Below are positions 1 to 64,000 of a DNA stretch of 64,000 bases, in pieces. Each line of letters begins with the position of its first letter. Position 1 is the stretch's first letter. Location: the NCBI RefSeq assembly GCF_007744075.1, contig NZ_CP036266.1, positions 2,465,748-2,529,747 on the forward strand. Reading direction: 5' to 3'. The notes beneath the pieces are model-generated. The model was not told where the DNA came from. It was given only the letters and a program-made list of their open reading frames with translations, and did not search any database. A program made the position numbers and the translations under genes. This stretch comes from Gimesia chilikensis. GTDB taxonomy: Bacteria; Planctomycetota; Planctomycetia; Planctomycetales; Planctomycetaceae.

Positions 1-2268
<2,268 letters not shown>

Positions 2269-2301
2269 TTAAACCAGTCCAGTTACAAACAGTCCCGACA
2301 G

Positions 2302-2341
2302 GCCCCCGGAAACCCAAGGTTTCCGGGGGCTATTTTTGTTT
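2302..2341 (+). terminator. Rho-independent terminator of the first gene
   Basis: A perfect 13-bp stem (GCCCCCGGAAACC, 2302-2314, with its complement at 2318-2330) has a 3-base loop and is followed by a T-rich tract (TATTTTTGTTTT). It lies 34 bases after the stop codon. Confidence 0.93.
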
Positions 2342-2629
2342 TGGAAGGAGCTGTGCTGATTTATACGAATTTATCAGTCTAGATCGTGCCGTAAAACACT
2401 GCTGCAAGGTAACGGATCTGTTTTAATCGTCCGTTCGTCTGTTTTTGTCATTGTTTTATGACTTGTAAATCATGTATGTTAGCTAAGTGAATCCAATGTC
2501 AGATATTCTATCTGCATGGAGAGACAGGGCCCATCAGGTTCGCGACCTGGCACATCAATAATACAGGGAAAATCCCATCAGGGAATCTACGGGGCTGTCC
2601 TCGATACATTGCAGAGCGGAGTGAATGAG
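2342..2629. other. Intergenic region before the second giant gene
   Basis: AT-richer than its flanks and without a convincing reading frame; it presumably holds the promoter of the gene starting at 2630. No clear -35/-10 pair could be assigned. Confidence 0.4.
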
Positions 2630-5600
2630 ATGTTTCTGACCCACTGGCTGCAGGCGATTTCAGCGCGTTCATCTAATCGCCCGTCAGTTCGCCGCCGTCA
2701 GCGCCGGAACTTACGTCAGACAGTGACTGATTCTTCTGCCCGGCAGATCCAGTGCATTGAGCTACTGGAAGACCGAACTCTCTTGACCAGCCTGTTTCAG
2801 GGGGAACTTCTGCCTGATGCTGCACTCGCTCCATTCGATACGGATCAGTCAGGTTCTGCGGTTGCTGTTTCCGGGGACTGGCTGGTGGTAGGCATCCCCA
2901 ATGCAGATCCGGCGGGAATTGATAATGCGGGAGCCGTCACACTGTATACCCGCAATGATTCAGGCACGCCTGATGATCAAACCGATGACAGCTGGGATTA
3001 TCATTCGACACTCGTTTCACCTCGTGCAGATAATACAGATCAGGATCTGTTCGGAACGTCGGTCGCCATTGATGGTGATACACTGCTGATCGGTGCGATC
3101 GGAGCAGACGAGGGAGATACCTTCGGATCGGCATATCTTTTCAGACGAAATGAACAGGGGACTGCCTCAAATCTGAGTGATGATACCTGGGACGCGCTGG
3201 CGACCCTCTCGCGTCCTGTAGTATTGGCGAACGATGCGGCGGAAGACTTTGGACTGGCTGTGGACCTCAAAGGCAATACTGCTGTAGTGGGGGCACAACT
3301 GGATTCGTATGGGGCTGCTGCGTCATCAGGAGCCGTCTATGTCTTCACGACTGACGACGATTGGACGACGGTTTCAGTCGATCAACTGAAAGCCGGTGAT
3401 GCCTCTGCTGATGCCTGGCTGGGTTCTGCCGTGGCGATCAGTCAGGATGAATCGATCATCATCGCCGGGGCGGTGCAGGATCAAGGCAAGGGGGCCGCTT
3501 ATCTGTTCGAACGCAGTTCAAATGGCGCGGGTGTTGCGGATGATACCTGGGGAGAAATCAAGAAACTGTCGGGAACCACCGGTTCCGACCTGGGCAGCGC
3601 CGTTGATATCGATGATCGCTATGCCGCGGTCGGTGCCGCCGGCGATACGTATGGCGGGTCGGTGTCGATTCTGGACGGTTCACAAAGCTGGAATATCGTC
3701 GAGAAACTGCGAGCCAGCGAATATCCCAATTCGACAGACTCAGGTGGTTTCGGATCGGCTGTCTCCATCGCGGGTATGAGCCTGGTCGTGGGAGATCCTC
3801 TGAGCAATGGGAGCACCGGGGCGGCATATCTGTTTGAAGGTTCGCTGGGCTGGAGTACGGCTGTAGAGGAGTCACTGATTGCTGCCGATACTGAAACCGG
3901 CAGTGGCTATGGTTCCGCGATCGCCATTGATGGAGAGACGATTGTCAGTGGTGCACCGCTGCACAACCACGGTGCAACCGATACCGGTAGCGCCTATGTG
4001 TTTGGTTTTCCTCCCGTGATTGACTTTATCACCCAGATCGTGAACGGCGATTTGCTGATTGACCATCAGACGGTCTCCGATTCGAACCTGTCGATGACGA
4101 TCAGTGGGGGGCAGCTGATCGTGAGTGTGGTCGATAATCTGATCACAGCGCCGGTTGGTGGAACACAGATCGATGCGCAGACGATTGCCGTGTCGTTATC
4201 GATGCTGACAGGCAGCACCGTTTATCTGACAGGGGGAGCGGGAAACGAACAGGTCACCCTGGATACGTCCCTGGCTGCAGCCGGGCTCAGAATCGACTAC
4301 GACGGCGACGATGGATCGGGGGATGATACGATTATCCTGAGTGGGTCTGCAGACTCCCTATCTTCCTGGATGGGAGGATCCCAATCAGGCTGGGTGCGTT
4401 TGAATGAATTCGACCTGGATTTTCTCTTCTATTCTCACCAGGATCGGATGATCTGGGATGTGGCGACGGCCCACCTTGATCTGAATTATGACAATGACAC
4501 CCAGACGATTGATTTTAACGCGGACCTAAGTGGTGGATTTCAGGTAATCTCCGGTTCCGGTCCGGAACTGAAGGTCTTGCAGATTCCTTCCACAACCCTG
4601 AATCTGAACAGTGGTGCCGGGTTGGATTATGTCAACATCAATTCCGTGGGACAGGATGGGACTGCCGACCTGATCATTACCGAAACACGCGGCGATGACT
4701 GGGTTGAATTCGGAAACTCGCTTGACCTGGGCAGTGGTGATCTGGAGCTGCACGTCAATCGAGCTACTTTTGGTGAGAATGTCACGACCACCGGAAACGT
4801 GCATGTCGAAGCCGCTTCGATTTTTACGGATAGCACAACACCGCTGAATACCGGCGGTGGAAATATTTACTTTGAGTCGACTGGTCTCAACCTGGGTGAG
4901 ATCATTACCACAGGAGATGTCTGGATCGATGCCAGCGCTTCCATAATCGATAACAATGGCTCCAGTAATAACATTACGGCTGCACGGGCAGTGATCCTGA
5001 GTGGATCTTCGACGAATTCAATGGAGACTCAGGTGGGTTATCTCGAGGTTGCCACGGTCGGCTTTGTGCAGGTTCAAAACACAGGGGACCTCGTGATCGG
5101 GGATGCGGGTGACCTGACCGGGATTTACGCCAGGGACAGTACCATTTATGTCAATACAACGGGTTCACTGGATGTCCGGGAATCGATTCAGACGGGGACC
5201 TCACTCAGTCTCTACGCCGGCGGGGATATCACCATTCGGGCTGGCGTGATTGTGAAATCGGAGGACAGCTCGTTTGGTGTAAGCCTCGTTGCAGACGATG
5301 ATATTCTGGTGGAAGAAGGAGCCCAGCTGATCGCGCTGACCGGGGGCGTGGGACTGGAAGCTAAGAACATGGTCGCGGACAATGCGAATATTGCCGTCGA
5401 ACTGTGGGGACAGACTCATTCCGCAGACGGCACCTCGGTTTATGGCGGCGTCAATTCGGATGTTTTTTACATCACTCCCAGTCTCGAGTCCGAAATTACC
5501 GTCAATGGATTATCGCCGGCGACTCCCGGTGACACACTCTTTTATAATGAACCGACCGACGGTGCGTATATTGATTACGACAGTGAGAATGCGCGGCTGG

Positions 5601-8600
5601 ATTATGCAGGCGGATATCAGAGTATCTTTGTCACAGGTATCGAAAACCTGGAAGCGGGATTCAGTGTGCCTGACCCCGCGCATCTGATGATTAAGGGGAC
5701 TTCAGGCGACGATGTGCTGACCATTACTGCCAGCGATAATAACTCTGGTTCTTACCAGTTGAACGCTGGTCCTGTCGTCAACTTTTTCAGTATCTCATCC
5801 CTGGAGTTCTACGGATTCGAAGGGGACGATCAGCTGATCATTAACAATCCCGCAGGCGGCGTCTTTGCACCTGAGGATGGAATCTACTTTGACGGCGGTG
5901 ACGGAGGAGAGACCAGTGGCGACCACCTGGAAATTTCAGGCGGCATTGCGGTCGCGGAAACGCATCATTTTCTGGATGAAAGTCAGGGACGTGTGTTCTT
6001 TAATGCTGCCACCCGACCCGCGATCCAATACGCCGGACTGGAACAGCCTGTGGATTCGACAGTGAGCGTCGATCGACTCTCGCTAAGTTTCAGTGGTGTC
6101 AGCACCCTCAGTGAAGCGGGAGTCGACGAGCTGACCTATGAGTCAGATGTCAGTCAACTGGGGACCTTCCTGAATCCAGCCTTGAGTCTGACGGTCAATA
6201 GCGGCAACTGGAACAGCGGAGTTACTTCCGAGATTACGATCGATTCTCTGGGAGAGAATTTCAACGCCGATCTGAACCTGGGGCAGGGGGTCGGGGCAGA
6301 AACGGTTTACCTCGGGGCTGGTCTGGATCTGGACCAGGGAAATCTGCTCAGCCTGGCTGATACGACGCGAATCACTGGCGCCATTATTCTGAATGGGGAT
6401 GTCGAAGTCGTTTCCAGTATTTTGAGCTTCACCACCTCTGACAGCAGTATCGACGCGGGGTCGGGGAAGATTCATCTCGAATCCTCAACCTCATGGTCAT
6501 CGGGCCAGCTGACGACCACCGGTGATGTGAACTTGATCGCGGGCAATGGTCATCTGAGCCTGCAGAATTCTACGGAGAACACGATCACCGCAGGTCTGCT
6601 GGAACTGACTGCCGAACAGGGATCGATCCTCAATATGACAACCGACGTCGATCAGTTAGTCGCGGTGGCCAAAGGAGTCGTCAGAGTCAGGAATACGGGG
6701 GATCTGATTCTCGGTTCCGCAGCTGTTCAGACCGCCTGGAAAGGGATTCGTTCTCACACCAACATTATCGATATCGAGAGTGAGGGGGGCATCGATATCC
6801 ACGAGTCGATGTCTGCCGGGATAGGGATATTGCTGGCAAGCGTGGACGGCGATCCGGGCAGCCTGGCGGAGGACCTGACCGTCCGGTCTGGTGTAAAAAT
6901 CGAAGTAGCTAACGGGACAATCACATTTAATTCCGCAGATGATATTCTCATTGAGTCCGGCGCACAGCTCGTAGCTGGGAACTCATCGATCGCGTTGAAT
7001 TTAAGTGTCATTACCACGGACTTTCAGGGGGGCGAGCTGGCACTGTTCGGTCAGCTCTCAGCGGTGAATGGCGCTCAACTGACCGGGAGTGTATTCGCAG
7101 ATACATTCCATCTCTCTGCCAGTTCTGAGACGGAGATTACCGTCAACGGAGAGAGCCCTGCTGCACCAACTTCCCCTGCTGATTCGCTCTATTATTACTC
7201 ATCACCGGGAGCCGTTCCCGAAGTGACTCCCGGTGGCACTGACAGTGGGACTATTTCGTTTACAGGCGGACTGGAAACGATTGATTATTCCGAGATCGAA
7301 GAGGTTAATTTGCAGGGGGTGCTCTGGGTTGAGGGAACCGAGGGCGACGATGAACTGTCGATCCTGGCGACGGAACTTGACAGCGGAACTTTTCAATTCA
7401 ACGGCGGCTCTGTTGTCAGTTTCACCTCTTTGACACAACTGGTCTTTGCGGGGGGAGAAGGAGATGACATCCTGAGTATTCAAAACCCGGATGGCGGTCT
7501 GTTTGTTCCAGCTGAGGGAATTCTGTTTGACGGCGGATCCAGGGGAGAGACCAGCGGCGATGCACTGGAAATTCTGGGCGGGGCCGCAGCGACGGTTGAG
7601 CATCGCTTCGTCGATGAGAATTCCGGCAGCATTCTCTATAACGGCAGCGCCACGCAGACAATCACCTATACCGGTCTGGAACCGATTCTGGATACGATTG
7701 AAACGCAAAACCGCAGCTTCAGCTTTACCGGAGCGGATGAGACGATTACGTTGTCTGATGACGGTGTGGCAGGCGACAGTTATTCATTGATCGATTCCAC
7801 TTTGGGTGAATCGGTCACGTTCCTCAATCCCACGGATGCACTGGCGATTCTGACCCAGGCCGCTGGTGGGACCGGGGCGGATACCGTCAATCTGAATGGT
7901 CTGGACAGCAGCTTCAGTGCTGATCTGTTTGTGACTCCGGGCAGTGATGATGCGGTCAATGTCGGCAATCTGGATCTGGGAGCCGGTGATCTGACGCTCT
8001 CGGGAATCGTCAGCTTTAATGGCGCCTTTACCACAACGGGAGGCGTGATTGTCGATTCCGCCGGCGATCTGACTTTTGCAGCCGGAGGCAGTCTCAGTTC
8101 AGGTGTTGATAGTGTTGAGCTGTTTGCAGAGTCGAATCTGTATCTGGGGTCGATTACCACGCCGAACCAGATTCAACTGACAGCAAGTGGCGGTTCGATT
8201 ATCGATGCCAACGGTGCTGCGGAAAACCTGAATGGATACCTGGTGACACTGATTGCCTCTGGCGGGATTGGTGCAGGGGATGCGCTGGAATCGAGTATCG
8301 TGGGCCTGCAGGCGAATTCCGGTGGAGGACTCTCTCTGGAGAATACCGGTATGCTGTTTCTTGGTTTCTCTGGTGGGATCGAGGGCGTAACGACGAACGG
8401 AACGACCCGCATTACTTCGACTGACAACATGACAGTCTACGAATCGGTGACTGCTGCGGGAGGTTTACTGCAACTGGAAAATACCGGGGGAGATTTTCTG
8501 CTGCAGAACTCGGCCAGCATTTCCAATACGGGAGCCTCCGGTATCGACATTGATTCGGCCGGGAGTATCACTTTGGTCGAGGGGACGCGGATCGAGAGCA

Positions 8601-10801
8601 GTGGAACAGGTCTGATCGACGTGCAGTCGGTCAATAATCTGCTCCTTGCGAACCTGCAAACCTCCGGAACCGTGCAACTGACTTCAACAGCGGGAGCCAT
8701 TCGCGATAATCTCCCCGGTGAAGGTCCCCTGGTTGAAAGTGAAACGTTGATTTTGCAGGCCGCAATCGGCATCGGCGGTGCAGGGACTCTGGACCTGGAT
8801 ACCGAAGTCAACAGTATCACTGCCCACGCAACCCAGGGACCGATCATGATCGACAATTATGGTGAACTGTTTGTGCAGCTTCCCGAATTACTCGATCTGG
8901 TGCTTGATGAAGACGCGCTGGAGCAGACCATCGATCTGTCTCAGATTACGACCGCGGGGGGAAATTCTCAGCCGTTAACGGTGATCGCGCAGAGCAGTCA
9001 ACCTTCGCTGATCCCAGACCCGCAGGTGAACTATGCTGCGGCAGACACGACGGCAAATCTCGTATTCACGCCGATCGCGAATCAGAGTGGAGTTGCTACG
9101 ATCACGCTCATCATTTCTGATGGAGGCACCGATTATTCCACAGAGACGACCGGCGATAACCGCACGATTTACCTCACGTTCGATGTGACGGTCAACTCTC
9201 TGAATGACGATCCGGAACTGGATTCTCTGTCTGATCTGTTACTGCTCAAAAATGCGTCTGAGCAGACAGTGAACCTGAGTGGCATTTCTGCGGGAGGAGG
9301 CGAGACTCAGCCGATACGCGTGACAGCGCAGAGCAGTCTGCCGGGGTTAATTGCAGATCCCGTGGTGAATTACACCTCTGACGATGCCACCGGCAGTCTG
9401 GTCTTTACGCCAATCACTGACCAGACTGGAACGACGACGATCACTGTCACCGTCGAAGATGGGGGCCTGGACAATAATCTGCTGACGACGGAAGACAATG
9501 CCACGATCACGCGGACCTTTGATGTCGTCGTACAGGAATTTGAAACGCTCTCGATGCGGGTGGTCGAAACGCCGACCTCGGTCGGTGGTCAGGGAGAAAT
9601 CGAGAAACTCCCCGATCACCAGGCTGGAATCAGTGAGTGGAATACCTACTGGGTGGAATTCTGGGTGAATACCATTGATGTTGCCAGCCTGGGGATCGCT
9701 ACGGTCACGCTTGATCTGAATTATCAGACCGATTTTACCACCGCGACGGACATTGGATACGGTACTGCGTTTTCTCAAAATCAGACCGGAACGATCGATG
9801 ATCTGACCGGTCAGGTTACCAGTCTCTCAGCGACTGTAGATACGATCGATCTGGGTATCGACGGGCAGTTGTTATTTGCCCGGATTCGCTTCGATTCACT
9901 GGCCGATGATCAGGTGCTGTTGGATCTGGAGGGACAAAGTATCGGGCCGTATGACCTGGGACTGCAGATACAGTCGCCACAGATCACACTGGGAAGTGGG
10001 CGCATCAGCCAGACGCCGATCATCGATTCCCCCGGTGCCTCTATCTGGGCGAATCCCTACGATCTGAATGATGATGACCGAATCAGTTTTCGAGATCTAC
10101 TGCTGTTTGCGAGTGTGTATAACAGTGTGCCCGCAGAATCCAGTTCGGATTACGCCTGGTTCAGTGACATCAATCAGAATCAGCGGGTGGATTTCAAGGA
10201 CCTGATCTTTCTGGCCTCGAATTACAACAAGACCAAGCTTTCACAGGCAAATATTATCTACCCGACTAATTATCCGGATGCCTGGAATCAGAATTTAGAG
10301 GTTGCGATCGCGCCCCAGACCACTCCAGAGGCTACTGCATTGACTCAGTCGCAGGCGGATACGATGTTGCAGACCGCTGTCCTGGAAGTCAGCCCGACTG
10401 TTTCAAGTGCAGAGCAGCAGAAGCTGGCGAACGTCAAAGTGGAAGTAGTCGATCTGGAAGGGAGTACGCTGGGACGGGTGGTCGGCGATACGATTTATAT
10501 CGACGTGAATGCCGCCGGTTATGGCTGGTTTGTCGATACGACACCCCTGGATCACAGCGAGTATACCTACGACAGTCAGTTATCATTAATCGCATTACCG
10601 GGCAGTGAAGTTGCAGGACTGATTGATCTCTGGACGGTGATTCGTCACGAGCTGGGCCACCTGCTGGGGGCTGAGCATACCGACGAGGGGCTGATGGCAG
10701 AGACACTGGATCCGGGTGTGCGAAAATTAACTGAGTCTTATGCAGAGACCGATCAGTTCTTTGGTTTGCTGGAAGACGAGACCGAACTGCTTTCGTTTTA
10801 G
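2630..10801 (+). CDS. Giant surface protein: FG-GAP propeller, beta-helix repeats, cohesin/dockerin-like, metzincin-like end
   Basis: 2723 residues from the ATG at 2630, chosen because GGAG lies 8 bases upstream; an in-frame ATG at 2516 would add a non-signal-like leader. There is no classical signal peptide. Instead a basic N-terminus leads to ELLEDRTLLT (about 44-53), the planctomycete export motif. Then come seven FG-GAP/integrin-alpha-like blades (about 55-460; GSAVAV..VVG), a long beta-helix/haemagglutinin-like region containing two clear large repeats (G(T/E)GDD.L.I...DGG..GETSGD), and two tandem Ig/cadherin-like units (about 2085-2300). These are followed by a cohesin-like sandwich, a dockerin-like pair of calcium loops (DLNDDDRISFRD and DINQNQRVDFKD, about 2476-2536) and a metzincin-like end with HELGHLLGAEH near 2673 and LMAET. 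Likely a calcium-stabilised adhesin or matrix protein. Confidence 0.88.
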   Translation: MFLTHWLQAISARSSNRPSVRRRQRRNLRQTVTDSSARQIQCIELLEDRTLLTSLFQGELLPDAALAPFDTDQSGSAVAVSGDWLVVGIPNADPAGIDNAGAVTLYTRNDSGTPDDQTDDSWDYHSTLVSPRADNTDQDLFGTSVAIDGDTLLIGAIGADEGDTFGSAYLFRRNEQGTASNLSDDTWDALATLSRPVVLANDAAEDFGLAVDLKGNTAVVGAQLDSYGAAASSGAVYVFTTDDDWTTVSVDQLKAGDASADAWLGSAVAISQDESIIIAGAVQDQGKGAAYLFERSSNGAGVADDTWGEIKKLSGTTGSDLGSAVDIDDRYAAVGAAGDTYGGSVSILDGSQSWNIVEKLRASEYPNSTDSGGFGSAVSIAGMSLVVGDPLSNGSTGAAYLFEGSLGWSTAVEESLIAADTETGSGYGSAIAIDGETIVSGAPLHNHGATDTGSAYVFGFPPVIDFITQIVNGDLLIDHQTVSDSNLSMTISGGQLIVSVVDNLITAPVGGTQIDAQTIAVSLSMLTGSTVYLTGGAGNEQVTLDTSLAAAGLRIDYDGDDGSGDDTIILSGSADSLSSWMGGSQSGWVRLNEFDLDFLFYSHQDRMIWDVATAHLDLNYDNDTQTIDFNADLSGGFQVISGSGPELKVLQIPSTTLNLNSGAGLDYVNINSVGQDGTADLIITETRGDDWVEFGNSLDLGSGDLELHVNRATFGENVTTTGNVHVEAASIFTDSTTPLNTGGGNIYFESTGLNLGEIITTGDVWIDASASIIDNNGSSNNITAARAVILSGSSTNSMETQVGYLEVATVGFVQVQNTGDLVIGDAGDLTGIYARDSTIYVNTTGSLDVRESIQTGTSLSLYAGGDITIRAGVIVKSEDSSFGVSLVADDDILVEEGAQLIALTGGVGLEAKNMVADNANIAVELWGQTHSADGTSVYGGVNSDVFYITPSLESEITVNGLSPATPGDTLFYNEPTDGAYIDYDSENARLDYAGGYQSIFVTGIENLEAGFSVPDPAHLMIKGTSGDDVLTITASDNNSGSYQLNAGPVVNFFSISSLEFYGFEGDDQLIINNPAGGVFAPEDGIYFDGGDGGETSGDHLEISGGIAVAETHHFLDESQGRVFFNAATRPAIQYAGLEQPVDSTVSVDRLSLSFSGVSTLSEAGVDELTYESDVSQLGTFLNPALSLTVNSGNWNSGVTSEITIDSLGENFNADLNLGQGVGAETVYLGAGLDLDQGNLLSLADTTRITGAIILNGDVEVVSSILSFTTSDSSIDAGSGKIHLESSTSWSSGQLTTTGDVNLIAGNGHLSLQNSTENTITAGLLELTAEQGSILNMTTDVDQLVAVAKGVVRVRNTGDLILGSAAVQTAWKGIRSHTNIIDIESEGGIDIHESMSAGIGILLASVDGDPGSLAEDLTVRSGVKIEVANGTITFNSADDILIESGAQLVAGNSSIALNLSVITTDFQGGELALFGQLSAVNGAQLTGSVFADTFHLSASSETEITVNGESPAAPTSPADSLYYYSSPGAVPEVTPGGTDSGTISFTGGLETIDYSEIEEVNLQGVLWVEGTEGDDELSILATELDSGTFQFNGGSVVSFTSLTQLVFAGGEGDDILSIQNPDGGLFVPAEGILFDGGSRGETSGDALEILGGAAATVEHRFVDENSGSILYNGSATQTITYTGLEPILDTIETQNRSFSFTGADETITLSDDGVAGDSYSLIDSTLGESVTFLNPTDALAILTQAAGGTGADTVNLNGLDSSFSADLFVTPGSDDAVNVGNLDLGAGDLTLSGIVSFNGAFTTTGGVIVDSAGDLTFAAGGSLSSGVDSVELFAESNLYLGSITTPNQIQLTASGGSIIDANGAAENLNGYLVTLIASGGIGAGDALESSIVGLQANSGGGLSLENTGMLFLGFSGGIEGVTTNGTTRITSTDNMTVYESVTAAGGLLQLENTGGDFLLQNSASISNTGASGIDIDSAGSITLVEGTRIESSGTGLIDVQSVNNLLLANLQTSGTVQLTSTAGAIRDNLPGEGPLVESETLILQAAIGIGGAGTLDLDTEVNSITAHATQGPIMIDNYGELFVQLPELLDLVLDEDALEQTIDLSQITTAGGNSQPLTVIAQSSQPSLIPDPQVNYAAADTTANLVFTPIANQSGVATITLIISDGGTDYSTETTGDNRTIYLTFDVTVNSLNDDPELDSLSDLLLLKNASEQTVNLSGISAGGGETQPIRVTAQSSLPGLIADPVVNYTSDDATGSLVFTPITDQTGTTTITVTVEDGGLDNNLLTTEDNATITRTFDVVVQEFETLSMRVVETPTSVGGQGEIEKLPDHQAGISEWNTYWVEFWVNTIDVASLGIATVTLDLNYQTDFTTATDIGYGTAFSQNQTGTIDDLTGQVTSLSATVDTIDLGIDGQLLFARIRFDSLADDQVLLDLEGQSIGPYDLGLQIQSPQITLGSGRISQTPIIDSPGASIWANPYDLNDDDRISFRDLLLFASVYNSVPAESSSDYAWFSDINQNQRVDFKDLIFLASNYNKTKLSQANIIYPTNYPDAWNQNLEVAIAPQTTPEATALTQSQADTMLQTAVLEVSPTVSSAEQQKLANVKVEVVDLEGSTLGRVVGDTIYIDVNAAGYGWFVDTTPLDHSEYTYDSQLSLIALPGSEVAGLIDLWTVIRHELGHLLGAEHTDEGLMAETLDPGVRKLTESYAETDQFFGLLEDETELLSF

Positions 10802-10886
10802 CATTCCCCCGGTGAGATATTTAGAAACTTTACTGGAACCCTGTTTGCCAGGGGGCAATCGTCCTTATGGACCCGGTGGTTACTGA

Positions 10887-12377
10887 TCAACTGAGGATAT
10901 CCAGGATTGGCTTCCCGCGATCGATTTCCAGACGTTTTCTGCCGGGAATGTCGAGCCGCGTGGGGTCGAGACCGAGCAGGTGATACAGGGTGGCATGAAT
11001 GTCGGTGACATAGTGCGGCGATTCGACGGCGTGGAAGCCGAGTTCATCGGTTGCCCCATGCACGTAGCCCCGCTTGACGCCCGCACCGGCAAACCAGATG
11101 GTGAAACCGTGAGGATGATGATCGCGGCCGCTGGGCATTTTTGTACTTCCCCGGGTTTCCACCGCAGGGGTCCGGCCGAACTCGGTGCAGAAGACGACAA
11201 CGGTATCATCCAGCATTCCGCGGCGTTTGAGGTCTTTGAGCAGACCTGCGACCGGTTTATCGACGCGTTTACAGGATCGGGTGTGATTCTCTTTGAGTTT
11301 CTGATGCGAGTCCCATTCGCCATAGCCGCTCAAATAGACCTGGGTAAACCGGACGCCCCGTTCCGCCAGCCGACGCGCGGCCAGCAGGCGTTTACCGTAG
11401 CTCGAGGTTTCGTTCTCATCGATGCCGTACAGACGCTGTGTTTCTTTTGTCTCCGTGTCGAGATTGAGCGCCTCGGGAACGGAGCGCTGCATGCGGAACG
11501 CGAGTTCGTAGGAATTGATCCGGGCCCGGAGTTTCTCGTCATGCGGGTACTCGACTGACGAAATGCGATTGAGTTCATTGATCAGCGCGTATTGATTGGC
11601 CTGTTCTTTTTCGAGCACCGTCTGGGGACGGGCACCAAAGGGGAGCGGATTGTTCGGGTCGAGCGAGAATTCCACGCCCATGTATTTGGGACCCAGGTAG
11701 TCGGGGCTGAAGTTTTCTTTGACGCGGGTGTCGGTGTAGGAACCCAGGAAGACATATTCCGGCAGATTCTGATTCAGGCTGCCCAGACCGTAACTCAGCC
11801 ACGACCCGATGACCGGTTGTTTCTGATCCAGCTTGTGACGCCCGTGATGAATCTGGAACTCGGCGGCATGGTCATTATCGGTCGTATACATCGAACGGAC
11901 AAACGAGATGTCATCGACACAGGTTGCCAGATGGGGCCACCAGTCGGTGATCTCGATTCCGGACTCCCCCTGTTTGCGAAAGCCAACCTGCATCGGCATG
12001 ATTTTGTCATGTTCCCGTTTGACCTGCACCACCGACCGGGCCCGCTCCTGGTAACGCGGATCCTGAAACGGGTCGGGATAAACGGTGTCGGCGTAGGTCT
12101 TGCCGCCGTATTTATTCAATTCCGGTTTCGGGTCGAAGGTCTCCATCTGGCTGTAACCACCGGAGAGAAAAATCCAGATCACCGACTTGGCCCGCGGTGT
12201 GAAATGCGGGCCCTGGGTGGCGGCTCCTGAACTTGTACTGGCGGCCTGCCCTGAGCCTTCCCGGTTCAGCAGCATACTTAAAGCCATGCCTGTCGCTCCA
12301 TAACCGAGGTCGGATAGGAACGTTCTGCGCTGGATCTGGCCGCAGGGGGGCTGCATGTTTGTCAGGTCTGATTGCAT
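10887..12377 (-). CDS. DUF1501 family protein, Tat-exported
   Basis: 496 residues. The N-terminus has a twin-arginine-like signal (R17 R18 T F L, then a glycine/alanine-rich hydrophobic stretch). The body matches the DUF1501 (sulfatase/alkaline-phosphatase-like fold) proteins that abound in planctomycetes, with FSPDYLGPKYMGVE, YGEWDSHQKLKENH, FCTEFGRTP and GRDHHPHGFT. The histidine and aspartate-rich motifs would suit metal binding, but the substrate is unknown. It lies 36 bases downstream of the PSCyt1/DUF1553 gene on the same strand. This pairing recurs across the phylum and indicates one transcript and a shared periplasmic role. Confidence 0.9.
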   Translation of the reverse strand: MQSDLTNMQPPCGQIQRRTFLSDLGYGATGMALSMLLNREGSGQAASTSSGAATQGPHFTPRAKSVIWIFLSGGYSQMETFDPKPELNKYGGKTYADTVYPDPFQDPRYQERARSVVQVKREHDKIMPMQVGFRKQGESGIEITDWWPHLATCVDDISFVRSMYTTDNDHAAEFQIHHGRHKLDQKQPVIGSWLSYGLGSLNQNLPEYVFLGSYTDTRVKENFSPDYLGPKYMGVEFSLDPNNPLPFGARPQTVLEKEQANQYALINELNRISSVEYPHDEKLRARINSYELAFRMQRSVPEALNLDTETKETQRLYGIDENETSSYGKRLLAARRLAERGVRFTQVYLSGYGEWDSHQKLKENHTRSCKRVDKPVAGLLKDLKRRGMLDDTVVVFCTEFGRTPAVETRGSTKMPSGRDHHPHGFTIWFAGAGVKRGYVHGATDELGFHAVESPHYVTDIHATLYHLLGLDPTRLDIPGRKRLEIDRGKPILDILS

Positions 12378-12413
12378 GGTTACGTCCTGCCTGTAGGGTT
12401 TGCAGACGCGGTT

Positions 12414-15400
12414 TTAACGGATGGTTACAAAATCATTATGGTTGAACAGTGCCTGCACCAGGCTTTCCCGGGCACGGGCTGCTGGATCGGTTGCGGGTTG
12501 TTCAAAGGGTTTCTTCTGTTCTGCTGGTTTCTGGTCAGTCGCTTGAGGAACTTTCTGGAACAGGGTCTGTTGTTGCTCCAGGAAGCGGAGTGCAGCGGAC
12601 TGCTCACGCTGGTTGGGGGCGCGGGCGAGAATCAGTTCAAATGTATTCCGGATGAAATCGAGTTCCTGTTCGGACGGGCTTTTTCCGGTAAGTTGTGTCT
12701 TCTCTGACCAGAGACGCGATGCAATTCGACGGCCCTGTTTGAGTGCCAGCTGGCTGTTGGTTAACGCGAGTGCCTGTTGGGGGCGGACCGTGGTCTGTCT
12801 GCGGTAACAGTCGGTGGAACTGGGACCGTCAAACAAAGCCAGAAATTCCATTTTTGCTTCGCCGTGATAGGAATAGTAAAGACTGCGGCGGTTCGTGGTG
12901 AGTCCCTGGTCCTGTTCGATCTCCTGTCCGAACATCGTCGTATCCAGGTCATCTGCGAGATAAAACAGGCTGTCGCGAACGACTTCCGCTTCCATTCTAC
13001 GCAGAGGGAATTTCCAGAGCAGTCGATTGTCGCGATCCGCGGTCAGATTTGGGTGTCCGGCTGCGACTCCCTTCGAGCTTCGCTGGTAAGCGTCGCTACT
13101 TAGAATCAGGCGATGAATGTGTTTCATTTTCCAGTCATGCGCCATGAGTTCCGCGGCGAGCCAGTCAATGAGCTGTGGATGCGTGGGTTGGGCGCCACTG
13201 CGTCCAAAGTTGTAGACCGAATCGACCAGTGGCTGTCCGAAGTGCCGCATCCAGATGTGATTGACGGCGACCCGCGCTGTGAGCGGATTATCGGGGCTCG
13301 TGATCCACTGTGCGAGGGCGGCTCTCCTCCCGGAACTCTGTTGGGGGAAGATTCGACTCAGGGGAGCGAAGTCCATCGACTGTGAGTCTCGCGGCTTTTC
13401 CGCAGCTGCCAGCGCGGTCCGGGCCTGTGTGAGCTGTTGTTGCGCATCCTGAATCTGTTTGCTGCGTGTTTTCTCTGTCTCGGGGAGCATCTGAGCGGTG
13501 TGCAGTTTCAATGCAGCAGCTGCGACCTGCTGCTGAGCAGCACTGCGTTTCGCCTTCCATTCCGCCTGACAGGCAGCACGCGCCAGGGAATCGGCCTCCG
13601 GTGACTCATCAATGTGACGGGCGCGGGCAGCGTCGACGCGCGCCTGGTACTGCGCGAGCTCAGCCCGGGCCGCTTCTAAATCTGCTTGCAGCGTATCCCG
13701 CTTTAGCTGAACCAGAGACAACTGCTGGCGGGCGGCGCTGATTTTCTGCTGCCACTGTTGTTCCTCGGGGGACAGCGGTTTCTGGAGCGTGATTTTCGAA
13801 GTCGCATTTCCCGTACTGAACCGCGTGAGGATCCAGTCGGTCGCGCTCGTGACATCTGCGCCCTCGGAGTAGTCTGGGAATTCAAAATCAAACCGGTTGA
13901 GTTCCCGGCCTCCCGGCTCAAGGAAGACGATGTGATCGAATTCCGCACGGCTGCCGGCGTGGGCATCGAGAAAGAGCCCGCGGTTAACACTGTGGGCCGG
14001 ATTCCAGCCATTGAGGGCAATCGGCGTCTCTTTGATGATGATCGATTGATCCTGACTGCGGGTGACTGTCAGCAGGGCGATGTCTTTTGCAGGCTGCAGC
14101 TTGAGGTCCACTTGCAGATCGAGTGGTTTTGCCTCAGTCGTGAATGAGCCGATGGTGGTCACATTTGTGGTGCCGGGGGCATAAGTCAGAATGTTCCCCG
14201 CCTCGAAGGCGACATACAAATTAGTTCGTCCGGCGGCCAGATCGTTCGAGAGTTGAAAATTCACCATCTTGTCGGCGTGGAGTCGCAACTGAAAGTTAAT
14301 TTCCAGTTGCTCGGGCAGTTCGTTCCAGCCTGTCAGTTCCCGGGCGAGTGCGCGGCGACCCTCTCCACCAGTCAATTGCAGCGTCTGCTGGCTGGACGGA
14401 GTGTCTGTGGTTCGCTGAGACTCCTGCCAGGCTCTGTATTCTGTCAGCAGTCTGGTCTGGATCTGCTCATGTTCTTTAAGCTGTTGTTCGAGGCTGGGGG
14501 ACTCCGCGTCCCATTTCTGCTGTGCCTGCTCTACAGCCGCCGTTCTTGTCTGTGTTTCTTCCTCGATCACAAACGGTTTGAGTCCGGGGTACCAGGCGGT
14601 TGCCGGCAGCTCGACCGGTTGGATCTGAATTTCATCACCGCCCAGAAACTGAATCGTCCCGGCTTCAATGGGGGGCTTGTCTTTGACGATGTTCTGTTCC
14701 AGGCCACCGGTATAAAACCGGGCGAGGGCATCGGGATGTCGATCGTAAATACGGACCATGCCGGTGCGAACCGGTCCGTTTCGCACACTCAGTTTATAAT
14801 CGGGAAAGGGTCCCGGATCGGCTTCACCGGGGACTCGATCGTGTCTCAGGTCAATCGGTTCAAACAGGGAACGGAAGGCGAAGTATTCTTCCTGGCTTAT
14901 CGGATCATACTTATGGTCGTGACATTCGCAGCAGTTCATGGTCAGTCCCAGAAACGCTTTGGCCGTATGCTCGACGTTGTCTTTGAGCCAGGTGTGATAG
15001 TTCCAGCGGTAAAAATTCCGGACGATGAATCCGGTGGCGACGAGATTCTCCCGGTCGTTGGGGGCCAGTTCGTCTGCTGCCAGCATCTGACGGACCATCA
15101 CATCGTAGGCTTTGTCTTCGTTGAGCGAGCGAATGATCCAGTCGCGCCACCGCCAGGTCAGGGAATAGCTGTTGGTCATGTCTTTCGCGCCCCGTCTGCC
15201 GTACCAGTCGCTGTAACGCCAGACGTCCATCCAGTGACGTCCCCAGCGTTCGCCGTATTGCGGGCGGCTGAGCAGATCGTCAATTACGCGTTGCCAGGCA
15301 TCGGGGCGAGTGTCGTTCAGGAAGGCAGACAGTTCCGTCGGACGGGGAGGCAGCCCGATCAGATCCAGGTAGAGTCGACGGAGCCGGGTCGCTTTGTCCG

Positions 15401-15929
15401 CCTGGGGTTGTGGAGTCAGTCCACCCTCTAACTGACGGTCCAGCAGAAAAGCATCGATGGGATTTTGCGAGGGAGTATTGGTCTTGGGTACTTCAGGACG
15501 TTTGACTGGTTGAAAGGCCCAGTGTTCGGTAGGCGCTGGTTCGGGAGAATCGTTGACTGGAAATTGTGCTCCCTGATCGATCCAGGTGCGAATCAAGGCG
15601 ACTTCTTCAGGAGTCAGTTTGCGTCCCTGTCCTTCGGGCGGCATGGCGAAATCCGGATCTTCGCCGATCACCTGAAAGAGCAGGCTCTCCGCGGAATTCC
15701 CCGGGACAACGGCCTTACCGATTTCGCCTCCCTTGAGAATGAATTTCCCCGCATCAAGGCGTAAGGCTGATTCCTGTTTCAACACCCCATGACAGGCGAA
15801 GCAGTGCGCCTGGAGCAGGGGTTTGATCTGCTGTGTGTAGTCAACGGGGACGGGGGGCGTTTCCGCGCGAAGCGGGAATGAGACACACAGGCTGACGCAG
15901 CAGGACACGACGAGGGTAGGCCATTGCAT
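12414..15929 (-). CDS. Planctomycete cytochrome PSCyt1-DUF1549-DUF1553 protein
   Basis: 1171 residues. A signal peptide (about 1-22) is followed by a PSCyt1 cytochrome c domain with a single heme motif, CFACH at 43-47. Next come DUF1549/PSCyt2 (about 135-340; RLRRLYLDLIGLPP, YGERWGRHWMDVWRYSD, and a CCECHDHK motif that could bind a second heme or metal), a LamG-like middle, an alanine/glutamine-rich coiled coil (about 760-860) and DUF1553/PSD1 at the C-terminus (NHIWMRHFG, HRLILSSDAYQRSS, DGPSSTDCYRRQTTVRPQQAL). Members of this family are thought to act in the periplasm in redox-linked catabolism; the exact reaction is unknown. First gene of a pair with the DUF1501 protein. Confidence 0.92.
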   Translation of the reverse strand: MQWPTLVVSCCVSLCVSFPLRAETPPVPVDYTQQIKPLLQAHCFACHGVLKQESALRLDAGKFILKGGEIGKAVVPGNSAESLLFQVIGEDPDFAMPPEGQGRKLTPEEVALIRTWIDQGAQFPVNDSPEPAPTEHWAFQPVKRPEVPKTNTPSQNPIDAFLLDRQLEGGLTPQPQADKATRLRRLYLDLIGLPPRPTELSAFLNDTRPDAWQRVIDDLLSRPQYGERWGRHWMDVWRYSDWYGRRGAKDMTNSYSLTWRWRDWIIRSLNEDKAYDVMVRQMLAADELAPNDRENLVATGFIVRNFYRWNYHTWLKDNVEHTAKAFLGLTMNCCECHDHKYDPISQEEYFAFRSLFEPIDLRHDRVPGEADPGPFPDYKLSVRNGPVRTGMVRIYDRHPDALARFYTGGLEQNIVKDKPPIEAGTIQFLGGDEIQIQPVELPATAWYPGLKPFVIEEETQTRTAAVEQAQQKWDAESPSLEQQLKEHEQIQTRLLTEYRAWQESQRTTDTPSSQQTLQLTGGEGRRALARELTGWNELPEQLEINFQLRLHADKMVNFQLSNDLAAGRTNLYVAFEAGNILTYAPGTTNVTTIGSFTTEAKPLDLQVDLKLQPAKDIALLTVTRSQDQSIIIKETPIALNGWNPAHSVNRGLFLDAHAGSRAEFDHIVFLEPGGRELNRFDFEFPDYSEGADVTSATDWILTRFSTGNATSKITLQKPLSPEEQQWQQKISAARQQLSLVQLKRDTLQADLEAARAELAQYQARVDAARARHIDESPEADSLARAACQAEWKAKRSAAQQQVAAAALKLHTAQMLPETEKTRSKQIQDAQQQLTQARTALAAAEKPRDSQSMDFAPLSRIFPQQSSGRRAALAQWITSPDNPLTARVAVNHIWMRHFGQPLVDSVYNFGRSGAQPTHPQLIDWLAAELMAHDWKMKHIHRLILSSDAYQRSSKGVAAGHPNLTADRDNRLLWKFPLRRMEAEVVRDSLFYLADDLDTTMFGQEIEQDQGLTTNRRSLYYSYHGEAKMEFLALFDGPSSTDCYRRQTTVRPQQALALTNSQLALKQGRRIASRLWSEKTQLTGKSPSEQELDFIRNTFELILARAPNQREQSAALRFLEQQQTLFQKVPQATDQKPAEQKKPFEQPATDPAARARESLVQALFNHNDFVTIR

Positions 15930-16051
15930 GGGAGGTCTCCACAGTGCAGATGAGGCTGGTCTCAGGGCGAGTTTCTTAACTTATTTTATATTTTGTTGTG
16001 TGCAATCTCCAGACTGGAATCGGAGAACCTGAAAATTATTGGAGAACCGTT

Positions 16052-17107
16052 TTAAAATCGGATGCCTGAGTGCAGAAGCAGAGAATTGTCGATCTTGATG
16101 TCGGCTGCCTGGTGTTCCCGTTCGAACTTACGACCGAAGACATAACCCGCCTCGATCAGATAACTGGCCCCCGGAGATTGAAAACGTCCGGGCGTACGGG
16201 GAGGCATTGATTCCCAACCCACGACCAGCCGCCATTCGCGATAATTCAGTCGTTCGGGTGAACCATCGCGGAGATTGTAGGCCCAGTTTCCGCCGGACAT
16301 GCCCCCGCCGACATAGGCCCACTGCTGCCGCGTTTCGGATTCAGAAATCAGATACGAGATCCGCGGATTGGGAAGCATCAGGTTGACTTTGACGGAGGAA
16401 GAGGGACGCCAGGTGGCACCAATCACCGGCAGGACGGGAATGTCTTCCTGACCTGTCGCCAGGGCACCGAAGGCGAGATCCCACTCTTCGTTGGGGCGAT
16501 AGATGGCAAACATGCCGCCGCGGAACTGCCAGGCCATGCTGCCTGTATTGTAAAAGTCGGTTGCGAAGACGCCACTCAACATCGTGCGGACGAGCCAGCG
16601 TTCATTCAGCGGACGCATCCAGGACACACCCAGCGAAAACTGATGCAGGTCACGGGGCAGGTCGAGTTGGACCGGTGCGTTGATGCGGGTAAAGGAATAG
16701 CCGGCGGTCAGGAATGGGGGCGGCGGACCAAACACCGGGTAGAGAGGCAGTTTTAAGTTAAGATCAGAAGAAATCATTTCCACGCCGTCAGCTTCCGGCT
16801 CCCACTCCGCGGAGATATCAAAGCGGGGACGCAGCAAAGTTTTCAGGTCCGGCAATGATTCTGTGTCGGGGTTCGGTGTCGGCTCAACCTGCGAGAACGA
16901 ATCTTCGAGCGGCGGAGGAAGCAGGGGATCGCTGTCGTCTGGTTCGTCTAACTCCTGTCGCAGAAACTGATCGGTGGGGAGCAGAAAAGCGAGACCAGGC
17001 TCGGCAGCAGGAGCTTCTGGCTCGAACTGCGCGGGCTCTGCGCGCAAGCTGATTGTGAAACAGCATAAACCTGTTAAGAAAAATAGAAAGTGGCGGGTAG
17101 TCAACAT
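16052..17107 (-). CDS. DUF6268-type outer-membrane beta-barrel protein
   Basis: 351 residues. A signal peptide (about 1-23) precedes an acidic, proline-rich linker (about 24-90). The rest is alternating amphipathic strands with aromatic residues, typical of an outer-membrane barrel (AGYSFTRIN, FSLGVSWMRPL, LIEAGYVFGRKFE), ending in the aromatic C-terminus GIRF. This layout fits DUF6268, a family seen in planctomycetes and Bacteroidetes. No transport substrate can be read from the sequence. It is monocistronic, 122 bases upstream of the cytochrome gene on the same strand, with the divergent SOUL gene on the other side. Confidence 0.75.
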   Translation of the reverse strand: MLTTRHFLFFLTGLCCFTISLRAEPAQFEPEAPAAEPGLAFLLPTDQFLRQELDEPDDSDPLLPPPLEDSFSQVEPTPNPDTESLPDLKTLLRPRFDISAEWEPEADGVEMISSDLNLKLPLYPVFGPPPPFLTAGYSFTRINAPVQLDLPRDLHQFSLGVSWMRPLNERWLVRTMLSGVFATDFYNTGSMAWQFRGGMFAIYRPNEEWDLAFGALATGQEDIPVLPVIGATWRPSSSVKVNLMLPNPRISYLISESETRQQWAYVGGGMSGGNWAYNLRDGSPERLNYREWRLVVGWESMPPRTPGRFQSPGASYLIEAGYVFGRKFEREHQAADIKIDNSLLLHSGIRF

Positions 17108-17408
17108 GAGATTAGAATGGAAATTATGGCTGTGAGCAGGCCAGCGCAGAAGTGAGGGGGGATTTTAGCGCAATTTGATCGCTGTTACTACTTCATAGTT
17201 GCGTCCCAGGATTCGACCATCTCAAAAATCAAAAAAAATTCGCTTACGACTTGCAGATAAAACTTAGGTTGGGTGCTGATTTGTCCACAAATCCCGTTTC
17301 GGGCAGGATTAGGCAGTGGTCAAAACGGTATGCAGCGCTAAAAATAGATAATCAGACTAATATGCCTGAATTGATTCCTGATCAGTCTGTTTGTAGACCA
17401 GGAGTGGG
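17108..17408. other. Divergent intergenic region between the outer-membrane protein and SOUL genes
   Basis: About 300 bases with A-rich runs. It must hold promoters for both flanking genes, but no clear consensus element was found. Confidence 0.4.
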
Positions 17409-18029
17409 ATGGAAATGAAACGAAGAAAAATGCTCTATTTAATTATGGCTCTTGTCGTGGTGGTTCTATTCGCATTTGGCTGGAGAATCACGTCGCGTTC
17501 TGCTTATGAGTCAGCCGCCTATGATGTTGTCAAATCAGAAGGTGACTTCGAAGTTAGAGAATATCCTGATCTGAAACTGGCGATGACCAGTAGTGAATTT
17601 GATGCGCAGGGAAAAGATGGCAGCTTCATGCGTCTGTTTCGTTATATCGACGGTGCAAATCAGGAGTCGCAGAAAGTCGCGATGACCACTCCCGTATTCA
17701 TGGAGCCTGAGCACGACAAGGTGGCTGGTCAGATGGCATTTGTCCTTCCGCAGAAATATGACAGCCAGACAGTTCCGCAGCCTGTAAGTGAGGCAGTACA
17801 GATTCAGGAACGTAAAGGGGGACGTTTTGCGGTGATCCGATTCAGCGGTCGTCTGAATCAGGAGACCGTTAAAAACGCCGAAGCAAAGTTGCGCGACTGG
17901 GCCAGCGGTGAGGGGCTTGTCTGCCAGAATGAAGTGGAATACGCGGGCTACGATCCACCGTGGACTCCCGGTCCCTTCCGCCGTAATGAAGTTCTGATTC
18001 GACTGGAAGGCGAGACCACAACGAGATAA
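17409..18029 (+). CDS. SOUL family heme-binding protein, membrane-anchored
   Basis: 206 residues. A basic start and one hydrophobic segment (about 9-25) anchor the protein or act as an uncleaved signal. The rest is a SOUL/HEBP domain: YESAAYDVVKSEGDFEVREYPDL, with the family signature KVAMTTPVF near 95-103, and the C-terminal YDPPWTPGPFRRNEVLI. SOUL proteins bind heme or tetrapyrroles; the bacterial role is undefined. AGGAG lies 4 bases before the ATG at 17409 and 10 before the in-frame ATG at 17415, so the latter may be the true start. Confidence 0.9.
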   Translation: MEMKRRKMLYLIMALVVVVLFAFGWRITSRSAYESAAYDVVKSEGDFEVREYPDLKLAMTSSEFDAQGKDGSFMRLFRYIDGANQESQKVAMTTPVFMEPEHDKVAGQMAFVLPQKYDSQTVPQPVSEAVQIQERKGGRFAVIRFSGRLNQETVKNAEAKLRDWASGEGLVCQNEVEYAGYDPPWTPGPFRRNEVLIRLEGETTTR

Positions 18030-18596
18030 TCAATGCCGCCCGGAGGCAAGATTTCGGATGCCTCAAATTCGAATCTGATGACAGGCATTTGGGAGTGTTG
18101 TTTACTAAATGCTTGCTTTATAAACAGGGTTAATTGTGAAGAAAATCTGGATACAAGAATCAGTTTTTCATTGGTCAAAAAATTCGGATCAATTCTAAAA
18201 TCTTAAGTAGATATGTTATTGACATTTAAACTGTGCAGAGCTTAAATTTAAATAATAGAGGTATGTTTCAAATTCGCTTCATCACTTCTTCAAAGTGATA
18301 TACCTTATAAATTCTATCAGGCTTTCGCCTCTCTAGTTATCTGTGAAAAGTTTGCCTTCTCTGGCAATTGTTGTTTTCAACAATATAGATCTTGTACTTT
18401 TATTAAGCGCTTACAAAACCCAGCATCATTAAAATCTCAGGTTCTGCCTTACGAATCTGAACGCTTTATACACTGTCTCAACACGCTTGCTTTGCTGTGG
18501 AACCTCCCACTTCCGGTCTATGTAATTCCGGGAGACAATAAAAGTACGAGATGAGATGTTCTCCCTTCTCTTATCTTTTTTCATGCGGAGGTTACT
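18030..18596. other. AT-rich upstream region of a DUF1559 gene
   Basis: 567 bases without coding potential and clearly AT-richer than the flanking genes. It contains one promoter-like pair (18219-18247) and a perfect small hairpin (ATCACTT, 5-base loop, AAGTGAT at 18281-18299). If that promoter is real, the DUF1559 mRNA has an untranslated leader of about 340 bases. Confidence 0.45.
18219..18247 (+). promoter_or_regulatory. Possible sigma-70 promoter, long leader
   Basis: TTGACA at 18219-18224 is separated by 17 bases from TTAAAT (18242-18247). The -35 is perfect and the -10 is weak (4 of 6). Confidence 0.35.
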
Positions 18597-19535
18597 ATGA
18601 GACGTGTAACAGTCAAACGGGGTTTTACCCTGATCGAACTTCTGGTGGTGATTGCCATCATCGCCATTCTGATTGCCCTCTTATTACCGGCAGTGCAACA
18701 GGCCCGTGAAGCAGCCCGACGAAGTACCTGCAAAAACAATCTGAAGCAGATCGGTCTGGCACTCCACAACTATCATGAAACCCATCGTTGTTTCCCACAG
18801 ATGCATGTGGAAACGCGCCGGACTGCTGCCGATGATGTGACCACCGACAGCTATCTCGCCTGGACGGTCATGCTGCTGCCATTCATGGATCAGGCCACGA
18901 TCTACAACCAGATCAACATGAATACTCCCTGGCGGGCCAACTACACGGGAACGCCACCGCAGGAACCGCTGATCAAAACCGTCATCCCGGTATTTAACTG
19001 TCCGACTGACCCGATGGAAGGCTTGAACACTAATATCGGTAGCTGGGGCAAGTCAAATTATCCGGGGATTTACTCGCCATGTGATATCAATCCAGCGAAT
19101 GGGCAGGGCCGCTGTTATGCAGGTGCATTCAACAACCATAACATTAACCGCATTCGCGATTTCACCGATGGTACCAGTAACGTGATCATGGTTGGTGAGC
19201 GAACCACAGAAGGGGTTCCGGCCGGTGGTCTGTGGATCGGTGCCTCGAACACCAATAATGGGCACAATTACGCCAACTGGCCTTACCATACGGCTCTGGT
19301 CCGCACCTGGCAGGGGGCGACTGCGACTCCGACCCCGTCCACGATCTACCTGATCAACGGAATCAACCAGTCGACCGGAACCAAGTATGAATGGTCGCTG
19401 GGCAGTTCGCATACTGGCGGCTGTCATTTTCTGTTCGGTGACGGACGGATCAAATTTATCAGCGAGAATACCGATGGGAACACCCTGGTATACCTGGCTG
19501 GTATCAACGATAAGAACGTGCTTGGAGAATACTAA
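18597..19535 (+). CDS. DUF1559 domain protein with type IV pilin-like N-terminus
   Basis: 312 residues; GGAGG lies just upstream of the ATG. The N-terminus has the prepilin cleavage/methylation motif [17 protein letters not shown], a hydrophobic helix and then the DUF1559 signature [14 protein letters not shown] and [16 protein letters not shown]. The C-terminal half has the usual [17 protein letters not shown] and the H-x-G-G-x-H-x-L-F-x-D-G-type end ([19 protein letters not shown]). Planctomycetes carry many such proteins, probably processed by a prepilin peptidase and placed at the cell surface; their function is unknown. It is followed by its own terminator and then a small lipoprotein gene. 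Confidence 0.93.
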
Positions 19536-19558
19536 GTCGACTCCAGGCTGAATTTGCC

Positions 19559-19602
19559 TCCCGGTTTCATCAAGGCTGGTGAAACCGGGAATTCTGTTTT
19601 AC
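19559..19602 (+). terminator. Terminator after the DUF1559 gene
   Basis: An 11-bp stem (TCCCGGTTTCA at 19559-19569 with its complement at 19580-19590) has a 10-base loop and is followed by ATTCTGTTTTA. It lies between the DUF1559 gene and the lipoprotein gene, so it may only attenuate read-through. Confidence 0.75.
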
Positions 19603-19654
19603 GAAATGTTCTGAGTCTCGCGATGAGATGGATGGATACCAAGGGGGGAATCAC

Positions 19655-20182
19655 ATGATCTGCAACGTACGAATCAAGACATGCCTTAGTCTGTTTGCTC
19701 TGGCTGCCTGTGCCTACGGGTGCTCTGGATCAGGAATCGATGTTGACCTGGCTCCGGTTTCGGGAGTGGTCACAATGGATGGTCAGCCGCTGGAAAATGC
19801 CATCGTTATCTTTTCACCCGAGAAAGGGAATCCCTCTTCGGGTAAAACCGATGCGAAAGGCTATTACGAACTGGTCTATGTGGGTGATGCCAAAGGAGCG
19901 ATTGTCGGCCCTCACAAAGTGCGAATTTCGACCGGCAAGGCGACTGAGGGACAGGACTCGGCAAGCAGCGCCGAAGCGGATCTGGCCAATGCTTCGCTGG
20001 ATGATACGGTGAATATTGATACTCCTCCCCCCGAGGATGGAGATGTGACACAACGTCGTGTCGTCAAGAAAAAGAAAACCGAAAAAGATCCGATTCCCGA
20101 AAAGTACAATACCAAAACAACGCTGACGGCTGACGTCAAGGATGAGAGTAATACCCTGGATTTCAAATTAGAATCCAAGTAA
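19655..20182 (+). CDS. Small lipoprotein with carboxypeptidase-regulatory-like (transthyretin-type) domain
   Basis: 175 residues from the ATG at 19655, selected because AAGGGGGG lies 6 bases upstream; an ATG at 19628 lacks this. The signal ends in a lipobox-like LAAC (C17). The mature part begins with VSGVVTMDGQPLENAIVIFSP, the usual start of the beta-sandwich seen in planctomycete lipoproteins next to DUF1559 genes, and ends in an acidic/lysine-rich tail (VVKKKKTEKDPIPEKY). Function unknown. The partner is probably the DUF1559 protein upstream; the same pair recurs at 58989-60561. Confidence 0.85.
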   Translation: MICNVRIKTCLSLFALAACAYGCSGSGIDVDLAPVSGVVTMDGQPLENAIVIFSPEKGNPSSGKTDAKGYYELVYVGDAKGAIVGPHKVRISTGKATEGQDSASSAEADLANASLDDTVNIDTPPPEDGDVTQRRVVKKKKTEKDPIPEKYNTKTTLTADVKDESNTLDFKLESK

Positions 20183-20204
20183 GCAGCCAGCTGATTCAAT
20201 TCTC

Positions 20205-20248
20205 AAACCTCTCATGCAGACTGATCTGTAATGAGAGGTTTTTTCTTT
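20205..20248 (+). terminator. Rho-independent terminator after the lipoprotein gene
   Basis: A 10-bp stem (AACCTCTCAT at 20206-20215, ATGAGAGGTT at 20231-20240) has a 15-base loop and runs into TTTTTTCTTT. Confidence 0.9.
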
Positions 20249-20299
20249 GGGAGGGGATTGATGTACTCTGTCGCAAAAGACTGGCGGAACTGCGCCGCT

Positions 20300-23200
20300 T
20301 TAGCGTCTGCTGAATTTGCGTCGGACGAGAAAGAGTAATATTCCCAGTACCAGGACCCCGTTCACAGAGATGACGGCCGGTAACAGCCATTCGATGCGGT
20401 CCGGTCTGGCGAACCCTTTGGCGTCGCGAAGTTGTTGGGCGGCCAGGTGCTCGGCCTGGTGAAATTGAGCGTATTCCTCCCTGCTGAGCTCTTGATCCCG
20501 ATTCAGATCGCTCTGAGCAAAGTGCTGCTTGGCTTGCGTGAAGCGGATTTCATAATCGCGTGATTTCACGACGTTACTGGTGTCAGGTTTGTCTTCTGAG
20601 AAGATTTCTTCGAAGCTGATTGTTTTGTTCTGATCAGCGTCGATGACCGTGAAATACTTGTCAGCAGGAATCTGTGTCGGATCGTAACGGAATTCAATTT
20701 CGTCCAGATCCAGAAAGCCACTCTGATTGCGATCGAACCGTTGGAACTGTTCCCAGGCCAGACCGATCAGCAGGGGCGATGGTTCGTCGTAGAATTCTTC
20801 CCAGGAAAGCTGTCCGTCGTGATCGGCATCCTCTCGACCATAGACGCGCATGGTGACGTAGCAGCAGCCCATCGGTGAGAAGCGAAACTCTGCCAGCGAG
20901 AAGTGTCCGTCGCCGTCAGAGTCAAACGCCGCCATCCCCTGGGGGATCCGTCCCGGGGTCGCACCGTTGGAGTTAACCTTCGCAAGTTCTTTTACATCCA
21001 GCAGTCCGTCCAGATTCGTATCGTGACGCTGGAAGAATTTCAGTTCATCAATGTTGGCGAGGGGGGATTTTGCCAGCTCCCGGTAAGTCAGCTGCTGGTC
21101 CTGGTTTGTGTCCAGCTCCCGGAACATCGTGAAAACTTCCTGCACCGGTTTACGGATGGAACGAATATACTCGTTGACCGAGAGACGTTGATCGCCGTCT
21201 TTGTCTGCGGAGGTGATATAGGAGTGGTACATCACACAACCATTGGGGGTGCGGAGTGGAGCAGCAGACGTGTGTTGCATGCCGTAGGCAATTTGAATCA
21301 GACGATCCGCTTCTTTACGGGAGACCCTGCCATCCTGGTTGGCATCCCAGTGTTTGAATTCCACCCGGGAAAGGGGCGGCAGTTGCTGTTCGAGTTCCGA
21401 GTCGGGCCATTCCCAATAGGTGAGCTGACCATCGGCGCTGGAATCAGCGGCTTTGAAGATTTTCTGCCAGGTTTTCCGGGCTGCGGCAGCCAGGTCGGCG
21501 ACGGGATCCGGAACGGGACCTCTTTCTTCTACGGGCAGCAGATCGGGCAGGGCACGGTATTCATCTTGGGAGAGCTTACCGTCGTGATTAAAGTCAACCA
21601 GGTGGAAATCCCGGCGGGCAGCCGGTTGTGCGGACTTCGCAATTTTAGCGAGATACTCGGTTTCTGAAAGGTGGCTGTCCCGGTCCACGTCATTCAGGGT
21701 GAAGGCGGCCTGGGGATTCATTTTGGAATAGTCGACCTGAAACTCGAACTCATCCAGGCTCAGGATTCCACTCTGATCGCGGTCGTAGCGTCGGAACAGT
21801 TCCCAGGCGATGCCAATCAGCTGGGGCGACGGTTCGGCATAGAACTCGTCCCAGGAGAGTTGCGCATCATTGTTCTGATCTTTACGATCAAATACCCGCA
21901 AGGTGATGTAGCTGGCGCCAATCGGTGCCAGGCGGAACTCCCGGAGCGAAAGCTTGTCGTCTTTGTCGTCATCGAACGCCACCATTCCCTGGGGCAGCCG
22001 GTTTTTAGTGGAGTTGTTGGAATTGTGAGTGCCCAGTTCGTCGCGACTCAGGAACCCGTCCAGATCCTTATCACGGGCGAGGAACAGGTTGAATTCATCA
22101 ATATTCGTCGAGGAAGCCGTCGAGAGTTCCTGGTATGTCAGGAGCTCATCGTGGTTGGCATCCATGTTCTGAAAGTTCTGCAGGACCTTTTCGGCGGGCA
22201 GTCTGACGGAGGGCAGGTACTCTGCTTTGGAGAGGCGATGGTCGCCGTTTTTGTCGGTCCTTTCGATGTAAAAACGATAGAGCACCAGGCCGTTGGCAGC
22301 GCGGAGCGGGAAGCCATCCACGTGCCTGATCCCGTAGGCCACGTCGATCATCAGTGCGGCTTCCTCGGGAGAGACGGTTCCATTTCGATTCGTATCCCAA
22401 TTCTGAAATTTGACTTCTGCCAGTGGCGGGAGCTGTTCTTTCAATGCGGCACGTGGCCATTCAGTGGGAGACAATCGGCCATCGCTATTCACGTCAGCCT
22501 TGGATTGAATCGAACGCCAGGTCTGGTGAGCAGCCTGGGCAAGCTCTGCGAACGGATCGGGAACGCTGCCACGATCCCGCCCGGGAAACAGGCTGGGGAG
22601 AGCCTGATACTCTGCGAGTGAAAGCGTGCCGTTGCCGTCAAAGTCGACGACGTGGAAATTCCGTTTTGCCAGTTCGGGTTTCAGACCGGTCACCAGTGGC
22701 AGGTGTTCCTCCCAGGTCAACTGGTCATCGCCGTTTTTATCATACGCGGAGAACGCGAATTCGGGTTTAATCTTGGAAGTATCGATGGCAAACTCATATT
22801 CATTCAGTTCGAGCATGCCGCTCTGGTTCCGGTCGAAACGCTGAAAGAGTTCCCAGACCAGGCCAATGAGCTGCGGCGCGGGTTCCGTGTAGAACTCCTC
22901 CCAGGAAAGCCGGGCATCGTGGTCCAGATCTTTCTGAGTATACATTCGCAGGGTGACATAAAAGCAGCCGATGGGGGCCAGACGGAATTCACTCATCGAG
23001 AACTTGCCGTCACCGTCGACATCGAAGGCAGGGAACGCATGATTCAACCGTGCCGCGGAAGCACTGTTCAAGCCGATCTTCAAGAGTTCTTCCCGGCTTA
23101 AAAAACCATCCAGGTCGGTGTCACTTCTGAGGAAGAAGGCGACTTCATCGATGTAGGATGTGGTCGATTTTGTCAGTTCGGGAATTGAGAGATAGTCGCT

Positions 23201-23950
23201 CTGATCGGCATCCAGTTCCTTGAACAGTGCCAGCACTTTTTCTTCCGGCCAGCGAATAGAGGGGATGTATTCTTCTTTGGAGATCCGGCTGTCGTTGTTT
23301 TTGTCGGTACGGGTCAGGTAAGAACGGTAGATGACCCAGCCGTTCTCGGCCCGCAGCTGGGAGCCGTCGGTGTGCTTCATACCGTAGGCAATATCGAGCA
23401 GCAGGTCCGCTTCACTGGAAGTGACCTGCCCATTCTGGTCTTTGTCCCAGATCGCGAATTTAAGCGCGGCCAGGGGCGGGAGTTGTTGTTTGAGTTCCCC
23501 GGTTGGCCATTCTTTCTTTGAGAGTTGTCCATCCCCGTCGGCATCGGCGGCTTGCTGAATCGCGGCCCATTTGCGTTTTGCTTCAGCCACGAACGGGGCC
23601 ACGGGATCGGGAACCGCAGCCCGTTCGCCTGGTGGCGTGACGCCGGTCACGGTCTGGAATTCTTCCAGCGAGAGTAGCTCATTACGATCGAAGTCACTGA
23701 CGGTGAATGCCTGCGCGGCCTGTTCCGGTTTCAGTTGGGGCATCCCGGCTGTGAATTCGTCCCGGGTTAAGTAACCGTCGCCGCTGGAATCGATTTTTTC
23801 ATACCGTTCCTCTGGTGTTGCAGCGTGAGCCTGGGGAGAAACGCTGGTCAGGATCAGTAACAGAACAGGCAGAAACCGACGGCGGTTCAAGCGATACGGG
23901 GCCGCGTCGTTTGCTGGCCGGGTGCTCTGTGGTTTTAGTAATAAAGTCAC
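20300..23950 (-). CDS. Secreted membrane-anchored protein with about 32 EF-hand loops
   Basis: 1216 residues from a GTG start with AAAGGTGA just upstream. An arginine-containing N-region and hydrophobic stretch end near AHA (about 44). I count 32 EF-hand loops of the D-x-(D/N)-x-(D/S/G) type. After two leading loops they form three super-repeats of about ten loops (roughly 370 residues each), recognisable by recurring phrases such as F.LAPIG..Y.T.R, LSW(E/D)EFY.EP.P.LIG and FDRNQSG. The C-terminus is one hydrophobic helix followed by RRKFSRR, a tail anchor or sorting signal. It is probably a calcium-binding surface protein; no catalytic domain is visible. Confidence 0.88.
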   Translation of the reverse strand: MTLLLKPQSTRPANDAAPYRLNRRRFLPVLLLILTSVSPQAHAATPEERYEKIDSSGDGYLTRDEFTAGMPQLKPEQAAQAFTVSDFDRNELLSLEEFQTVTGVTPPGERAAVPDPVAPFVAEAKRKWAAIQQAADADGDGQLSKKEWPTGELKQQLPPLAALKFAIWDKDQNGQVTSSEADLLLDIAYGMKHTDGSQLRAENGWVIYRSYLTRTDKNNDSRISKEEYIPSIRWPEEKVLALFKELDADQSDYLSIPELTKSTTSYIDEVAFFLRSDTDLDGFLSREELLKIGLNSASAARLNHAFPAFDVDGDGKFSMSEFRLAPIGCFYVTLRMYTQKDLDHDARLSWEEFYTEPAPQLIGLVWELFQRFDRNQSGMLELNEYEFAIDTSKIKPEFAFSAYDKNGDDQLTWEEHLPLVTGLKPELAKRNFHVVDFDGNGTLSLAEYQALPSLFPGRDRGSVPDPFAELAQAAHQTWRSIQSKADVNSDGRLSPTEWPRAALKEQLPPLAEVKFQNWDTNRNGTVSPEEAALMIDVAYGIRHVDGFPLRAANGLVLYRFYIERTDKNGDHRLSKAEYLPSVRLPAEKVLQNFQNMDANHDELLTYQELSTASSTNIDEFNLFLARDKDLDGFLSRDELGTHNSNNSTKNRLPQGMVAFDDDKDDKLSLREFRLAPIGASYITLRVFDRKDQNNDAQLSWDEFYAEPSPQLIGIAWELFRRYDRDQSGILSLDEFEFQVDYSKMNPQAAFTLNDVDRDSHLSETEYLAKIAKSAQPAARRDFHLVDFNHDGKLSQDEYRALPDLLPVEERGPVPDPVADLAAAARKTWQKIFKAADSSADGQLTYWEWPDSELEQQLPPLSRVEFKHWDANQDGRVSRKEADRLIQIAYGMQHTSAAPLRTPNGCVMYHSYITSADKDGDQRLSVNEYIRSIRKPVQEVFTMFRELDTNQDQQLTYRELAKSPLANIDELKFFQRHDTNLDGLLDVKELAKVNSNGATPGRIPQGMAAFDSDGDGHFSLAEFRFSPMGCCYVTMRVYGREDADHDGQLSWEEFYDEPSPLLIGLAWEQFQRFDRNQSGFLDLDEIEFRYDPTQIPADKYFTVIDADQNKTISFEEIFSEDKPDTSNVVKSRDYEIRFTQAKQHFAQSDLNRDQELSREEYAQFHQAEHLAAQQLRDAKGFARPDRIEWLLPAVISVNGVLVLGILLFLVRRKFSRR

Positions 23951-24020
23951 TCACTCACCTTTTTTCATCTTGGCTGCCGGGGGGGCGAAGCTGATCATGA
24001 CGGGAAGCATCCTCTGGTTG

Positions 24021-25085
24021 TTACTGCTCGAGCAGAGTACCCGCTAAGGACTGTCCCTGGGGGCTGGCCAGGGCGGCATAGACTTTGCCGTCAATTTTTT
24101 CCGAGAGGAAGGAAAAATGTCCGTCGCAGTAGCCCGCATTCACGCCGCCGGTGTGCAGCGAATTAGGAAAAGGGGCTCTGCCTTCAGGCTGTTCAAGCCC
24201 GGCATTGATAGCGGAGGAGCCGGAGTTCGCGAGGTTGTAATCCACATTGCCTTCAGTGCAGCGACCATTGACACAGGGGTCGCCGATGTAGAAGCTGGTC
24301 AGGAAGGGGCTGGGGGACGACCAGTTGGCCGTCCAGGCTTTGGGATCGTAGCCGGTCCGAATATTTTCGGAGATCATCAGCGTATTCGAAGCACCGTCGG
24401 TGATGCCCGCCATGGTGTAATGACGATCGGCGCGGACCTCTCCTTTCCAGGTTTCGTTGTAAAACAGACCCATGTAAAAGAACAGGTCACGGTCGGAGGG
24501 GGCTCCGTCATCTTGGGTCGAAGAATGGCAGATGATGCCGTTACCGTTCAGGTCGAGCCGTCTGCCACGGGCATCGACGGGACAGTTATGCACGCTTCCA
24601 ATCTGGGCGGTGAATCCAATTCCGCCGTTCAGGACGTAGGAGAGATTTCCTTTCCCCGGGATCACACTATGATCGGAGGGGCAGGTCAGGACGGCGATAT
24701 GTTGTCCCGCCAGGGGAATGTTGACTGGATCTTTGCAGGACAGATCGAAGTCCCACTGGTTATAGATGTTTGCCTGGTCCAGATAGGGGAGGATATCGAC
24801 AATCCAGCTGCGATATTGACCGAAGGTAGCGGGAGTACCGTCCCCGAAGTAGCCACAGGCGGGGAACCGCTGGGCGGTATCGGTATTCTGCAGCAGGGCG
24901 ATACCCAGGTTTCGCATGCGGTTGAGGCATTGTGCCTGCCGGGCCGAGTTACGGGCGGTCTGGATTGCCGGCAGGGTCAGTCCGATCAGCAGACTGATGA
25001 CCGCGGTAGCGACCAGCAGTTCGACGATTGTATATCCGGCAGTCGTGGGGGCGACCGACTTTGATTGCATTCGTTTATAGTTCAT
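24021..25085 (-). CDS. Diverged DUF1559/pseudopilin-like protein
   Basis: 354 residues from the ATG at 25085 (GGAG upstream); a GTG at 25091 and an ATG at 25070 are alternatives. The N-terminal helix is prepilin-like (GYTIVELLVATAVISLLIGL), then LPAIQTARNSARQAQCLNRMRNLG in place of the usual DUF1559 block, and a C-terminal HTGGVNAGYCDGHFSFLSEKIDGKVYAAL. Several cysteines occur (SCKDP, LTCPSD, DPCVNGRCTEG). The start overlaps the end of the upstream GYF-domain gene by 11 bases, so the two are translationally coupled and probably act together at the envelope. Confidence 0.85.
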   Translation of the reverse strand: MNYKRMQSKSVAPTTAGYTIVELLVATAVISLLIGLTLPAIQTARNSARQAQCLNRMRNLGIALLQNTDTAQRFPACGYFGDGTPATFGQYRSWIVDILPYLDQANIYNQWDFDLSCKDPVNIPLAGQHIAVLTCPSDHSVIPGKGNLSYVLNGGIGFTAQIGSVHNCPVDARGRRLDLNGNGIICHSSTQDDGAPSDRDLFFYMGLFYNETWKGEVRADRHYTMAGITDGASNTLMISENIRTGYDPKAWTANWSSPSPFLTSFYIGDPCVNGRCTEGNVDYNLANSGSSAINAGLEQPEGRAPFPNSLHTGGVNAGYCDGHFSFLSEKIDGKVYAALASPQGQSLAGTLLEQ

Positions 25086-26169
25086 CAGCACGCGACTCCA
25101 GCAGCCAGGCAGCGATATAAGTCAGGACGGCGACAATAATGACGGCGTCCGCAAAATACATCCAGTAAGAGAAGGCAGAGCACTCTCCGATCAGGGGAAA
25201 GATGAGTTTGGCTTCCGCATCTTTTTGAGAGGGGAAAACCAGGCTCTGTTGCTTGTTCCAGTTGAGCAGGTAATAGGCGACGATGCCGGACGCGGCCAGA
25301 GCGGTGCCGACTTTGAAGGCCCACCTGAGGAAGGACGTCGAGGTAATCAGCAGCAACGGCGACAGTACGGCGATCGTCAGTAAACCGCCTGCAGTATAAG
25401 CGGCAAACAGCAGGGGAGAGACCGGGCCGACAAAGGGGAAGTAGAATTGTCCCTTACCGAGCCAGCTGACCATGCCGACGGTCCCTGCACTCAAACAGAG
25501 GATGACTGCGACGACAAACAGGGCCAGCTTGAATCTGGGGCTGGAAAGAAATGAGAGGGAGACCGCGGGGACGATCTGTCGGGGTGCCTCTTCTTCCTCT
25601 TGCTTCGGCGCACGGGCATCGACTCGTTCGACTGCAGCCCGGACCGTCGTCGACCAGGTTTCGTCCGAGTAGGCACCGGTGTCTGCTTCTTCGTCGGTTT
25701 CGTCGAGGGGGGAATCCGTCGAATCGATCTGATCTGTTTCGGCGTCGCTGTCAACGCTCGCTGTCTCAGCTGTAGACCGTCTGCCTGCGTAGTCCGTATT
25801 GACGGGGACGGGTGGAATCTTACTGTTTCTTAACGAGAGCAGCCGTCGCAACCAGCCAGGCTGGTCCGCCTGGAGATCGGCTTCGGATTCATCCGGTCCC
25901 GCCAGAAATGTATCCAGATCCTCGGCGTCGGCAAGTTCAGCGGAGACTTCAGAGTCTGTTTCAGTGGCGACCGGATCGGGTTCCGGATCTTTGCGTGCCA
26001 TGTAGTACAGACCCACGACAGAGTCTGCCCGCTGCCAGTCGTCCAGATAATGTGGACGGACCTGGGTGTCCGGAGTGAGTTTTTCCTCGCGGATCATGTC
26101 GACCAGTTCCCGAAACGTGTAGGGGCCCTGTTCTTCCGCGTCCCGTATGCAAAACCATTCGATTGTCAT
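25075..26169 (-). CDS. GYF_2-domain integral membrane protein
   Basis: 364 residues. The first 55 residues form a GYF_2/DUF4339 domain (IEWFCIRDAEEQGPYTFREL ... PDTQVRPHYLDDWQRAD), normally a protein-interaction module. A long acidic, low-complexity linker (about 60-190) leads to four or five membrane helices (LFVVAVILCLSAGTVGMVSW, LFAAYTAGGLLTIAVLSPLLL, and others). It is the first gene of a pair with the diverged DUF1559 protein, whose start it overlaps. GYF_2 proteins are frequent in planctomycetes, and their partners are largely unknown. Confidence 0.82.
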   Translation of the reverse strand: MTIEWFCIRDAEEQGPYTFRELVDMIREEKLTPDTQVRPHYLDDWQRADSVVGLYYMARKDPEPDPVATETDSEVSAELADAEDLDTFLAGPDESEADLQADQPGWLRRLLSLRNSKIPPVPVNTDYAGRRSTAETASVDSDAETDQIDSTDSPLDETDEEADTGAYSDETWSTTVRAAVERVDARAPKQEEEEAPRQIVPAVSLSFLSSPRFKLALFVVAVILCLSAGTVGMVSWLGKGQFYFPFVGPVSPLLFAAYTAGGLLTIAVLSPLLLITSTSFLRWAFKVGTALAASGIVAYYLLNWNKQQSLVFPSQKDAEAKLIFPLIGECSAFSYWMYFADAVIIVAVLTYIAAWLLESRADEL

Positions 26170-26425
26170 AAGTCTTCAAACACAGTCTGAGTCATTCAGA
26201 TCTGTTCAAGCAGGGAGTTATGTAGATGATCGCGTTGTAACACATGGTCAGTGTACATTGAGAGGTGTGCAATAGTTAATCAAATTTAGACAGAAAAATT
26301 AAATAATCTTAAATATTGAAACAGGCGTGTTTCAGGACTGGAAATGGAAGCGGGCTTGAGTCTGTGCAAATGGTGTCAGTATTTTGATAATCAGTGCCTG
26401 ATCACATGTCAAAGGAGAGAGATTC

Positions 26426-27331
26426 ATGGCAGATACGCGACAGGTTGTGAAATGGTCTTTGGAGCAGACGTGTCCCTTTCGAAAGGGAGAGAACTGGTAT
26501 CTTCCCCAGGAGACATCGACGCAGTTGTTTCATCTTGAAACATTGGACCGGGCGCTGCGCGAGCAAAGGATCCTGGATGGGATCTGCGTCACATCCTGGG
26601 ATCTGGAATTCAACCGGGATGGGCCGGGCATTAAACGCCAGACTCCTTCAGGTGGTTTCCTGGTGAAGGATCTGGCAGGCGATTATGGGGACCTTACGAA
26701 AGTGCAGTCTACCTGTGAAGCATGTGTAGCGAATGCGTCAGCAGGTCAGGGGACAAAGGTCGCGGGCTGTCATGGGACATTCGACGTCGATCCTGATTCT
26801 CAAGAGCTGGAAGCGTTATTAAGGAGGATCGTTCAAGAACATCAAATAGAAACAAGTCTCAAGGCTGCTTTTCAGGAGACTGATCCGCTGTGGTACTCAT
26901 TCTGGATTGAGTCTCCGATGAAACCGCATCAGATGGAACTGCTTCGTGAAATTCTGAGTACAGCTGCAAGTGTTGACGATTCTCAAGTATTGCAGGGGCA
27001 TGCACATTTTCTGGAAGCGCTGAACCGGTCACTCACGAGCGAGATTCCATTACACGTGATTTTGATGCCGCGGGGGCACGTAGATTTCGGCTTCTATACT
27101 GTGTTTCCACATTGCCCGCGCTGTCGGGCCAGTACGCCTGTGAAACGCTGGCAGACCGCGTATCCGAAAGACACATATCGTTGTGAAGTCTGCGGTGCGG
27201 AGTATATTCCCAACGAGCATCAGAGCACAACGCGGATGGAACTGGACTGGAATCCGATCAATTTGAAGAGGCATCTGGGACCGGAAGGTTATGAGGATTT
27301 CTTACGACGCTTCCAGGACCAACGCGGGTAG
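26426..27331 (+). CDS. Conserved protein of unknown function with C-terminal zinc ribbon
   Basis: 301 residues; AAAGGAGA lies 7 bases before the ATG. I do not recognise the family. It is soluble, with no signal or membrane segment. A C-terminal four-cysteine ribbon (CPRC at 230-233, CEVC at 253-256) should bind zinc. A second cysteine group lies in the middle (CEACVANASAGQG..VAGCHG), and the N-terminus has CPFRKGENWYLP. The middle third is helical. It ends 9 bases before the convergent kinase gene. Its own promoter region (26170-26425) shows nothing distinctive. Confidence 0.75.
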   Translation: MADTRQVVKWSLEQTCPFRKGENWYLPQETSTQLFHLETLDRALREQRILDGICVTSWDLEFNRDGPGIKRQTPSGGFLVKDLAGDYGDLTKVQSTCEACVANASAGQGTKVAGCHGTFDVDPDSQELEALLRRIVQEHQIETSLKAAFQETDPLWYSFWIESPMKPHQMELLREILSTAASVDDSQVLQGHAHFLEALNRSLTSEIPLHVILMPRGHVDFGFYTVFPHCPRCRASTPVKRWQTAYPKDTYRCEVCGAEYIPNEHQSTTRMELDWNPINLKRHLGPEGYEDFLRRFQDQRG

Positions 27332-27340
27332 TCGGTCTAC

Positions 27341-30300
27341 CTAGTTCTTGATCCGAGTGGCCCCATTCAATTTGCCATCCGCGTGGTGCGGGCTGGCATC
27401 GGGGATGGTTTTTCCCGTTTCCTGATCGAAGCGATACAGCAGAAGTGTCTGATCGTCGAGGGGGAACTGGTCGGCTGGTGTGAAGGGATTGCTGTAGCGT
27501 TCCGTATTGGAAACGCGCAGAGCATGCAGGCGGCCTTCGAAGCCACGGGAAGTGCCGGTTTCTTCCGTCGGTGTGCCGCCGATCCATAGTGGTTTCGACA
27601 AACAGTCTTTGACGATGTTCCTGACCCGTTGATATTTGATGCTCCGCATTTTCTGTGTATTACAGGGGAGACCATTGATGAAGAGTCGCCAGTTCGAACC
27701 GTCCCACTGACAGGCCACATGCACGGGGCGACTGGTGGCAACATCGCGACTGGAGGTCGACGAGACCGGAATTTCCTGGGACCGCGGATCCAGCAGCGAC
27801 CAGGTCCAGTATTCTCCCTGGTTCACATGGTATTTCAGACTGAGTGAGCCCCATTGAAATACACTCTGATGTGTCAGTTTCCTGCTGGGTTCCGGAGAGA
27901 GCCAGGCTTCGATGGTCAATGCGCCGTTAAACTGGTCGGGAAGCTTCGATTCGAGCCAGCCGGTGCCATCGAACTGGATGCCACGACCGGTCAGCTGCGG
28001 GTCCACTTGAGGCGCGGTTGACCAGTCGGCCCCCATGATTCTGCCGTGATTGTGCATGCCACTTAAATCATGGAGCAGGTTGCCGCTGCCCTGTTCAAAG
28101 CGGTACAGGGTGACGGTCGATGCATGCTGGGTGAGCAGCGGTGGCGGTTCAAAGGCGGAGTCGTAAATCGTTTCTTCACTGATGCGCAGCTGGGAGATAT
28201 TGCCCTGAAATCCGCGGTGCTGTGCATCTTCAATCACAGAGCCGGTACCGATGCGCAGCAGCGAACGGAGATAGCGCGCTTCCTGGGGAGACTGCTCTTT
28301 CCGCACTTTCTCCGGCACCTGTCCGTCCACAAAGACGTTGAGTGAAGTGCCATCAAAGACACCGGCGATATGGTGCTGGCCGGGAGGGATCTCCGCTGAG
28401 AAAGCGTGCCAGGTCCAGGCACCTTCGTGGTAGTAGACGTGCACGCGATGATTTCTGAGTACGCAGTACATGGCACGGAGATGCGAATGCAGGTCAAAGA
28501 TGACGGCCGAGGAGAACTGGTCGTTCATACTTTCTGCAGAGATATCAGCCCAGCATTCGATCGTCAGGGGATCAGTGGGACGGCGATAGTCATAGACGGC
28601 TTCGACCGAGTCATCAACGCCGTTGAAGTGCAGGGAGAATCGATCGAGACTTTCCAGTCCCTGCGTAGACAGATTGGGGGTGGCGCAGATCCGGAAGCCG
28701 GTCAACGCGTCACGAGTGACCGGCAGGCGACCTTCGCGGTAAGCAGCGCGACAGGACTCGGCTGACTGAATTGCCGATCCGCCCCGCAGCATGCGGTGGG
28801 TTCCGGTGTGGGGGCCCGAGGGATTATTGACCGGGTTAGAGAAGCTTTCTTCATTTGAGAAATAGTCGCGGCACCACTCGGCGACGTTGCCGTGCATGTC
28901 GTACAAACCGAAGGCATTCGGCTGCAGTCGACCACAGGGCTGGGGCTGTGTCGTGCCGGTCCAGGCATAAAGGGCAAGCTGTTCTGAATCAGCCGGGTAC
29001 CACGGTGTGGTGGTGCCCGCACGACAGGCGTATTCCCATTGTGACTCAGCTGGGAGATCAAAATTGAAGGCGGGATTCTGTCGGGTCAGCCAGCTGCAGA
29101 AGTTACGTGCATCGTACCAGCTGAGGTTGGCGACCGGATGGTCATCCCCCAGGGCGCCCTTGAGATCACTGGCCCAGGTGATCTGCGGATCAGCCCCGGC
29201 TGCTTTGAAGTCGGTGCCTCCCCGCCCGTCGCGTTCGGCGTCGGTCCGGTAGCGGGCGCGATCGACAAACTGTCGGAACTGCTTCCGGGTGATTTCGGTA
29301 CGGCTGATATAGAAGGGGACGGTGATGCGTGCCAGGCGTTGCGGTAAATCTGCCGTCAGCACTTTGTATTTGAGTTCCTGCTGTTGGGTCGAAGCTGCGG
29401 TGTTTTTCAGCGTTTCATCCAGCGTGCCCATCATGAATTCCCCGGGGGGAATCAGTTCGAGATCGATCGACGCGCCGTTGCCCAGGGGAATATTCACTTG
29501 CGGCGTCAACTGAAGATGATCGGCCCAGGCCTGTTGCAGTTCGCGGATTCGCTCGGGCGAATCATTGACCAGCACGGGGTCGGGCTTTTCGACCGGCCAT
29601 TTGAATTCGTTGTTTTTTTCGGGACTTTTAGCAGGATCAAATTCTTCCCAGGTGGCGCCCACGATCTTACCATCGCGACCATTGCCACTCAGATCGGGAA
29701 CGACATTCCCGGTATTGGCTTGCATGTGATACAGCAAAAGTGTTGAGTCGTTGGACGTCAGTTCTTTTTCCGGGGAGAAATCGTCCAGGTAGATGGCTCC
29801 CTGGGAGAACCGGCACTGATGCAACACTCCGGCGAAGCAGGCTTTTTTCTCAGCCACAGGACGGCCGATCAGCGCGGGATCGGGGTTGGCACCCAGATGG
29901 ATGGGAATGGGGGAATGGCGATGTCGGCGACGGACCGGGTAGTTCAATCCCTGTTTCTTGCCATTCACATACATGCCGATACTGATACCGTCATAAACGG
30001 CAGCCAGGTGGACCTTTTTACCACAACCGATCTGATGCGAATACTTATGCGGGGCGTAATAAATGCCGTCGTGAAACAGGAACTCAGGCATGGTTCCGTC
30101 TCTCAGACGCAGCAGGAATCCGGCCGTCTCCGCATTGGAAACGATTTCCATATTCCGCGGGCGTTCTTCACAGTCCGGAGTCAGCCAGGCCTCGAAGGTA
30201 ATCGGTTCGCCACTGTCATAGATAAAGGGGGTTTCGATAAAGTCGTCGACTCCGTCGAAGCGGAGCACGAACTCAGTCTGACGAGGTTCAGGCACGACAG

Positions 30301-31453
30301 GTACAGCGGGAGCCTGGTTGTCGGCAACTTCTTCTGTGGCCGGGGCAGGCAGCAGGAGCAGAAAGCCCAACAGAATCAGCATGGCCAGTGAGAAAAATGC
30401 TCCATACCATTTCCAGCCTTTCTCACGTTTGAGAGACTTTTGATGCAGTATGTATTCCAGTGACTCTACATTGCCCAGGCGGTGATGCAGGGCGGCGGTG
30501 ACTTCCCGGGCGGAGGGTCTGAGTTGCGGATCGCGCTCCAGCATCGACTTCAGCAGTTTTCGATCGACACGATTGACCTGCTGAAACTGGCTGGGTTGAT
30601 TGATAATCTCCAGAGTTTTGTGATCGCGGTTCAGGGGATGGCCTGTCAGCAGAAAAAACCAGACACAGCCCAGAGAATAGATGTCCGATTTGTCTGTGGC
30701 GTTGCGGGCGGCATTCCATTGTTCAGGCGCAACGTAATGGATTTGTCCGAAGCCCTGTCTGAGTGAGGTCAGTTCGTCGTCAGGCAGATTGAGTTCAGGT
30801 TGAAAGGCCAGGCCGAAATCTGCGATCTGGACGTAACCTTTTGTATTCACCAGGATATTTCCGGGGTGAATGTCGCGATGGACAATACCCAACTGATGAA
30901 CGGCAGTCAGTCCCGAAGCGACCTGAAAGATCAGACTGGCACAGGCCCGTGAGGGAATTGAGGACCCGAGTTCCTGCATCCGCTGCGTCAGATTCTGGCC
31001 ATCCACGTATTCCTGTACGAAATAGGTGAAGCCATTTTCTTCTCCTGCAAACAGTGCCTTGACTACATAGGGGGATTCGACACGTGCGAGCAGTTTGACT
31101 TCCCGCTCAAATCGCTCTGAGAGGTTCTTCCAGTTTTTCTGCTTTTCCGAGTTAATGATTTTTACGGCGACCGGGCGAATCAGGCGGGTGTCATAGCCTT
31201 TGAAAACGCGTCCCATGCCACCCGCGCCGATTTCGTGTTCCAGCGAGATGTGTCCAATAGACAGCGGGGGGACCTTGAGGCTGTTGATCAGGTCATCGGT
31301 TTCCTCATCCAACTGTTCGAGGTGTGCGCGGCAGGCACTGCAGCTGCTGAAATGCCGGGAAAGGGAATCAATCTCGCTGAAATCGAGTTTTCCCAGGTTA
31401 TAGTCTGAAAGCGTCGCCAGATTGGGGCATTCGGAGGGATTGGAGTTAACCAC
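27341..31453 (-). CDS. Giant Ser/Thr protein kinase fused to LamG and formylglycine-generating-enzyme-like domains
   Basis: 1370 residues. The N-terminus is an anti-sigma-like zinc finger (HFSSCSAC, H34-C38-C41). The kinase domain (about 70-330) has all key residues: GAGGMG loop (76-81), VAVK (K98), HRDIHPGN (D194, N199) and DFG (212-214). One membrane helix (about 348-368) puts the rest outside the cytoplasm: LamG/concanavalin-like domain (about 395-590), FGE-sulfatase/SUMF1 domain (about 650-890; HGNVAEWCRDYF, RGGSAIQSAESCRAAYR, GFRICA), and two more LamG domains (about 905-1370). LamG units may bind glycans, so an extracellular cue could control the kinase. The ECF sigma gene 110 bases upstream is the probable partner, a coupling known in planctomycetes. 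Confidence 0.9.
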   Translation of the reverse strand: MVNSNPSECPNLATLSDYNLGKLDFSEIDSLSRHFSSCSACRAHLEQLDEETDDLINSLKVPPLSIGHISLEHEIGAGGMGRVFKGYDTRLIRPVAVKIINSEKQKNWKNLSERFEREVKLLARVESPYVVKALFAGEENGFTYFVQEYVDGQNLTQRMQELGSSIPSRACASLIFQVASGLTAVHQLGIVHRDIHPGNILVNTKGYVQIADFGLAFQPELNLPDDELTSLRQGFGQIHYVAPEQWNAARNATDKSDIYSLGCVWFFLLTGHPLNRDHKTLEIINQPSQFQQVNRVDRKLLKSMLERDPQLRPSAREVTAALHHRLGNVESLEYILHQKSLKREKGWKWYGAFFSLAMLILLGFLLLLPAPATEEVADNQAPAVPVVPEPRQTEFVLRFDGVDDFIETPFIYDSGEPITFEAWLTPDCEERPRNMEIVSNAETAGFLLRLRDGTMPEFLFHDGIYYAPHKYSHQIGCGKKVHLAAVYDGISIGMYVNGKKQGLNYPVRRRHRHSPIPIHLGANPDPALIGRPVAEKKACFAGVLHQCRFSQGAIYLDDFSPEKELTSNDSTLLLYHMQANTGNVVPDLSGNGRDGKIVGATWEEFDPAKSPEKNNEFKWPVEKPDPVLVNDSPERIRELQQAWADHLQLTPQVNIPLGNGASIDLELIPPGEFMMGTLDETLKNTAASTQQQELKYKVLTADLPQRLARITVPFYISRTEITRKQFRQFVDRARYRTDAERDGRGGTDFKAAGADPQITWASDLKGALGDDHPVANLSWYDARNFCSWLTRQNPAFNFDLPAESQWEYACRAGTTTPWYPADSEQLALYAWTGTTQPQPCGRLQPNAFGLYDMHGNVAEWCRDYFSNEESFSNPVNNPSGPHTGTHRMLRGGSAIQSAESCRAAYREGRLPVTRDALTGFRICATPNLSTQGLESLDRFSLHFNGVDDSVEAVYDYRRPTDPLTIECWADISAESMNDQFSSAVIFDLHSHLRAMYCVLRNHRVHVYYHEGAWTWHAFSAEIPPGQHHIAGVFDGTSLNVFVDGQVPEKVRKEQSPQEARYLRSLLRIGTGSVIEDAQHRGFQGNISQLRISEETIYDSAFEPPPLLTQHASTVTLYRFEQGSGNLLHDLSGMHNHGRIMGADWSTAPQVDPQLTGRGIQFDGTGWLESKLPDQFNGALTIEAWLSPEPSRKLTHQSVFQWGSLSLKYHVNQGEYWTWSLLDPRSQEIPVSSTSSRDVATSRPVHVACQWDGSNWRLFINGLPCNTQKMRSIKYQRVRNIVKDCLSKPLWIGGTPTEETGTSRGFEGRLHALRVSNTERYSNPFTPADQFPLDDQTLLLYRFDQETGKTIPDASPHHADGKLNGATRIKN

Positions 31454-31563
31454 CAGTCCGGGTCCTCAGTAAAGTTTTAACAACAGTCAACAATGTCTTC
31501 CTTAAGTAACTGTGTTAAAAACCGGGAAGTTGTGACATGAAATCAGCTGGAAAGTTCTGATTT

Positions 31564-32124
31564 TCAGGATTCCCCCAGAAAATCACGAATTTTGCGGAGT
31601 GCCCGGGACTGGATCTGACGGACATTTGCTGAGGCGAGGCCTGTCTCCTCGGCGATTTCCCGGGGGAGCTTCCCTGCAAGAAAATACAGGCTCAGCACCT
31701 GTTTTTCATTTTCGGACAGCCCGGCCAGCTGAATCAGCCCTTCTGCGATATCCCGTTTCTCCTCAATGGTTTCGATGTTGTCATCGATCAGATTATGGAT
31801 CTGGTTGAGGTTATCAGAGCCACCGATGGGGACGACCTGTTTTTTGCGAATCTGATTCGCAGCGACATTCCGCAGACAGCTTTTCAGCAAGCGAATGAAG
31901 CTGTGCCGACCGTGTTCCAACCGGAGGTCCTGCTCGGCCATCACCTTGACGACGACGGTCAGTGTCTCCTGAACCGCATCTTCTACATCCTGTCTGTTAT
32001 CCAGAACGCGGCTGGCAATGCGGAACAGAACCCATTCCGAGAGCTTCATCAACCTGTTACGGGAATCCGGATCTCCCTGTGAGGCATGATAAATGAGAGT
32101 GGTCGAGATGGATTCCAGATTCAT
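31564..32124 (-). CDS. ECF-type RNA polymerase sigma factor
   Basis: 186 residues. Region 2 is DNRQDVEDAVQETLTVVVK and region 4 is LSENEKQVLSLYFLAGKLPREIAEETGLASANVRQI, a helix-turn-helix for the -35 element. There is no anti-sigma gene nearby. Instead the downstream kinase carries an N-terminal HxxxCxxC finger like that of anti-sigma factors, so kinase and sigma factor probably form one signalling pair. Confidence 0.92.
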   Translation of the reverse strand: MNLESISTTLIYHASQGDPDSRNRLMKLSEWVLFRIASRVLDNRQDVEDAVQETLTVVVKVMAEQDLRLEHGRHSFIRLLKSCLRNVAANQIRKKQVVPIGGSDNLNQIHNLIDDNIETIEEKRDIAEGLIQLAGLSENEKQVLSLYFLAGKLPREIAEETGLASANVRQIQSRALRKIRDFLGES

Positions 32125-32668
32125 GGCGAGAATGTAAATCTGTTGAAGGAAACACTTTCAGGAAAAATATGATGAAGAATGAATTTTTTTGTCACAGATC
32201 AGCCTGCTCGTGAAACCTAATTCAGTGAGCACCAGCTGTTGTGATTTCTGATTACGAGGGATAAACAACGGCAGGTCTGAATGGAGAACGTTATCAGTAG
32301 TAATGCTGGTGTACTTTTAAATTCATTTCTCATAAGCCTTTGTACCCATGTGTTAATACTGATGCAAGCAGAAAAGATAGAGTTTGCGCAAAGCAATGTT
32401 TCTGTGCTCCTGATTGCAGGTGGAAACTCCGTCATTAAACCCGTTCTTATAACGGCAGGAGCGTCGCTCTTGCCGCATACCGTCTCGATGTTTCGTTAAG
32501 GCGTTGGGTGCCTGCCCTCTGAGATTCGAAGTTTTTCTAAGAATCTCAGAGGGTCCTTTACTCACCCTGCTTAAGCCTGATGACGTGACAGGTGGGACCA
32601 GAAATAGAGCCTGTTGTGGAAGTAGCGCGATCGACCATGACAGGGGCCGGCTTTATGAAGGAAATGAT
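32125..32668. other. Intergenic region upstream of the sigma factor
   Basis: 544 bases. A 72-codon frame (32281-32499) has atypical AT-rich codons and no good ribosome site, so it is not called. The only marked structure is the hairpin at 32515-32553. Confidence 0.45.
32515..32553. terminator. Strong hairpin, terminator-like
   Basis: A perfect 13-bp inverted repeat (CCCTCTGAGATTC at 32515-32527, GAATCTCAGAGGG at 32541-32553) has a 13-base loop containing TTTTT. It is followed by TCCTTTA, a weak T tract. It could terminate an unrecognised transcript or be a structured RNA element. Confidence 0.55.
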
Positions 32669-32977
32669 ATGCGGTGCGACTTCCTGTGTATTGTGCTACT
32701 GGCGGTGATTTCATTGACTTTGCCTCCCGCGTTTGAACGTCATCCGATGACGACGGCGGTGAACCCCGAGTCGGGTGAAGTGTTTCAAGCCTGTTATGAT
32801 TCTACCGGTAAACTCCACGGCACATGTATTCGACGTGACCGAGACGGGAACCTGGTCGAAGAGATGGAATGCGTTCACGGGCATTGTGTCAGTTGCCGGC
32901 AATACGCGGCCAGCGGAGAATTGCTCTACGAAATTCGCGAAGACAAGAATTTCACACTGGTGCAAACTTACCCCTGA
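32669..32977 (+). CDS. Small secreted protein with MORN-like repeats
   Basis: 102 residues from the ATG at 32669, chosen because GAAGGA lies about 6 bases upstream and a signal peptide follows (MRCDFLCIVLLAVISLTLPP). The mature part has YDSTGKLHGTCIRRDRDGNL and YAASGELLYEIRED, resembling MORN_2/YwqK-type repeats, and several cysteines. The longer frame from 32504 reads as non-protein-like. Function unknown. It converges on the regulator gene, ending 6 bases before it. Confidence 0.6.
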   Translation: MRCDFLCIVLLAVISLTLPPAFERHPMTTAVNPESGEVFQACYDSTGKLHGTCIRRDRDGNLVEEMECVHGHCVSCRQYAASGELLYEIREDKNFTLVQTYP

Positions 32978-32983
32978 AGCGTG

Positions 32984-34168
32984 TCAGTTCTCTGATCGCT
33001 GGCTTCTGCGAAATTCGAGTGGGGTTGTGCCGATCTGCTTTTTGAAAACAAAACAGAGTTGTCCCGGGCTGCAGAACCCTGAAGAACCTGCGATCTGGGC
33101 GACCGTTTTGTCGGTCGAGATCAGCAACTGTTTCACCCGCTCCATTTTTATCCGGCGGATTTCGTCTGCGGGACTGCAGTTCAACAATTGGCGAAAGCGT
33201 TGCTCCAGAGAACGACGCGAAAGCGGAACCGCCTGCAGGACGTCGCTGACCTGAATTCCGGTATGTGCGTGTTCGCGGATGAAGCGCAGGGCATCGACGA
33301 ACAGTGGGTCGTCGATGGCCAGCATTTCGGTAGACTGCCGTTCGATCACGTGCAGCGGGGGCAGGGCCAGCGACTTTGATTTGACCCGCTTACCCGCCAG
33401 CAGCGCTTCGAGAATGCGAACGCTGTTAATGCCGATCTGCTCACTGGCGAGGACGATACTGGAAAGCGGCGGTGCGGAGATATTACAGAGCAATTCATCT
33501 GTATCCGCGACCAGAATCGCGATTTCTTCAGGCACCCGAAAGCCGACAGCATTACAGACTTCAGTTAACAACACACCAGCGTGTGGGTCTGCCGCCATGA
33601 CCGCCAGTGGTCGGGGGGCCTGTTGTAACCAGTGCAGCGTGCGTTCCTGAATGGAGGTTTTATCGCGGGAGAAGGACCTGCTGTGGAACATATCACAGTC
33701 CAGTCCAGCGGCTTCGACCACCTTCAGAAAGCGTTCGCCCCGTGAGGGGGAATACCGCTGACTGGGCGGGCCATAATAGGCGAAATGGCGGAAGCCTCGC
33801 TCGCGAAAATGCGAGAATGCCATCTCGGCCCGGCGGGCGTCATCGGTGCGGACGCGGTACCAGTCCGGATCATCCTGTTCCCAGTAGGAAACATTCACCG
33901 TGGGGAGCTGGAGGCCGCGGACATGCTCGGCTGTTTTTTCATCACGAATCGCGGCGATGATGCCGTCCCCCTGCCAGTTGCGGGGAACGCGTAACCGCCA
34001 TTGTCGATCGCGGGGCGCAATCCACAGGCTCCAGGGTAAGACGTTCCGCACCACTGATGCGATACCCTGAATCACGCTGCGGCCCCAGGTGTCATCCGGG
34101 TCGATCAACAGCGCGATCTGTCTGTTATCGGGGATCTTCAAAGCCGGTGATCGGGGGCGGCGAGGCAT
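32984..34168 (-). CDS. XylR-type transcription regulator (LacI-like sensor plus AraC DNA-binding domain)
   Basis: 394 residues. The first 280 residues form a periplasmic-binding-protein-like sensor (QIALLIDPDDTWGRSVIQGI, FAYYGPP, PLAVMAADPHAGVLLTEVCNAVGFRVPEEIAI, PPLSSI). The last 100 are an AraC-type double helix-turn-helix (VPLSRRSLEQRFRQLLNCSP, VAQIAGSSGFCSPGQLCFVFKKQIGTTPLEFR). It is transcribed divergently from the D-amino-acid operon, and a perfect inverted repeat lies between them, so it most likely controls that operon in response to a small molecule from the pathway. Planctomycetes have many such XylR-like regulators for carbon sources. Confidence 0.9.
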   Translation of the reverse strand: MPRRPRSPALKIPDNRQIALLIDPDDTWGRSVIQGIASVVRNVLPWSLWIAPRDRQWRLRVPRNWQGDGIIAAIRDEKTAEHVRGLQLPTVNVSYWEQDDPDWYRVRTDDARRAEMAFSHFRERGFRHFAYYGPPSQRYSPSRGERFLKVVEAAGLDCDMFHSRSFSRDKTSIQERTLHWLQQAPRPLAVMAADPHAGVLLTEVCNAVGFRVPEEIAILVADTDELLCNISAPPLSSIVLASEQIGINSVRILEALLAGKRVKSKSLALPPLHVIERQSTEMLAIDDPLFVDALRFIREHAHTGIQVSDVLQAVPLSRRSLEQRFRQLLNCSPADEIRRIKMERVKQLLISTDKTVAQIAGSSGFCSPGQLCFVFKKQIGTTPLEFRRSQRSEN

Positions 34169-34199
34169 GGATGGGGCTCAAACAGGTAAAAAACGGGTG

Positions 34200-34226
34200 T
34201 GCGCAAATTCGATATCAGTTTGCGCA
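34200..34226. promoter_or_regulatory. Likely operator of the XylR-type regulator
   Basis: A perfect 8-bp inverted repeat, TGCGCAAA (34200-34207) and TTTGCGCA (34219-34226), has an 11-base spacer. It lies 32 bases from the regulator start and about 100 bases upstream of the D-aminoacylase start. A TTGACA at 34239-34244 follows, without a good -10. Confidence 0.6.
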
Positions 34227-34327
34227 TTCTCGGATTGTTTGACAAGCGTCTGGCGGTAAAGTGGTGAGCATGAATCAACGTTTGCTGAAGCGCACCCACT
34301 GTTCGTAATGACTGAAGAGGTAATCCC

Positions 34328-35911
34328 GTGACTTTGAGACCTGCGATCGTTCTGCGTAGCCTGTTGCTGCTGGCGCTGTTGTTACCGTCACTCGGTGTTG
34401 CTGCGGAGCGGGTGGATTACGTAATCGAAAACGGCACGCTGCACGACGGAACCGGTCAGGTGATTAAACAGGGACACGTGGCAGTACGGGATGGGAAAAT
34501 CGTTTCCGTCGGGCCCGGTAAAGGGCCCGCCAGCGAGACCCGTATCGATGCGAGCGGACTGATTGTCTGTCCGGGATTCATCGACCTGCATACTCACAGC
34601 GATCGGGGCATCGTCAATCCCAAGGCTCGGGGCGCGGTGAACTACCTGATGCAGGGCTGTACGACATCGGTGACCGGTAACTGCGGGATGGGGCCCATCG
34701 AAGTCAAGGAATTCTATGACAAGGTCGATCTGGCGGGCGCGGGAACCAACGTGGCGCATCTGTTGCCGCAAGGAGACCTGCGCTCGCAGGTGATTGGCAA
34801 GGTCAATCGCAAAGCGACCAAAGCGGAACTGCAGGAGATGCAGCAGCGGGCAGCCCGGGCGATGCAGGAAGGGGCCTGGGGGATGTCGACCGGCCTGATT
34901 TATACTCCCAGCACTTACGCGGACACGGAAGAACTGATTGCCCTCGCACGCGTGATTGGTAAAGCGGGTGGTATTTATGCCAGCCACATTCGCGGTGAGG
35001 AAGACGGCCTGCTCGGTTCCTATCAGGAAGCGATTCGCATTGGCCGTGAGGCAGAAGTTCCGGTGCACGTTTCCCATATGAAAGTCAAGGGGACTCCGAA
35101 CTGGGGTAACCTGCGTCTGGCGATCGATATGATCAAACAGGCCCGCAAAACAGGTCAGCGGGTGACCGCCGATCAATATCCGTATATCGCTGCAAGTACC
35201 TCGCTGGCTGCAACGGTCTTTCCCCCCTGGTCGATGTCCGGCGGGAGAGAAGAACTGGTCAAGCGGCTGGATACGGCAGATGTTGGTGAGAAGATCCGGA
35301 CTGCGGTCGCCCAGAGTCTGAGCATCAAAGAAGACGGTAAGCAGATCGTGATTGCCCAGTATGGTCCGCGACCGGAATGGGTGGGTCGGCACTTGCGCGA
35401 GATTGCGAAACAGGAAGCGAAAACGCCGCTACAGATTACCGAAGAGATTATCCGTAACGGGGGAGCGCAGATTGTGAACTTCGCCATGAATGAAGAGGAA
35501 GTCCGCATGGCGATGCAGCATCCGTGGGTGGCGACCGCTTCGGATGGCGGAGTGATGATCCCTGATGCCACACGTCCGCATCCGCGAAATTATGGTGCCT
35601 TTCCCCGCAAGATCGGTCATTATGCGATTCGCGAACAGGTGCTGCCTTTGAACCAGGCAATTCGCAGTGCCACGGGGCTGCCGGCTGAGATCCTGGGATT
35701 GACCGATCGAGGATTTCTCAAACCGGGACAGGCGGCGGATATTGTTGTCTTCGATCCGAAAACCATCATCGATACGGCGACGTTTGAAAATCCACATCAG
35801 TACGCGGAAGGCATGCGCTACGTCTTCGTGAATGGAGTAGCCGCGGTCTATGGAGGCACGCCGACCGGTGCCCTCGCGGGACGGGCGCTGCGGAAACCAT
35901 CTGCTCCCTGA
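34328..35911 (+). CDS. N-acyl-D-amino-acid deacylase (D-aminoacylase) family amidohydrolase, exported
   Basis: 527 residues from a GTG start with AGAGG 7 bases upstream. A signal peptide (about 1-26) indicates export. Amidohydrolase motifs are present: DLHTHSD (H88, H90), the GNCG motif with C119 that ligates zinc in D-aminoacylases, ASHIRGE, HVSHMKVKG and ASDGG near the C-terminus. The family hydrolyses N-acyl-D-amino acids to D-amino acid and carboxylate. The neighbouring DgcN- and DgcA-like genes suggest D-glutamate or peptidoglycan-derived substrates (inference). Confidence 0.9.
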   Translation: MTLRPAIVLRSLLLLALLLPSLGVAAERVDYVIENGTLHDGTGQVIKQGHVAVRDGKIVSVGPGKGPASETRIDASGLIVCPGFIDLHTHSDRGIVNPKARGAVNYLMQGCTTSVTGNCGMGPIEVKEFYDKVDLAGAGTNVAHLLPQGDLRSQVIGKVNRKATKAELQEMQQRAARAMQEGAWGMSTGLIYTPSTYADTEELIALARVIGKAGGIYASHIRGEEDGLLGSYQEAIRIGREAEVPVHVSHMKVKGTPNWGNLRLAIDMIKQARKTGQRVTADQYPYIAASTSLAATVFPPWSMSGGREELVKRLDTADVGEKIRTAVAQSLSIKEDGKQIVIAQYGPRPEWVGRHLREIAKQEAKTPLQITEEIIRNGGAQIVNFAMNEEEVRMAMQHPWVATASDGGVMIPDATRPHPRNYGAFPRKIGHYAIREQVLPLNQAIRSATGLPAEILGLTDRGFLKPGQAADIVVFDPKTIIDTATFENPHQYAEGMRYVFVNGVAAVYGGTPTGALAGRALRKPSAP

Positions 35912-35982
35912 GTGCTACCACGTTTCAGGCATTAAAGTCCTGCACGTTTCACTATTAACTTACCTCTTTTGGGGATTACGCT

Positions 35983-37080
35983 ATGAATACCGTTGTACCT
36001 GCCGTGGAAAAAACGTCGGTGCCTGGACTGGACATCATCAATGAGTACCGCCGGATTGCGATCGCGGTTGGCGATGATGCACCGCTGTCGAATTCGAAGA
36101 CCGCCATCAGCCTGCTCCGCTACCGGGGCGAACACTGTCTGGCTGTGATCGATCCGGCGCACCAGGGGAAAACCACACAGCACCTGTATGGCGTTGGGGG
36201 CAGCACTCCGGTCGTTGGTTCGCTGTCGGAGGTGGATTCTCCCGATGCACTATTTATCGGTATTTCTCCTCCGGGTGGTCAGATGCCGGAATCGTTGAGC
36301 CGGGTGATCGGGGCTGGTGTGGACCGCGGACTGGATATCGTTTCCGGCCTGCATGAGTTTCTGGTTGAGAACGAAGATTTCTGCCAGGTGGCGCAGCGGA
36401 GTGGCAGTCGGCTGATTGACGTCCGCCGGAACCAGCATCGCCAGACGGCCCGCTGTGCTGAGTTTCGCAGCGGCTGTTTGCGGATTCACGCAGTTGGTCA
36501 GGATTGCAGCGTGGGCAAAATGGTGACGATGCTCGAACTCGAACGGGGCCTGCAGCAGCGTCAACGGGATGCGAAGTTCCTGGCGACGGGACAGACGGGG
36601 ATCATGATCAAGGGGAACGGCGTTCCCGTCGACTGTGTCGTTTCTGACTTTGTCAACGGAGCCGTGGAAGAGCTGGTACTTCAGCATGAACAGCATGAAA
36701 TTCTCCTCATCGAAGGGCAGGGGAGTATCGTACATCCGGCCTTTTCGGCGGTGACTTTGGGGCTGTTGCATGGCTGTGCGCCGCAGGGGTTGATTCTCTG
36801 TTACGAAGCAGCCCGTCCTCATGTGAAGGCAATGCCGCATGTGCCGCTCAAGTCTCTGGAACGCTATCGGGAACTTTACGAGCAGCTCGCTTCGGAACGG
36901 TCTCCCGCGGAAGTGATCGGCGTTGCCATGAACGGTCGCAATCTCTCTGAAGCAGAAGCGGACATCGAGAAAGAGCAGGTGCAGGAACGACTGGGTTTAC
37001 CGGTCTGCGATGTCTACCGCGATGGACCGGATCTCCTGGTTGATGCCGTTTTGAATCTGAGAGGGAGGCTGTTCGCGTGA
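35983..37080 (+). CDS. dgcN: DUF1611 protein, DgcN-like D-glutamate N-acetyltransferase
   Basis: 365 residues. DUF1611 family: an N-terminal Rossmann-like half (YRRIAIAVGDDAPLSNSKT, LFIGISPPGG, GLHEFL) and a C-terminal P-loop-like half with GQDCSVGKM at 172-180, GQTGIMIKGNGVP and LLIEGQGSIVHPAF. Characterised marine members (DgcN) acetylate D-glutamate to N-acetyl-D-glutamate, which DgcA then racemises. The next gene overlaps its stop by 4 bases and is the DgcA-type enolase-family enzyme, which supports the assignment. A dipeptide-recycling role is the main alternative. The symbol is tentative. Confidence 0.72.
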   Translation: MNTVVPAVEKTSVPGLDIINEYRRIAIAVGDDAPLSNSKTAISLLRYRGEHCLAVIDPAHQGKTTQHLYGVGGSTPVVGSLSEVDSPDALFIGISPPGGQMPESLSRVIGAGVDRGLDIVSGLHEFLVENEDFCQVAQRSGSRLIDVRRNQHRQTARCAEFRSGCLRIHAVGQDCSVGKMVTMLELERGLQQRQRDAKFLATGQTGIMIKGNGVPVDCVVSDFVNGAVEELVLQHEQHEILLIEGQGSIVHPAFSAVTLGLLHGCAPQGLILCYEAARPHVKAMPHVPLKSLERYRELYEQLASERSPAEVIGVAMNGRNLSEAEADIEKEQVQERLGLPVCDVYRDGPDLLVDAVLNLRGRLFA

Positions 37081-38096
37081 AACTGGAATGGCGACGAGTC
37101 AGCCTGCCTTTGAAAGATCCCTTCACGATCGCCCGCGGCACGCTGCACCATCAGCAGTGTCTGATAGTGATTCTGACGCAGGACGGTGTGAGCGGATTTG
37201 GCGAAGTCACCTGCAACAATTATTATGGTCACACCTACGAATCGCTGGAAGCGGCGCTCAACCTGGTTCGCGATGCGATTGCAGAGCAGCCGTTGATGCA
37301 TCCGCGAGAGCTGTATAAGGTTTGCCAGGCTGTCATTCCCACAGATCGGTTTGCGCTCTCTGCCATTGATGGGGCTGCCTACGATCTGTACGGCAAGACG
37401 CAGGGAATCCGCACGACTGAGATCCTGGGGTTAAACACCGCTGCTGAGACCCGGTCAAGTTATACCCTGGGCATTGATTCGATTGAGGAAATGATTCGCA
37501 AATATCGTGATCAGCCCGACTGGCCTGTCTACAAGATCAAGCTGGGCACGCCCCACGATCTGGAGATTGTGCAGGCACTGCGGGCAGTGACGGAAGCGAC
37601 GATTCGGGTCGACGCGAACTGTGCGTGGACCGTGGAGCAGACGATTACGAATTCGCGTGCACTCCGGGAACTGGGAGTGGAATTCATCGAACAGCCGTTG
37701 CCGGCCGATGCATCGCCTGCAGCGCAGCGCGAAGTCTTTGAACAGAGTGCACTGCCCGTGATTGCCGATGAGAGCTGTCGGACCGAAGAGGATGTGGCCC
37801 GCTGCGAAGGTCTGTTTCACGGGATCAATGTCAAACTGTGCAAATGCGGCGGATTGACGCCTGCGAGTCGGATGTTGCAGCAGGCTCGCGCACTGGGAAT
37901 GAAAACGATGGTCGGTTGTATGATTGAATCGACGGTCGGTATCTCGGCTGCAGCGCAGTTGCTACCGTTACTCGACTATGCTGACTTCGATGGGGCCAAC
38001 CTGCTGGCGGAAGACGTGGCGCGGGGAGTTCGCATTCACAACGGGGAAGTCGAATTCAGTAACGTTTACGGGAATGGGATTGAACTGCTGATCTGA
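37077..38096 (+). CDS. dgcA: Enolase-superfamily racemase/epimerase, DgcA-like
   Basis: 339 residues. The GTG start overlaps the previous stop (GTGA). It is a muconate-lactonizing/mandelate-racemase-type barrel with the full catalytic set: K153-x-K155 (YKIKLGT), metal ligands D179 (RVDANCAW), E205 (FIEQP) and D231 (ADES), and a second-side lysine K253 (NVKLCKCGG). A lysine on each face of the site fits 1,1-proton transfer, i.e. racemase or epimerase chemistry. The nearest known roles are N-acetyl-D-glutamate racemase (DgcA) and L-Ala-D/L-Glu dipeptide epimerase. Fusion-like coupling to DgcN favours the first. The symbol is tentative. Confidence 0.78.
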   Translation: MKLEWRRVSLPLKDPFTIARGTLHHQQCLIVILTQDGVSGFGEVTCNNYYGHTYESLEAALNLVRDAIAEQPLMHPRELYKVCQAVIPTDRFALSAIDGAAYDLYGKTQGIRTTEILGLNTAAETRSSYTLGIDSIEEMIRKYRDQPDWPVYKIKLGTPHDLEIVQALRAVTEATIRVDANCAWTVEQTITNSRALRELGVEFIEQPLPADASPAAQREVFEQSALPVIADESCRTEEDVARCEGLFHGINVKLCKCGGLTPASRMLQQARALGMKTMVGCMIESTVGISAAAQLLPLLDYADFDGANLLAEDVARGVRIHNGEVEFSNVYGNGIELLI

Positions 38097-38287
38097 GACA
38101 GAAGCGTGACCGCCTGCTTTGTCTTCAGTAGACATTCTTTATCTGGCTGGTTTTTCGATCTATTTTCGATTCATCAGTTATTATCTGCTCCCGGGGCGTG
38201 TAGAATTTCGCATGACAAACCAGAAGTGACACGAAGTACTGCTTCTGCTGAAACCCTGATTTATTTCCCGGGGAGCCCTGCGAGTCG

Positions 38288-39649
38288 ATGACGAAGAGAT
38301 ACGGTTTCTGGACACTGACCTTTCTGGTCATTGCGAATATGATTGGAGCCGGGGTCTTTACGACCTCCGGTTTCTCGCTCATGGATCTGGGGTCACCCGG
38401 ACTGGTGGTTCTCGCCTGGGTAGCGGGGGGATTGATTGCGATTACGGGTGCTTTCAGTTATGGACAGCTGATTAAAGCCATGCCGGAATCGGGGGGCGAA
38501 TATCTGTTCCTGTCACGAGCCGCGCATCCGTTACTGGGGTTCATTGCGGGCTGGGTGTCGTTGATTGCAGGCTTTTCCGGTGCGATCGCCTTTGCTGCGA
38601 CCGCGCTGGAAGCGTATGTCCTGCCGGAAGACATGCGTCCCGGATGGATGCCGGCGGGGACGCTGGCGGTCTGTTCGATTATACTGGCCGGTCTGTTTCA
38701 TGGCCGGAATCCACGACTGGGGGCGTTGGTACAGAATTCGGTCGTGGTGCTCAAACTGGTGCTGCTGTCTGCCATTCTGTTGTTTGCTGCAGCTCAGTTC
38801 TCCAGTGAGACCATGTCGGGCGTCTCAGCACCGACTGTCGACTTGACCGGCTGGGCGCTGGTCAGCGCGTTTGCGGGATCTCTGGTCTGGATTTCTTTGA
38901 GTTATTCGGGCTTCAATGCCGCGGTTTATGTGGCAGATGAAGTTGAAGCAGCGAATCGCACGATTCCCCGGGCGATGGTCGCCGGCACCGGGATTGTGAT
39001 GGTGCTCTATCTATTGTTGAACGCGGTTTTCGTGTATGCACCGCCGCCCGAGGCGATTAAAGGTCAGGCGGATGTGGCGACCATTGCGGCGGAATTCATC
39101 GGGGGAGCTGCTTTCGCGAGTTTCGTGCGCTGGACCATCGTTACCTGCCTGTTGACCTCGGTCTTCAGTATGATCATGACCGCACCCCGGGTTTACGCCA
39201 AGATGGCGGACGATGGCCTGTTGCCTGGATTTATCCGGATGCAGGGGGGCAACCCGGGGCGGGCGATTCTATTGCAGGTCGCACTGGCTGTGCTTTTGGT
39301 ATTAATCTCCAGTCTGCAGGGGCTGCTGTCCTATCTGGGACTGACCCTGTCGATCTCTGCCGCCGGTTCGGTATGCTGCCTGTTTCTGTCCGGTGTGCGT
39401 ACGAAGCCGTTCTCGCATTATTCGAATCTGATTCCCCTGGTGTTTATTCTCTGTACCCTCATCGCTGCGGGGATAATGGTCAGTTTCAATCCCTGGCAGC
39501 TGCTGGGAACCGCGATTACATTCGCGATTGGCGCCGTGGCGTATGTGCTGACGCGGATCTATCGTCCGAAAGCTGACCTGCTCGCTACAACCGAAATTGA
39601 AAAGGCTCTTGCAGAGGACGTTCAGGAACCTCCGCAATCCAAAAGTTGA
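38288..39649 (+). CDS. APC-superfamily amino-acid permease
   Basis: 453 residues with about twelve membrane helices. The start of TM1 has the APC signature NMIGAGVFTTSGF, and helix 2-3 has AMPESGGEYLFLSRA. The C-terminal 25 residues are cytoplasmic and charged. It follows the DgcA-like gene by 191 bases on the same strand, so it may share the operon and import the D- or N-acyl amino acid, although a separate promoter is possible. Confidence 0.9.
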   Translation: MTKRYGFWTLTFLVIANMIGAGVFTTSGFSLMDLGSPGLVVLAWVAGGLIAITGAFSYGQLIKAMPESGGEYLFLSRAAHPLLGFIAGWVSLIAGFSGAIAFAATALEAYVLPEDMRPGWMPAGTLAVCSIILAGLFHGRNPRLGALVQNSVVVLKLVLLSAILLFAAAQFSSETMSGVSAPTVDLTGWALVSAFAGSLVWISLSYSGFNAAVYVADEVEAANRTIPRAMVAGTGIVMVLYLLLNAVFVYAPPPEAIKGQADVATIAAEFIGGAAFASFVRWTIVTCLLTSVFSMIMTAPRVYAKMADDGLLPGFIRMQGGNPGRAILLQVALAVLLVLISSLQGLLSYLGLTLSISAAGSVCCLFLSGVRTKPFSHYSNLIPLVFILCTLIAAGIMVSFNPWQLLGTAITFAIGAVAYVLTRIYRPKADLLATTEIEKALAEDVQEPPQSKS

Positions 39650-39772
39650 CTAAGCGGAGTTCTGCTGAACTCAGATTTGAACAGTAGTCAGACCGTTGTG
39701 CGGTTCTATAAATGCATAGCGAAACGTGTATTCACCGAAAAGACGTCTTTCCCTCAAATGTAAAGGTCGACA

Positions 39773-40624
39773 GTGATGGCGGTTGCCCAAGCGGGGCGGA
39801 TGCAGTGTATGGAAGTCTGGGGCGGAAATCAGAGCGTGGATCGTAAACTGACGACCACGGGGCTCGATCTCTGGGTCTACAGTCAGCCGCATGCTGCGTC
39901 CCAATCGGGTGGGGACGTGTATTATGTTTCATCCTGTTCTTCCGGCAGGATCACCCGTCTGCTGCTGGCCGATGTGAGTGGTCATGGAGAAGTGGTTGCG
40001 GCCCGGGCCAATGTGCTGCGGAATCTGATGCGGCGCCACATCAACCGGATCAATCAGGCTTCCCTGGTTGAAGCCATTAATGATGATTTTGAATCCGAAT
40101 CGCGAACGGGCGCATTCGCGACCGCAGTGATTGGAACCTTCTTCGCTCCCACCCGAACACTCACGATCTGCAACGCCGGTCATCCGAGTCCTTTAATCTA
40201 CCAGGCGCAGAATAAAACCTGGATTCCGTTTGGCAGCGTACAGGGGGCTTCCGAAGTCGAGCGAAACTTCCCCCTGGGGATCACGGTCGAACAAAATTAT
40301 TCAAATCAGTCCTGCAAACTGGGGCGTGAAGATCTGATGCTCTGTTTCACAGACGGATTGCTGGAGTTCAAACAGGCGGATGGGAGCCTGCTGGGCGAAG
40401 CGGGGCTGCTGCGACTGCTCTCACAGCTCGACTGCAGCCAGCCCGAGCGTCTGATTCCGGAACTGCTTCAGCGGCTGGATCCGAACCAGGAGCGGATTAA
40501 TGCTGCGGATGATATCTCTTTAATGCTGTTCCAGCGCAACAATGAGCGCGTTTCCCTTTACGATAATCTGGCAGCCCCGTTTCGGGCGTTGAAACATTTC
40601 TTCAGCAGGCCAGAAAAGGCTTAA
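39773..40624 (+). CDS. SpoIIE-type PP2C protein phosphatase
   Basis: 283 residues (GTG at 39773 or the adjacent ATG at 39776). The single domain has the metal-binding motifs of SpoIIE/RsbU phosphatases: GGDVYY, LLLADVSGHG, CNAGHPSPL, CFTDGLLE and ADDISLML. There is no sensor domain. The convergent STAS-domain gene overlaps its stop by 4 bases, so phosphatase and STAS substrate form the expected partner-switching pair; no RsbW-type kinase is present in the window. Confidence 0.9.
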   Translation: MMAVAQAGRMQCMEVWGGNQSVDRKLTTTGLDLWVYSQPHAASQSGGDVYYVSSCSSGRITRLLLADVSGHGEVVAARANVLRNLMRRHINRINQASLVEAINDDFESESRTGAFATAVIGTFFAPTRTLTICNAGHPSPLIYQAQNKTWIPFGSVQGASEVERNFPLGITVEQNYSNQSCKLGREDLMLCFTDGLLEFKQADGSLLGEAGLLRLLSQLDCSQPERLIPELLQRLDPNQERINAADDISLMLFQRNNERVSLYDNLAAPFRALKHFFSRPEKA

Positions 40625-40989
40625 TTCGAGCTGAGGCTCAGAATGGCTTCTTCCCGGGTGTCGAACAGCGGCCAAAGCGTTCCCAGTTTGATACTCTGGA
40701 GAATGTACTGCATGTTATCGCAGGCGTTACAGAAAACAGCCTCACCGCCGGACTGTTTCGCCTGTTGCAGGAGACGGGTAAGACAGCTGATGATGATCGA
40801 ATCCAGATATTCCACCCGATTGAGATCGATGATCACATTGGAGATTTCGGGCGCGTTCAGCAGGGTCAGGATTTTATTGGATTCAATCTGGATGTTGTTA
40901 TACAGGAACTGCAGGGCCGATCCCTGGGGAATCACAATCAGATTCGGGGCAATGACTTCTACCTCGAAAATTTCAAACTTATCAGACAT
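40621..40989 (-). CDS. STAS-domain anti-sigma-factor antagonist-like protein
   Basis: 122 residues forming one STAS domain: VIIDLNRVEYLDSIIISCLTRLLQQAKQSGGEAVFCNAC. The serine after the conserved aspartate (LDS) sits where SpoIIAA/RsbV proteins are phosphorylated, while the usual second Ser-Gly is replaced by Ile-Ile. It is convergent with the SpoIIE-type phosphatase gene; both stop codons lie in the shared TTAA at 40621-40624. Confidence 0.88.
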   Translation of the reverse strand: MSDKFEIFEVEVIAPNLIVIPQGSALQFLYNNIQIESNKILTLLNAPEISNVIIDLNRVEYLDSIIISCLTRLLQQAKQSGGEAVFCNACDNMQYILQSIKLGTLWPLFDTREEAILSLSSN

Positions 40990-41116
40990 GATTTGAGCTC
41001 AATCTCCACTGGCCCACTAACGATATAACATAAGAAAATAAAATCCAGAGAAGTGAATGTTCTATCATAGCCCATTCACTTTCCGGATTTCAATCTGTGA
41101 GACGGATAACTTTGAT

Positions 41117-41485
41117 TTAACTCAATCCTTCTGCGTCCTGTTGTGTCTCAATGTGCACAGGTTGTTTTTTCAGATCACGTTTTTTAGAAATTTTCCGTTT
41201 TAAAGTATGCACGGAACGCCTGATGGCAACATTGATGGCCGATGAGAGTCGTTCGCGGGTTTCCTGCACGACAATCGGCGCGCCGAGTCGGGTCTGCATG
41301 ACAATGCGGCACCGCTGATTGATGCCTCCTTTGGGGCCGTTGATATCTGTAATGCAGATGCGGACCGTTTTGATCCAGTTTTCGACGCGATTGACGGCCT
41401 TGTCCCATTCGCGTTCGATGTACTCTCTGGTTCCGGGACCACAGTTGATCTGTGTGGCGACACATTCAAAATCATAGTTTCTCAT
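41117..41485 (-). CDS. HPF/RaiA-family ribosome hibernation factor, short form
   Basis: 122 residues; AAAGGA lies 6 bases before the ATG. The S30AE fold is shown by REYIEREWDKAVNRVENWIKTVRICITDINGPKGGINQRCRIVMQT..GAPIVVQETRERLSSAINVAIRRSVHTLKRK. The family binds the 30S subunit and stops or dimerises ribosomes in starvation. The long-form C-terminal dimerisation domain is absent; the tail is lysine-rich. Last gene of the operon that starts at the sigma-54 promoter 42567-42581. Confidence 0.85.
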   Translation of the reverse strand: MRNYDFECVATQINCGPGTREYIEREWDKAVNRVENWIKTVRICITDINGPKGGINQRCRIVMQTRLGAPIVVQETRERLSSAINVAIRRSVHTLKRKISKKRDLKKQPVHIETQQDAEGLS

Positions 41486-41563
41486 TGGAAATCCTTTGGG
41501 AAAGAGAACAACGGTTTCAACGATTGAAGTGATTCTCAGTGGTGCAGCGGATCAGGAGTTTTC

Positions 41564-42079
41564 TCACCAGCGCGCCGAGTCTGCTTTACTGGAAACGCCT
41601 GAATGATACATCCGCTTAAAATTTTCGTAGGAAGCTGACATGATCAGATCGAATTCTGCCGATTCGTGTTGCTGAAACTTCTGATAGAACTGATCAAAAC
41701 GTTCGATCTGTGCCGCGTAAGTGGTTTGATTCCATTCCGGGTATAACGCCTCTTCAACCTGCTCGGCGATCGATGCGATTTCCAGGTATAAATCTTCATG
41801 CTGATCCCTCAGCCGCTGTGACTCAGCAGCAGTGAGGGCGTCAACCTGGTCTGCATGATCGAAATAGCCGAAGGTGGCTTCCAAAGCGAAGTGCATCGCC
41901 AGCTGGTCTCTCAGCTCATTGACGAGCACGCTGAACCATTCCGGTTTGAGTGTTAACGGATCGGGGACCAGCCAGAAAGTACGCAGATTTTCCATGAGAT
42001 TGTAAAGCCTGAGGTTGTCCTCTTTGATCTCTTTGAGAAAAGCAGCATTAACAGTGACCTGACGAGAGTTGCTGATCAT
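41564..42079 (-). CDS. Hemerythrin-like (HHE) four-helix protein
   Basis: 171 residues from the ATG at 42079 (GGGAA upstream); the longer frame from 42163 is not protein-like and overlaps the upstream gene too far. Helices carry potential di-iron ligands: MHFALEATF (HxxxE), LRDQHEDLYLE (H..E) and FQQHESAEFD (H..E). The first-helix histidine is replaced (EDNLRLYNLME), so the metal site may be incomplete. Hemerythrin-like proteins bind oxygen or nitric oxide or sense redox state. It sits between the BON-like and HPF genes, and its start lies inside the upstream gene (32-base overlap). Confidence 0.75.
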   Translation of the reverse strand: MISNSRQVTVNAAFLKEIKEDNLRLYNLMENLRTFWLVPDPLTLKPEWFSVLVNELRDQLAMHFALEATFGYFDHADQVDALTAAESQRLRDQHEDLYLEIASIAEQVEEALYPEWNQTTYAAQIERFDQFYQKFQQHESAEFDLIMSASYENFKRMYHSGVSSKADSARW

Positions 42080-42524
42080 GGTGATGTTCCCGTTTAGAAA
42101 AGTGTGTCTCGAATTGAGTCTGTGCTGCACCAACAGTGACATGCAGAGCAATCGCGGTAGCATCCGGACTGGAGTGCTGCAGACTGATTGCCGTTAATAA
42201 AAGCTGCAACGCGTAATACGTTTTGAGGTGTCCCGTGATCGAGATCCGTTCCAGATCCTGTTGGCAGGTGAGCTGCAGAAATTGTGTGTCTTTCAGCAGT
42301 TCATCCAGTCCTGATTTCGTCAGTGTGATGGAATCCGTCGCCAATCCATTGTTTGACATGTCATTCCCGTTCGCTTGAGTGAGGAGCGGACTGTCAACTG
42401 CCGTTGACAGTGTCACCCCACGTTGATGGTTGCAGCCGGAATGCAAAACAGACCATGGTGCGCCGCAGGTTAGAATCAGGCCCCAGTACAAGCCTGTCTC
42501 TCGCTCATCCAGACGGCACACCAT
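42048..42524 (-). CDS. Small BON-like domain protein, first gene of the hibernation operon
   Basis: 158 residues from the ATG at 42524, which has AAGGAGG exactly 6 bases upstream and lies about 30 bases after the predicted sigma-54 start point. An in-frame ATG at 42359 would give a 103-residue protein that contains all of the recognisable domain (LQLTCQQDLERISITGHLKTYYALQLLLTAI, resembling a BON or secretin-associated fold). The first 55 residues look poorly conserved and may be a leader or misread extension. It overlaps the hemerythrin-like gene. Function unknown; BON domains often act in envelope or osmotic stress. Confidence 0.6.
   Translation of the reverse strand: MVCRLDERETGLYWGLILTCGAPWSVLHSGCNHQRGVTLSTAVDSPLLTQANGNDMSNNGLATDSITLTKSGLDELLKDTQFLQLTCQQDLERISITGHLKTYYALQLLLTAISLQHSSPDATAIALHVTVGAAQTQFETHFSKREHHHDQQLSSGHC
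42391..42410. promoter_or_regulatory. Perfect 20-bp dyad, candidate enhancer site A
   Basis: CTGTCAAC-TGCC-GTTGACAG, a perfect inverted repeat with a 4-base centre, inside the 5' part of the BON-like gene. Related dyads lie at 42636, 45774 and 46492. Confidence 0.55.
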
Positions 42525-42566
42525 GGTGATCCTCCTTAAAAATTGATCTGCCGCAGGAGAAGAAAG

Positions 42567-42581
42567 GCAAAGCGCATGCCA
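42567..42581 (-). promoter_or_regulatory. Sigma-54 promoter of the BON-like/hemerythrin-like/HPF operon
   Basis: Read on the minus strand: TGGCATG-CGCT-TTGC, matching the consensus TGGCAYR-N4-TTGC at every defined position with the strict GG-N10-GC spacing. The predicted start point is near 42555, about 30 bases before the ATG at 42524. Confidence 0.8.
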
Positions 42582-42635
42582 AACCGGGCGAACAGGAATA
42601 CCGTCTTGTCGGAGAAGCGTTTCAAGGGAGACCGG

Positions 42636-42655
42636 ATGTGAACTGCAGGTGACAG
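42636..42655. promoter_or_regulatory. Candidate enhancer dyad D between divergent sigma-54 promoters
   Basis: ATGTGAAC-TGCA-GGTGACAG matches the perfect dyad at 42391 in 13 of 16 arm positions. It lies about 55-75 bases upstream of the minus-strand sigma-54 promoter and 95-115 upstream of the plus-strand one. Confidence 0.45.
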
Positions 42656-42749
42656 CGTCGCGCCCGGATGACACTTTTCAGACCCTTTCGTGAATCGCAT
42701 CAGTCCTAAGTGATGAGTTCATCAGGGACCGCACTCACTGTAGACCAAC

Positions 42750-42765
42750 TGGCATGCTGTTTGCT
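42750..42765 (+). promoter_or_regulatory. Sigma-54 promoter of the small membrane peptide and kinase-regulator genes
   Basis: TGGCATG-CTGT-TTGCT matches the -24/-12 consensus exactly, with the right spacing. The predicted start point is near 42776, 50 bases before the ATG at 42827. It mirrors the promoter at 42567-42581 (identical TGGCATG and TTGC blocks). Confidence 0.8.
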
Positions 42766-42826
42766 TCCTCTAGTCCGGTAAACACCTCGAGGTGCCTCAT
42801 GGTTTCCATTACGAAAGGGCACCGCA

Positions 42827-42976
42827 ATGCGCAATTTATTAAACAAACAGACTCCTCGGCTGGTTCCATTCACTCCTCCACGGTTGCCTGCACAGGCGGA
42901 TCGGGAGGATGTATTAGGGCAGGTGATCCTCTTCCTGGTGATTCTGCTCGCGATCCTGTTGCAGGCACTGACGTAG
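42827..42976 (+). CDS. 49-residue single-span membrane peptide
   Basis: An ATG preceded by AAAGGG opens a 49-codon frame. A basic, proline-rich N-terminal half (MRNLLNKQTPRLVPFTPPRLP) is followed by an acidic turn (QADREDVLG) and one hydrophobic helix (QVILFLVILLAILLQALT) to the end. Its position right behind a sigma-54 promoter and ahead of the kinase gene supports it. No homologue is recognised. It may be a membrane stress peptide or a partner of the sensor kinase (inference). A similar, longer small protein is encoded at 46558-46842. Confidence 0.6.
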   Translation: MRNLLNKQTPRLVPFTPPRLPAQADREDVLGQVILFLVILLAILLQALT

Positions 42977-43108
42977 AAACTGACCGAATCGTCTCTATTC
43001 AATTGCCCGCCGCCGGTTAAAATGGAATGAGCTTTGAAGAACATTCCCTGTCGGGGATTTTGTACTTCACCCGAGATAGACATCCATCAGAACAGGCGGC
43101 GAGGCTTC

Positions 43109-44272
43109 ATGTCCGGCGAATTCAGTGCAGATTGTTTTCGAGCGATTGCCAATTACACCTATGACTGGGAAAGCTGGCATGCCCCGGACGGGCGTCTGCT
43201 GTGGGTCAATGCGACCGTTGAACGTATGACCGGCTACACGCCCGAGGAATGTCTGGTGATGCCGGACTACCCGCTGCCGCTGGTCGCGGAAGAAGACCGT
43301 TCACGCATCACAGAGATTCTGACCGCGGCGCAACAGGGAGATATCGGAAATGATATCGAATTCCGCACCGCGCACCGCGACGGACGCAGTCTGTGGACGG
43401 CTGTTTCCTGGCAGCCGATCTATAACGATTCGGGAACGCACCTCGGTTTCCGTACCAGCATTCGCGATATCACGGAACGACACGAGTTGAAAGAGCAGTT
43501 ACGGCTGCATGCAGCACATCTGGAGCAGCTTGTGCAGGAGCGGACTGCCCGGATTACGCAGCTGGAAATTCATCGTCGGAAAATGGAAAAGCTGGCGGCG
43601 CTGGGTCAGCTGGCCGCTGGCGTGGCACACGAAGTCAACAATCCCCTGGCGGGTATCCGCAACGCGTTCGCGCTGTTCAAAGCTGATATCGCTCCCGATA
43701 ACGAACATTACGAACTGCTGGAACTGATCGACAGTGAAATTGAACGGATCAGTTCGATTACCCATCAGATGTATCAGCTGTATCGCCCCAGTTCTCATGA
43801 TGCGACGACCTTTTCATTATCGCGTGCGATTGAGGACGTTGTCTGTCTCTCGCAACCCGCGGCTGCGAAAGCTGGTGTCACGATCGATTGCGAATCGGAT
43901 CAGGAAGAGATCCAGGTGACGCTGCCTGAAGGGGAAGTCAAGCAGATCCTGTTGAACCTGGTGCAGAATGCGATCCAGGCATCCCCGAAAGGGAGTGCTG
44001 TCCGTTTAGAAGTGGGGGCCGGTGATGCTACCGTCAGTGTGGCGGTGATCGATCAGGGGGAGGGGATTCAGCCGACCGATCTGCCGCAGATCTTCGATCC
44101 TTTCTTTACGACTAAAGTTGGAGATTCCAAGCAGGGGATGGGCCTGGGGCTGTCGGTGTCACGAAGTCTGATCGAGGCGATGGGAGGCACTATCGAAGTG
44201 GCCAGTCAGCCGGGAGAGGGGGCTGTCTTTACGGCGAACTTCCCGGTAGCAGATCCTCCCGGGAATCGTTAA
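43109..44272 (+). CDS. PAS-domain sensor histidine kinase (NtrB-like)
   Basis: 387 residues from the ATG at 43109 (the frame extends to a TTG at 43034, with a worse context). A PAS domain (about 8-128; [20 protein letters not shown]) is followed by a short coiled coil (122-165), HisKA with the phospho-acceptor H174 ([14 protein letters not shown]) and an ATPase domain ([33 protein letters not shown]). There is no membrane segment, so it senses a cytoplasmic signal. It lies 68 bases upstream of the NtrC-type regulator, its evident partner. Both are probably transcribed from the sigma-54 promoter at 42750, giving positive feedback. Confidence 0.92.
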
Positions 44273-44340
44273 CGTAAAGCGTAGCTGTCTGAGTTCCATT
44301 GATCTGATCCTGAAGTGCAACAGACGAAGAGAAGACATTC

Positions 44341-45741
44341 ATGAGTGAAAAGCAGCCCCCGCGAATCCTGATTGCAGACGACGAACCGCTGTATCTGAAA
44401 ACGACCGGGCAGTTGCTGCGCAAAGCCGGGTTTGACTGCGTTTGTGTTTCCCATGCGGGGGCCGCGATTGAAAAACTGGAAGCGGAGCCCTTCGATCTCA
44501 TTCTGTCAGACCTGAATATGCCGGGCAATCTCAAGCTGGAACTGCTGCACCAGGGACGCAGTAACTGGCCGCACATTCCACTGATCGTTGTGACCGGCGT
44601 GCCTTCCATGCCCTCTGCGATTGAAAGTATCCGCCTGGGAATCACCGATTACCTGTTGAAGCCGGTGAAATATGAAGATCTGCTGGCGAGCGTCCGAAGG
44701 GCGCTGGCCATTCCGAGTCGTGTTTTCCAGCGGAGCGAGAGTATCACCGCCCGCGAACAGAGTGAATTAGCGAAACGGTTTCCGAATATCGTCGGGGCGA
44801 GCGCTCCGCTGATGGAAATTCTGGATATTGTCGATCGCATCGCCGAGACCGATGTCAATGTGTTGATTACCGGAGAGAGTGGGACCGGAAAAGAGGTGGT
44901 CGCGCAGACGATTCACGAGCACAGTCTGCGCAGTAAGGAAAACTTTCAGATCATTGATTGCACGGCGATTCCGGAATCCCTGTTCGAATCGGTGCTGTTT
45001 GGTCATGTGAAAGGGGCCTTTACCGGCGCGGTGAACGACCAGGAAGGGCTGCTGAAACTGGCCGACAAGGGAACCGCATTCTTTGATGAAATCGGTGAGT
45101 TGCCGGCTGCGTCGCAGTCCAAGCTGTTACGGGCGATTCAGGAATCCCGTTTTACGCCTGTAGGAAAAAGTCAGGCTGTGCAGATCGATACGCGATTCGT
45201 CTGTGCCACCAATCGGAAGCTGGAATCGGAAGTGAGTGCCGGTCGTTTTCGCGGCGATCTGTATTATCGGCTGGGAGTGATTCATATCGAACTGCCTCCC
45301 CTGCGTGATCGAGGAGATGACGTCGTTTTACTGGCCGAACATTTTCTGAAACTGACCCTGAAGAAAAGTGGTCGCGAGTTGCAGTTCGCCCCGGAGACCC
45401 TGGAGTCTCTGCGGGAATACTCCTGGCCGGGAAATATTCGGGAGTTGAAGAATGTGATCGAACGTGCCGTCGCGTTGACGCGTGGGGAGACGATTGAAAA
45501 GACCGAGCTTCCTGAATCACTACTCAATCCGCCGGCGAATCTCCAGCACGATTCCAGTGGCGTGGCCGAGGGCTCGCGTGATGAGGCCATTGAAAACGCC
45601 GAGTATCAGTACCTGACTGCTTTACTGGAAAAGCATGAGGGGAATATCTCCCAGGCAGCGCAGCAGGCCGGTCTCTCGCGTCAGGGGCTGCATAAACTGC
45701 TGAACAAGCACAATATTTCTGCGGCTGATTTTCGCTCGTAA
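44341..45741 (+). CDS. NtrC-family sigma-54-dependent response regulator
   Basis: 466 residues. The receiver domain has D13/D14 and phospho-acceptor D57 (SDLNMPG) and K108 (LLKP). The AAA+ domain has Walker A GESGTGKE (178-185), the sigma-54-contacting GAFTGA (225-230), Walker B AFFDE (246-250) and [17 protein letters not shown]. The C-terminal Fis-type helix-turn-helix is [23 protein letters not shown]. All elements for activation of sigma-54 RNA polymerase are intact. Four sigma-54-like promoters lie within 2.5 kb of the gene, so the regulon is probably local. Confidence 0.95.
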
Positions 45742-45773
45742 AAATTTCGGGCGGCGTGAGTCTCTTTCTGAGA

Positions 45774-45813
45774 CTGTCAACACGGGGCGACACCTGTCAG
45801 TCTCCGTTCACAC
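45774..45813. promoter_or_regulatory. Tandem candidate enhancer dyads upstream of the Rnk-like gene
   Basis: Two abutting 20-bp sites match the dyad at 42391. The first, CTGTCAAC-ACGG-GGCGACAC (45774-45793), matches 13 of 16 arm positions. The second, CTGTCAGT-CTCC-GTTCACAC (45794-45813), matches 12 of 16. They lie 110-150 bases upstream of the sigma-54 promoter, the usual enhancer distance. Confidence 0.5.
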
Positions 45814-45924
45814 CTCTCTGTCCCGTTTTTCGGAACTGCCGACACTGGTAAATCGGGCAGTGTATAGATCAATCGATGTCGAATTGGCGCCGCCTGTACG
45901 TAACCGATTGCCGCTGTCAGGTAC

Positions 45925-45940
45925 TGGCCTGAAACTTGCT
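45925..45940 (+). promoter_or_regulatory. Sigma-54 promoter of the Rnk-like gene
   Basis: TGGCCTG-AAAC-TTGCT: the invariant GG and GC are at the correct spacing, and TGGC and TTGC are both present. The predicted start point is near 45951, about 80 bases before the ATG. Confidence 0.72.
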
Positions 45941-46031
45941 CTAAGAGATCTACAGTCCACGCGACTGGATGACGCGAATTATCGATGGAATACGAGTATC
46001 GACTGATTGATTTGAAGTCAGGAAAAGGAAG

Positions 46032-46439
46032 ATGAATTTTAAACAGAAACAGATCGTAATCACCAGGAACGATTATTATAAACTCTCGCGACTGTTAAAC
46101 AGCGAGTACACCCAGGCAATTGGAAACAAGCCGTACCTGACCGGTTTACGGAGTGAACTGGAGGCTGCGGTGATTGTCGATCCTGAAGAGATCAGCCCCG
46201 ATGTGGTGACGATGAATTCCAAGGTCACCCTCGTCGATCTGGATATCAATGAAGATGAGACCTATGTGCTCGTCTACCCGGACCAGGCTAATATCGCCAG
46301 TGGAAGGCTGTCGATTCTGACGCCGATTGGAACTGCTATATTAGGCTGTAAAACAGGGGACGTGGTGAGTGGAAACGCCAGCCGCATGCAGATTAAAGAG
46401 ATTGTTTTCCAGCCGGAACGGGCGCGGGTCCCTTCCTGA
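46032..46439 (+). CDS. Rnk/GreA-C-terminal-domain protein
   Basis: 135 residues; AAAGGAAG directly precedes the ATG. A short N-terminal helix region (IVITRNDYYKLSRLL) is followed by the GreA/GreB C-terminal FKBP-like domain (VTMNSKVTLVDLDINEDETYVLVYPDQANIASGRLSILTPIGTAILGCKTGDVV). This is the layout of Rnk, which binds RNA polymerase without the GreA coiled coil. Its sigma-54 promoter and tandem dyads place it under the kinase-regulator pair upstream, suggesting transcription tuning in the same stress programme. Confidence 0.85.
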   Translation: MNFKQKQIVITRNDYYKLSRLLNSEYTQAIGNKPYLTGLRSELEAAVIVDPEEISPDVVTMNSKVTLVDLDINEDETYVLVYPDQANIASGRLSILTPIGTAILGCKTGDVVSGNASRMQIKEIVFQPERARVPS

Positions 46440-46486
46440 ATGCCCAGGCTGTTTTTACGTTGAATTCACAAACAGCCTGAAATGGT

Positions 46487-46538
46487 AAGGGCTGTCAACC
46501 GCGTTTGACGGGCGCTCCCCGTCGAGTTGACAGCCCTT
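46487..46538. repeat. Large hairpin between convergent genes, containing candidate dyad C
   Basis: Outer arms AAGGGCTGTCAAC (46487-46499) and GTTGACAGCCCTT (46526-46538) are a perfect 13-bp inverted repeat; an inner stem GACGGG/CCCGTC (46507-46512, 46518-46523) extends it. No T tract follows on either strand. Within it, CTGTCAAC-CGCG-TTTGACGG (46492-46511) matches the 42391 dyad in 14 of 16 arm positions. It could serve as a bidirectional terminator, a protein-binding site, or both. Confidence 0.6.
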
Positions 46539-46557
46539 TCCCAATGCAGATCACAGC

Positions 46558-46842
46558 TTAAGGTGTGATATCAATATGCAGCAAATCCGGGTACAGCTGT
46601 AAGGACAGCAGGAACAGGACTAAGGGTGTGATTCCCAACAGTACCAGGATCAGGATCAGCCGGATGACCATGAAAGACTCTGCCCGATACGAGTCTGTTT
46701 CTTCCACGCTGTGTGACATTCGCGTCGCGGGAGTTTCCACGTAAGGTGTAATCCGTGAAGCACTCAGCCTCTCAAACGAACCCTGTGTGTGTCGCCTGAT
46801 TTTCTGGCGGGAACGGGTTTCATGATTTGATTTCATCAGCAT
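46558..46842 (-). CDS. Small C-tail-anchored membrane protein
   Basis: 94 residues from the ATG at 46842, which has AAGGAGGG exactly 6 bases upstream; the frame extends to 46932 but runs through the predicted promoter. The N-terminal 60 residues are hydrophilic and basic (KSNHETRSRQKIRRHTQGS); one long hydrophobic segment follows (MVIRLILILVLLGITPLVLFLLSLQL), then a short outside tail. No family recognised. It is transcribed from its own sigma-54-like promoter and so should be co-induced with the hibernation operon. Confidence 0.7.
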   Translation of the reverse strand: MLMKSNHETRSRQKIRRHTQGSFERLSASRITPYVETPATRMSHSVEETDSYRAESFMVIRLILILVLLGITPLVLFLLSLQLYPDLLHIDITP

Positions 46843-46908
46843 GTTCAGCCCTCCTTCATCAGGGACATTCGTGGATCGAAAACAACAAATCTCAATTACA
46901 TGAGAGAA

Positions 46909-46923
46909 GCAAATAGTGGGCCA
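46909..46923 (-). promoter_or_regulatory. Sigma-54 promoter of the small tail-anchored protein gene
   Basis: Read on the minus strand: TGGCCCA-CTAT-TTGC, with correct GG-N10-GC spacing. The predicted start point is near 46897, 55 bases before the ATG at 46842. Confidence 0.68.
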
Positions 46924-46983
46924 GAACAGCAAAATCGGTTTTTTGTCAGGTGAACACGAAAATCTTCCCGCTGCTGGTTTTGA

Positions 46984-47012
46984 TTGACAAAGGGGACCCC
47001 GGGGTCTATATT
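46984..47012 (+). promoter_or_regulatory. Near-ideal sigma-70 promoter of the NsrR-like gene
   Basis: TTGACA (46984-46989), a 17-base spacer and TATATT (47007-47012). The spacer contains the perfect 12-bp palindrome GACCCCGGGGTC (46995-47006), a possible second regulator site. Confidence 0.8.
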
Positions 47013-47018
47013 TGGCAA

Positions 47019-47041
47019 AAGATGCATCACTTATACATGTT
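47019..47041. promoter_or_regulatory. NsrR-type 11-1-11 operator
   Basis: The left half AAGATGCATCA (47019-47029) matches the E. coli NsrR half-site AAGATGCATTT in 9 of 11. One base later the right half TTATACATGTT (47031-47041) is its inverted counterpart in 8 of 11. It covers the predicted start point of the promoter at 46984-47012, as expected for autorepression. Confidence 0.6.
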
Positions 47042-47059
47042 TAAGTCAGAGGTTGAATC

Positions 47060-47479
47060 ATGCAGCTTACCATCCAGACCGATTATGCGTTGCGAACGCT
47101 GATGTATCTCGCTTCACGCGATGATCGAGCGACCGTAGCAGAGGTCGCGGCCCTGTTTGACATTTCAGCCAATCATGTGGCGAAGGTCGTCAACCAGTTA
47201 TCCCGCTTTGGATACATCCGTAGCGTGCGGGGCCTGGGAGGTGGGATCGAACTGGCGGTGCCTTTGGACGAGATTCGACTGGGGGAAGTCATCGAACGCT
47301 TTGAAGGGAACCTGCATCTGCTGGAGTGTGTGGGGACCGAGGGGGTCTGTGTGATCCAGCCTTTCTGTAAATTGAAGGGCGTGCTGGCGGAAGCGGAACG
47401 GCTGCAACGGGAGTATCTCAACAGTGTGACCCTGGCAGATGTGGCGCCTTCCCGCAGACAACTGAAACAGGTGACTTAG
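47060..47479 (+). CDS. NsrR-like Rrf2-family transcription regulator
   Basis: 139 residues; AGAGG lies about 7 bases before the ATG. A winged helix (FDISANHVAKVVNQLSRFGYIRSVRGLGGGIELA) is followed by a cysteine loop with C90, C97 and C103. D8 is also conserved; in Streptomyces NsrR three cysteines and Asp8 hold the iron-sulfur cluster. The first cysteine spacing (six residues instead of four to five) is slightly wider than usual. NsrR proteins lose DNA binding when nitric oxide attacks the cluster. The gene leads a probable unit with two DUF3365 heme proteins. Confidence 0.85.
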   Translation: MQLTIQTDYALRTLMYLASRDDRATVAEVAALFDISANHVAKVVNQLSRFGYIRSVRGLGGGIELAVPLDEIRLGEVIERFEGNLHLLECVGTEGVCVIQPFCKLKGVLAEAERLQREYLNSVTLADVAPSRRQLKQVT

Positions 47480-47533
47480 GTCGAATCTGTTTTCCCTACG
47501 ATGAGTACTCCATTTATGAGATGGGATTAAACG

Positions 47534-48121
47534 ATGCAGACAGGCAGGCGAAAACGATTGAGTCTGAAATTTATGCTGCAAGCGGGTATTCTGTTGGTGA
47601 TTCTTTCCAGTCTGTTCCTGCTGCTGGAAGAGGTGCCTGCGGAAGAATCTCAGCAGAAAGCGGATCCGCCGAGACAGATGCAATATCCGACAACCGCCGT
47701 TGAGGCCCGGGTCCGGGCACGCATTTTACATGAAACCGTGCATGGTGCGCTGCAGGTGATCCATCGGGACTTCTTCGAGGAAGAGGAGAGCCGGGTAATT
47801 CCCTCGCATTCGCTGGAAGATGTGTTTAAGGAACTGAAGCGGAGCCAGGGCATCAAGGTACGCTGGCTGGCTGTGAACGCCCGGGCGATGAATGTCGACA
47901 ATGAACCGCGGACGGAATTTGAGAAACAGGCGGTTAAAGTGCTCTCGGCGGGGAAGGACGAGTTTGAGCAGGTCACCGACAAAGAGTATCAGTTTACGGG
48001 AAGCATCCGGCTGGCTTCACAGTGCCTGAAATGTCATCTGCCGATGCGAAAAAGTAACGAGGCGCGGGTAGCCGGGCTGGTCATCTCGATGCCCCTCAAA
48101 GCAGCGGAGAAAGAGAAATGA
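47534..48121 (+). CDS. DUF3365 c-type heme protein, membrane-anchored (paralogue 1)
   Basis: 195 residues. A basic start and hydrophobic helix (about 8-33) act as anchor or signal. A DUF3365 (Tll0287-like) domain follows with WLAVNARAMNVDNEPRTEFEKQA and a single heme motif CLKCH at 164-168, ending VAGLVISMPLKA. Such proteins bind one covalent heme c in a PAS-like fold and are suspected redox or gas sensors. It lies 54 bases after the NsrR-like gene; a terminator follows before the paralogue. Confidence 0.85.
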   Translation: MQTGRRKRLSLKFMLQAGILLVILSSLFLLLEEVPAEESQQKADPPRQMQYPTTAVEARVRARILHETVHGALQVIHRDFFEEEESRVIPSHSLEDVFKELKRSQGIKVRWLAVNARAMNVDNEPRTEFEKQAVKVLSAGKDEFEQVTDKEYQFTGSIRLASQCLKCHLPMRKSNEARVAGLVISMPLKAAEKEK

Positions 48122-48285
48122 GCCGGTCGAAGCATGCTGATTGCTATGTAATGGACTTGGACAATCCCCGTGAATCCCTCGAGATTCAGGGCACCAAACT
48201 TGATTTGTAAACAAGGTTAATTTAGATTCACGTCAGCCTTCACGGTTAGTTGCTTCGGTTTTTCGCATAGTCCCGGAGTAACGGG

Positions 48286-48330
48286 CCCGCCCAATGACTG
48301 GCGCTTAACTTATTGGGCGGGTCTTTTTTT
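48286..48330 (+). terminator. Rho-independent terminator between the two DUF3365 genes
   Basis: A 10-bp stem CCCGCCCAAT (48286-48295) and ATTGGGCGGG (48312-48321) is followed by TCTTTTTTT. Confidence 0.92.
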
Positions 48331-48429
48331 ATACCCACTCAAGACAAGTAATTCCGAATGTTCGATGTAGTTTGAGATTTTCGCTGAGACGCACTTCATG
48401 TGCAGTGACTTACCAGGAGGCAGAGAACG

Positions 48430-49014
48430 ATGAGAGCGATACGAAACTGTCTGGTTATTGTGATGTTGAGTGCCTGTCCCCTGGCCGTGGTTACGTTGGC
48501 CCAGCCTCCCGCGGAGGAGAAGGCAAAACAAACTACTTCTCCGACGGAAGGAAAGCAAGACGACTCAGAGGAAGCGGCTTCTCAACTGTCACTTCCCGAG
48601 GCGCGTGAGCGCGCCCGACTGGCGCACCGCTTTTACTCGGCCACGCTGGATGCGATGCATCGGAGTTATTTCAACAGTGCGACAGCGCCGGTGCCGGCGC
48701 GTGTGATGGAACGGATGTTTGCGGACCTGGCAGCGGATGAAAACATCAAAGCCCGGTGGATTGCCGTGAATGCCAACGCCATGAGTGTCGATCATGAGCC
48801 GGAAACGGAATTCGAAAAACAGGCGGCCCGGGAGATCGCAGCCGGGAAAGGGGCCTATGAGCGAATCGAGAACGGCGTCTACCAGCGGGCTGGTGCCATT
48901 TCATTAATGAATCATGGCTGTCTGACCTGTCATCTCGGGTTTGGAAAAAAGAATACCAAAGATCGCTTCGCAGGCTTGATCATTTCCATCCCGGTTAAAG
49001 CGCAGCATAAATAG
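48430..49014 (+). CDS. DUF3365 c-type heme protein, secreted (paralogue 2)
   Basis: 194 residues; AGGAGG lies 9 bases upstream of the ATG. The signal peptide ends near TLA-Q (about 24); a lipobox-like LSAC also occurs but is followed by more hydrophobic residues. The domain mirrors the previous gene: WIAVNANAMSVDHEPETEFEKQA, and the heme motif CLTCH lies at the same residues, 164-168, ending FAGLIISIPVKA. It arose by duplication. This copy loses the membrane anchor, so the two may work as a membrane-bound and a soluble periplasmic form. Confidence 0.85.
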   Translation: MRAIRNCLVIVMLSACPLAVVTLAQPPAEEKAKQTTSPTEGKQDDSEEAASQLSLPEARERARLAHRFYSATLDAMHRSYFNSATAPVPARVMERMFADLAADENIKARWIAVNANAMSVDHEPETEFEKQAAREIAAGKGAYERIENGVYQRAGAISLMNHGCLTCHLGFGKKNTKDRFAGLIISIPVKAQHK

Positions 49015-49325
49015 TCGGGCAGCCGATGACCGGGCTCTATAGAACCGGATAAAAACGTCCCGAGGTAAGTCAGTGTGTCGCACTGCTGGTGAAGCACCTG
49101 CTAAGTTCTTGAATCCTTGTGCTGACAGATGTAGAGTATGCATTAGTGGAGATCTTCAAAGCGAAACTGATTCCACTATTTCAATCTACCTTATTTACGC
49201 CTGTCTCTCCGGAGTACCTGCAATAACCTGATAAAACCGCTTTGAGCATTCAAACATGAATCGATGAATTCCTGTGCAATGTATGAAACAACTGCTGTTT
49301 GTTACGGGCCTGTAAGCCGGAATTT
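49015..49325. other. Intergenic region before the hybrid kinase gene
   Basis: 311 bases without a coding frame. A GG-N10-GC pair at 49087-49101 (TGGTGAA-GCAC-CTGC) is too weak to call a sigma-54 promoter. No other clear element was seen. Confidence 0.4.
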
Positions 49326-52300
49326 ATGGATCAAAAACACGTGCAAGATAACGCTCCTCTGATCGTAGTGGGCATCGGTGCTTCCGCCGGAGGGCAGGAT
49401 GCCCTGCGCAGCTTCTTTTCCACAATCAACTCAAACCCCGGTTATGCGATTGTGCTTATTCAGCATATGCTCCCGGAAGGGGCTGATACACTGCTGGAAA
49501 CGATGCATAAGCTCAGTCCACTACCTGTCTCACTGATTGAGCAGGATACGCCTCTACAGCCGGATCATGTTTTTATTGTCCCCCCACACTCCAGTTTCGC
49601 ATTCAACGCTGAAACTGAGTTTTCTGTCAGGGCGGTGCCACAGACAGGTCAGGGGACGCCGGTAATTACGCCTTCGTTTCAGTCACTGGCGGCACAGCTG
49701 CAGCAAAATTCCGTGGGCATCCTGTTCTCGGGAACGGACAACGATGGAACCGAGGGGCTGCATGCGATCCAGGAGGCCGGCGGCCTGACAATGGTACAGG
49801 ATCCGGATTCTGCCCGGCATACTGAAATGCCTGCCGCTGCGATCACTGCGGGGAAGGCCGACTATGTGCTGCAACCGGAACAAATGCCTGCAGAATTGAA
49901 GGCTTGTCTCTCCAGTCTGAAACTGGACCGCGCGCCTCAGCAGGGAGAATCAAACTTGCAGACACAGGTGGAAGCACATCTGCCAGAAGTCTGTAACCTG
50001 TTGCTGCAGGAGACGGATCACGATTTCCATCATTATAAAACGGGAACCCTGATTCGGCGGATCGTACGTCGGATTCAGATCTCGCGGCTGCATGATGTCA
50101 GTCAGTATCTTGCACATCTCGAGGAGAATCGAGATGAAGTACAGTCACTGTTTCGTGAATTGCTGATCAGCGTTACTTCCTTTTTTCGGGATCCGGAAAC
50201 ATTTGCTGTGCTGGCCCGGGACTATCTCCCCCGGCTGTTTGAAAACCGGGACGCTGATACGCCGATTCGCGTCTGGGTTTCCGGTTGTGCCACGGGAGAG
50301 GAAGCGTACTCGCTGGCAATCCTGCTGTATGAAGCACGTGAACGAACTGCGCTGGATGTAGAGATGCATGTCTTCGCGACTGATATCGATGAACGGGCTT
50401 TGCAGATTGCGCGGGAGGCCGTGTATTCGACATCGATTGAAGCGCATGTCTCCCCGGAGCGGCTGACACGTTTTTTCAGCAAAAAAGGGAAACAATACCG
50501 CGTGAAGAAGGAAATCCGCGATTTATGTGTGTTCTCTACGCATAATCTCATCAGTGATCCTCCCTTCTCACAACTGGATTTGATTTCCTGTCGTAATCTG
50601 CTGATTTACCTGGATACCCATCTGCAGCAGAAGCTGGTCTCTGTGTTTCATTTCGCTCTCAGGCAGAATGGTTACCTGTTCCTCGGACCTTCCGAGAATC
50701 TGGAAATGCACTCGGAAATGTTCCGTCCGCTGGATAAGAAAAATTGCATCTCCCAGCGCAAGTCCGTTCCGGTTCGTGCCTCCGCTTTAAAATATACGCC
50801 GCATCGCAACCGGAATCCTGCGGTTGAAATTGATAACCGGGAAGTACCCCTGACGGAGTTGCCCGGTATCGCTCAGCAGATCATTCTGGCCGAATATTCT
50901 CCCCGGTATGCGGTGGTGAATGAAGATGCGAATCTCCTGACGACATCCGCGGGCATTGAACAGTTTCTGGAATTTCCGGAAGGAAGTTTTCATAACAACC
51001 TGATTAAAATGACGCGTTCCGGTTTGCGGAGCGGACTGCGTTCGGCGTTATCGCAAGCCAGCAAAACGCGCGAGAAAGTGCTCGTTGACACGTTGACTTT
51101 TAAAATGGGGGAAGAACTGCGGCGGGCACGGCTGGTGGTGCATCCACTGTCGGAAGTCAGCCAGGAATCGGCTCTGTTTCTGGTGGCATTTGAAGATCTC
51201 GGATCAATTATACAGCAGGCTTCTCTTCCGGAGGAGTCGAATGCGGGGACGATCGATGCAGAGTCGGTGATCGAACAACTGGAATCGGAACTGGAGCGAA
51301 CACAAACCGAGCTGGAAAACAGCATTCAGGAACTGGAAGGTTCGAATGAAGAGTTGAAATCATCGAATGAAGAGCTGTTGTCAATCAACGAGGAACTCCA
51401 GTCTGCCAATGAGGAACTGGAAACGTCCAAAGAAGAAATCCAGGTCAGCATGGATGCGTTGGGCCGCGCCCAGGCGGATCTGGAAAACCTGATGAACGGC
51501 ACCCGCATCGCGACCATCTTTCTGGACCGTGAACTGCAGATCAAGAGCTTTACGCCTTCAGCAATCGAAATCTACAACCTGAATCAATCGGATCTCGGAC
51601 GACCACTGACGGATCTCACGCACCTCGCCAAACGCATGCCCAAACTTCCTTCCATAGAAAGTATTGATCGAAAAAGCCTGCCTTTTGAGGACGAACTGCA
51701 GCTGAAAAGCGGGAAATGGCTGCTGCGTCGCGTGCTCCCCTATGAAAGTGAAGGGGTGTTTGATGGGATGATCGTCACCTTCATGGATGTGACGGAATTC
51801 AAGCTGGCAGAAATCCGCCTGGAAACCGAACATGCAATTACGCAACTGCTGTCTGATGCGGATTCCTTAAAAAAAATCGATACCTCGATTCTGGAAACCA
51901 TCCGCAAATGCCTGCAGGCCAGTGTGGGGTTGCTCTGGCTGACAGATTCCGAGCAGGAGCGGCTCTGCCTGGAAACCAGCGTAGTGACCAACACTAAAAA
52001 ATTCCGCAAATTTCTGAACAGCAACCAGACGATTCAGTTCGCCCGCGGAGAGGGATTACCCGGTCGTACCTGGGAGAGTCTGCAGCCGGAATGGTGTGAG
52101 GACATTCATAATCTGGTATGGTTTAACCGGAATGAAATTGCCCGCAAGAGCGGCCTGTCCAGCGGAATTGCCATCCCCGTGGTCTCAGACCGGACCTGTC
52201 TGGGCATGATGGAGTTTTATACGACAGAGCAACTGCAGCCCGATCCCCTGCTGCTGAACATGTTTAATTCGATCGGTCATGAGATCGGATCGTTTATCAG

Positions 52301-54650
52301 CCGCTGCCGGATACAGAATCAGCTGTACGATGAAATCGCGCAGAAAAATGCCGTATTGTTGTCGGCCATCGATTGCATCATGACGATGGATGCCGAAGGG
52401 CGTATTCAGGATTTCAATCCTGCTGCAGAGCGAACGTTTGGCTATACAGAAGAGGAGGCGCTTGGCCAGTCCCTGTGCGACCTGATATTGCCTGAGGAGT
52501 TTCGGCCGCGATATCGAGAAGAGATGCAAAGGTTTCTGGAGACGGGGAAATCCGAACTGGTCGGTCGTCACCTGGAACTGTCTTTCCTGCATAAAACGGG
52601 AACGGAGTTTCCGGCGGAGCTGGCAATCAGTGTGACACAGCTCGAAAAATCAAAACATTTTTTTACGATCTGCCTGAGAGACATCAGTCAACGACGTCAG
52701 CAGGAGGCAACCCTGCGAGACACGGAAGGTCGTGCCCAGGCACTGGTTGAAGCTTCGGCGCACATGGTCTGGACGATGACTCCGGATGCAAAAACCGAAG
52801 AAGATTCCCCGTCGTGGCGCGAGTTTACCGGCCAGACCTATGAGGAATGGAAAGGCAAAGGCTGGGTAGATGCGATACATCCTGATGACCGGGAACGGAC
52901 ACTCACTCAATGGCAGACCGCTTTTGAAGAGCGGGAACCTCTGTCTTGTGAGTACCGTCTGAGTCATCGCGACGGCGGCTGGTCCTGGACTTCGGTGCGT
53001 GCGGTTCCCCAGCTTAATTCAGAGGGGGAGGTGCTGCGCTGGGTGGGTATGAATTTTGACATCTCCCGTCAGAAACAAATGCAGCAGGAACTGGAGTCCA
53101 ACGAAAAGCGGCTGCTGATGGCGCTCAAGGCAGGCGGCCTGGCTGCCTGGGAATGGCGACCGGAGGAAAGTTTCTGGTCTAATGAACTCTATGAACTGCT
53201 GGGGGTTCCGCGGAGCACTTTAGCCTGTCCGGAAACGTTTTTCTCCTGCGTCCACGAAGAAGATCTTCCCGGTTTAAAGCAGGCCTGGGGAGATGCGATT
53301 CAGGGCGTCAAAAACTACGACACGACATTTCGTATCATTCGTCCTGACGGTCGGGTTCGCTGGGTGGCCGGTGTAGGGGAAATCTTCCGGGATCAGCAGG
53401 GTAATGTGATGCAGATCTTCGGCCTCAACTGGGACTTTACCCAGGAACGCGAAGTTGAAGAAACACTGCGCAAAAGCGAACAACAGGCCAAGCAGGCCAG
53501 CATTGCCAAAAGTGCTTTCCTCGCGAATATGAGTCATGAAATCCGCACGCCGATGACGTCGGTTCTCGGGTATACAGACCTGTTGATCGGGATGGAACAG
53601 GATCAGGAAAAAGCCAGTTATCTACAGAACATCAAACGCAACGGCAATTTTCTGCTGGATATCATCAATGACATTCTGGATCTCTCTAAAATCGAAGCTG
53701 GCAAACTGGAAATCTTTCGGGAGCCATTCTCACTCATGGGCTTGATATCGGATGTGCGTTCAATGATGCAGGTTCGGGCCAGCGAAAAGAACCTGGAGTT
53801 ATTCATTGAGTTTAACAGCGACCTTCCGGAACAGTTGGAGAGTGACCCTAAGCGACTGCGACAGATCCTGCTGAATCTGATCAGTAATGCAATCAAATTC
53901 ACTGAGCAGGGAAGTGTTCGCGTTGTGATTGACTATCAGAGTGGCGCGGAGGATGCGACCCTGACAATATCTGTTATTGATACCGGTATCGGCATGTCGG
54001 TAAAACAGCAGGCGCGTCTGTTTCAGATGTTTAGCCAGGGGGACATTTCCGTTTCGCGAAAATATGGGGGAACCGGTCTGGGGCTGGCCATCAGTCAGCG
54101 ACTGGCTCATATGCTGAACGGAATCATTTCCGTAACGAGCCAACCGGGAGAGGGGAGCACGTTCACCTGCGCCATCCAGCTACCTCCGGGCGATCACGTG
54201 AAACTGATCCAACCGCAGCTGAAAACGGATACACCGGAGCCGGTCAGTATGCTGGATACATACCAGTTAAACTGCCGGATCCTGATCGTCGATGATCAAC
54301 GCGATGTGCGGCATCTGGCGAAACTGCTGCTGCAACGAGCCGGTGCTGAGACCGAATTTGCGGAAGATGGTCTGCAGGCCGTGGAACTGATCAAGCAGCA
54401 GTTGCAGCGTGAATCTACTGCAGATTTGATACTGCTGGATATGCAGATGCCCCGGATGGATGGTTATCAGACGGCGGCCCGCCTGCGTGAAATCGGCTAT
54501 CGCAAGCCGATTGTCGCACTGACTGCCGATGCGATGCAGGGGGACATGAAACGCTGTCTGGAACTGGGCTGCGATGACTACCTGAGCAAGCCCATCGATG
54601 CCAGAGAGCTGTTTGAAATGGTCTCCCGATTGACGCAGCACACAACCTGA
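49326..54650 (+). CDS. CheB-CheR-PAS-GAF-PAS hybrid histidine kinase with receiver domain
   Basis: 1774 residues from the ATG at 49326; an upstream TTG (49299) is less likely. The CheB methylesterase domain (about 5-195) keeps its triad: Ser in GIGASAGG, His in LIQHM and Asp in SGTDNDGTEG. The CheR methyltransferase domain (about 210-480) has VWVSGCATGEEAYSLAI and FATDID. A glutamate-rich coiled coil (about 650-715) precedes PAS, GAF and three further PAS domains, then HisKA (FLANMSHEIRTP), ATPase and a C-terminal receiver (ILIVDDQ, LLDMQMPRMDG). CheB/CheR fusions without a receptor or flagellar genes nearby usually serve non-chemotactic signalling. It ends 173 bases before the convergent transporter. 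Confidence 0.95.
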   Translation: MDQKHVQDNAPLIVVGIGASAGGQDALRSFFSTINSNPGYAIVLIQHMLPEGADTLLETMHKLSPLPVSLIEQDTPLQPDHVFIVPPHSSFAFNAETEFSVRAVPQTGQGTPVITPSFQSLAAQLQQNSVGILFSGTDNDGTEGLHAIQEAGGLTMVQDPDSARHTEMPAAAITAGKADYVLQPEQMPAELKACLSSLKLDRAPQQGESNLQTQVEAHLPEVCNLLLQETDHDFHHYKTGTLIRRIVRRIQISRLHDVSQYLAHLEENRDEVQSLFRELLISVTSFFRDPETFAVLARDYLPRLFENRDADTPIRVWVSGCATGEEAYSLAILLYEARERTALDVEMHVFATDIDERALQIAREAVYSTSIEAHVSPERLTRFFSKKGKQYRVKKEIRDLCVFSTHNLISDPPFSQLDLISCRNLLIYLDTHLQQKLVSVFHFALRQNGYLFLGPSENLEMHSEMFRPLDKKNCISQRKSVPVRASALKYTPHRNRNPAVEIDNREVPLTELPGIAQQIILAEYSPRYAVVNEDANLLTTSAGIEQFLEFPEGSFHNNLIKMTRSGLRSGLRSALSQASKTREKVLVDTLTFKMGEELRRARLVVHPLSEVSQESALFLVAFEDLGSIIQQASLPEESNAGTIDAESVIEQLESELERTQTELENSIQELEGSNEELKSSNEELLSINEELQSANEELETSKEEIQVSMDALGRAQADLENLMNGTRIATIFLDRELQIKSFTPSAIEIYNLNQSDLGRPLTDLTHLAKRMPKLPSIESIDRKSLPFEDELQLKSGKWLLRRVLPYESEGVFDGMIVTFMDVTEFKLAEIRLETEHAITQLLSDADSLKKIDTSILETIRKCLQASVGLLWLTDSEQERLCLETSVVTNTKKFRKFLNSNQTIQFARGEGLPGRTWESLQPEWCEDIHNLVWFNRNEIARKSGLSSGIAIPVVSDRTCLGMMEFYTTEQLQPDPLLLNMFNSIGHEIGSFISRCRIQNQLYDEIAQKNAVLLSAIDCIMTMDAEGRIQDFNPAAERTFGYTEEEALGQSLCDLILPEEFRPRYREEMQRFLETGKSELVGRHLELSFLHKTGTEFPAELAISVTQLEKSKHFFTICLRDISQRRQQEATLRDTEGRAQALVEASAHMVWTMTPDAKTEEDSPSWREFTGQTYEEWKGKGWVDAIHPDDRERTLTQWQTAFEEREPLSCEYRLSHRDGGWSWTSVRAVPQLNSEGEVLRWVGMNFDISRQKQMQQELESNEKRLLMALKAGGLAAWEWRPEESFWSNELYELLGVPRSTLACPETFFSCVHEEDLPGLKQAWGDAIQGVKNYDTTFRIIRPDGRVRWVAGVGEIFRDQQGNVMQIFGLNWDFTQEREVEETLRKSEQQAKQASIAKSAFLANMSHEIRTPMTSVLGYTDLLIGMEQDQEKASYLQNIKRNGNFLLDIINDILDLSKIEAGKLEIFREPFSLMGLISDVRSMMQVRASEKNLELFIEFNSDLPEQLESDPKRLRQILLNLISNAIKFTEQGSVRVVIDYQSGAEDATLTISVIDTGIGMSVKQQARLFQMFSQGDISVSRKYGGTGLGLAISQRLAHMLNGIISVTSQPGEGSTFTCAIQLPPGDHVKLIQPQLKTDTPEPVSMLDTYQLNCRILIVDDQRDVRHLAKLLLQRAGAETEFAEDGLQAVELIKQQLQRESTADLILLDMQMPRMDGYQTAARLREIGYRKPIVALTADAMQGDMKRCLELGCDDYLSKPIDARELFEMVSRLTQHTT

Positions 54651-54823
54651 TCAACGCGGGGCGATGAGCGAAACGCTTAAAGTGTTGTATAACACGCACT
54701 GGGCTCCACCTTAATGCAGCCGTTGACTTTGTGGGGGGACCACGGTCTTTGTGGCGATCAGGCATATTGTATTCTCCTGCAAGTATTATCGCAGAATCAG
54801 CCTGTCGGGCATAGAAATGCGGA

Positions 54824-55912
54824 TCAACATCTTCGTGGTACAAGTTTATGCAAGTAGTCTGACAGTTTTCCGGTTTTGGGATAGTCAGATGAATCATCGT
54901 CACCGGGGCGGTAGAACATCCAATGATCTACCAGGCCGGCAATCAGGTGCTGTACCAGGTTGTAAAAAATGATAGGCAGTAGGACGCCCGGGTGATCGGC
55001 TAACGCCATGGAGGCCAGTACCAGGCCTGTGCCATTGTTATTCATCCCCAGACCAAACATCAGAGCGATCTGATCAGCTTTACTGGTATGCTGTAAACGG
55101 GAAATCACCCAGCCAGCGAAAAACGCAGTCACGCACAAGAAGGATGTAATCACCAGGGTGACTGCAAGAAAGTCGAGATCGGGACTGGCGATCGCCTGCG
55201 GTAATGAAACAGAGGCATTCGAGTAGTTGAGCAGAAGCAGAATTGATGAATTGACGAGCTTCAAATTGGCTTTGCGGGCCTGAACTCGCTCTTTCCCCAT
55301 GAGCTGGCGACACAGAATTCCCAAGGCGGAAGGCAGGATGACCGCAATCAGCAGAAACCAGCCGGTCTGCGAACCCGCCAGCTCATGCAGGTCTTCGGAA
55401 TAGTCGCCGGTGGTCATGAACCCGACTGCATGCAAGGCCAGTGGAGTTGCGAGCGGGCTGAGAAACGTTGAGCAGAGGACCATCCCCAGGCTGATTGCCA
55501 TATTGCCATTCGAGTTCTGCGACCAGGCAGTGGATGATCCTGCAATTGGCATTGAAGCGACTAAAGCCAGGCCCACCAGGATATGTTGAACTTCATCGGG
55601 GTTATGCCACAACTGCATTGTGAGCATTACCAGGGCGATATAGCAAATCGGGATGATCAGATTCGCCGATAAACCCAAGGCCAGGGGGAGTGGATCCCCT
55701 TTTAATTTTCTGAGTGCGGAAAGGTCGACGCCCAGCCCCGCATTAAATAATAAAAAACCGAGCATGAGCATGGGCAGGCTGATTGTGCCCCAGGAGACCG
55801 AACGGATGGCAAGTCCCAGTGTCGGGAAAAAAGCCGCGACAAGGTAAGAGCCGAGCAACAGCCAGATAAAACGGGCATGCACAAATCTCGAGACTCTGAT
55901 TAAATATTTCAT
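54824..55912 (-). CDS. Bile acid:sodium symporter (BASS/SBF) family transporter
   Basis: 362 residues with about ten membrane helices. Family hallmarks are LMLGFLLFNAGLGVDL, the discontinuous-helix motif MPIAGSSTAWSQNSNGNMAISL, and MFGLGMNNNGTGLVLASMAL. The C-terminal 25 residues are cytoplasmic. Bacterial members move organic anions such as bile acids, pantoate or pyruvate with sodium; the substrate here is unknown. It stands alone: the hybrid kinase gene converges on its 3' end, and a poorly coding region lies on the other side. Confidence 0.9.
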   Translation of the reverse strand: MKYLIRVSRFVHARFIWLLLGSYLVAAFFPTLGLAIRSVSWGTISLPMLMLGFLLFNAGLGVDLSALRKLKGDPLPLALGLSANLIIPICYIALVMLTMQLWHNPDEVQHILVGLALVASMPIAGSSTAWSQNSNGNMAISLGMVLCSTFLSPLATPLALHAVGFMTTGDYSEDLHELAGSQTGWFLLIAVILPSALGILCRQLMGKERVQARKANLKLVNSSILLLLNYSNASVSLPQAIASPDLDFLAVTLVITSFLCVTAFFAGWVISRLQHTSKADQIALMFGLGMNNNGTGLVLASMALADHPGVLLPIIFYNLVQHLIAGLVDHWMFYRPGDDDSSDYPKTGKLSDYLHKLVPRRC

Positions 55913-56759
55913 GCGTTTTCTCTTTATCCTTCCAAGATAACAGTCAGAATCCGGACAGAGTCATCCGTTCGTGCAGCGCTGAGGGATACGAAAAAAGTCC
56001 GTTTGAGTCCCAGTCTGAGAGGTACTTGTATCACCGTCCGGCAATCGCGAGTCTCGACTCGGCTCGCTGGTTACATTATTACTTCAGCCTGCGATTGAAA
56101 ACCGGTAATCAAATTAATTCGAGTTTAGAAAACAGGTGCGGTGATTCATGTCTTTTAATACCCGTCAGATACGGCGCAGCAGATAAGGAGATGGGAGTGA
56201 CAAGAGAAAATGATTCCGCCTGGTCTTCAGTTTTGTGATGCAGCGGCTGGAACGGGACTCTCCGCTTCAACCCAACTATGAAGTATGGGTAAGAGGATTA
56301 ATTCAGACCGCTAGTAGTGACGATGGCCATCGGATATTCAATTTCAAGTCCTGACAGATTGCCAGAGAGAGTTGTAGGCATCAGGGCCAGCGAGGTACTC
56401 GAAGCCGGCATCTGAATGGGAGTGAGATATTCGGAGACGCATTTGAAAATCAGGTCTCACACCCAAGGCAGGCCCCGTCCTGCTGGAGATATTGAAAGCG
56501 ACTGATCAGCGCGATTCCGTTACGGTCAGAAATAATGAAGGCCGTAAAAAACTAACTGCGATCCGTCGCTTCCAGTCAGAGGCACACCGTAAATACGACC
56601 ACAGGCCAGACCAGGGTGGCAGAGATAAAAGCCATGCCTGGAGCTCCGAAGAACCTACTGCCCTGATCACGTGTCAAGAAGACGGGCAGAAAATCCAGTA
56701 CACAACCTGATCGACACAGACTGGCGCTGATCGAGAATCAGCGCCAGTCGCTGACTGTT
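55913..56759. other. Long intergenic stretch with no convincing gene
   Basis: About 850 bases, the longest gap in the window. Two frames (56026-56238, 56492-56710) lack good ribosome sites and read as random sequence rich in charged residues. It may be a decayed gene or a regulatory or RNA region. Confidence 0.5.
56720..56748. terminator. Hairpin at the 3' end of the G8-domain gene
   Basis: A perfect 12-bp stem ACTGGCGCTGAT (56720-56731) and ATCAGCGCCAGT (56737-56748) has a 5-base loop. It lies 12 bases after the minus-strand stop. There is no T tract on that strand, so its terminator role is probable but not proved. Confidence 0.65.
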
Positions 56760-58925
56760 TTACTTCTCGCTGAGCAGATGATTGGTAAGACTGCTCTGCT
56801 GGGAATAATTTACCTGGTGCGGCAGCATTTCCTGATTTCCCTTCATGTCTTCGGCTGAGGTGACGAGGCGCAGGTTGCCAGACTCGGGAACAGGCAGGAC
56901 GATTTCCCATTCCTGGAAGTTGGCTGCTGTGGGACGCACCGGTTGCTCATTCACCTTGACCTGTTTCACGTCATAATTATCTGAGGTGACGCCGCGAACC
57001 AGGACTTGCCCGGATTGCTGCGGTTCAATGTGAGTGATGACCGTGACGGGGGGCAAATCGTCAATGGGTTCCAGGTCGAAGTAGTCTTTCAGGGAGTACG
57101 CATAGTCGGAGTCGCCGGCGGCACGCGGGAAGAAGACGGTGGTGTTGACTTCGGAAAAATTCAAACGACGGTACTCATGTCGGTGCATGACACAACGCCA
57201 TAATCCATAAGCACAATCGTGCAATTCGAAATCTTCAATGCGAACACAGGGAGTCCCGCAGTGGAAGGCCCAGTGCGAATCCCAGACTTTGGTATTCCGC
57301 AACAGGAACGGATGCTGGTAGTCGGGGCCGATGCCTTCGACATCACTGTCTTCCTTGTTGAATCTTCCCCCGGCAAAACCGCCGAGGTTGATGGCAAACA
57401 GTCGCTGGCAGTGTGCTTCGTTTCCATCGAAGCGAACGAAGGGCAGAGTGCGGATATCGACTTCTTTCATGGAACCATCTTTTTGCAGGATGGGCAGGGT
57501 CGGGTTGAAGTCTTTCCGTTCGACTACTTCAAAACGAAAGCCGTCTTCATCACATTCGGCGGCGACATTTCTGGTGAAGGTGTTCAAGCTGTTAGCCCAC
57601 CAGAACCCGGATCCCAGGTTTAAATCGTAAGGCAGCACCTGCTTGGGAAGCGGTTTACCGCCCAGTGCCTGGACCGCCAGATTACGGTCAAAGATATTAT
57701 AAACTTCGGTTCCGTCTTCCAGGAAAAATCCATGGCCGACACTTTTGTAACCGACGCAATCCTTGACCACGAGGTACTGGGTTCCGTGGACCGTGATCCA
57801 GCGGTTATGACTGTCCCAGACCGAGAGCCCCGTCAGACTGCTGCCACGCATGGAATCGCCGACGAGGTGATAGTGGATAGGGTATTTTCCGAGCGTGTCT
57901 TTCTTCCCCAGATGACGAAACTCGGCATAGCTGATGCTGCCCTTGGAATCAGCGTGATACATCGTGTGTCCGCGAATCCCTTCCGGGTCGGCTGACTCGA
58001 CAATCACGTTACGGGAAAGATTGGCCACTTCGGCCCGGTATTCACCACTTCCCAGGTGATCAAACTCCAGCGGTTTATCGAAGCTGACGATCTGCAACTT
58101 CGAATCAAAGCCGCCCCAATGCCGCATTCTGGTGATGACTCTTTCTTCCGTCGTGGGATTATCCGCAACGCTGTTGTCGTCGCCAGATTTGCGGTGCCGG
58201 GTGCCAATGTAGCCAAACTGTCTGGTAGTGCCCGAAAGAATGATGCGGTCTCCGACTTTCCAGCCGGGAAGGGGATACGGCATCACGACCCGCGCTTCAC
58301 CGACTTTGGCAGTCTGATAAGGGAGCTTGACCCAGGTACGTTCCAGGGGAGCACCATGAATATCCATGCGTCCGCCGCAGCAAATGATGGCCGGGCAGGT
58401 CTCTTTGTTCATGCCCTCAATGTAGTGCAGGCGGATGAGGGCCGTATGTTTCGCGGGGATGGGGGAATCAGGCCGACCCACTTCAAGGGTGGGGGCAGGA
58501 CGCGCGAACGAAAATGCGTTCTTCGCGTTCTTTCCGTCCGACTCAACGACCATCTGACAATCAAAGCCTTCTTCACAGTAGTGATCGAGGTCTTCGATCC
58601 GAATCAGTCCGACTTCGAGTCGGGTATTGCGATCAGATGCGAATTTGAGTGTTCCCGAAATCTGGATGCCACGAATGACGTCTTTCGAATCCACATCATA
58701 GACGATCTTGTGGTCACGCTGAATTAAGACCTGGGCACCAGCGCCAGGAACTTTGCCTCCCTGCCAGGTTTCAGGGGAGGACCATGGTCCGCTTTGAGCG
58801 GAGTGAATGACTTTCATTTCTGCATGGTTATGCGTTTCATGTGCCAGCAGGGGCGAAGCTCCAGTGACCAGACAGGCAAGTCCAGCGAGGAAATGCACGA
58901 GCAGATTTGATGGGAAATGATGCAT
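56760..58925 (-). CDS. Secreted G8-domain/parallel beta-helix protein (CEMIP/TMEM2-like architecture)
   Basis: 721 residues. A signal peptide (about 1-28) is followed by a G8 domain (about 40-135; SGPWSSPETWQGGKVPGAGAQVLI..GIQISGTLKF) and then a right-handed beta-helix with histidine-rich motifs (GKYPIHYHLVGD, WITVHGTQYLVVKDCVGYKSVGHGFFLEDGTEVYN, NVAAECDEDGFRFE). The end is an Ig-like strand region (ITHIEPQQSGQVLVRGVTSDN). G8 plus beta-helix is the layout of animal CEMIP/TMEM2 proteins, linked to hyaluronan breakdown, so a polysaccharide-binding or -cleaving role is likely. Third gene after the DUF1559 and lipoprotein genes on this strand. Confidence 0.85.
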   Translation of the reverse strand: MHHFPSNLLVHFLAGLACLVTGASPLLAHETHNHAEMKVIHSAQSGPWSSPETWQGGKVPGAGAQVLIQRDHKIVYDVDSKDVIRGIQISGTLKFASDRNTRLEVGLIRIEDLDHYCEEGFDCQMVVESDGKNAKNAFSFARPAPTLEVGRPDSPIPAKHTALIRLHYIEGMNKETCPAIICCGGRMDIHGAPLERTWVKLPYQTAKVGEARVVMPYPLPGWKVGDRIILSGTTRQFGYIGTRHRKSGDDNSVADNPTTEERVITRMRHWGGFDSKLQIVSFDKPLEFDHLGSGEYRAEVANLSRNVIVESADPEGIRGHTMYHADSKGSISYAEFRHLGKKDTLGKYPIHYHLVGDSMRGSSLTGLSVWDSHNRWITVHGTQYLVVKDCVGYKSVGHGFFLEDGTEVYNIFDRNLAVQALGGKPLPKQVLPYDLNLGSGFWWANSLNTFTRNVAAECDEDGFRFEVVERKDFNPTLPILQKDGSMKEVDIRTLPFVRFDGNEAHCQRLFAINLGGFAGGRFNKEDSDVEGIGPDYQHPFLLRNTKVWDSHWAFHCGTPCVRIEDFELHDCAYGLWRCVMHRHEYRRLNFSEVNTTVFFPRAAGDSDYAYSLKDYFDLEPIDDLPPVTVITHIEPQQSGQVLVRGVTSDNYDVKQVKVNEQPVRPTAANFQEWEIVLPVPESGNLRLVTSAEDMKGNQEMLPHQVNYSQQSSLTNHLLSEK

Positions 58926-58988
58926 GGAATCTCTTCTTAAAACGATTTGCGAATTGTGGCTATGTTGGGCTGCTGTGAGCAGGTTGTG

Positions 58989-59483
58989 TTATTCATCCAG
59001 TTGGTCGGCGTCCTGCGTTTTACGCTTGCGGACCGGTCGCTTCGTCAATTGAACATTTTCGAGTTCGATCGGTGTCAACTGGTTATTTCCTTCTTCGACG
59101 GTAATGGTGATCTCTGAATCCTGGGGGATCGAATATTTTTTCCCCAGTTTGTTCCAGGGTTTATCGGAATTCGGATTATCGAACCAGAGGATCCCCACCT
59201 GATACTCTCCTGCAGGGGCGCCGTCGCCATGCTGATAGGTGGTGAGCTGAAAATGCCCTTTTTCATCCACCTTGGCCCGTGGTCTGGTGCCGCGTGAATC
59301 AAATTCCTCGCCATCGGCAGGATAAAACACCATCACGGCTCCTGTTGCCGGTTCTCCGTTGATGGTCAATATTCCCTCCACCGTCTGCAAATCAGGCCGC
59401 GGATCCTGATTTCCACAACCAGAGAACAGCAACAGGCTCAATAACGCGATGCTGCAGGGGACATTGAAAACAGACGATTTCAC
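58989..59483 (-). CDS. Small lipoprotein with carboxypeptidase-regulatory-like domain
   Basis: 164 residues. The lipobox is LFSGC (C23). The mature part starts VEGILTINGEPATGAVMVFYPADG, a transthyretin/CarboxypepD_reg-like sandwich, then KVDEKGHFQLTTYQHGDGAPAGEYQVGILW; the tail is basic (KRPVRKRKTQ). It is the counterpart of the lipoprotein at 19655-20182 and likewise follows a DUF1559 gene (109 bases downstream), and precedes the G8 gene by 63 bases. Confidence 0.87.
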   Translation of the reverse strand: MKSSVFNVPCSIALLSLLLFSGCGNQDPRPDLQTVEGILTINGEPATGAVMVFYPADGEEFDSRGTRPRAKVDEKGHFQLTTYQHGDGAPAGEYQVGILWFDNPNSDKPWNKLGKKYSIPQDSEITITVEEGNNQLTPIELENVQLTKRPVRKRKTQDADQLDE

Positions 59484-59592
59484 GGAATCACTCCAGCTAA
59501 CATGGTGACAAGTAATACGGTAAGAGAATAAGCAACAGTGGACCCCGCGGGCAGTTCCCCGGCTTCCTCAACTCAACCAGGTCAAGCGTTGT

Positions 59593-60561
59593 TTAAAACT
59601 CGCCTACAACTTCTCCGCCTCCGTAGGTGCAGAGGGCGATAAAGGTGAGATTGCTCATATTTTCGCTGAGGAAGCGGACCGACCCATCGGCGAGTGCCAC
59701 CTGCACGCCTCCAGTATGGAAGGAGAGGGGATTGGCCCACTTGTTGGTCGAGTTGATGAAGTTCGGCCCATAGCGTGTGACGCCATCGTCTTCAAAGCCA
59801 TACATCCAGCCGGCACAGGGGCCTGCCCAGTAATCAAACCAGCCTCCAAACTCGGGGTTGTTCGTGACGAAGGTTCCCGATGTGCGGTCCTTGTAAATCC
59901 ACTGTGATCGTCCCGCTGATTCATGCACGATGATTGTGTTCGATGTGCCATCGACGATATCGCGAAACCGTTTCCCAGATCCCCCGCCACCAAAGATCCC
60001 CAGATTGGAATCCGCGGCGGCACCAGGCACATACACCTGATGAGAGTTACTGTGAATTCCCCGCTGACCGGCGTAGTCCGAAGTAAATGCGCCTCGGTTG
60101 GCATCGATGGTCCAGCCGCTGGAGAGACGCATGCGTAATTCCGGCGTCATCTGTGTGCCACCTGGAGTAGACGGGCATTCAAAGAGTGTAAGTTTGGTTT
60201 CGATCGCATCCTGGTTTTCGGTATCCCAGAAGGAGTAATCGTGGTTGTAGATGTTTCCGAGAGATGCCTGATCGAAATAGCTCAATGTCTGTGGGATCCA
60301 GCTGTTGTAGTGAAAGGATCCATCAGCGCGCTGTCCGTAGTAAGTCTCTAACGGAAAGATCTGGTGGGTGCCTGCGTAGTTGTGCAACGCCAGCCCGATC
60401 TGTTTGAGGTTATTCTTACATTGCGTACGTCGGGCCGCTTCACGCGCCTGTTGAACGGCAGGGAGTAACAGTGCAATGAGGATTGCGATAATCGCGATTA
60501 CGACCAGCAACTCAATTAAAGTGAACCCGCGGCGCGCACGGTTGGATTGCGAACAGGACAT
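59593..60561 (-). CDS. DUF1559 domain protein with type IV pilin-like N-terminus
   Basis: 322 residues from the ATG at 60561, which has GGAG 6 bases upstream; the frame continues to 60726, but that part is not protein-like. The prepilin motif [21 protein letters not shown] is followed by [31 protein letters not shown]. Later it has [19 protein letters not shown] and [23 protein letters not shown]. First gene of the DUF1559-lipoprotein-G8 unit. Confidence 0.92.
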
Positions 60562-61126
60562 GGGAATCTCCGGAGTAGATCTTAAATCGACAACACACAG
60601 GCAGACCGTTTCAGTCGCGGGGGTTGTCTGGAAGCAATTCCGGTGGGGCTGGCATCGCTGAGATGTTGGCAGGGAATCACAACAGGGATGATTTCTGTTT
60701 TGGTTGAGAGTGAGATTCAGTCTCACTACCCAGAGGATAGTCGGTCAGTATTTGAATGCAAGGGGGATCGTTAGAGATCCCTGAAAAAAAGGCATTCTGG
60801 ATCAATACGTCTTTTGATAGCCGGCTGTTTCTCAGCTTTTGTGACTGATTTTAGACCAGGAAAACCATCGAAGTGAACTGGCGTTTCTCGCTTCGCTCGA
60901 GTTCCCGACAGGGAACCCGGGTTATGGTCAGTTCTTGTGTGTAAGGTGCTGATATTAAGCCGCTTACGCGGTTTCCAGTCGTCGCACAATTCTCAGTTCA
61001 ATGCGTTCCTGTTTCAGACCGGCGTCTTTGAAGATGAAATCGGCAGTTTTCCGGAATTCGATTGCACTGCATGCAATCATTCATCGCCAAGTCTGGTGTG
61101 AGCCATTTCATTGAGAGGATACGACC
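60562..61126. other. Divergent intergenic region
   Basis: 565 bases between the DUF1559 operon and the third giant gene. It must hold both promoters. A small hairpin, GTTCCC-GACA-GGGAAC (about 60901-60916), is present; no convincing gene. Confidence 0.45.
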
Positions 61127-64000
61127 ATGAAAAATAACCAGAGGCGATTCGAAACTTTGAGCCGTTTGACACGACGGCTGCAGCAGAGCCTGTTTGCCAG
61201 ACCCCGACGACGGTCTGCTGCCCGGGTACAGCAGCAACGCTTGCAGCCGGCGAACTGCCAGATTGAACTGCTGGAAGAACGCACGTTGCTCACGGCTGCC
61301 TTTTCGGAATTGACCAACCCGAATCCCGATTATAATTCCGACTTCGGTGACTCCGTGGTCACGCTGAGTACGGGCAATATTGTTGTCACAGATCCGAATT
61401 ATGATGGCTGGAAAGGGGCCGTCTATCTGTTTGATGGTCAGACGGGGGACTTGATCAGCACGCTCACGGGATCTACGGCCTATGAACAGGTGGGTAGTGG
61501 TGGCGTGACTGCATTGCCCAACGGGAATTTCGTGGTCAGCAGTCCGAAGTGGAGCGGTGGAAACCTGGGCTGGGAAGTGGGGGCGGTCACGTTTGGGAAC
61601 GGTGTGACCGGTGTGAGTGGCGTTGTCTCGGCGGAGAACAGTCTGGTGGGAAGTTGGGTGAGTGATGGCAATGCAGGCGGACGAGTTCTGGTTTTGGAGA
61701 ACGGCAATTATGTAGTCACCAATCCCTTTTGGAACAACGGCGACCTGAACGACGTCGGTGCGGTCACGTTTGGTGATGCAACCACGGGTGTGACCGGAGT
61801 GATCTCCGCGGCCAACAGTCTGATTGGCGCCAGTGAGCATGATCGCATTGGATTTCACTACGGGAATGATACGGGGATCAAACTGCTGGCGAACGGCAAT
61901 TACCTCGTCGGCAGTCCGTTCTGGGACAATGGTTCCAGCGAAGATGCGGGCGCGTTGACCTGGGGGAATGGCACGACGGGAACAGTCGGTATCGTCTCAT
62001 CCGCAAACAGCCTGGTCGGTTCTTCCACAGATGATTTTGTGGGAGACTTCATCTACGGCGATGTGAATATCACGTTGCTCGCTAATGGAAACTATGTGCT
62101 CTGCAGCCCGACCTGGGATAACGGAACAGTGACTGATGCGGGGGCGGTGACATTCGGTGATGGAACCACGGGAGTGGCCGGTGAGATTTCCTCGGCCAAC
62201 AGCCTGGTGGGAACGACGGCCGGCGACAAGGTGGGCGCCTTGTATTACCTCACCTCCAGTGTGACAGAACTTGCGAATGGCAATTACGTTGTGTCCAGTC
62301 CCACCTGGGACAACGGTACGGTGGTCGATGCGGGGGCGGTGACGTTTGGCAGTGGCACGACTGGTGTTTCCGGCGTCATTTCCGCGACGAACAGTCTCGT
62401 TGGCATGACGAAAGATGATCATCTGGGGCGAAAGGGACTCAATAAGAACGGTGTGACGCCCCTGGCCAACGGGAACTATGTCGTCAGCAGTCCGAGCTGG
62501 AACAATGGCTCGATTGCGGATGCGGGAGCGGCGACGTTTGCTGATGGAACAACGGGCATCAGTGGTGTGATCACTGCCGACAACAGTCTTGTCGGGGCGA
62601 CGAAAGATGACCTGGTAGGATATGCCGGGGTCACGGCATTGACCAACGGGAACTATGTGGTGAGCAGCCCTGCCTGGAGTAACAGTTCTGATGTCGTCGT
62701 CGGTGCAGTCACGTTTGGAAATGGCACCACTGGAATTACCGGGGCAATCTCGTCCACTAACAGCCTGGTCGGCTCCCATAATGCGGATAACGTGGGCATG
62801 GGTGGTGTCACAGCGCTTCCTGATGGAAATTATGTCGCTATCAGCTACAACTGGTCATTCAAAAAGGGGGCCGTGACATTTGGAAACGGGACGACTGGCA
62901 TTACGGGCATTCTTTCAGCGGAGAACAGTCTGGTTGGCACCAGAGATTATTCTTATGTCGGCCTGGAGGGGGTGACCGTGCTCGCGAACGGGAATTATGT
63001 GGTCGTCAGTCCGCAATGGTCGAATGCCTCGTATTATAATCTGGGAGCGGTCTCCTGGGGGAGTGGAACCACTGGCGTTAAGGGAGTAATCTCACCTGCT
63101 AACAGTTTGGTGGGGATACAAGCGGGGGACCGTATTGGCTCTGATGGCGTCGTGGCTCTGACGAATGGAAACTATGTGGTCAGCAGTTCGGACTGGGATA
63201 ATGGTGCGATCATTGATGCGGGAGCCGTGACCTTCGGTAATGGGACCACCGGCAGCATTGGACTGGTCTCATCCACCAACAGCCTGGTCGGTTCCACGAC
63301 CGACGATCAGGTAGGTTACCAGTATTACTCGGTGCCCACCGTAACGGCGCTTGCCAATGGAAACTATGTGGTTGCGAGCACATACTGGGACAATGGTTCG
63401 ATTGTGGATGCCGGGGCAGTGACGTTCGGCGATGGCACGACGGGGATCAGCGGTGAGATCAACTCTGCCAACAGCCTGGTGGGAGCGCATGAGGATGACC
63501 AGGTGGGAAAATACCGGGCGGGGGTTTCCGGAGTGACGGCACTGCCCAACGGAAGCTACCTGGTTACCAGTCAAGACTGGGACAATGGCTCCATCGATGA
63601 AGGTGGGGGAGTGACCTTTGGTAACGGGACCACAGGGGTAACTGGTTTTCTGACGTCAAGCAACAGTGTGGCATCAGAATTGGGAGGCAGTTTTTTAATT
63701 AAACTCGTGCGGGATGATGTGAATCAGAGTTTCCTGGTGGCCTACGAAGAAGAGGACACGATTTGGGTCGGTTCGCAGGTTGATGGCTTTAGAGGGACGA
63801 CCTTTGATCTGATCGAAGATGTGGTCGTTTCAGAGCATGCCCCGGAACAGTCGATCGATCTTTCGGGACTGGAAACTGTCACCGAAGGGCCCGTGATCTG
63901 GTCGGCCACGTCTGATAATCCGGATGTGATTCCCGATTCCGGACTGACTGTGCTGGATGAGGCGGGCAGGCCGCGGTTGCGTCTGGTGCCACCTGCAGGC
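61127..64000 (+). CDS. Giant repeat surface protein, N-terminal part (3' partial)
   Basis: The frame starts at an ATG with GAGAGGA 7 bases upstream and is open for 958 codons to the window edge. A basic N-terminus without a classical signal leads to ELLEERTLLT (about 49-58), the export motif also seen in the gene at 2630. Then twelve tandem units of about 54-72 residues follow (61490-63680): LANGNYVVSSP.WDNG, (D)AGAVTFG(D/N)GTTG and (A/T)NSLVG...D.VG. They resemble the short DUF5650-type repeat and should form a beta-rich array. A different region (VVSEHAPEQSIDLSGLE...) begins near 895, matching the Ig-like part of the gene at 2630. Antisense frames here are artefacts. Confidence 0.88.
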   Translation, partial: MKNNQRRFETLSRLTRRLQQSLFARPRRRSAARVQQQRLQPANCQIELLEERTLLTAAFSELTNPNPDYNSDFGDSVVTLSTGNIVVTDPNYDGWKGAVYLFDGQTGDLISTLTGSTAYEQVGSGGVTALPNGNFVVSSPKWSGGNLGWEVGAVTFGNGVTGVSGVVSAENSLVGSWVSDGNAGGRVLVLENGNYVVTNPFWNNGDLNDVGAVTFGDATTGVTGVISAANSLIGASEHDRIGFHYGNDTGIKLLANGNYLVGSPFWDNGSSEDAGALTWGNGTTGTVGIVSSANSLVGSSTDDFVGDFIYGDVNITLLANGNYVLCSPTWDNGTVTDAGAVTFGDGTTGVAGEISSANSLVGTTAGDKVGALYYLTSSVTELANGNYVVSSPTWDNGTVVDAGAVTFGSGTTGVSGVISATNSLVGMTKDDHLGRKGLNKNGVTPLANGNYVVSSPSWNNGSIADAGAATFADGTTGISGVITADNSLVGATKDDLVGYAGVTALTNGNYVVSSPAWSNSSDVVVGAVTFGNGTTGITGAISSTNSLVGSHNADNVGMGGVTALPDGNYVAISYNWSFKKGAVTFGNGTTGITGILSAENSLVGTRDYSYVGLEGVTVLANGNYVVVSPQWSNASYYNLGAVSWGSGTTGVKGVISPANSLVGIQAGDRIGSDGVVALTNGNYVVSSSDWDNGAIIDAGAVTFGNGTTGSIGLVSSTNSLVGSTTDDQVGYQYYSVPTVTALANGNYVVASTYWDNGSIVDAGAVTFGDGTTGISGEINSANSLVGAHEDDQVGKYRAGVSGVTALPNGSYLVTSQDWDNGSIDEGGGVTFGNGTTGVTGFLTSSNSVASELGGSFLIKLVRDDVNQSFLVAYEEEDTIWVGSQVDGFRGTTFDLIEDVVVSEHAPEQSIDLSGLETVTEGPVIWSATSDNPDVIPDSGLTVLDEAGRPRLRLVPPAG

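Follow-up and report, generated by a model that had tools for sequence, protein, structure and literature searches.

Local sigma-54 two-component systems, in which a kinase and an NtrC-type regulator are accompanied by local promoters, include ZraSR/ZraP and AtoSC. In the NmpRSTU system of Myxococcus xanthus, an NtrC-type regulator with repeated palindromic sites ahead of sigma-54 promoters activates its own expression and controls a small dispersed regulon that includes a hemerythrin; nmpSTU homologues have been noted in Planctomycetes (PMC11841059, PMC6211767). In diderm bacteria hpf neighbors rpoN (PMC3162934), and in Escherichia coli the tail-anchored ribosome-binding proteins YqjD, ElaB and YgaM are stationary-phase, RpoS-linked proteins (PMC8778775). 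A survey based on a sigma-54 PSSM predicted stress-related targets in Planctomycetia, ZraR-like regulators included; its main text has no mention of Gimesia, hibernation, RaiA, COG1544, COG0782 or hemerythrin (PMC12316311).

In this article, we analyze a stretch of 64,000 nucleotides from Gimesia chilikensis, referred to as the window, where a first-pass annotation had attributed four -24/-12 promoters to one neighboring two-component system. Judged from sequence comparisons, the locus is very probably a dedicated sigma-54 regulon run by this local NtrC-type system. The attribution to one system is strongly supported by a common palindrome, by promoters at orthologous loci, and by the co-inheritance of the activator, a tail-anchored protein and a ribosome hibernation factor (HPF).

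Predicted promoters, kinase and activator

All four -24/-12 elements were found where they had been claimed, with the strict GG-N10-GC spacing: TGGCATGCGCTTTGC (42567..42581, minus strand) before an operon that includes hemerythrin-like and HPF genes and perhaps a STAS gene, TGGCATGCTGTTTGC (42750..42764, plus strand) before a membrane peptide, the kinase and the activator, TGGCCTGAAACTTGC (45925..45939, plus strand) before an Rnk-like gene, and TGGCCCACTATTTGC (46909..46923, minus strand) before the gene of the tail-anchored protein. The pattern TGGC-N7-TTGC has 7 matches in the window compared to 2.54 expected (7 is reached in 3 of 100 shuffles), and four of the seven indeed fall within 4.4 kb; the remaining three lie inside mechanical ORFs of 159–2761 residues. 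Mechanical ORFs of 124–208 residues also overlap three of the four elements listed above; we read these ORFs as N-terminal extensions or as arising by chance. A 16-base sigma-54 consensus with at most 2 mismatches is found 30 times in the window versus 30.3 expected, i.e., without enrichment, and a scan of the complete genome (8.29 Mb) yields 321 core matches versus 294 for the backwards control. The sigma-54 motif alone proves little, and because its core barely exceeds the backwards control genome-wide, it is the clustering and placement of the sites that matter rather than the motif. In the whole genome, the sigma-54 DNA-binding domain is matched once (PF04552, E 4.7e-61).

The GG-N10-GC core is kept at orthologous places in relatives, and near-identical copies of the locus (L105, L106, L107) retain all four sites. 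The element at 42567..42581 is kept in these three as well as in L205 and L206, the one at 42750..42764 has a counterpart before a small membrane peptide and kinase in L088, L090 (as a CGG variant), L108–L110 and L241, and sigma-54 sites occur between activator and Rnk in, for example, L085, L087–L092 and L108–L110.

The -12 GC and the start codon are separated by 62 bases for the 49-residue peptide, 92 for the Rnk-like gene and 66 for the tail-anchored gene, so that the short promoter-to-start distances of the first-pass annotation hold for these three. For the minus-strand operon a short distance (42 bases) is obtained only if the ATG at 42524 is used; the start at 42359 lies 207 bases after the -12 element. 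The reading frame up to the ATG at 42524 is open in four of five close copies (L105, L106, L107, L206) and frameshifted in the fifth, L205. Because of this frameshift, and because the start in L108–L110 lies about 240 bases past the -12 element, 42359 is the more likely start, and the short leader proposed for this operon is unsupported.

The activator (44341..45741, plus strand), with orthologues at 55–68%, consists of a receiver (PF00072), an AAA+ domain (PF00158) and a Fis-type HTH (PF02954). As claimed, it is intact: the phospho-accepting receiver Asp, Walker A, GAFTGA and the Fis-type HTH that characterize the NtrC class are all present, and D57, GESGTGKE and FTGA are invariant in 12 of 12 aligned activators (the window has GAFTGA where the alignment consensus has GSFTGA). 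The kinase (43034..44272, plus strand; coordinates of the longest ORF, the true start possibly being further in) has Pfam PAS, HisKA and HATPase_c domains and no hydrophobic segment (maximum 19-residue hydropathy 1.15).

Products of the predicted target genes

The 49-residue peptide (42827..42976, plus strand) ends in a transmembrane segment (hydropathy 2.72) and has equivalents in L088, L090 and L108–L110 and, by position, in L241. The tail-anchored protein (46558..46842, minus strand; 10 sequences in its alignment) has 94 residues, ends in PDLLHIDITP and reaches a hydropathy of 2.92. Neither of the two has a Pfam match of the YqjD/ElaB kind. The Rnk-like assignment of the protein at 46032..46439 (plus strand) is nearly supported: the GreA/GreB C-terminal domain is matched (PF01272, E 1.5e-18), and the scores for Rnk_N (23.1 bits, cut-off 23.7) and NCBIfam PRK05753 (98.8 bits, cut-off 109) fall below their cut-offs.

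In the minus-strand operon, the HPF assignment (41117..41485) stands at the family level, with Ribosomal_S30AE in 7 of 7 aligned members and a profile match to 7m4z_v at E 8.7e-12; taken alone, the window protein scores 21.2, below the S30AE cut-off of 23.7. It is of the short type: S30AE covers residues 11–104 of 122 and no further domain was matched, which speaks against a long HPF with a C-terminal dimerization domain. The hemerythrin-like protein (41564..42079, minus strand) reaches 19.0 bits against PF01814 and its orthologue in L108 reaches 25.7 (cut-off 25.3); in the window and in L108–L110 an Asn occupies the first-helix position where we would expect a His ligand of the HHE type, and the label stays tentative. 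The small protein at 42048..42359 (minus strand), with distant counterparts in L087–L090 and L243, had been called BON-like, a label that our searches do not confirm: it has no Pfam match, none of the 8 members matches BON at E up to 10, a profile search of the PDB gives nothing under E 0.9, and the single-sequence model is of low confidence (pLDDT 45). Helix and strand order as modeled would by itself carry no evidential value for a BON fold. A STAS-domain protein (40621..40989, minus strand; PF01740, E 1e-10) is likely the last gene of the operon; a STAS gene is included in the second module copy of G103 and, in L098, stands behind Rnk genes downstream of a sigma-54 site; in L220 a weakly STAS-like gene (E 0.05) comes after a palindrome and sigma-54 site.

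A shared palindrome and co-inheritance

Beyond the -24/-12 motif, the stronger evidence for a regulon is a palindrome, TGTCA-N8-TGACA, a candidate binding site (UAS) of the activator. Three of the four window promoters have it at 73–150 bp on their upstream side. Between the divergent promoters, TGTCACCTGCAGTTCACA (42637..42654, minus strand; 9/10) lies 73 bases upstream of the minus-strand operon promoter and, in the other direction, 113 bases upstream of the one for the peptide, in a block that L105–L107 keep unchanged and in tandem with the weaker candidate TGTCATCCGGGCGCGACG (42656..42673, minus strand; 8/10). The Rnk promoter has two candidates 20 bases apart, TGTCAACACGGGGCGACA (45775..45792, plus strand) and TGTCAGTCTCCGTTCACA (45795..45812, plus strand), both 9/10 and located 150 and 130 bases upstream. 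A perfect UAS-like palindrome, CTGTCAACTGCCGTTGACAG (42391..42410), is in the minus-strand operon leader, where L108–L110 have a 9/10 site. The tail-anchored promoter has a weak upstream site (8/10); its good UAS-like site lies about 400 bp downstream, 3' of the gene (TGTCAACCGCGTTTGACG, 46493..46510; 9/10), and a UAS likewise occurs 3' of the orthologous gene in G107, G106 and G102.

A refined pattern, TGTCR-N6-GTTSACA, has seven occurrences in the genome (8.29 Mb), of which four are inside the module and the other three lack a paired sigma-54 site; this count is partly circular, since the window's own sites went into the fit. Ranking in relatives is free of this circularity. Among 23 relative loci, with the window and its near-identical copies left out, 20 have a sigma-54 site (none at threshold in L086, L102 and L103), and upstream of these sites TGTCA-N8-TGACA ranks 1 of 5120 palindromes with spacings of 6–10. 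It is upstream in 15 of the 20 loci (the best unrelated motif in 5) and lacking upstream in L089, L092, L093, L101 and L108. As controls, 30 further sigma-54-like loci in the genome, all with orientation resolved, were examined, and none carries it. Palindromic, often tandem and upstream, the sites have the features of enhancers at three window promoters and those 15 loci. Pattern searches of other genomes gave matches beside Rnk, tail-anchored, HPF and STAS-like genes, among others; of 44 places listed in the genomes of 18 relatives, 27 were examined, of which 19 lack a paired sigma-54 site at threshold and several have no regulon gene alongside.

The tail-anchored protein is found in 7 of the 17 genomes of the genus, exactly those having the module (7/7 versus 0/10), and HPF orthologues of at least 58% are confined to the same seven. 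In G107, G106 and G102 the tail-anchored orthologue is unlinked from the module, with a palindrome nearby and a -24/-12-like site (TGGT/CGGT variants; scores 5, 4 and 5) exactly 66 bases before its start. Despite operon shuffling, sigma-54-like promoters are repeatedly found ahead of genes for HPF, Rnk and small membrane peptides, and the order promoter, membrane peptide, kinase, activator, Rnk is preserved in a second family (L241), at whose locus the palindrome was not found. The second copy in G103 extends from the end of SpoIIE as far as the promoter of the tail-anchored gene. Even with its genes dispersed, the apparent circuit recurs in relatives.

Interpretation and comparison with known systems

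From the computed sites, their joint conservation and co-inheritance, we infer binding, activation, signal and physiology as follows. The soluble PAS kinase would phosphorylate the NtrC-type enhancer-binding protein, which would bind TGTCA-N8-TGACA palindromes, often as tandem sites spaced by about 20 bp, and, using ATP, open sigma-54 polymerase at the four promoters. It would thereby boost the operon that encodes it together with the 49-residue membrane peptide and the kinase, and turn on the Rnk-like RNA-polymerase factor, the tail-anchored protein, and the operon with the hemerythrin-like protein and short HPF (probably also STAS). The outcome may be growth arrest, a reading that we moderately favor: HPF would park ribosomes, Rnk would modulate transcription, and the two very small membrane proteins would act at the cytoplasmic membrane. 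The "dormancy" label remains plausible; the low-oxygen or membrane-stress signal of the first-pass annotation is conjectural, the evidence on it being indirect.

It is possible, if somewhat unlikely, that the physiology is instead a Psp- or Zra-style envelope-stress response in which the two small membrane proteins are the principal effectors and HPF and Rnk are secondary. In about ten relative loci the first gene downstream of the promoter, or one close to it, encodes a small membrane protein, and kinase and activator resemble AtoSC/ZraSR by NCBIfam score (activator: AtoC 371, cut-off 714, and ZraR 327, cut-off 760; kinase: AtoS 215, cut-off 646, and ZraS 173, cut-off 479). However, HPF and Rnk recur equally often, the kinase has no membrane segment, and no module protein matches a Psp or ZraP family beyond the activator's general PspF/ZraR likeness.

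That the promoters are real but driven by other activators, with the NtrC-type protein a mere neighbor, is very unlikely: the genome has 17 strong sigma-54 activator domains (this one and 16 others) and weaker ones, but one and the same palindrome is found upstream of this activator's own operon as well as of other targets, is concentrated in the module, and stays beside relocated targets in genomes retaining the activator. We give equally little credence to the palindrome being bound by another regulator, such as the adjoining NsrR-like Rrf2 protein, with the sigma-54 sites a separate layer. In the window and in G103, G104, G107 and G102, an Rrf2 gene is next to that of the tail-anchored protein, and some palindromes are downstream of promoters, as repressor sites would be; yet the L085–L104 stretches (9–16 kb each), most of them with the palindrome, have no Rrf2 match, the tandem spacing and position 78–213 bp upstream fit an enhancer, and the Rrf2 gene itself is preceded by a different, NsrR-like half site, AAGATGCAT. 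Chance proximity of degenerate motifs to unrelated housekeeping genes is hardly credible: the sigma-54 core alone scarcely exceeds its control genome-wide, but the palindrome's first rank in relatives, its absence from the 30 controls and the co-inheritance speak against it.

Returning to the regulon run by the local activator, we would have a planctomycete circuit open to direct testing, since its activator is identified, its candidate binding site is defined and its targets are few. Ribosome hibernation and the modulation of RNA polymerase would come under a single sigma-54 two-component switch instead of general stationary-phase control. Two kinds of very small membrane protein, neither with a Pfam family of its own, emerge as putative outputs of the circuit. 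Its presence in some close relatives and absence from others opens its cost and benefit to comparative study. An extended version, which we regard as unlikely, is that the two conserved, C-terminally anchored small proteins and the short HPF form a sigma-54-controlled device of YqjD-independent origin that parks hibernating ribosomes at the cytoplasmic membrane, and that the activator routinely uses downstream (leader or 3' of gene) as well as upstream enhancers.

The module resembles ZraSR/ZraP and AtoSC but scores far below their equivalog cut-offs, has other target genes, and has a kinase without a membrane segment. It shares with NmpRSTU an NtrC-type regulator, repeated palindromes upstream of sigma-54 promoters and, as predicted here, positive autoregulation and a small dispersed regulon with a candidate hemerythrin. 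In contrast, the NmpR site is GCGCA-N5-TGCGC, Nmp is a phosphorelay in which the heme-binding kinase NmpU signals via the hybrid kinase NmpS, and its regulon has cbb3 oxidase, HemN, USP and CBS proteins (PMC11841059, PMC6211767); "raiA" and "hibernation" are absent from the main text of the NmpRSTU paper. YqjD, ElaB and YgaM are likewise short, carry a membrane helix at the C-terminus and belong to the functional context of HPF, but they are linked to RpoS, not sigma-54, and the window proteins have no Pfam match to such a family. Finally, the hpf–rpoN neighborhood of diderm bacteria also links sigma-54 to HPF, whereas here rpoN is 1 Mb away and HPF is the predicted target of one activator.

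Predicted promoters and genes of the module

Four -24/-12 elements had been placed by the first-pass annotation around an NtrC-type activator and its PAS kinase, and a check of the window sequence bears out all four at their reported positions. The minus-strand promoter at 42567 is followed first by a small protein (42048-42359) whose family is unconfirmed and then, in the same operon, by a hemerythrin-like protein (41564-42079) and a short HPF (41117-41485), with a STAS protein (40621-40989, minus strand) after a 127-base gap downstream of the HPF gene. The plus-strand unit from 42750 encodes a peptide of 49 residues with a membrane helix at its C terminus, the PAS kinase, which has no membrane helix, and the activator. 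The Rnk-like protein is served from 45925 (plus) and a 94-residue tail-anchored protein (46558-46842, minus) from 46909. The HPF identity is secure by profile (S30AE matched by 7/7 members, 7m4z_v with E 8.7e-12), and the earlier label of BON-like for the first protein of the minus-strand operon failed every test that was run; its single-sequence fold has a pLDDT of 45. Position 42524 was considered as the true start of this operon, a candidate weakened by a frameshift in the related locus L205 and by a long leader in L108-L110; the reading frame is still open in four other close copies.

The core pattern TGGC-N7-TTGC occurs 7 times in the 64-kb window compared to 2.54 expected occurrences. 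The remaining three matches are located within ORFs of 159-2761 residues, and among the four reported sites three share sequence with mechanical ORFs (124-208 residues), which we take for extensions or chance. Genome-wide, the core pattern scarcely exceeds its backwards control (321 versus 294 matches) and the motif alone consequently carries little weight. With the core barely enriched and the longer consensus without enrichment in the window, motif counts were discarded as proof. The sigma-54 DNA-binding domain is matched once in the genome; the sigma-54 activator domain is matched 26 times, with E below 1e-50 in 17 cases, of which the present activator is one.

A palindrome associated with the sigma-54 sites

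Alignment of three near-identical copies of the module (L105 and L106, both from the relative G103, and L107) showed that a block between the divergent promoters is unchanged; this block contains the palindrome TGTCA-N8-TGACA, a candidate activator binding site. The palindrome is repeated upstream of the Rnk promoter, as two copies 20 bp apart, and at two more places elsewhere in the module. A refined form, TGTCR-N6-GTTSACA, has 8 strand matches in 8.29 Mb (4 for the backwards control), which correspond to 7 distinct places; 4 of the 7 lie in the module. The refined pattern was fitted partly on the module's own sites and was therefore tested in other loci. None of the other three places (5753517, 6347483 and 8186125) has a paired sigma-54 site, and the palindrome is present in 0/30 control loci, i.e., the first 30 by position of the 321 sigma-54-like loci of this genome.

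The independent test set consisted of 23 loci from relatives with an activator 55-68% identical; neither the window nor L105-L107 was part of it. In 20 of these loci there were sigma-54-like sites lying outside the genes for kinase and activator (none in L086, L102 and L103); sites inside kinase or activator coding sequence and sites with match scores under 5 were excluded from the ranking. Each of the 5120 palindromes that can be built from a 5-base half-site and five spacings (6-10) was counted 20-250 bases upstream of the sigma-54 sites. TGTCA-N8-TGACA ranked first, at 15 of the 20 loci, the next six motifs were shifted or varied forms of it, and the best unrelated motif reached 5. Five loci (L089, L092, L093, L101 and L108) had no palindrome upstream of a sigma-54 site. 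Measured from the palindrome's 5' end, the -24 element lies 78 to 213 bp away in the relatives.

Some palindromes are located downstream of the promoter that they would serve, namely those in the leader of the minus-strand operon (42391-42410) and 3' of the tail-anchored gene, and such placement is also found in relatives. Sigma-54 activators are able to work from downstream; these copies could equally well be repressive or serve another promoter. Reading by eye, we also noted a long inverted repeat at 46488-46529, between the Rnk-like and tail-anchored genes, which contains the palindrome and may double as a terminator for both convergent genes.

Co-inheritance and reshuffling of the operons

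The activator was found in 6 of 17 genomes of the genus, the present one included. A seventh genome, G111, carries the left half of the module at the ends of two contigs, and its activator was probably lost in an assembly gap because both contigs break off within the kinase gene, 38 codons from its start. All 7 of these genomes, and none of the other 10, have the tail-anchored protein (Fisher p 5e-5, computed with the genomes as if unrelated). HPF orthologues of at least 58% identity are limited to the same 7; six of the ten non-module genomes have HPF paralogues at 29-40% only, and four have no match at E 1e-6. Paralogues occur in some module genomes too, including one of 49% in G103.

The tail-anchored gene is separated from the activator by about 82 kb in G107, 1.2 Mb in G106 and 3.2 Mb in G102. 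These unlinked genes have a -24/-12-like sequence 66 bases before the start, spaced as in the window, with TGGT or CGGT as the -24 element (scores 5, 4 and 5, respectively), and a palindrome within about 300 bp 3' of the gene. A second Rnk gene in G103 and G111 has upstream of it a pair of palindromes in tandem and a -24/-12-like site of low score (CGGCCCGATAATTGCA, 4.5). The genus pattern matches L199, L200, L202, L203 and L208-L211 have no regulon gene alongside and probably arose by chance. The whole module occurs twice in G103 (L105 and L106), the proteins of each copy being 93-100% identical to those of the module in the window. Similarity in the second copy extends from the last 27 codons of a SpoIIE gene to a few bases upstream of the tail-anchored promoter, so that this copy contains little besides the four promoters and their genes. 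G111 probably has two copies as well (L205 and L206; the assembly breaks inside the module).

Next to the tail-anchored gene lies an NsrR-like Rrf2 gene (47000-47479; NCBIfam NsrR 112 bits versus a cut-off of 182), an adjacency also present in G103, G104, G107 and G102. It encodes three closely placed cysteines and has upstream a AAGATGCAT half-site like that of NsrR operators. It is followed at 47534-49014 by a pair of related genes that encode CxxCH-type haem motifs; the Pfam match of the first is Tll0287-like, and similar genes occur near the second module copy of G103 and near the unlinked tail-anchored gene of G106. A CheB-CheR-PAS-kinase-receiver fusion of 1783 residues occupies 49299-54650.

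In other genera, the order tail-anchored, Rnk, HPF is frequent after the sigma-54 site; the BLAST comparison of the relatives' loci discarded rows below 25% identity, with higher limits for the activator (45%) and the kinase (35%). When the genomes of 18 relatives were searched with the pattern, 44 places were listed, of which 27 were examined as loci; a palindrome counted as paired if a sigma-54 site lay no more than 260 bp downstream of it. Good pairs were present in 6 of the 27: L221, L227, L230 and L235 are modules themselves, L222 belongs to a separate tail-anchored/Rnk/HPF set 7.7 kb from its own activator, and L220 precedes a weakly STAS-like gene (E 0.05). Weaker pairs are L224, ahead of a 38-residue membrane peptide, and L229. 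By the 260-bp criterion 19 loci have no pair, and most of these are probably chance; five of the 19 lie near a tail-anchored gene (L217-L219, unpaired because the palindrome sits 3' of that gene) or an Rnk gene (L231 and L236). L243, the wider locus of L231, has a strong sigma-54 site ahead of Rnk and a homologue of the first protein of the minus-strand operon. The surroundings of the activator were surveyed at 25 loci (window and L106 counted), taking ORFs of 45 residues or more up to 6 kb away: the kinase is found at 23, Rnk at 14, HPF at 10, the hemerythrin-like protein at 5 and STAS at 4. The predicted regulon's operons are reshuffled with much of the membership retained.

In a second set of relatives (L094-L096, L099, L100 and L104), the palindrome and sigma-54 site stand ahead of small secreted-looking proteins in place of the usual outputs, and the activator family thus has at least two output sets. 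These proteins are, for example, of RRQRPGxGFW type or RSDRKASGAAFRP type. Across the phylum sample, the activator is present in at least 13 of 392 genomes (own counted), all in one class and two families; this is a lower bound since four candidates were scored per genome. Within the second family, L241 keeps the order promoter, 47-residue membrane peptide, kinase, activator, Rnk, and a search for the palindrome at this locus found none; L242 has a palindrome and sigma-54 site after the activator. An activator-profile search of named genomes (generic peptides) gave relatives of at best 47% among the matches listed, which says nothing on orthologues.

Proposed circuit and comparison with known systems

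The earlier proposal of one activator-driven sigma-54 regulon is strongly supported by the palindrome, given its frequency in relatives (15/20 loci, versus 0/30 control loci of the window's own genome), and by co-inheritance in 7 genomes. Most likely, the phosphorylated NtrC-type protein would bind the palindromes, loop to the sigma-54 polymerase and open the promoters, its own operon being subject to positive feedback. The best reading of the output, which comprises HPF, Rnk, the hemerythrin-like protein, small membrane proteins and STAS, is growth arrest with protection of the ribosomes, a plausible function for the module. The hemerythrin-like protein and the neighboring NsrR-like Rrf2 gene faintly hint at a link to oxygen or nitric oxide.

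A 2004 study reportedly dealt with sigma-54 activators in Pirellula. The present circuit is not described in any title or abstract that we found among open-licence PMC papers. Sigma-54 two-component circuits with both local and dispersed targets are well known. The nearest to the present circuit in logic is NmpRSTU of M. xanthus (PMC11841059).
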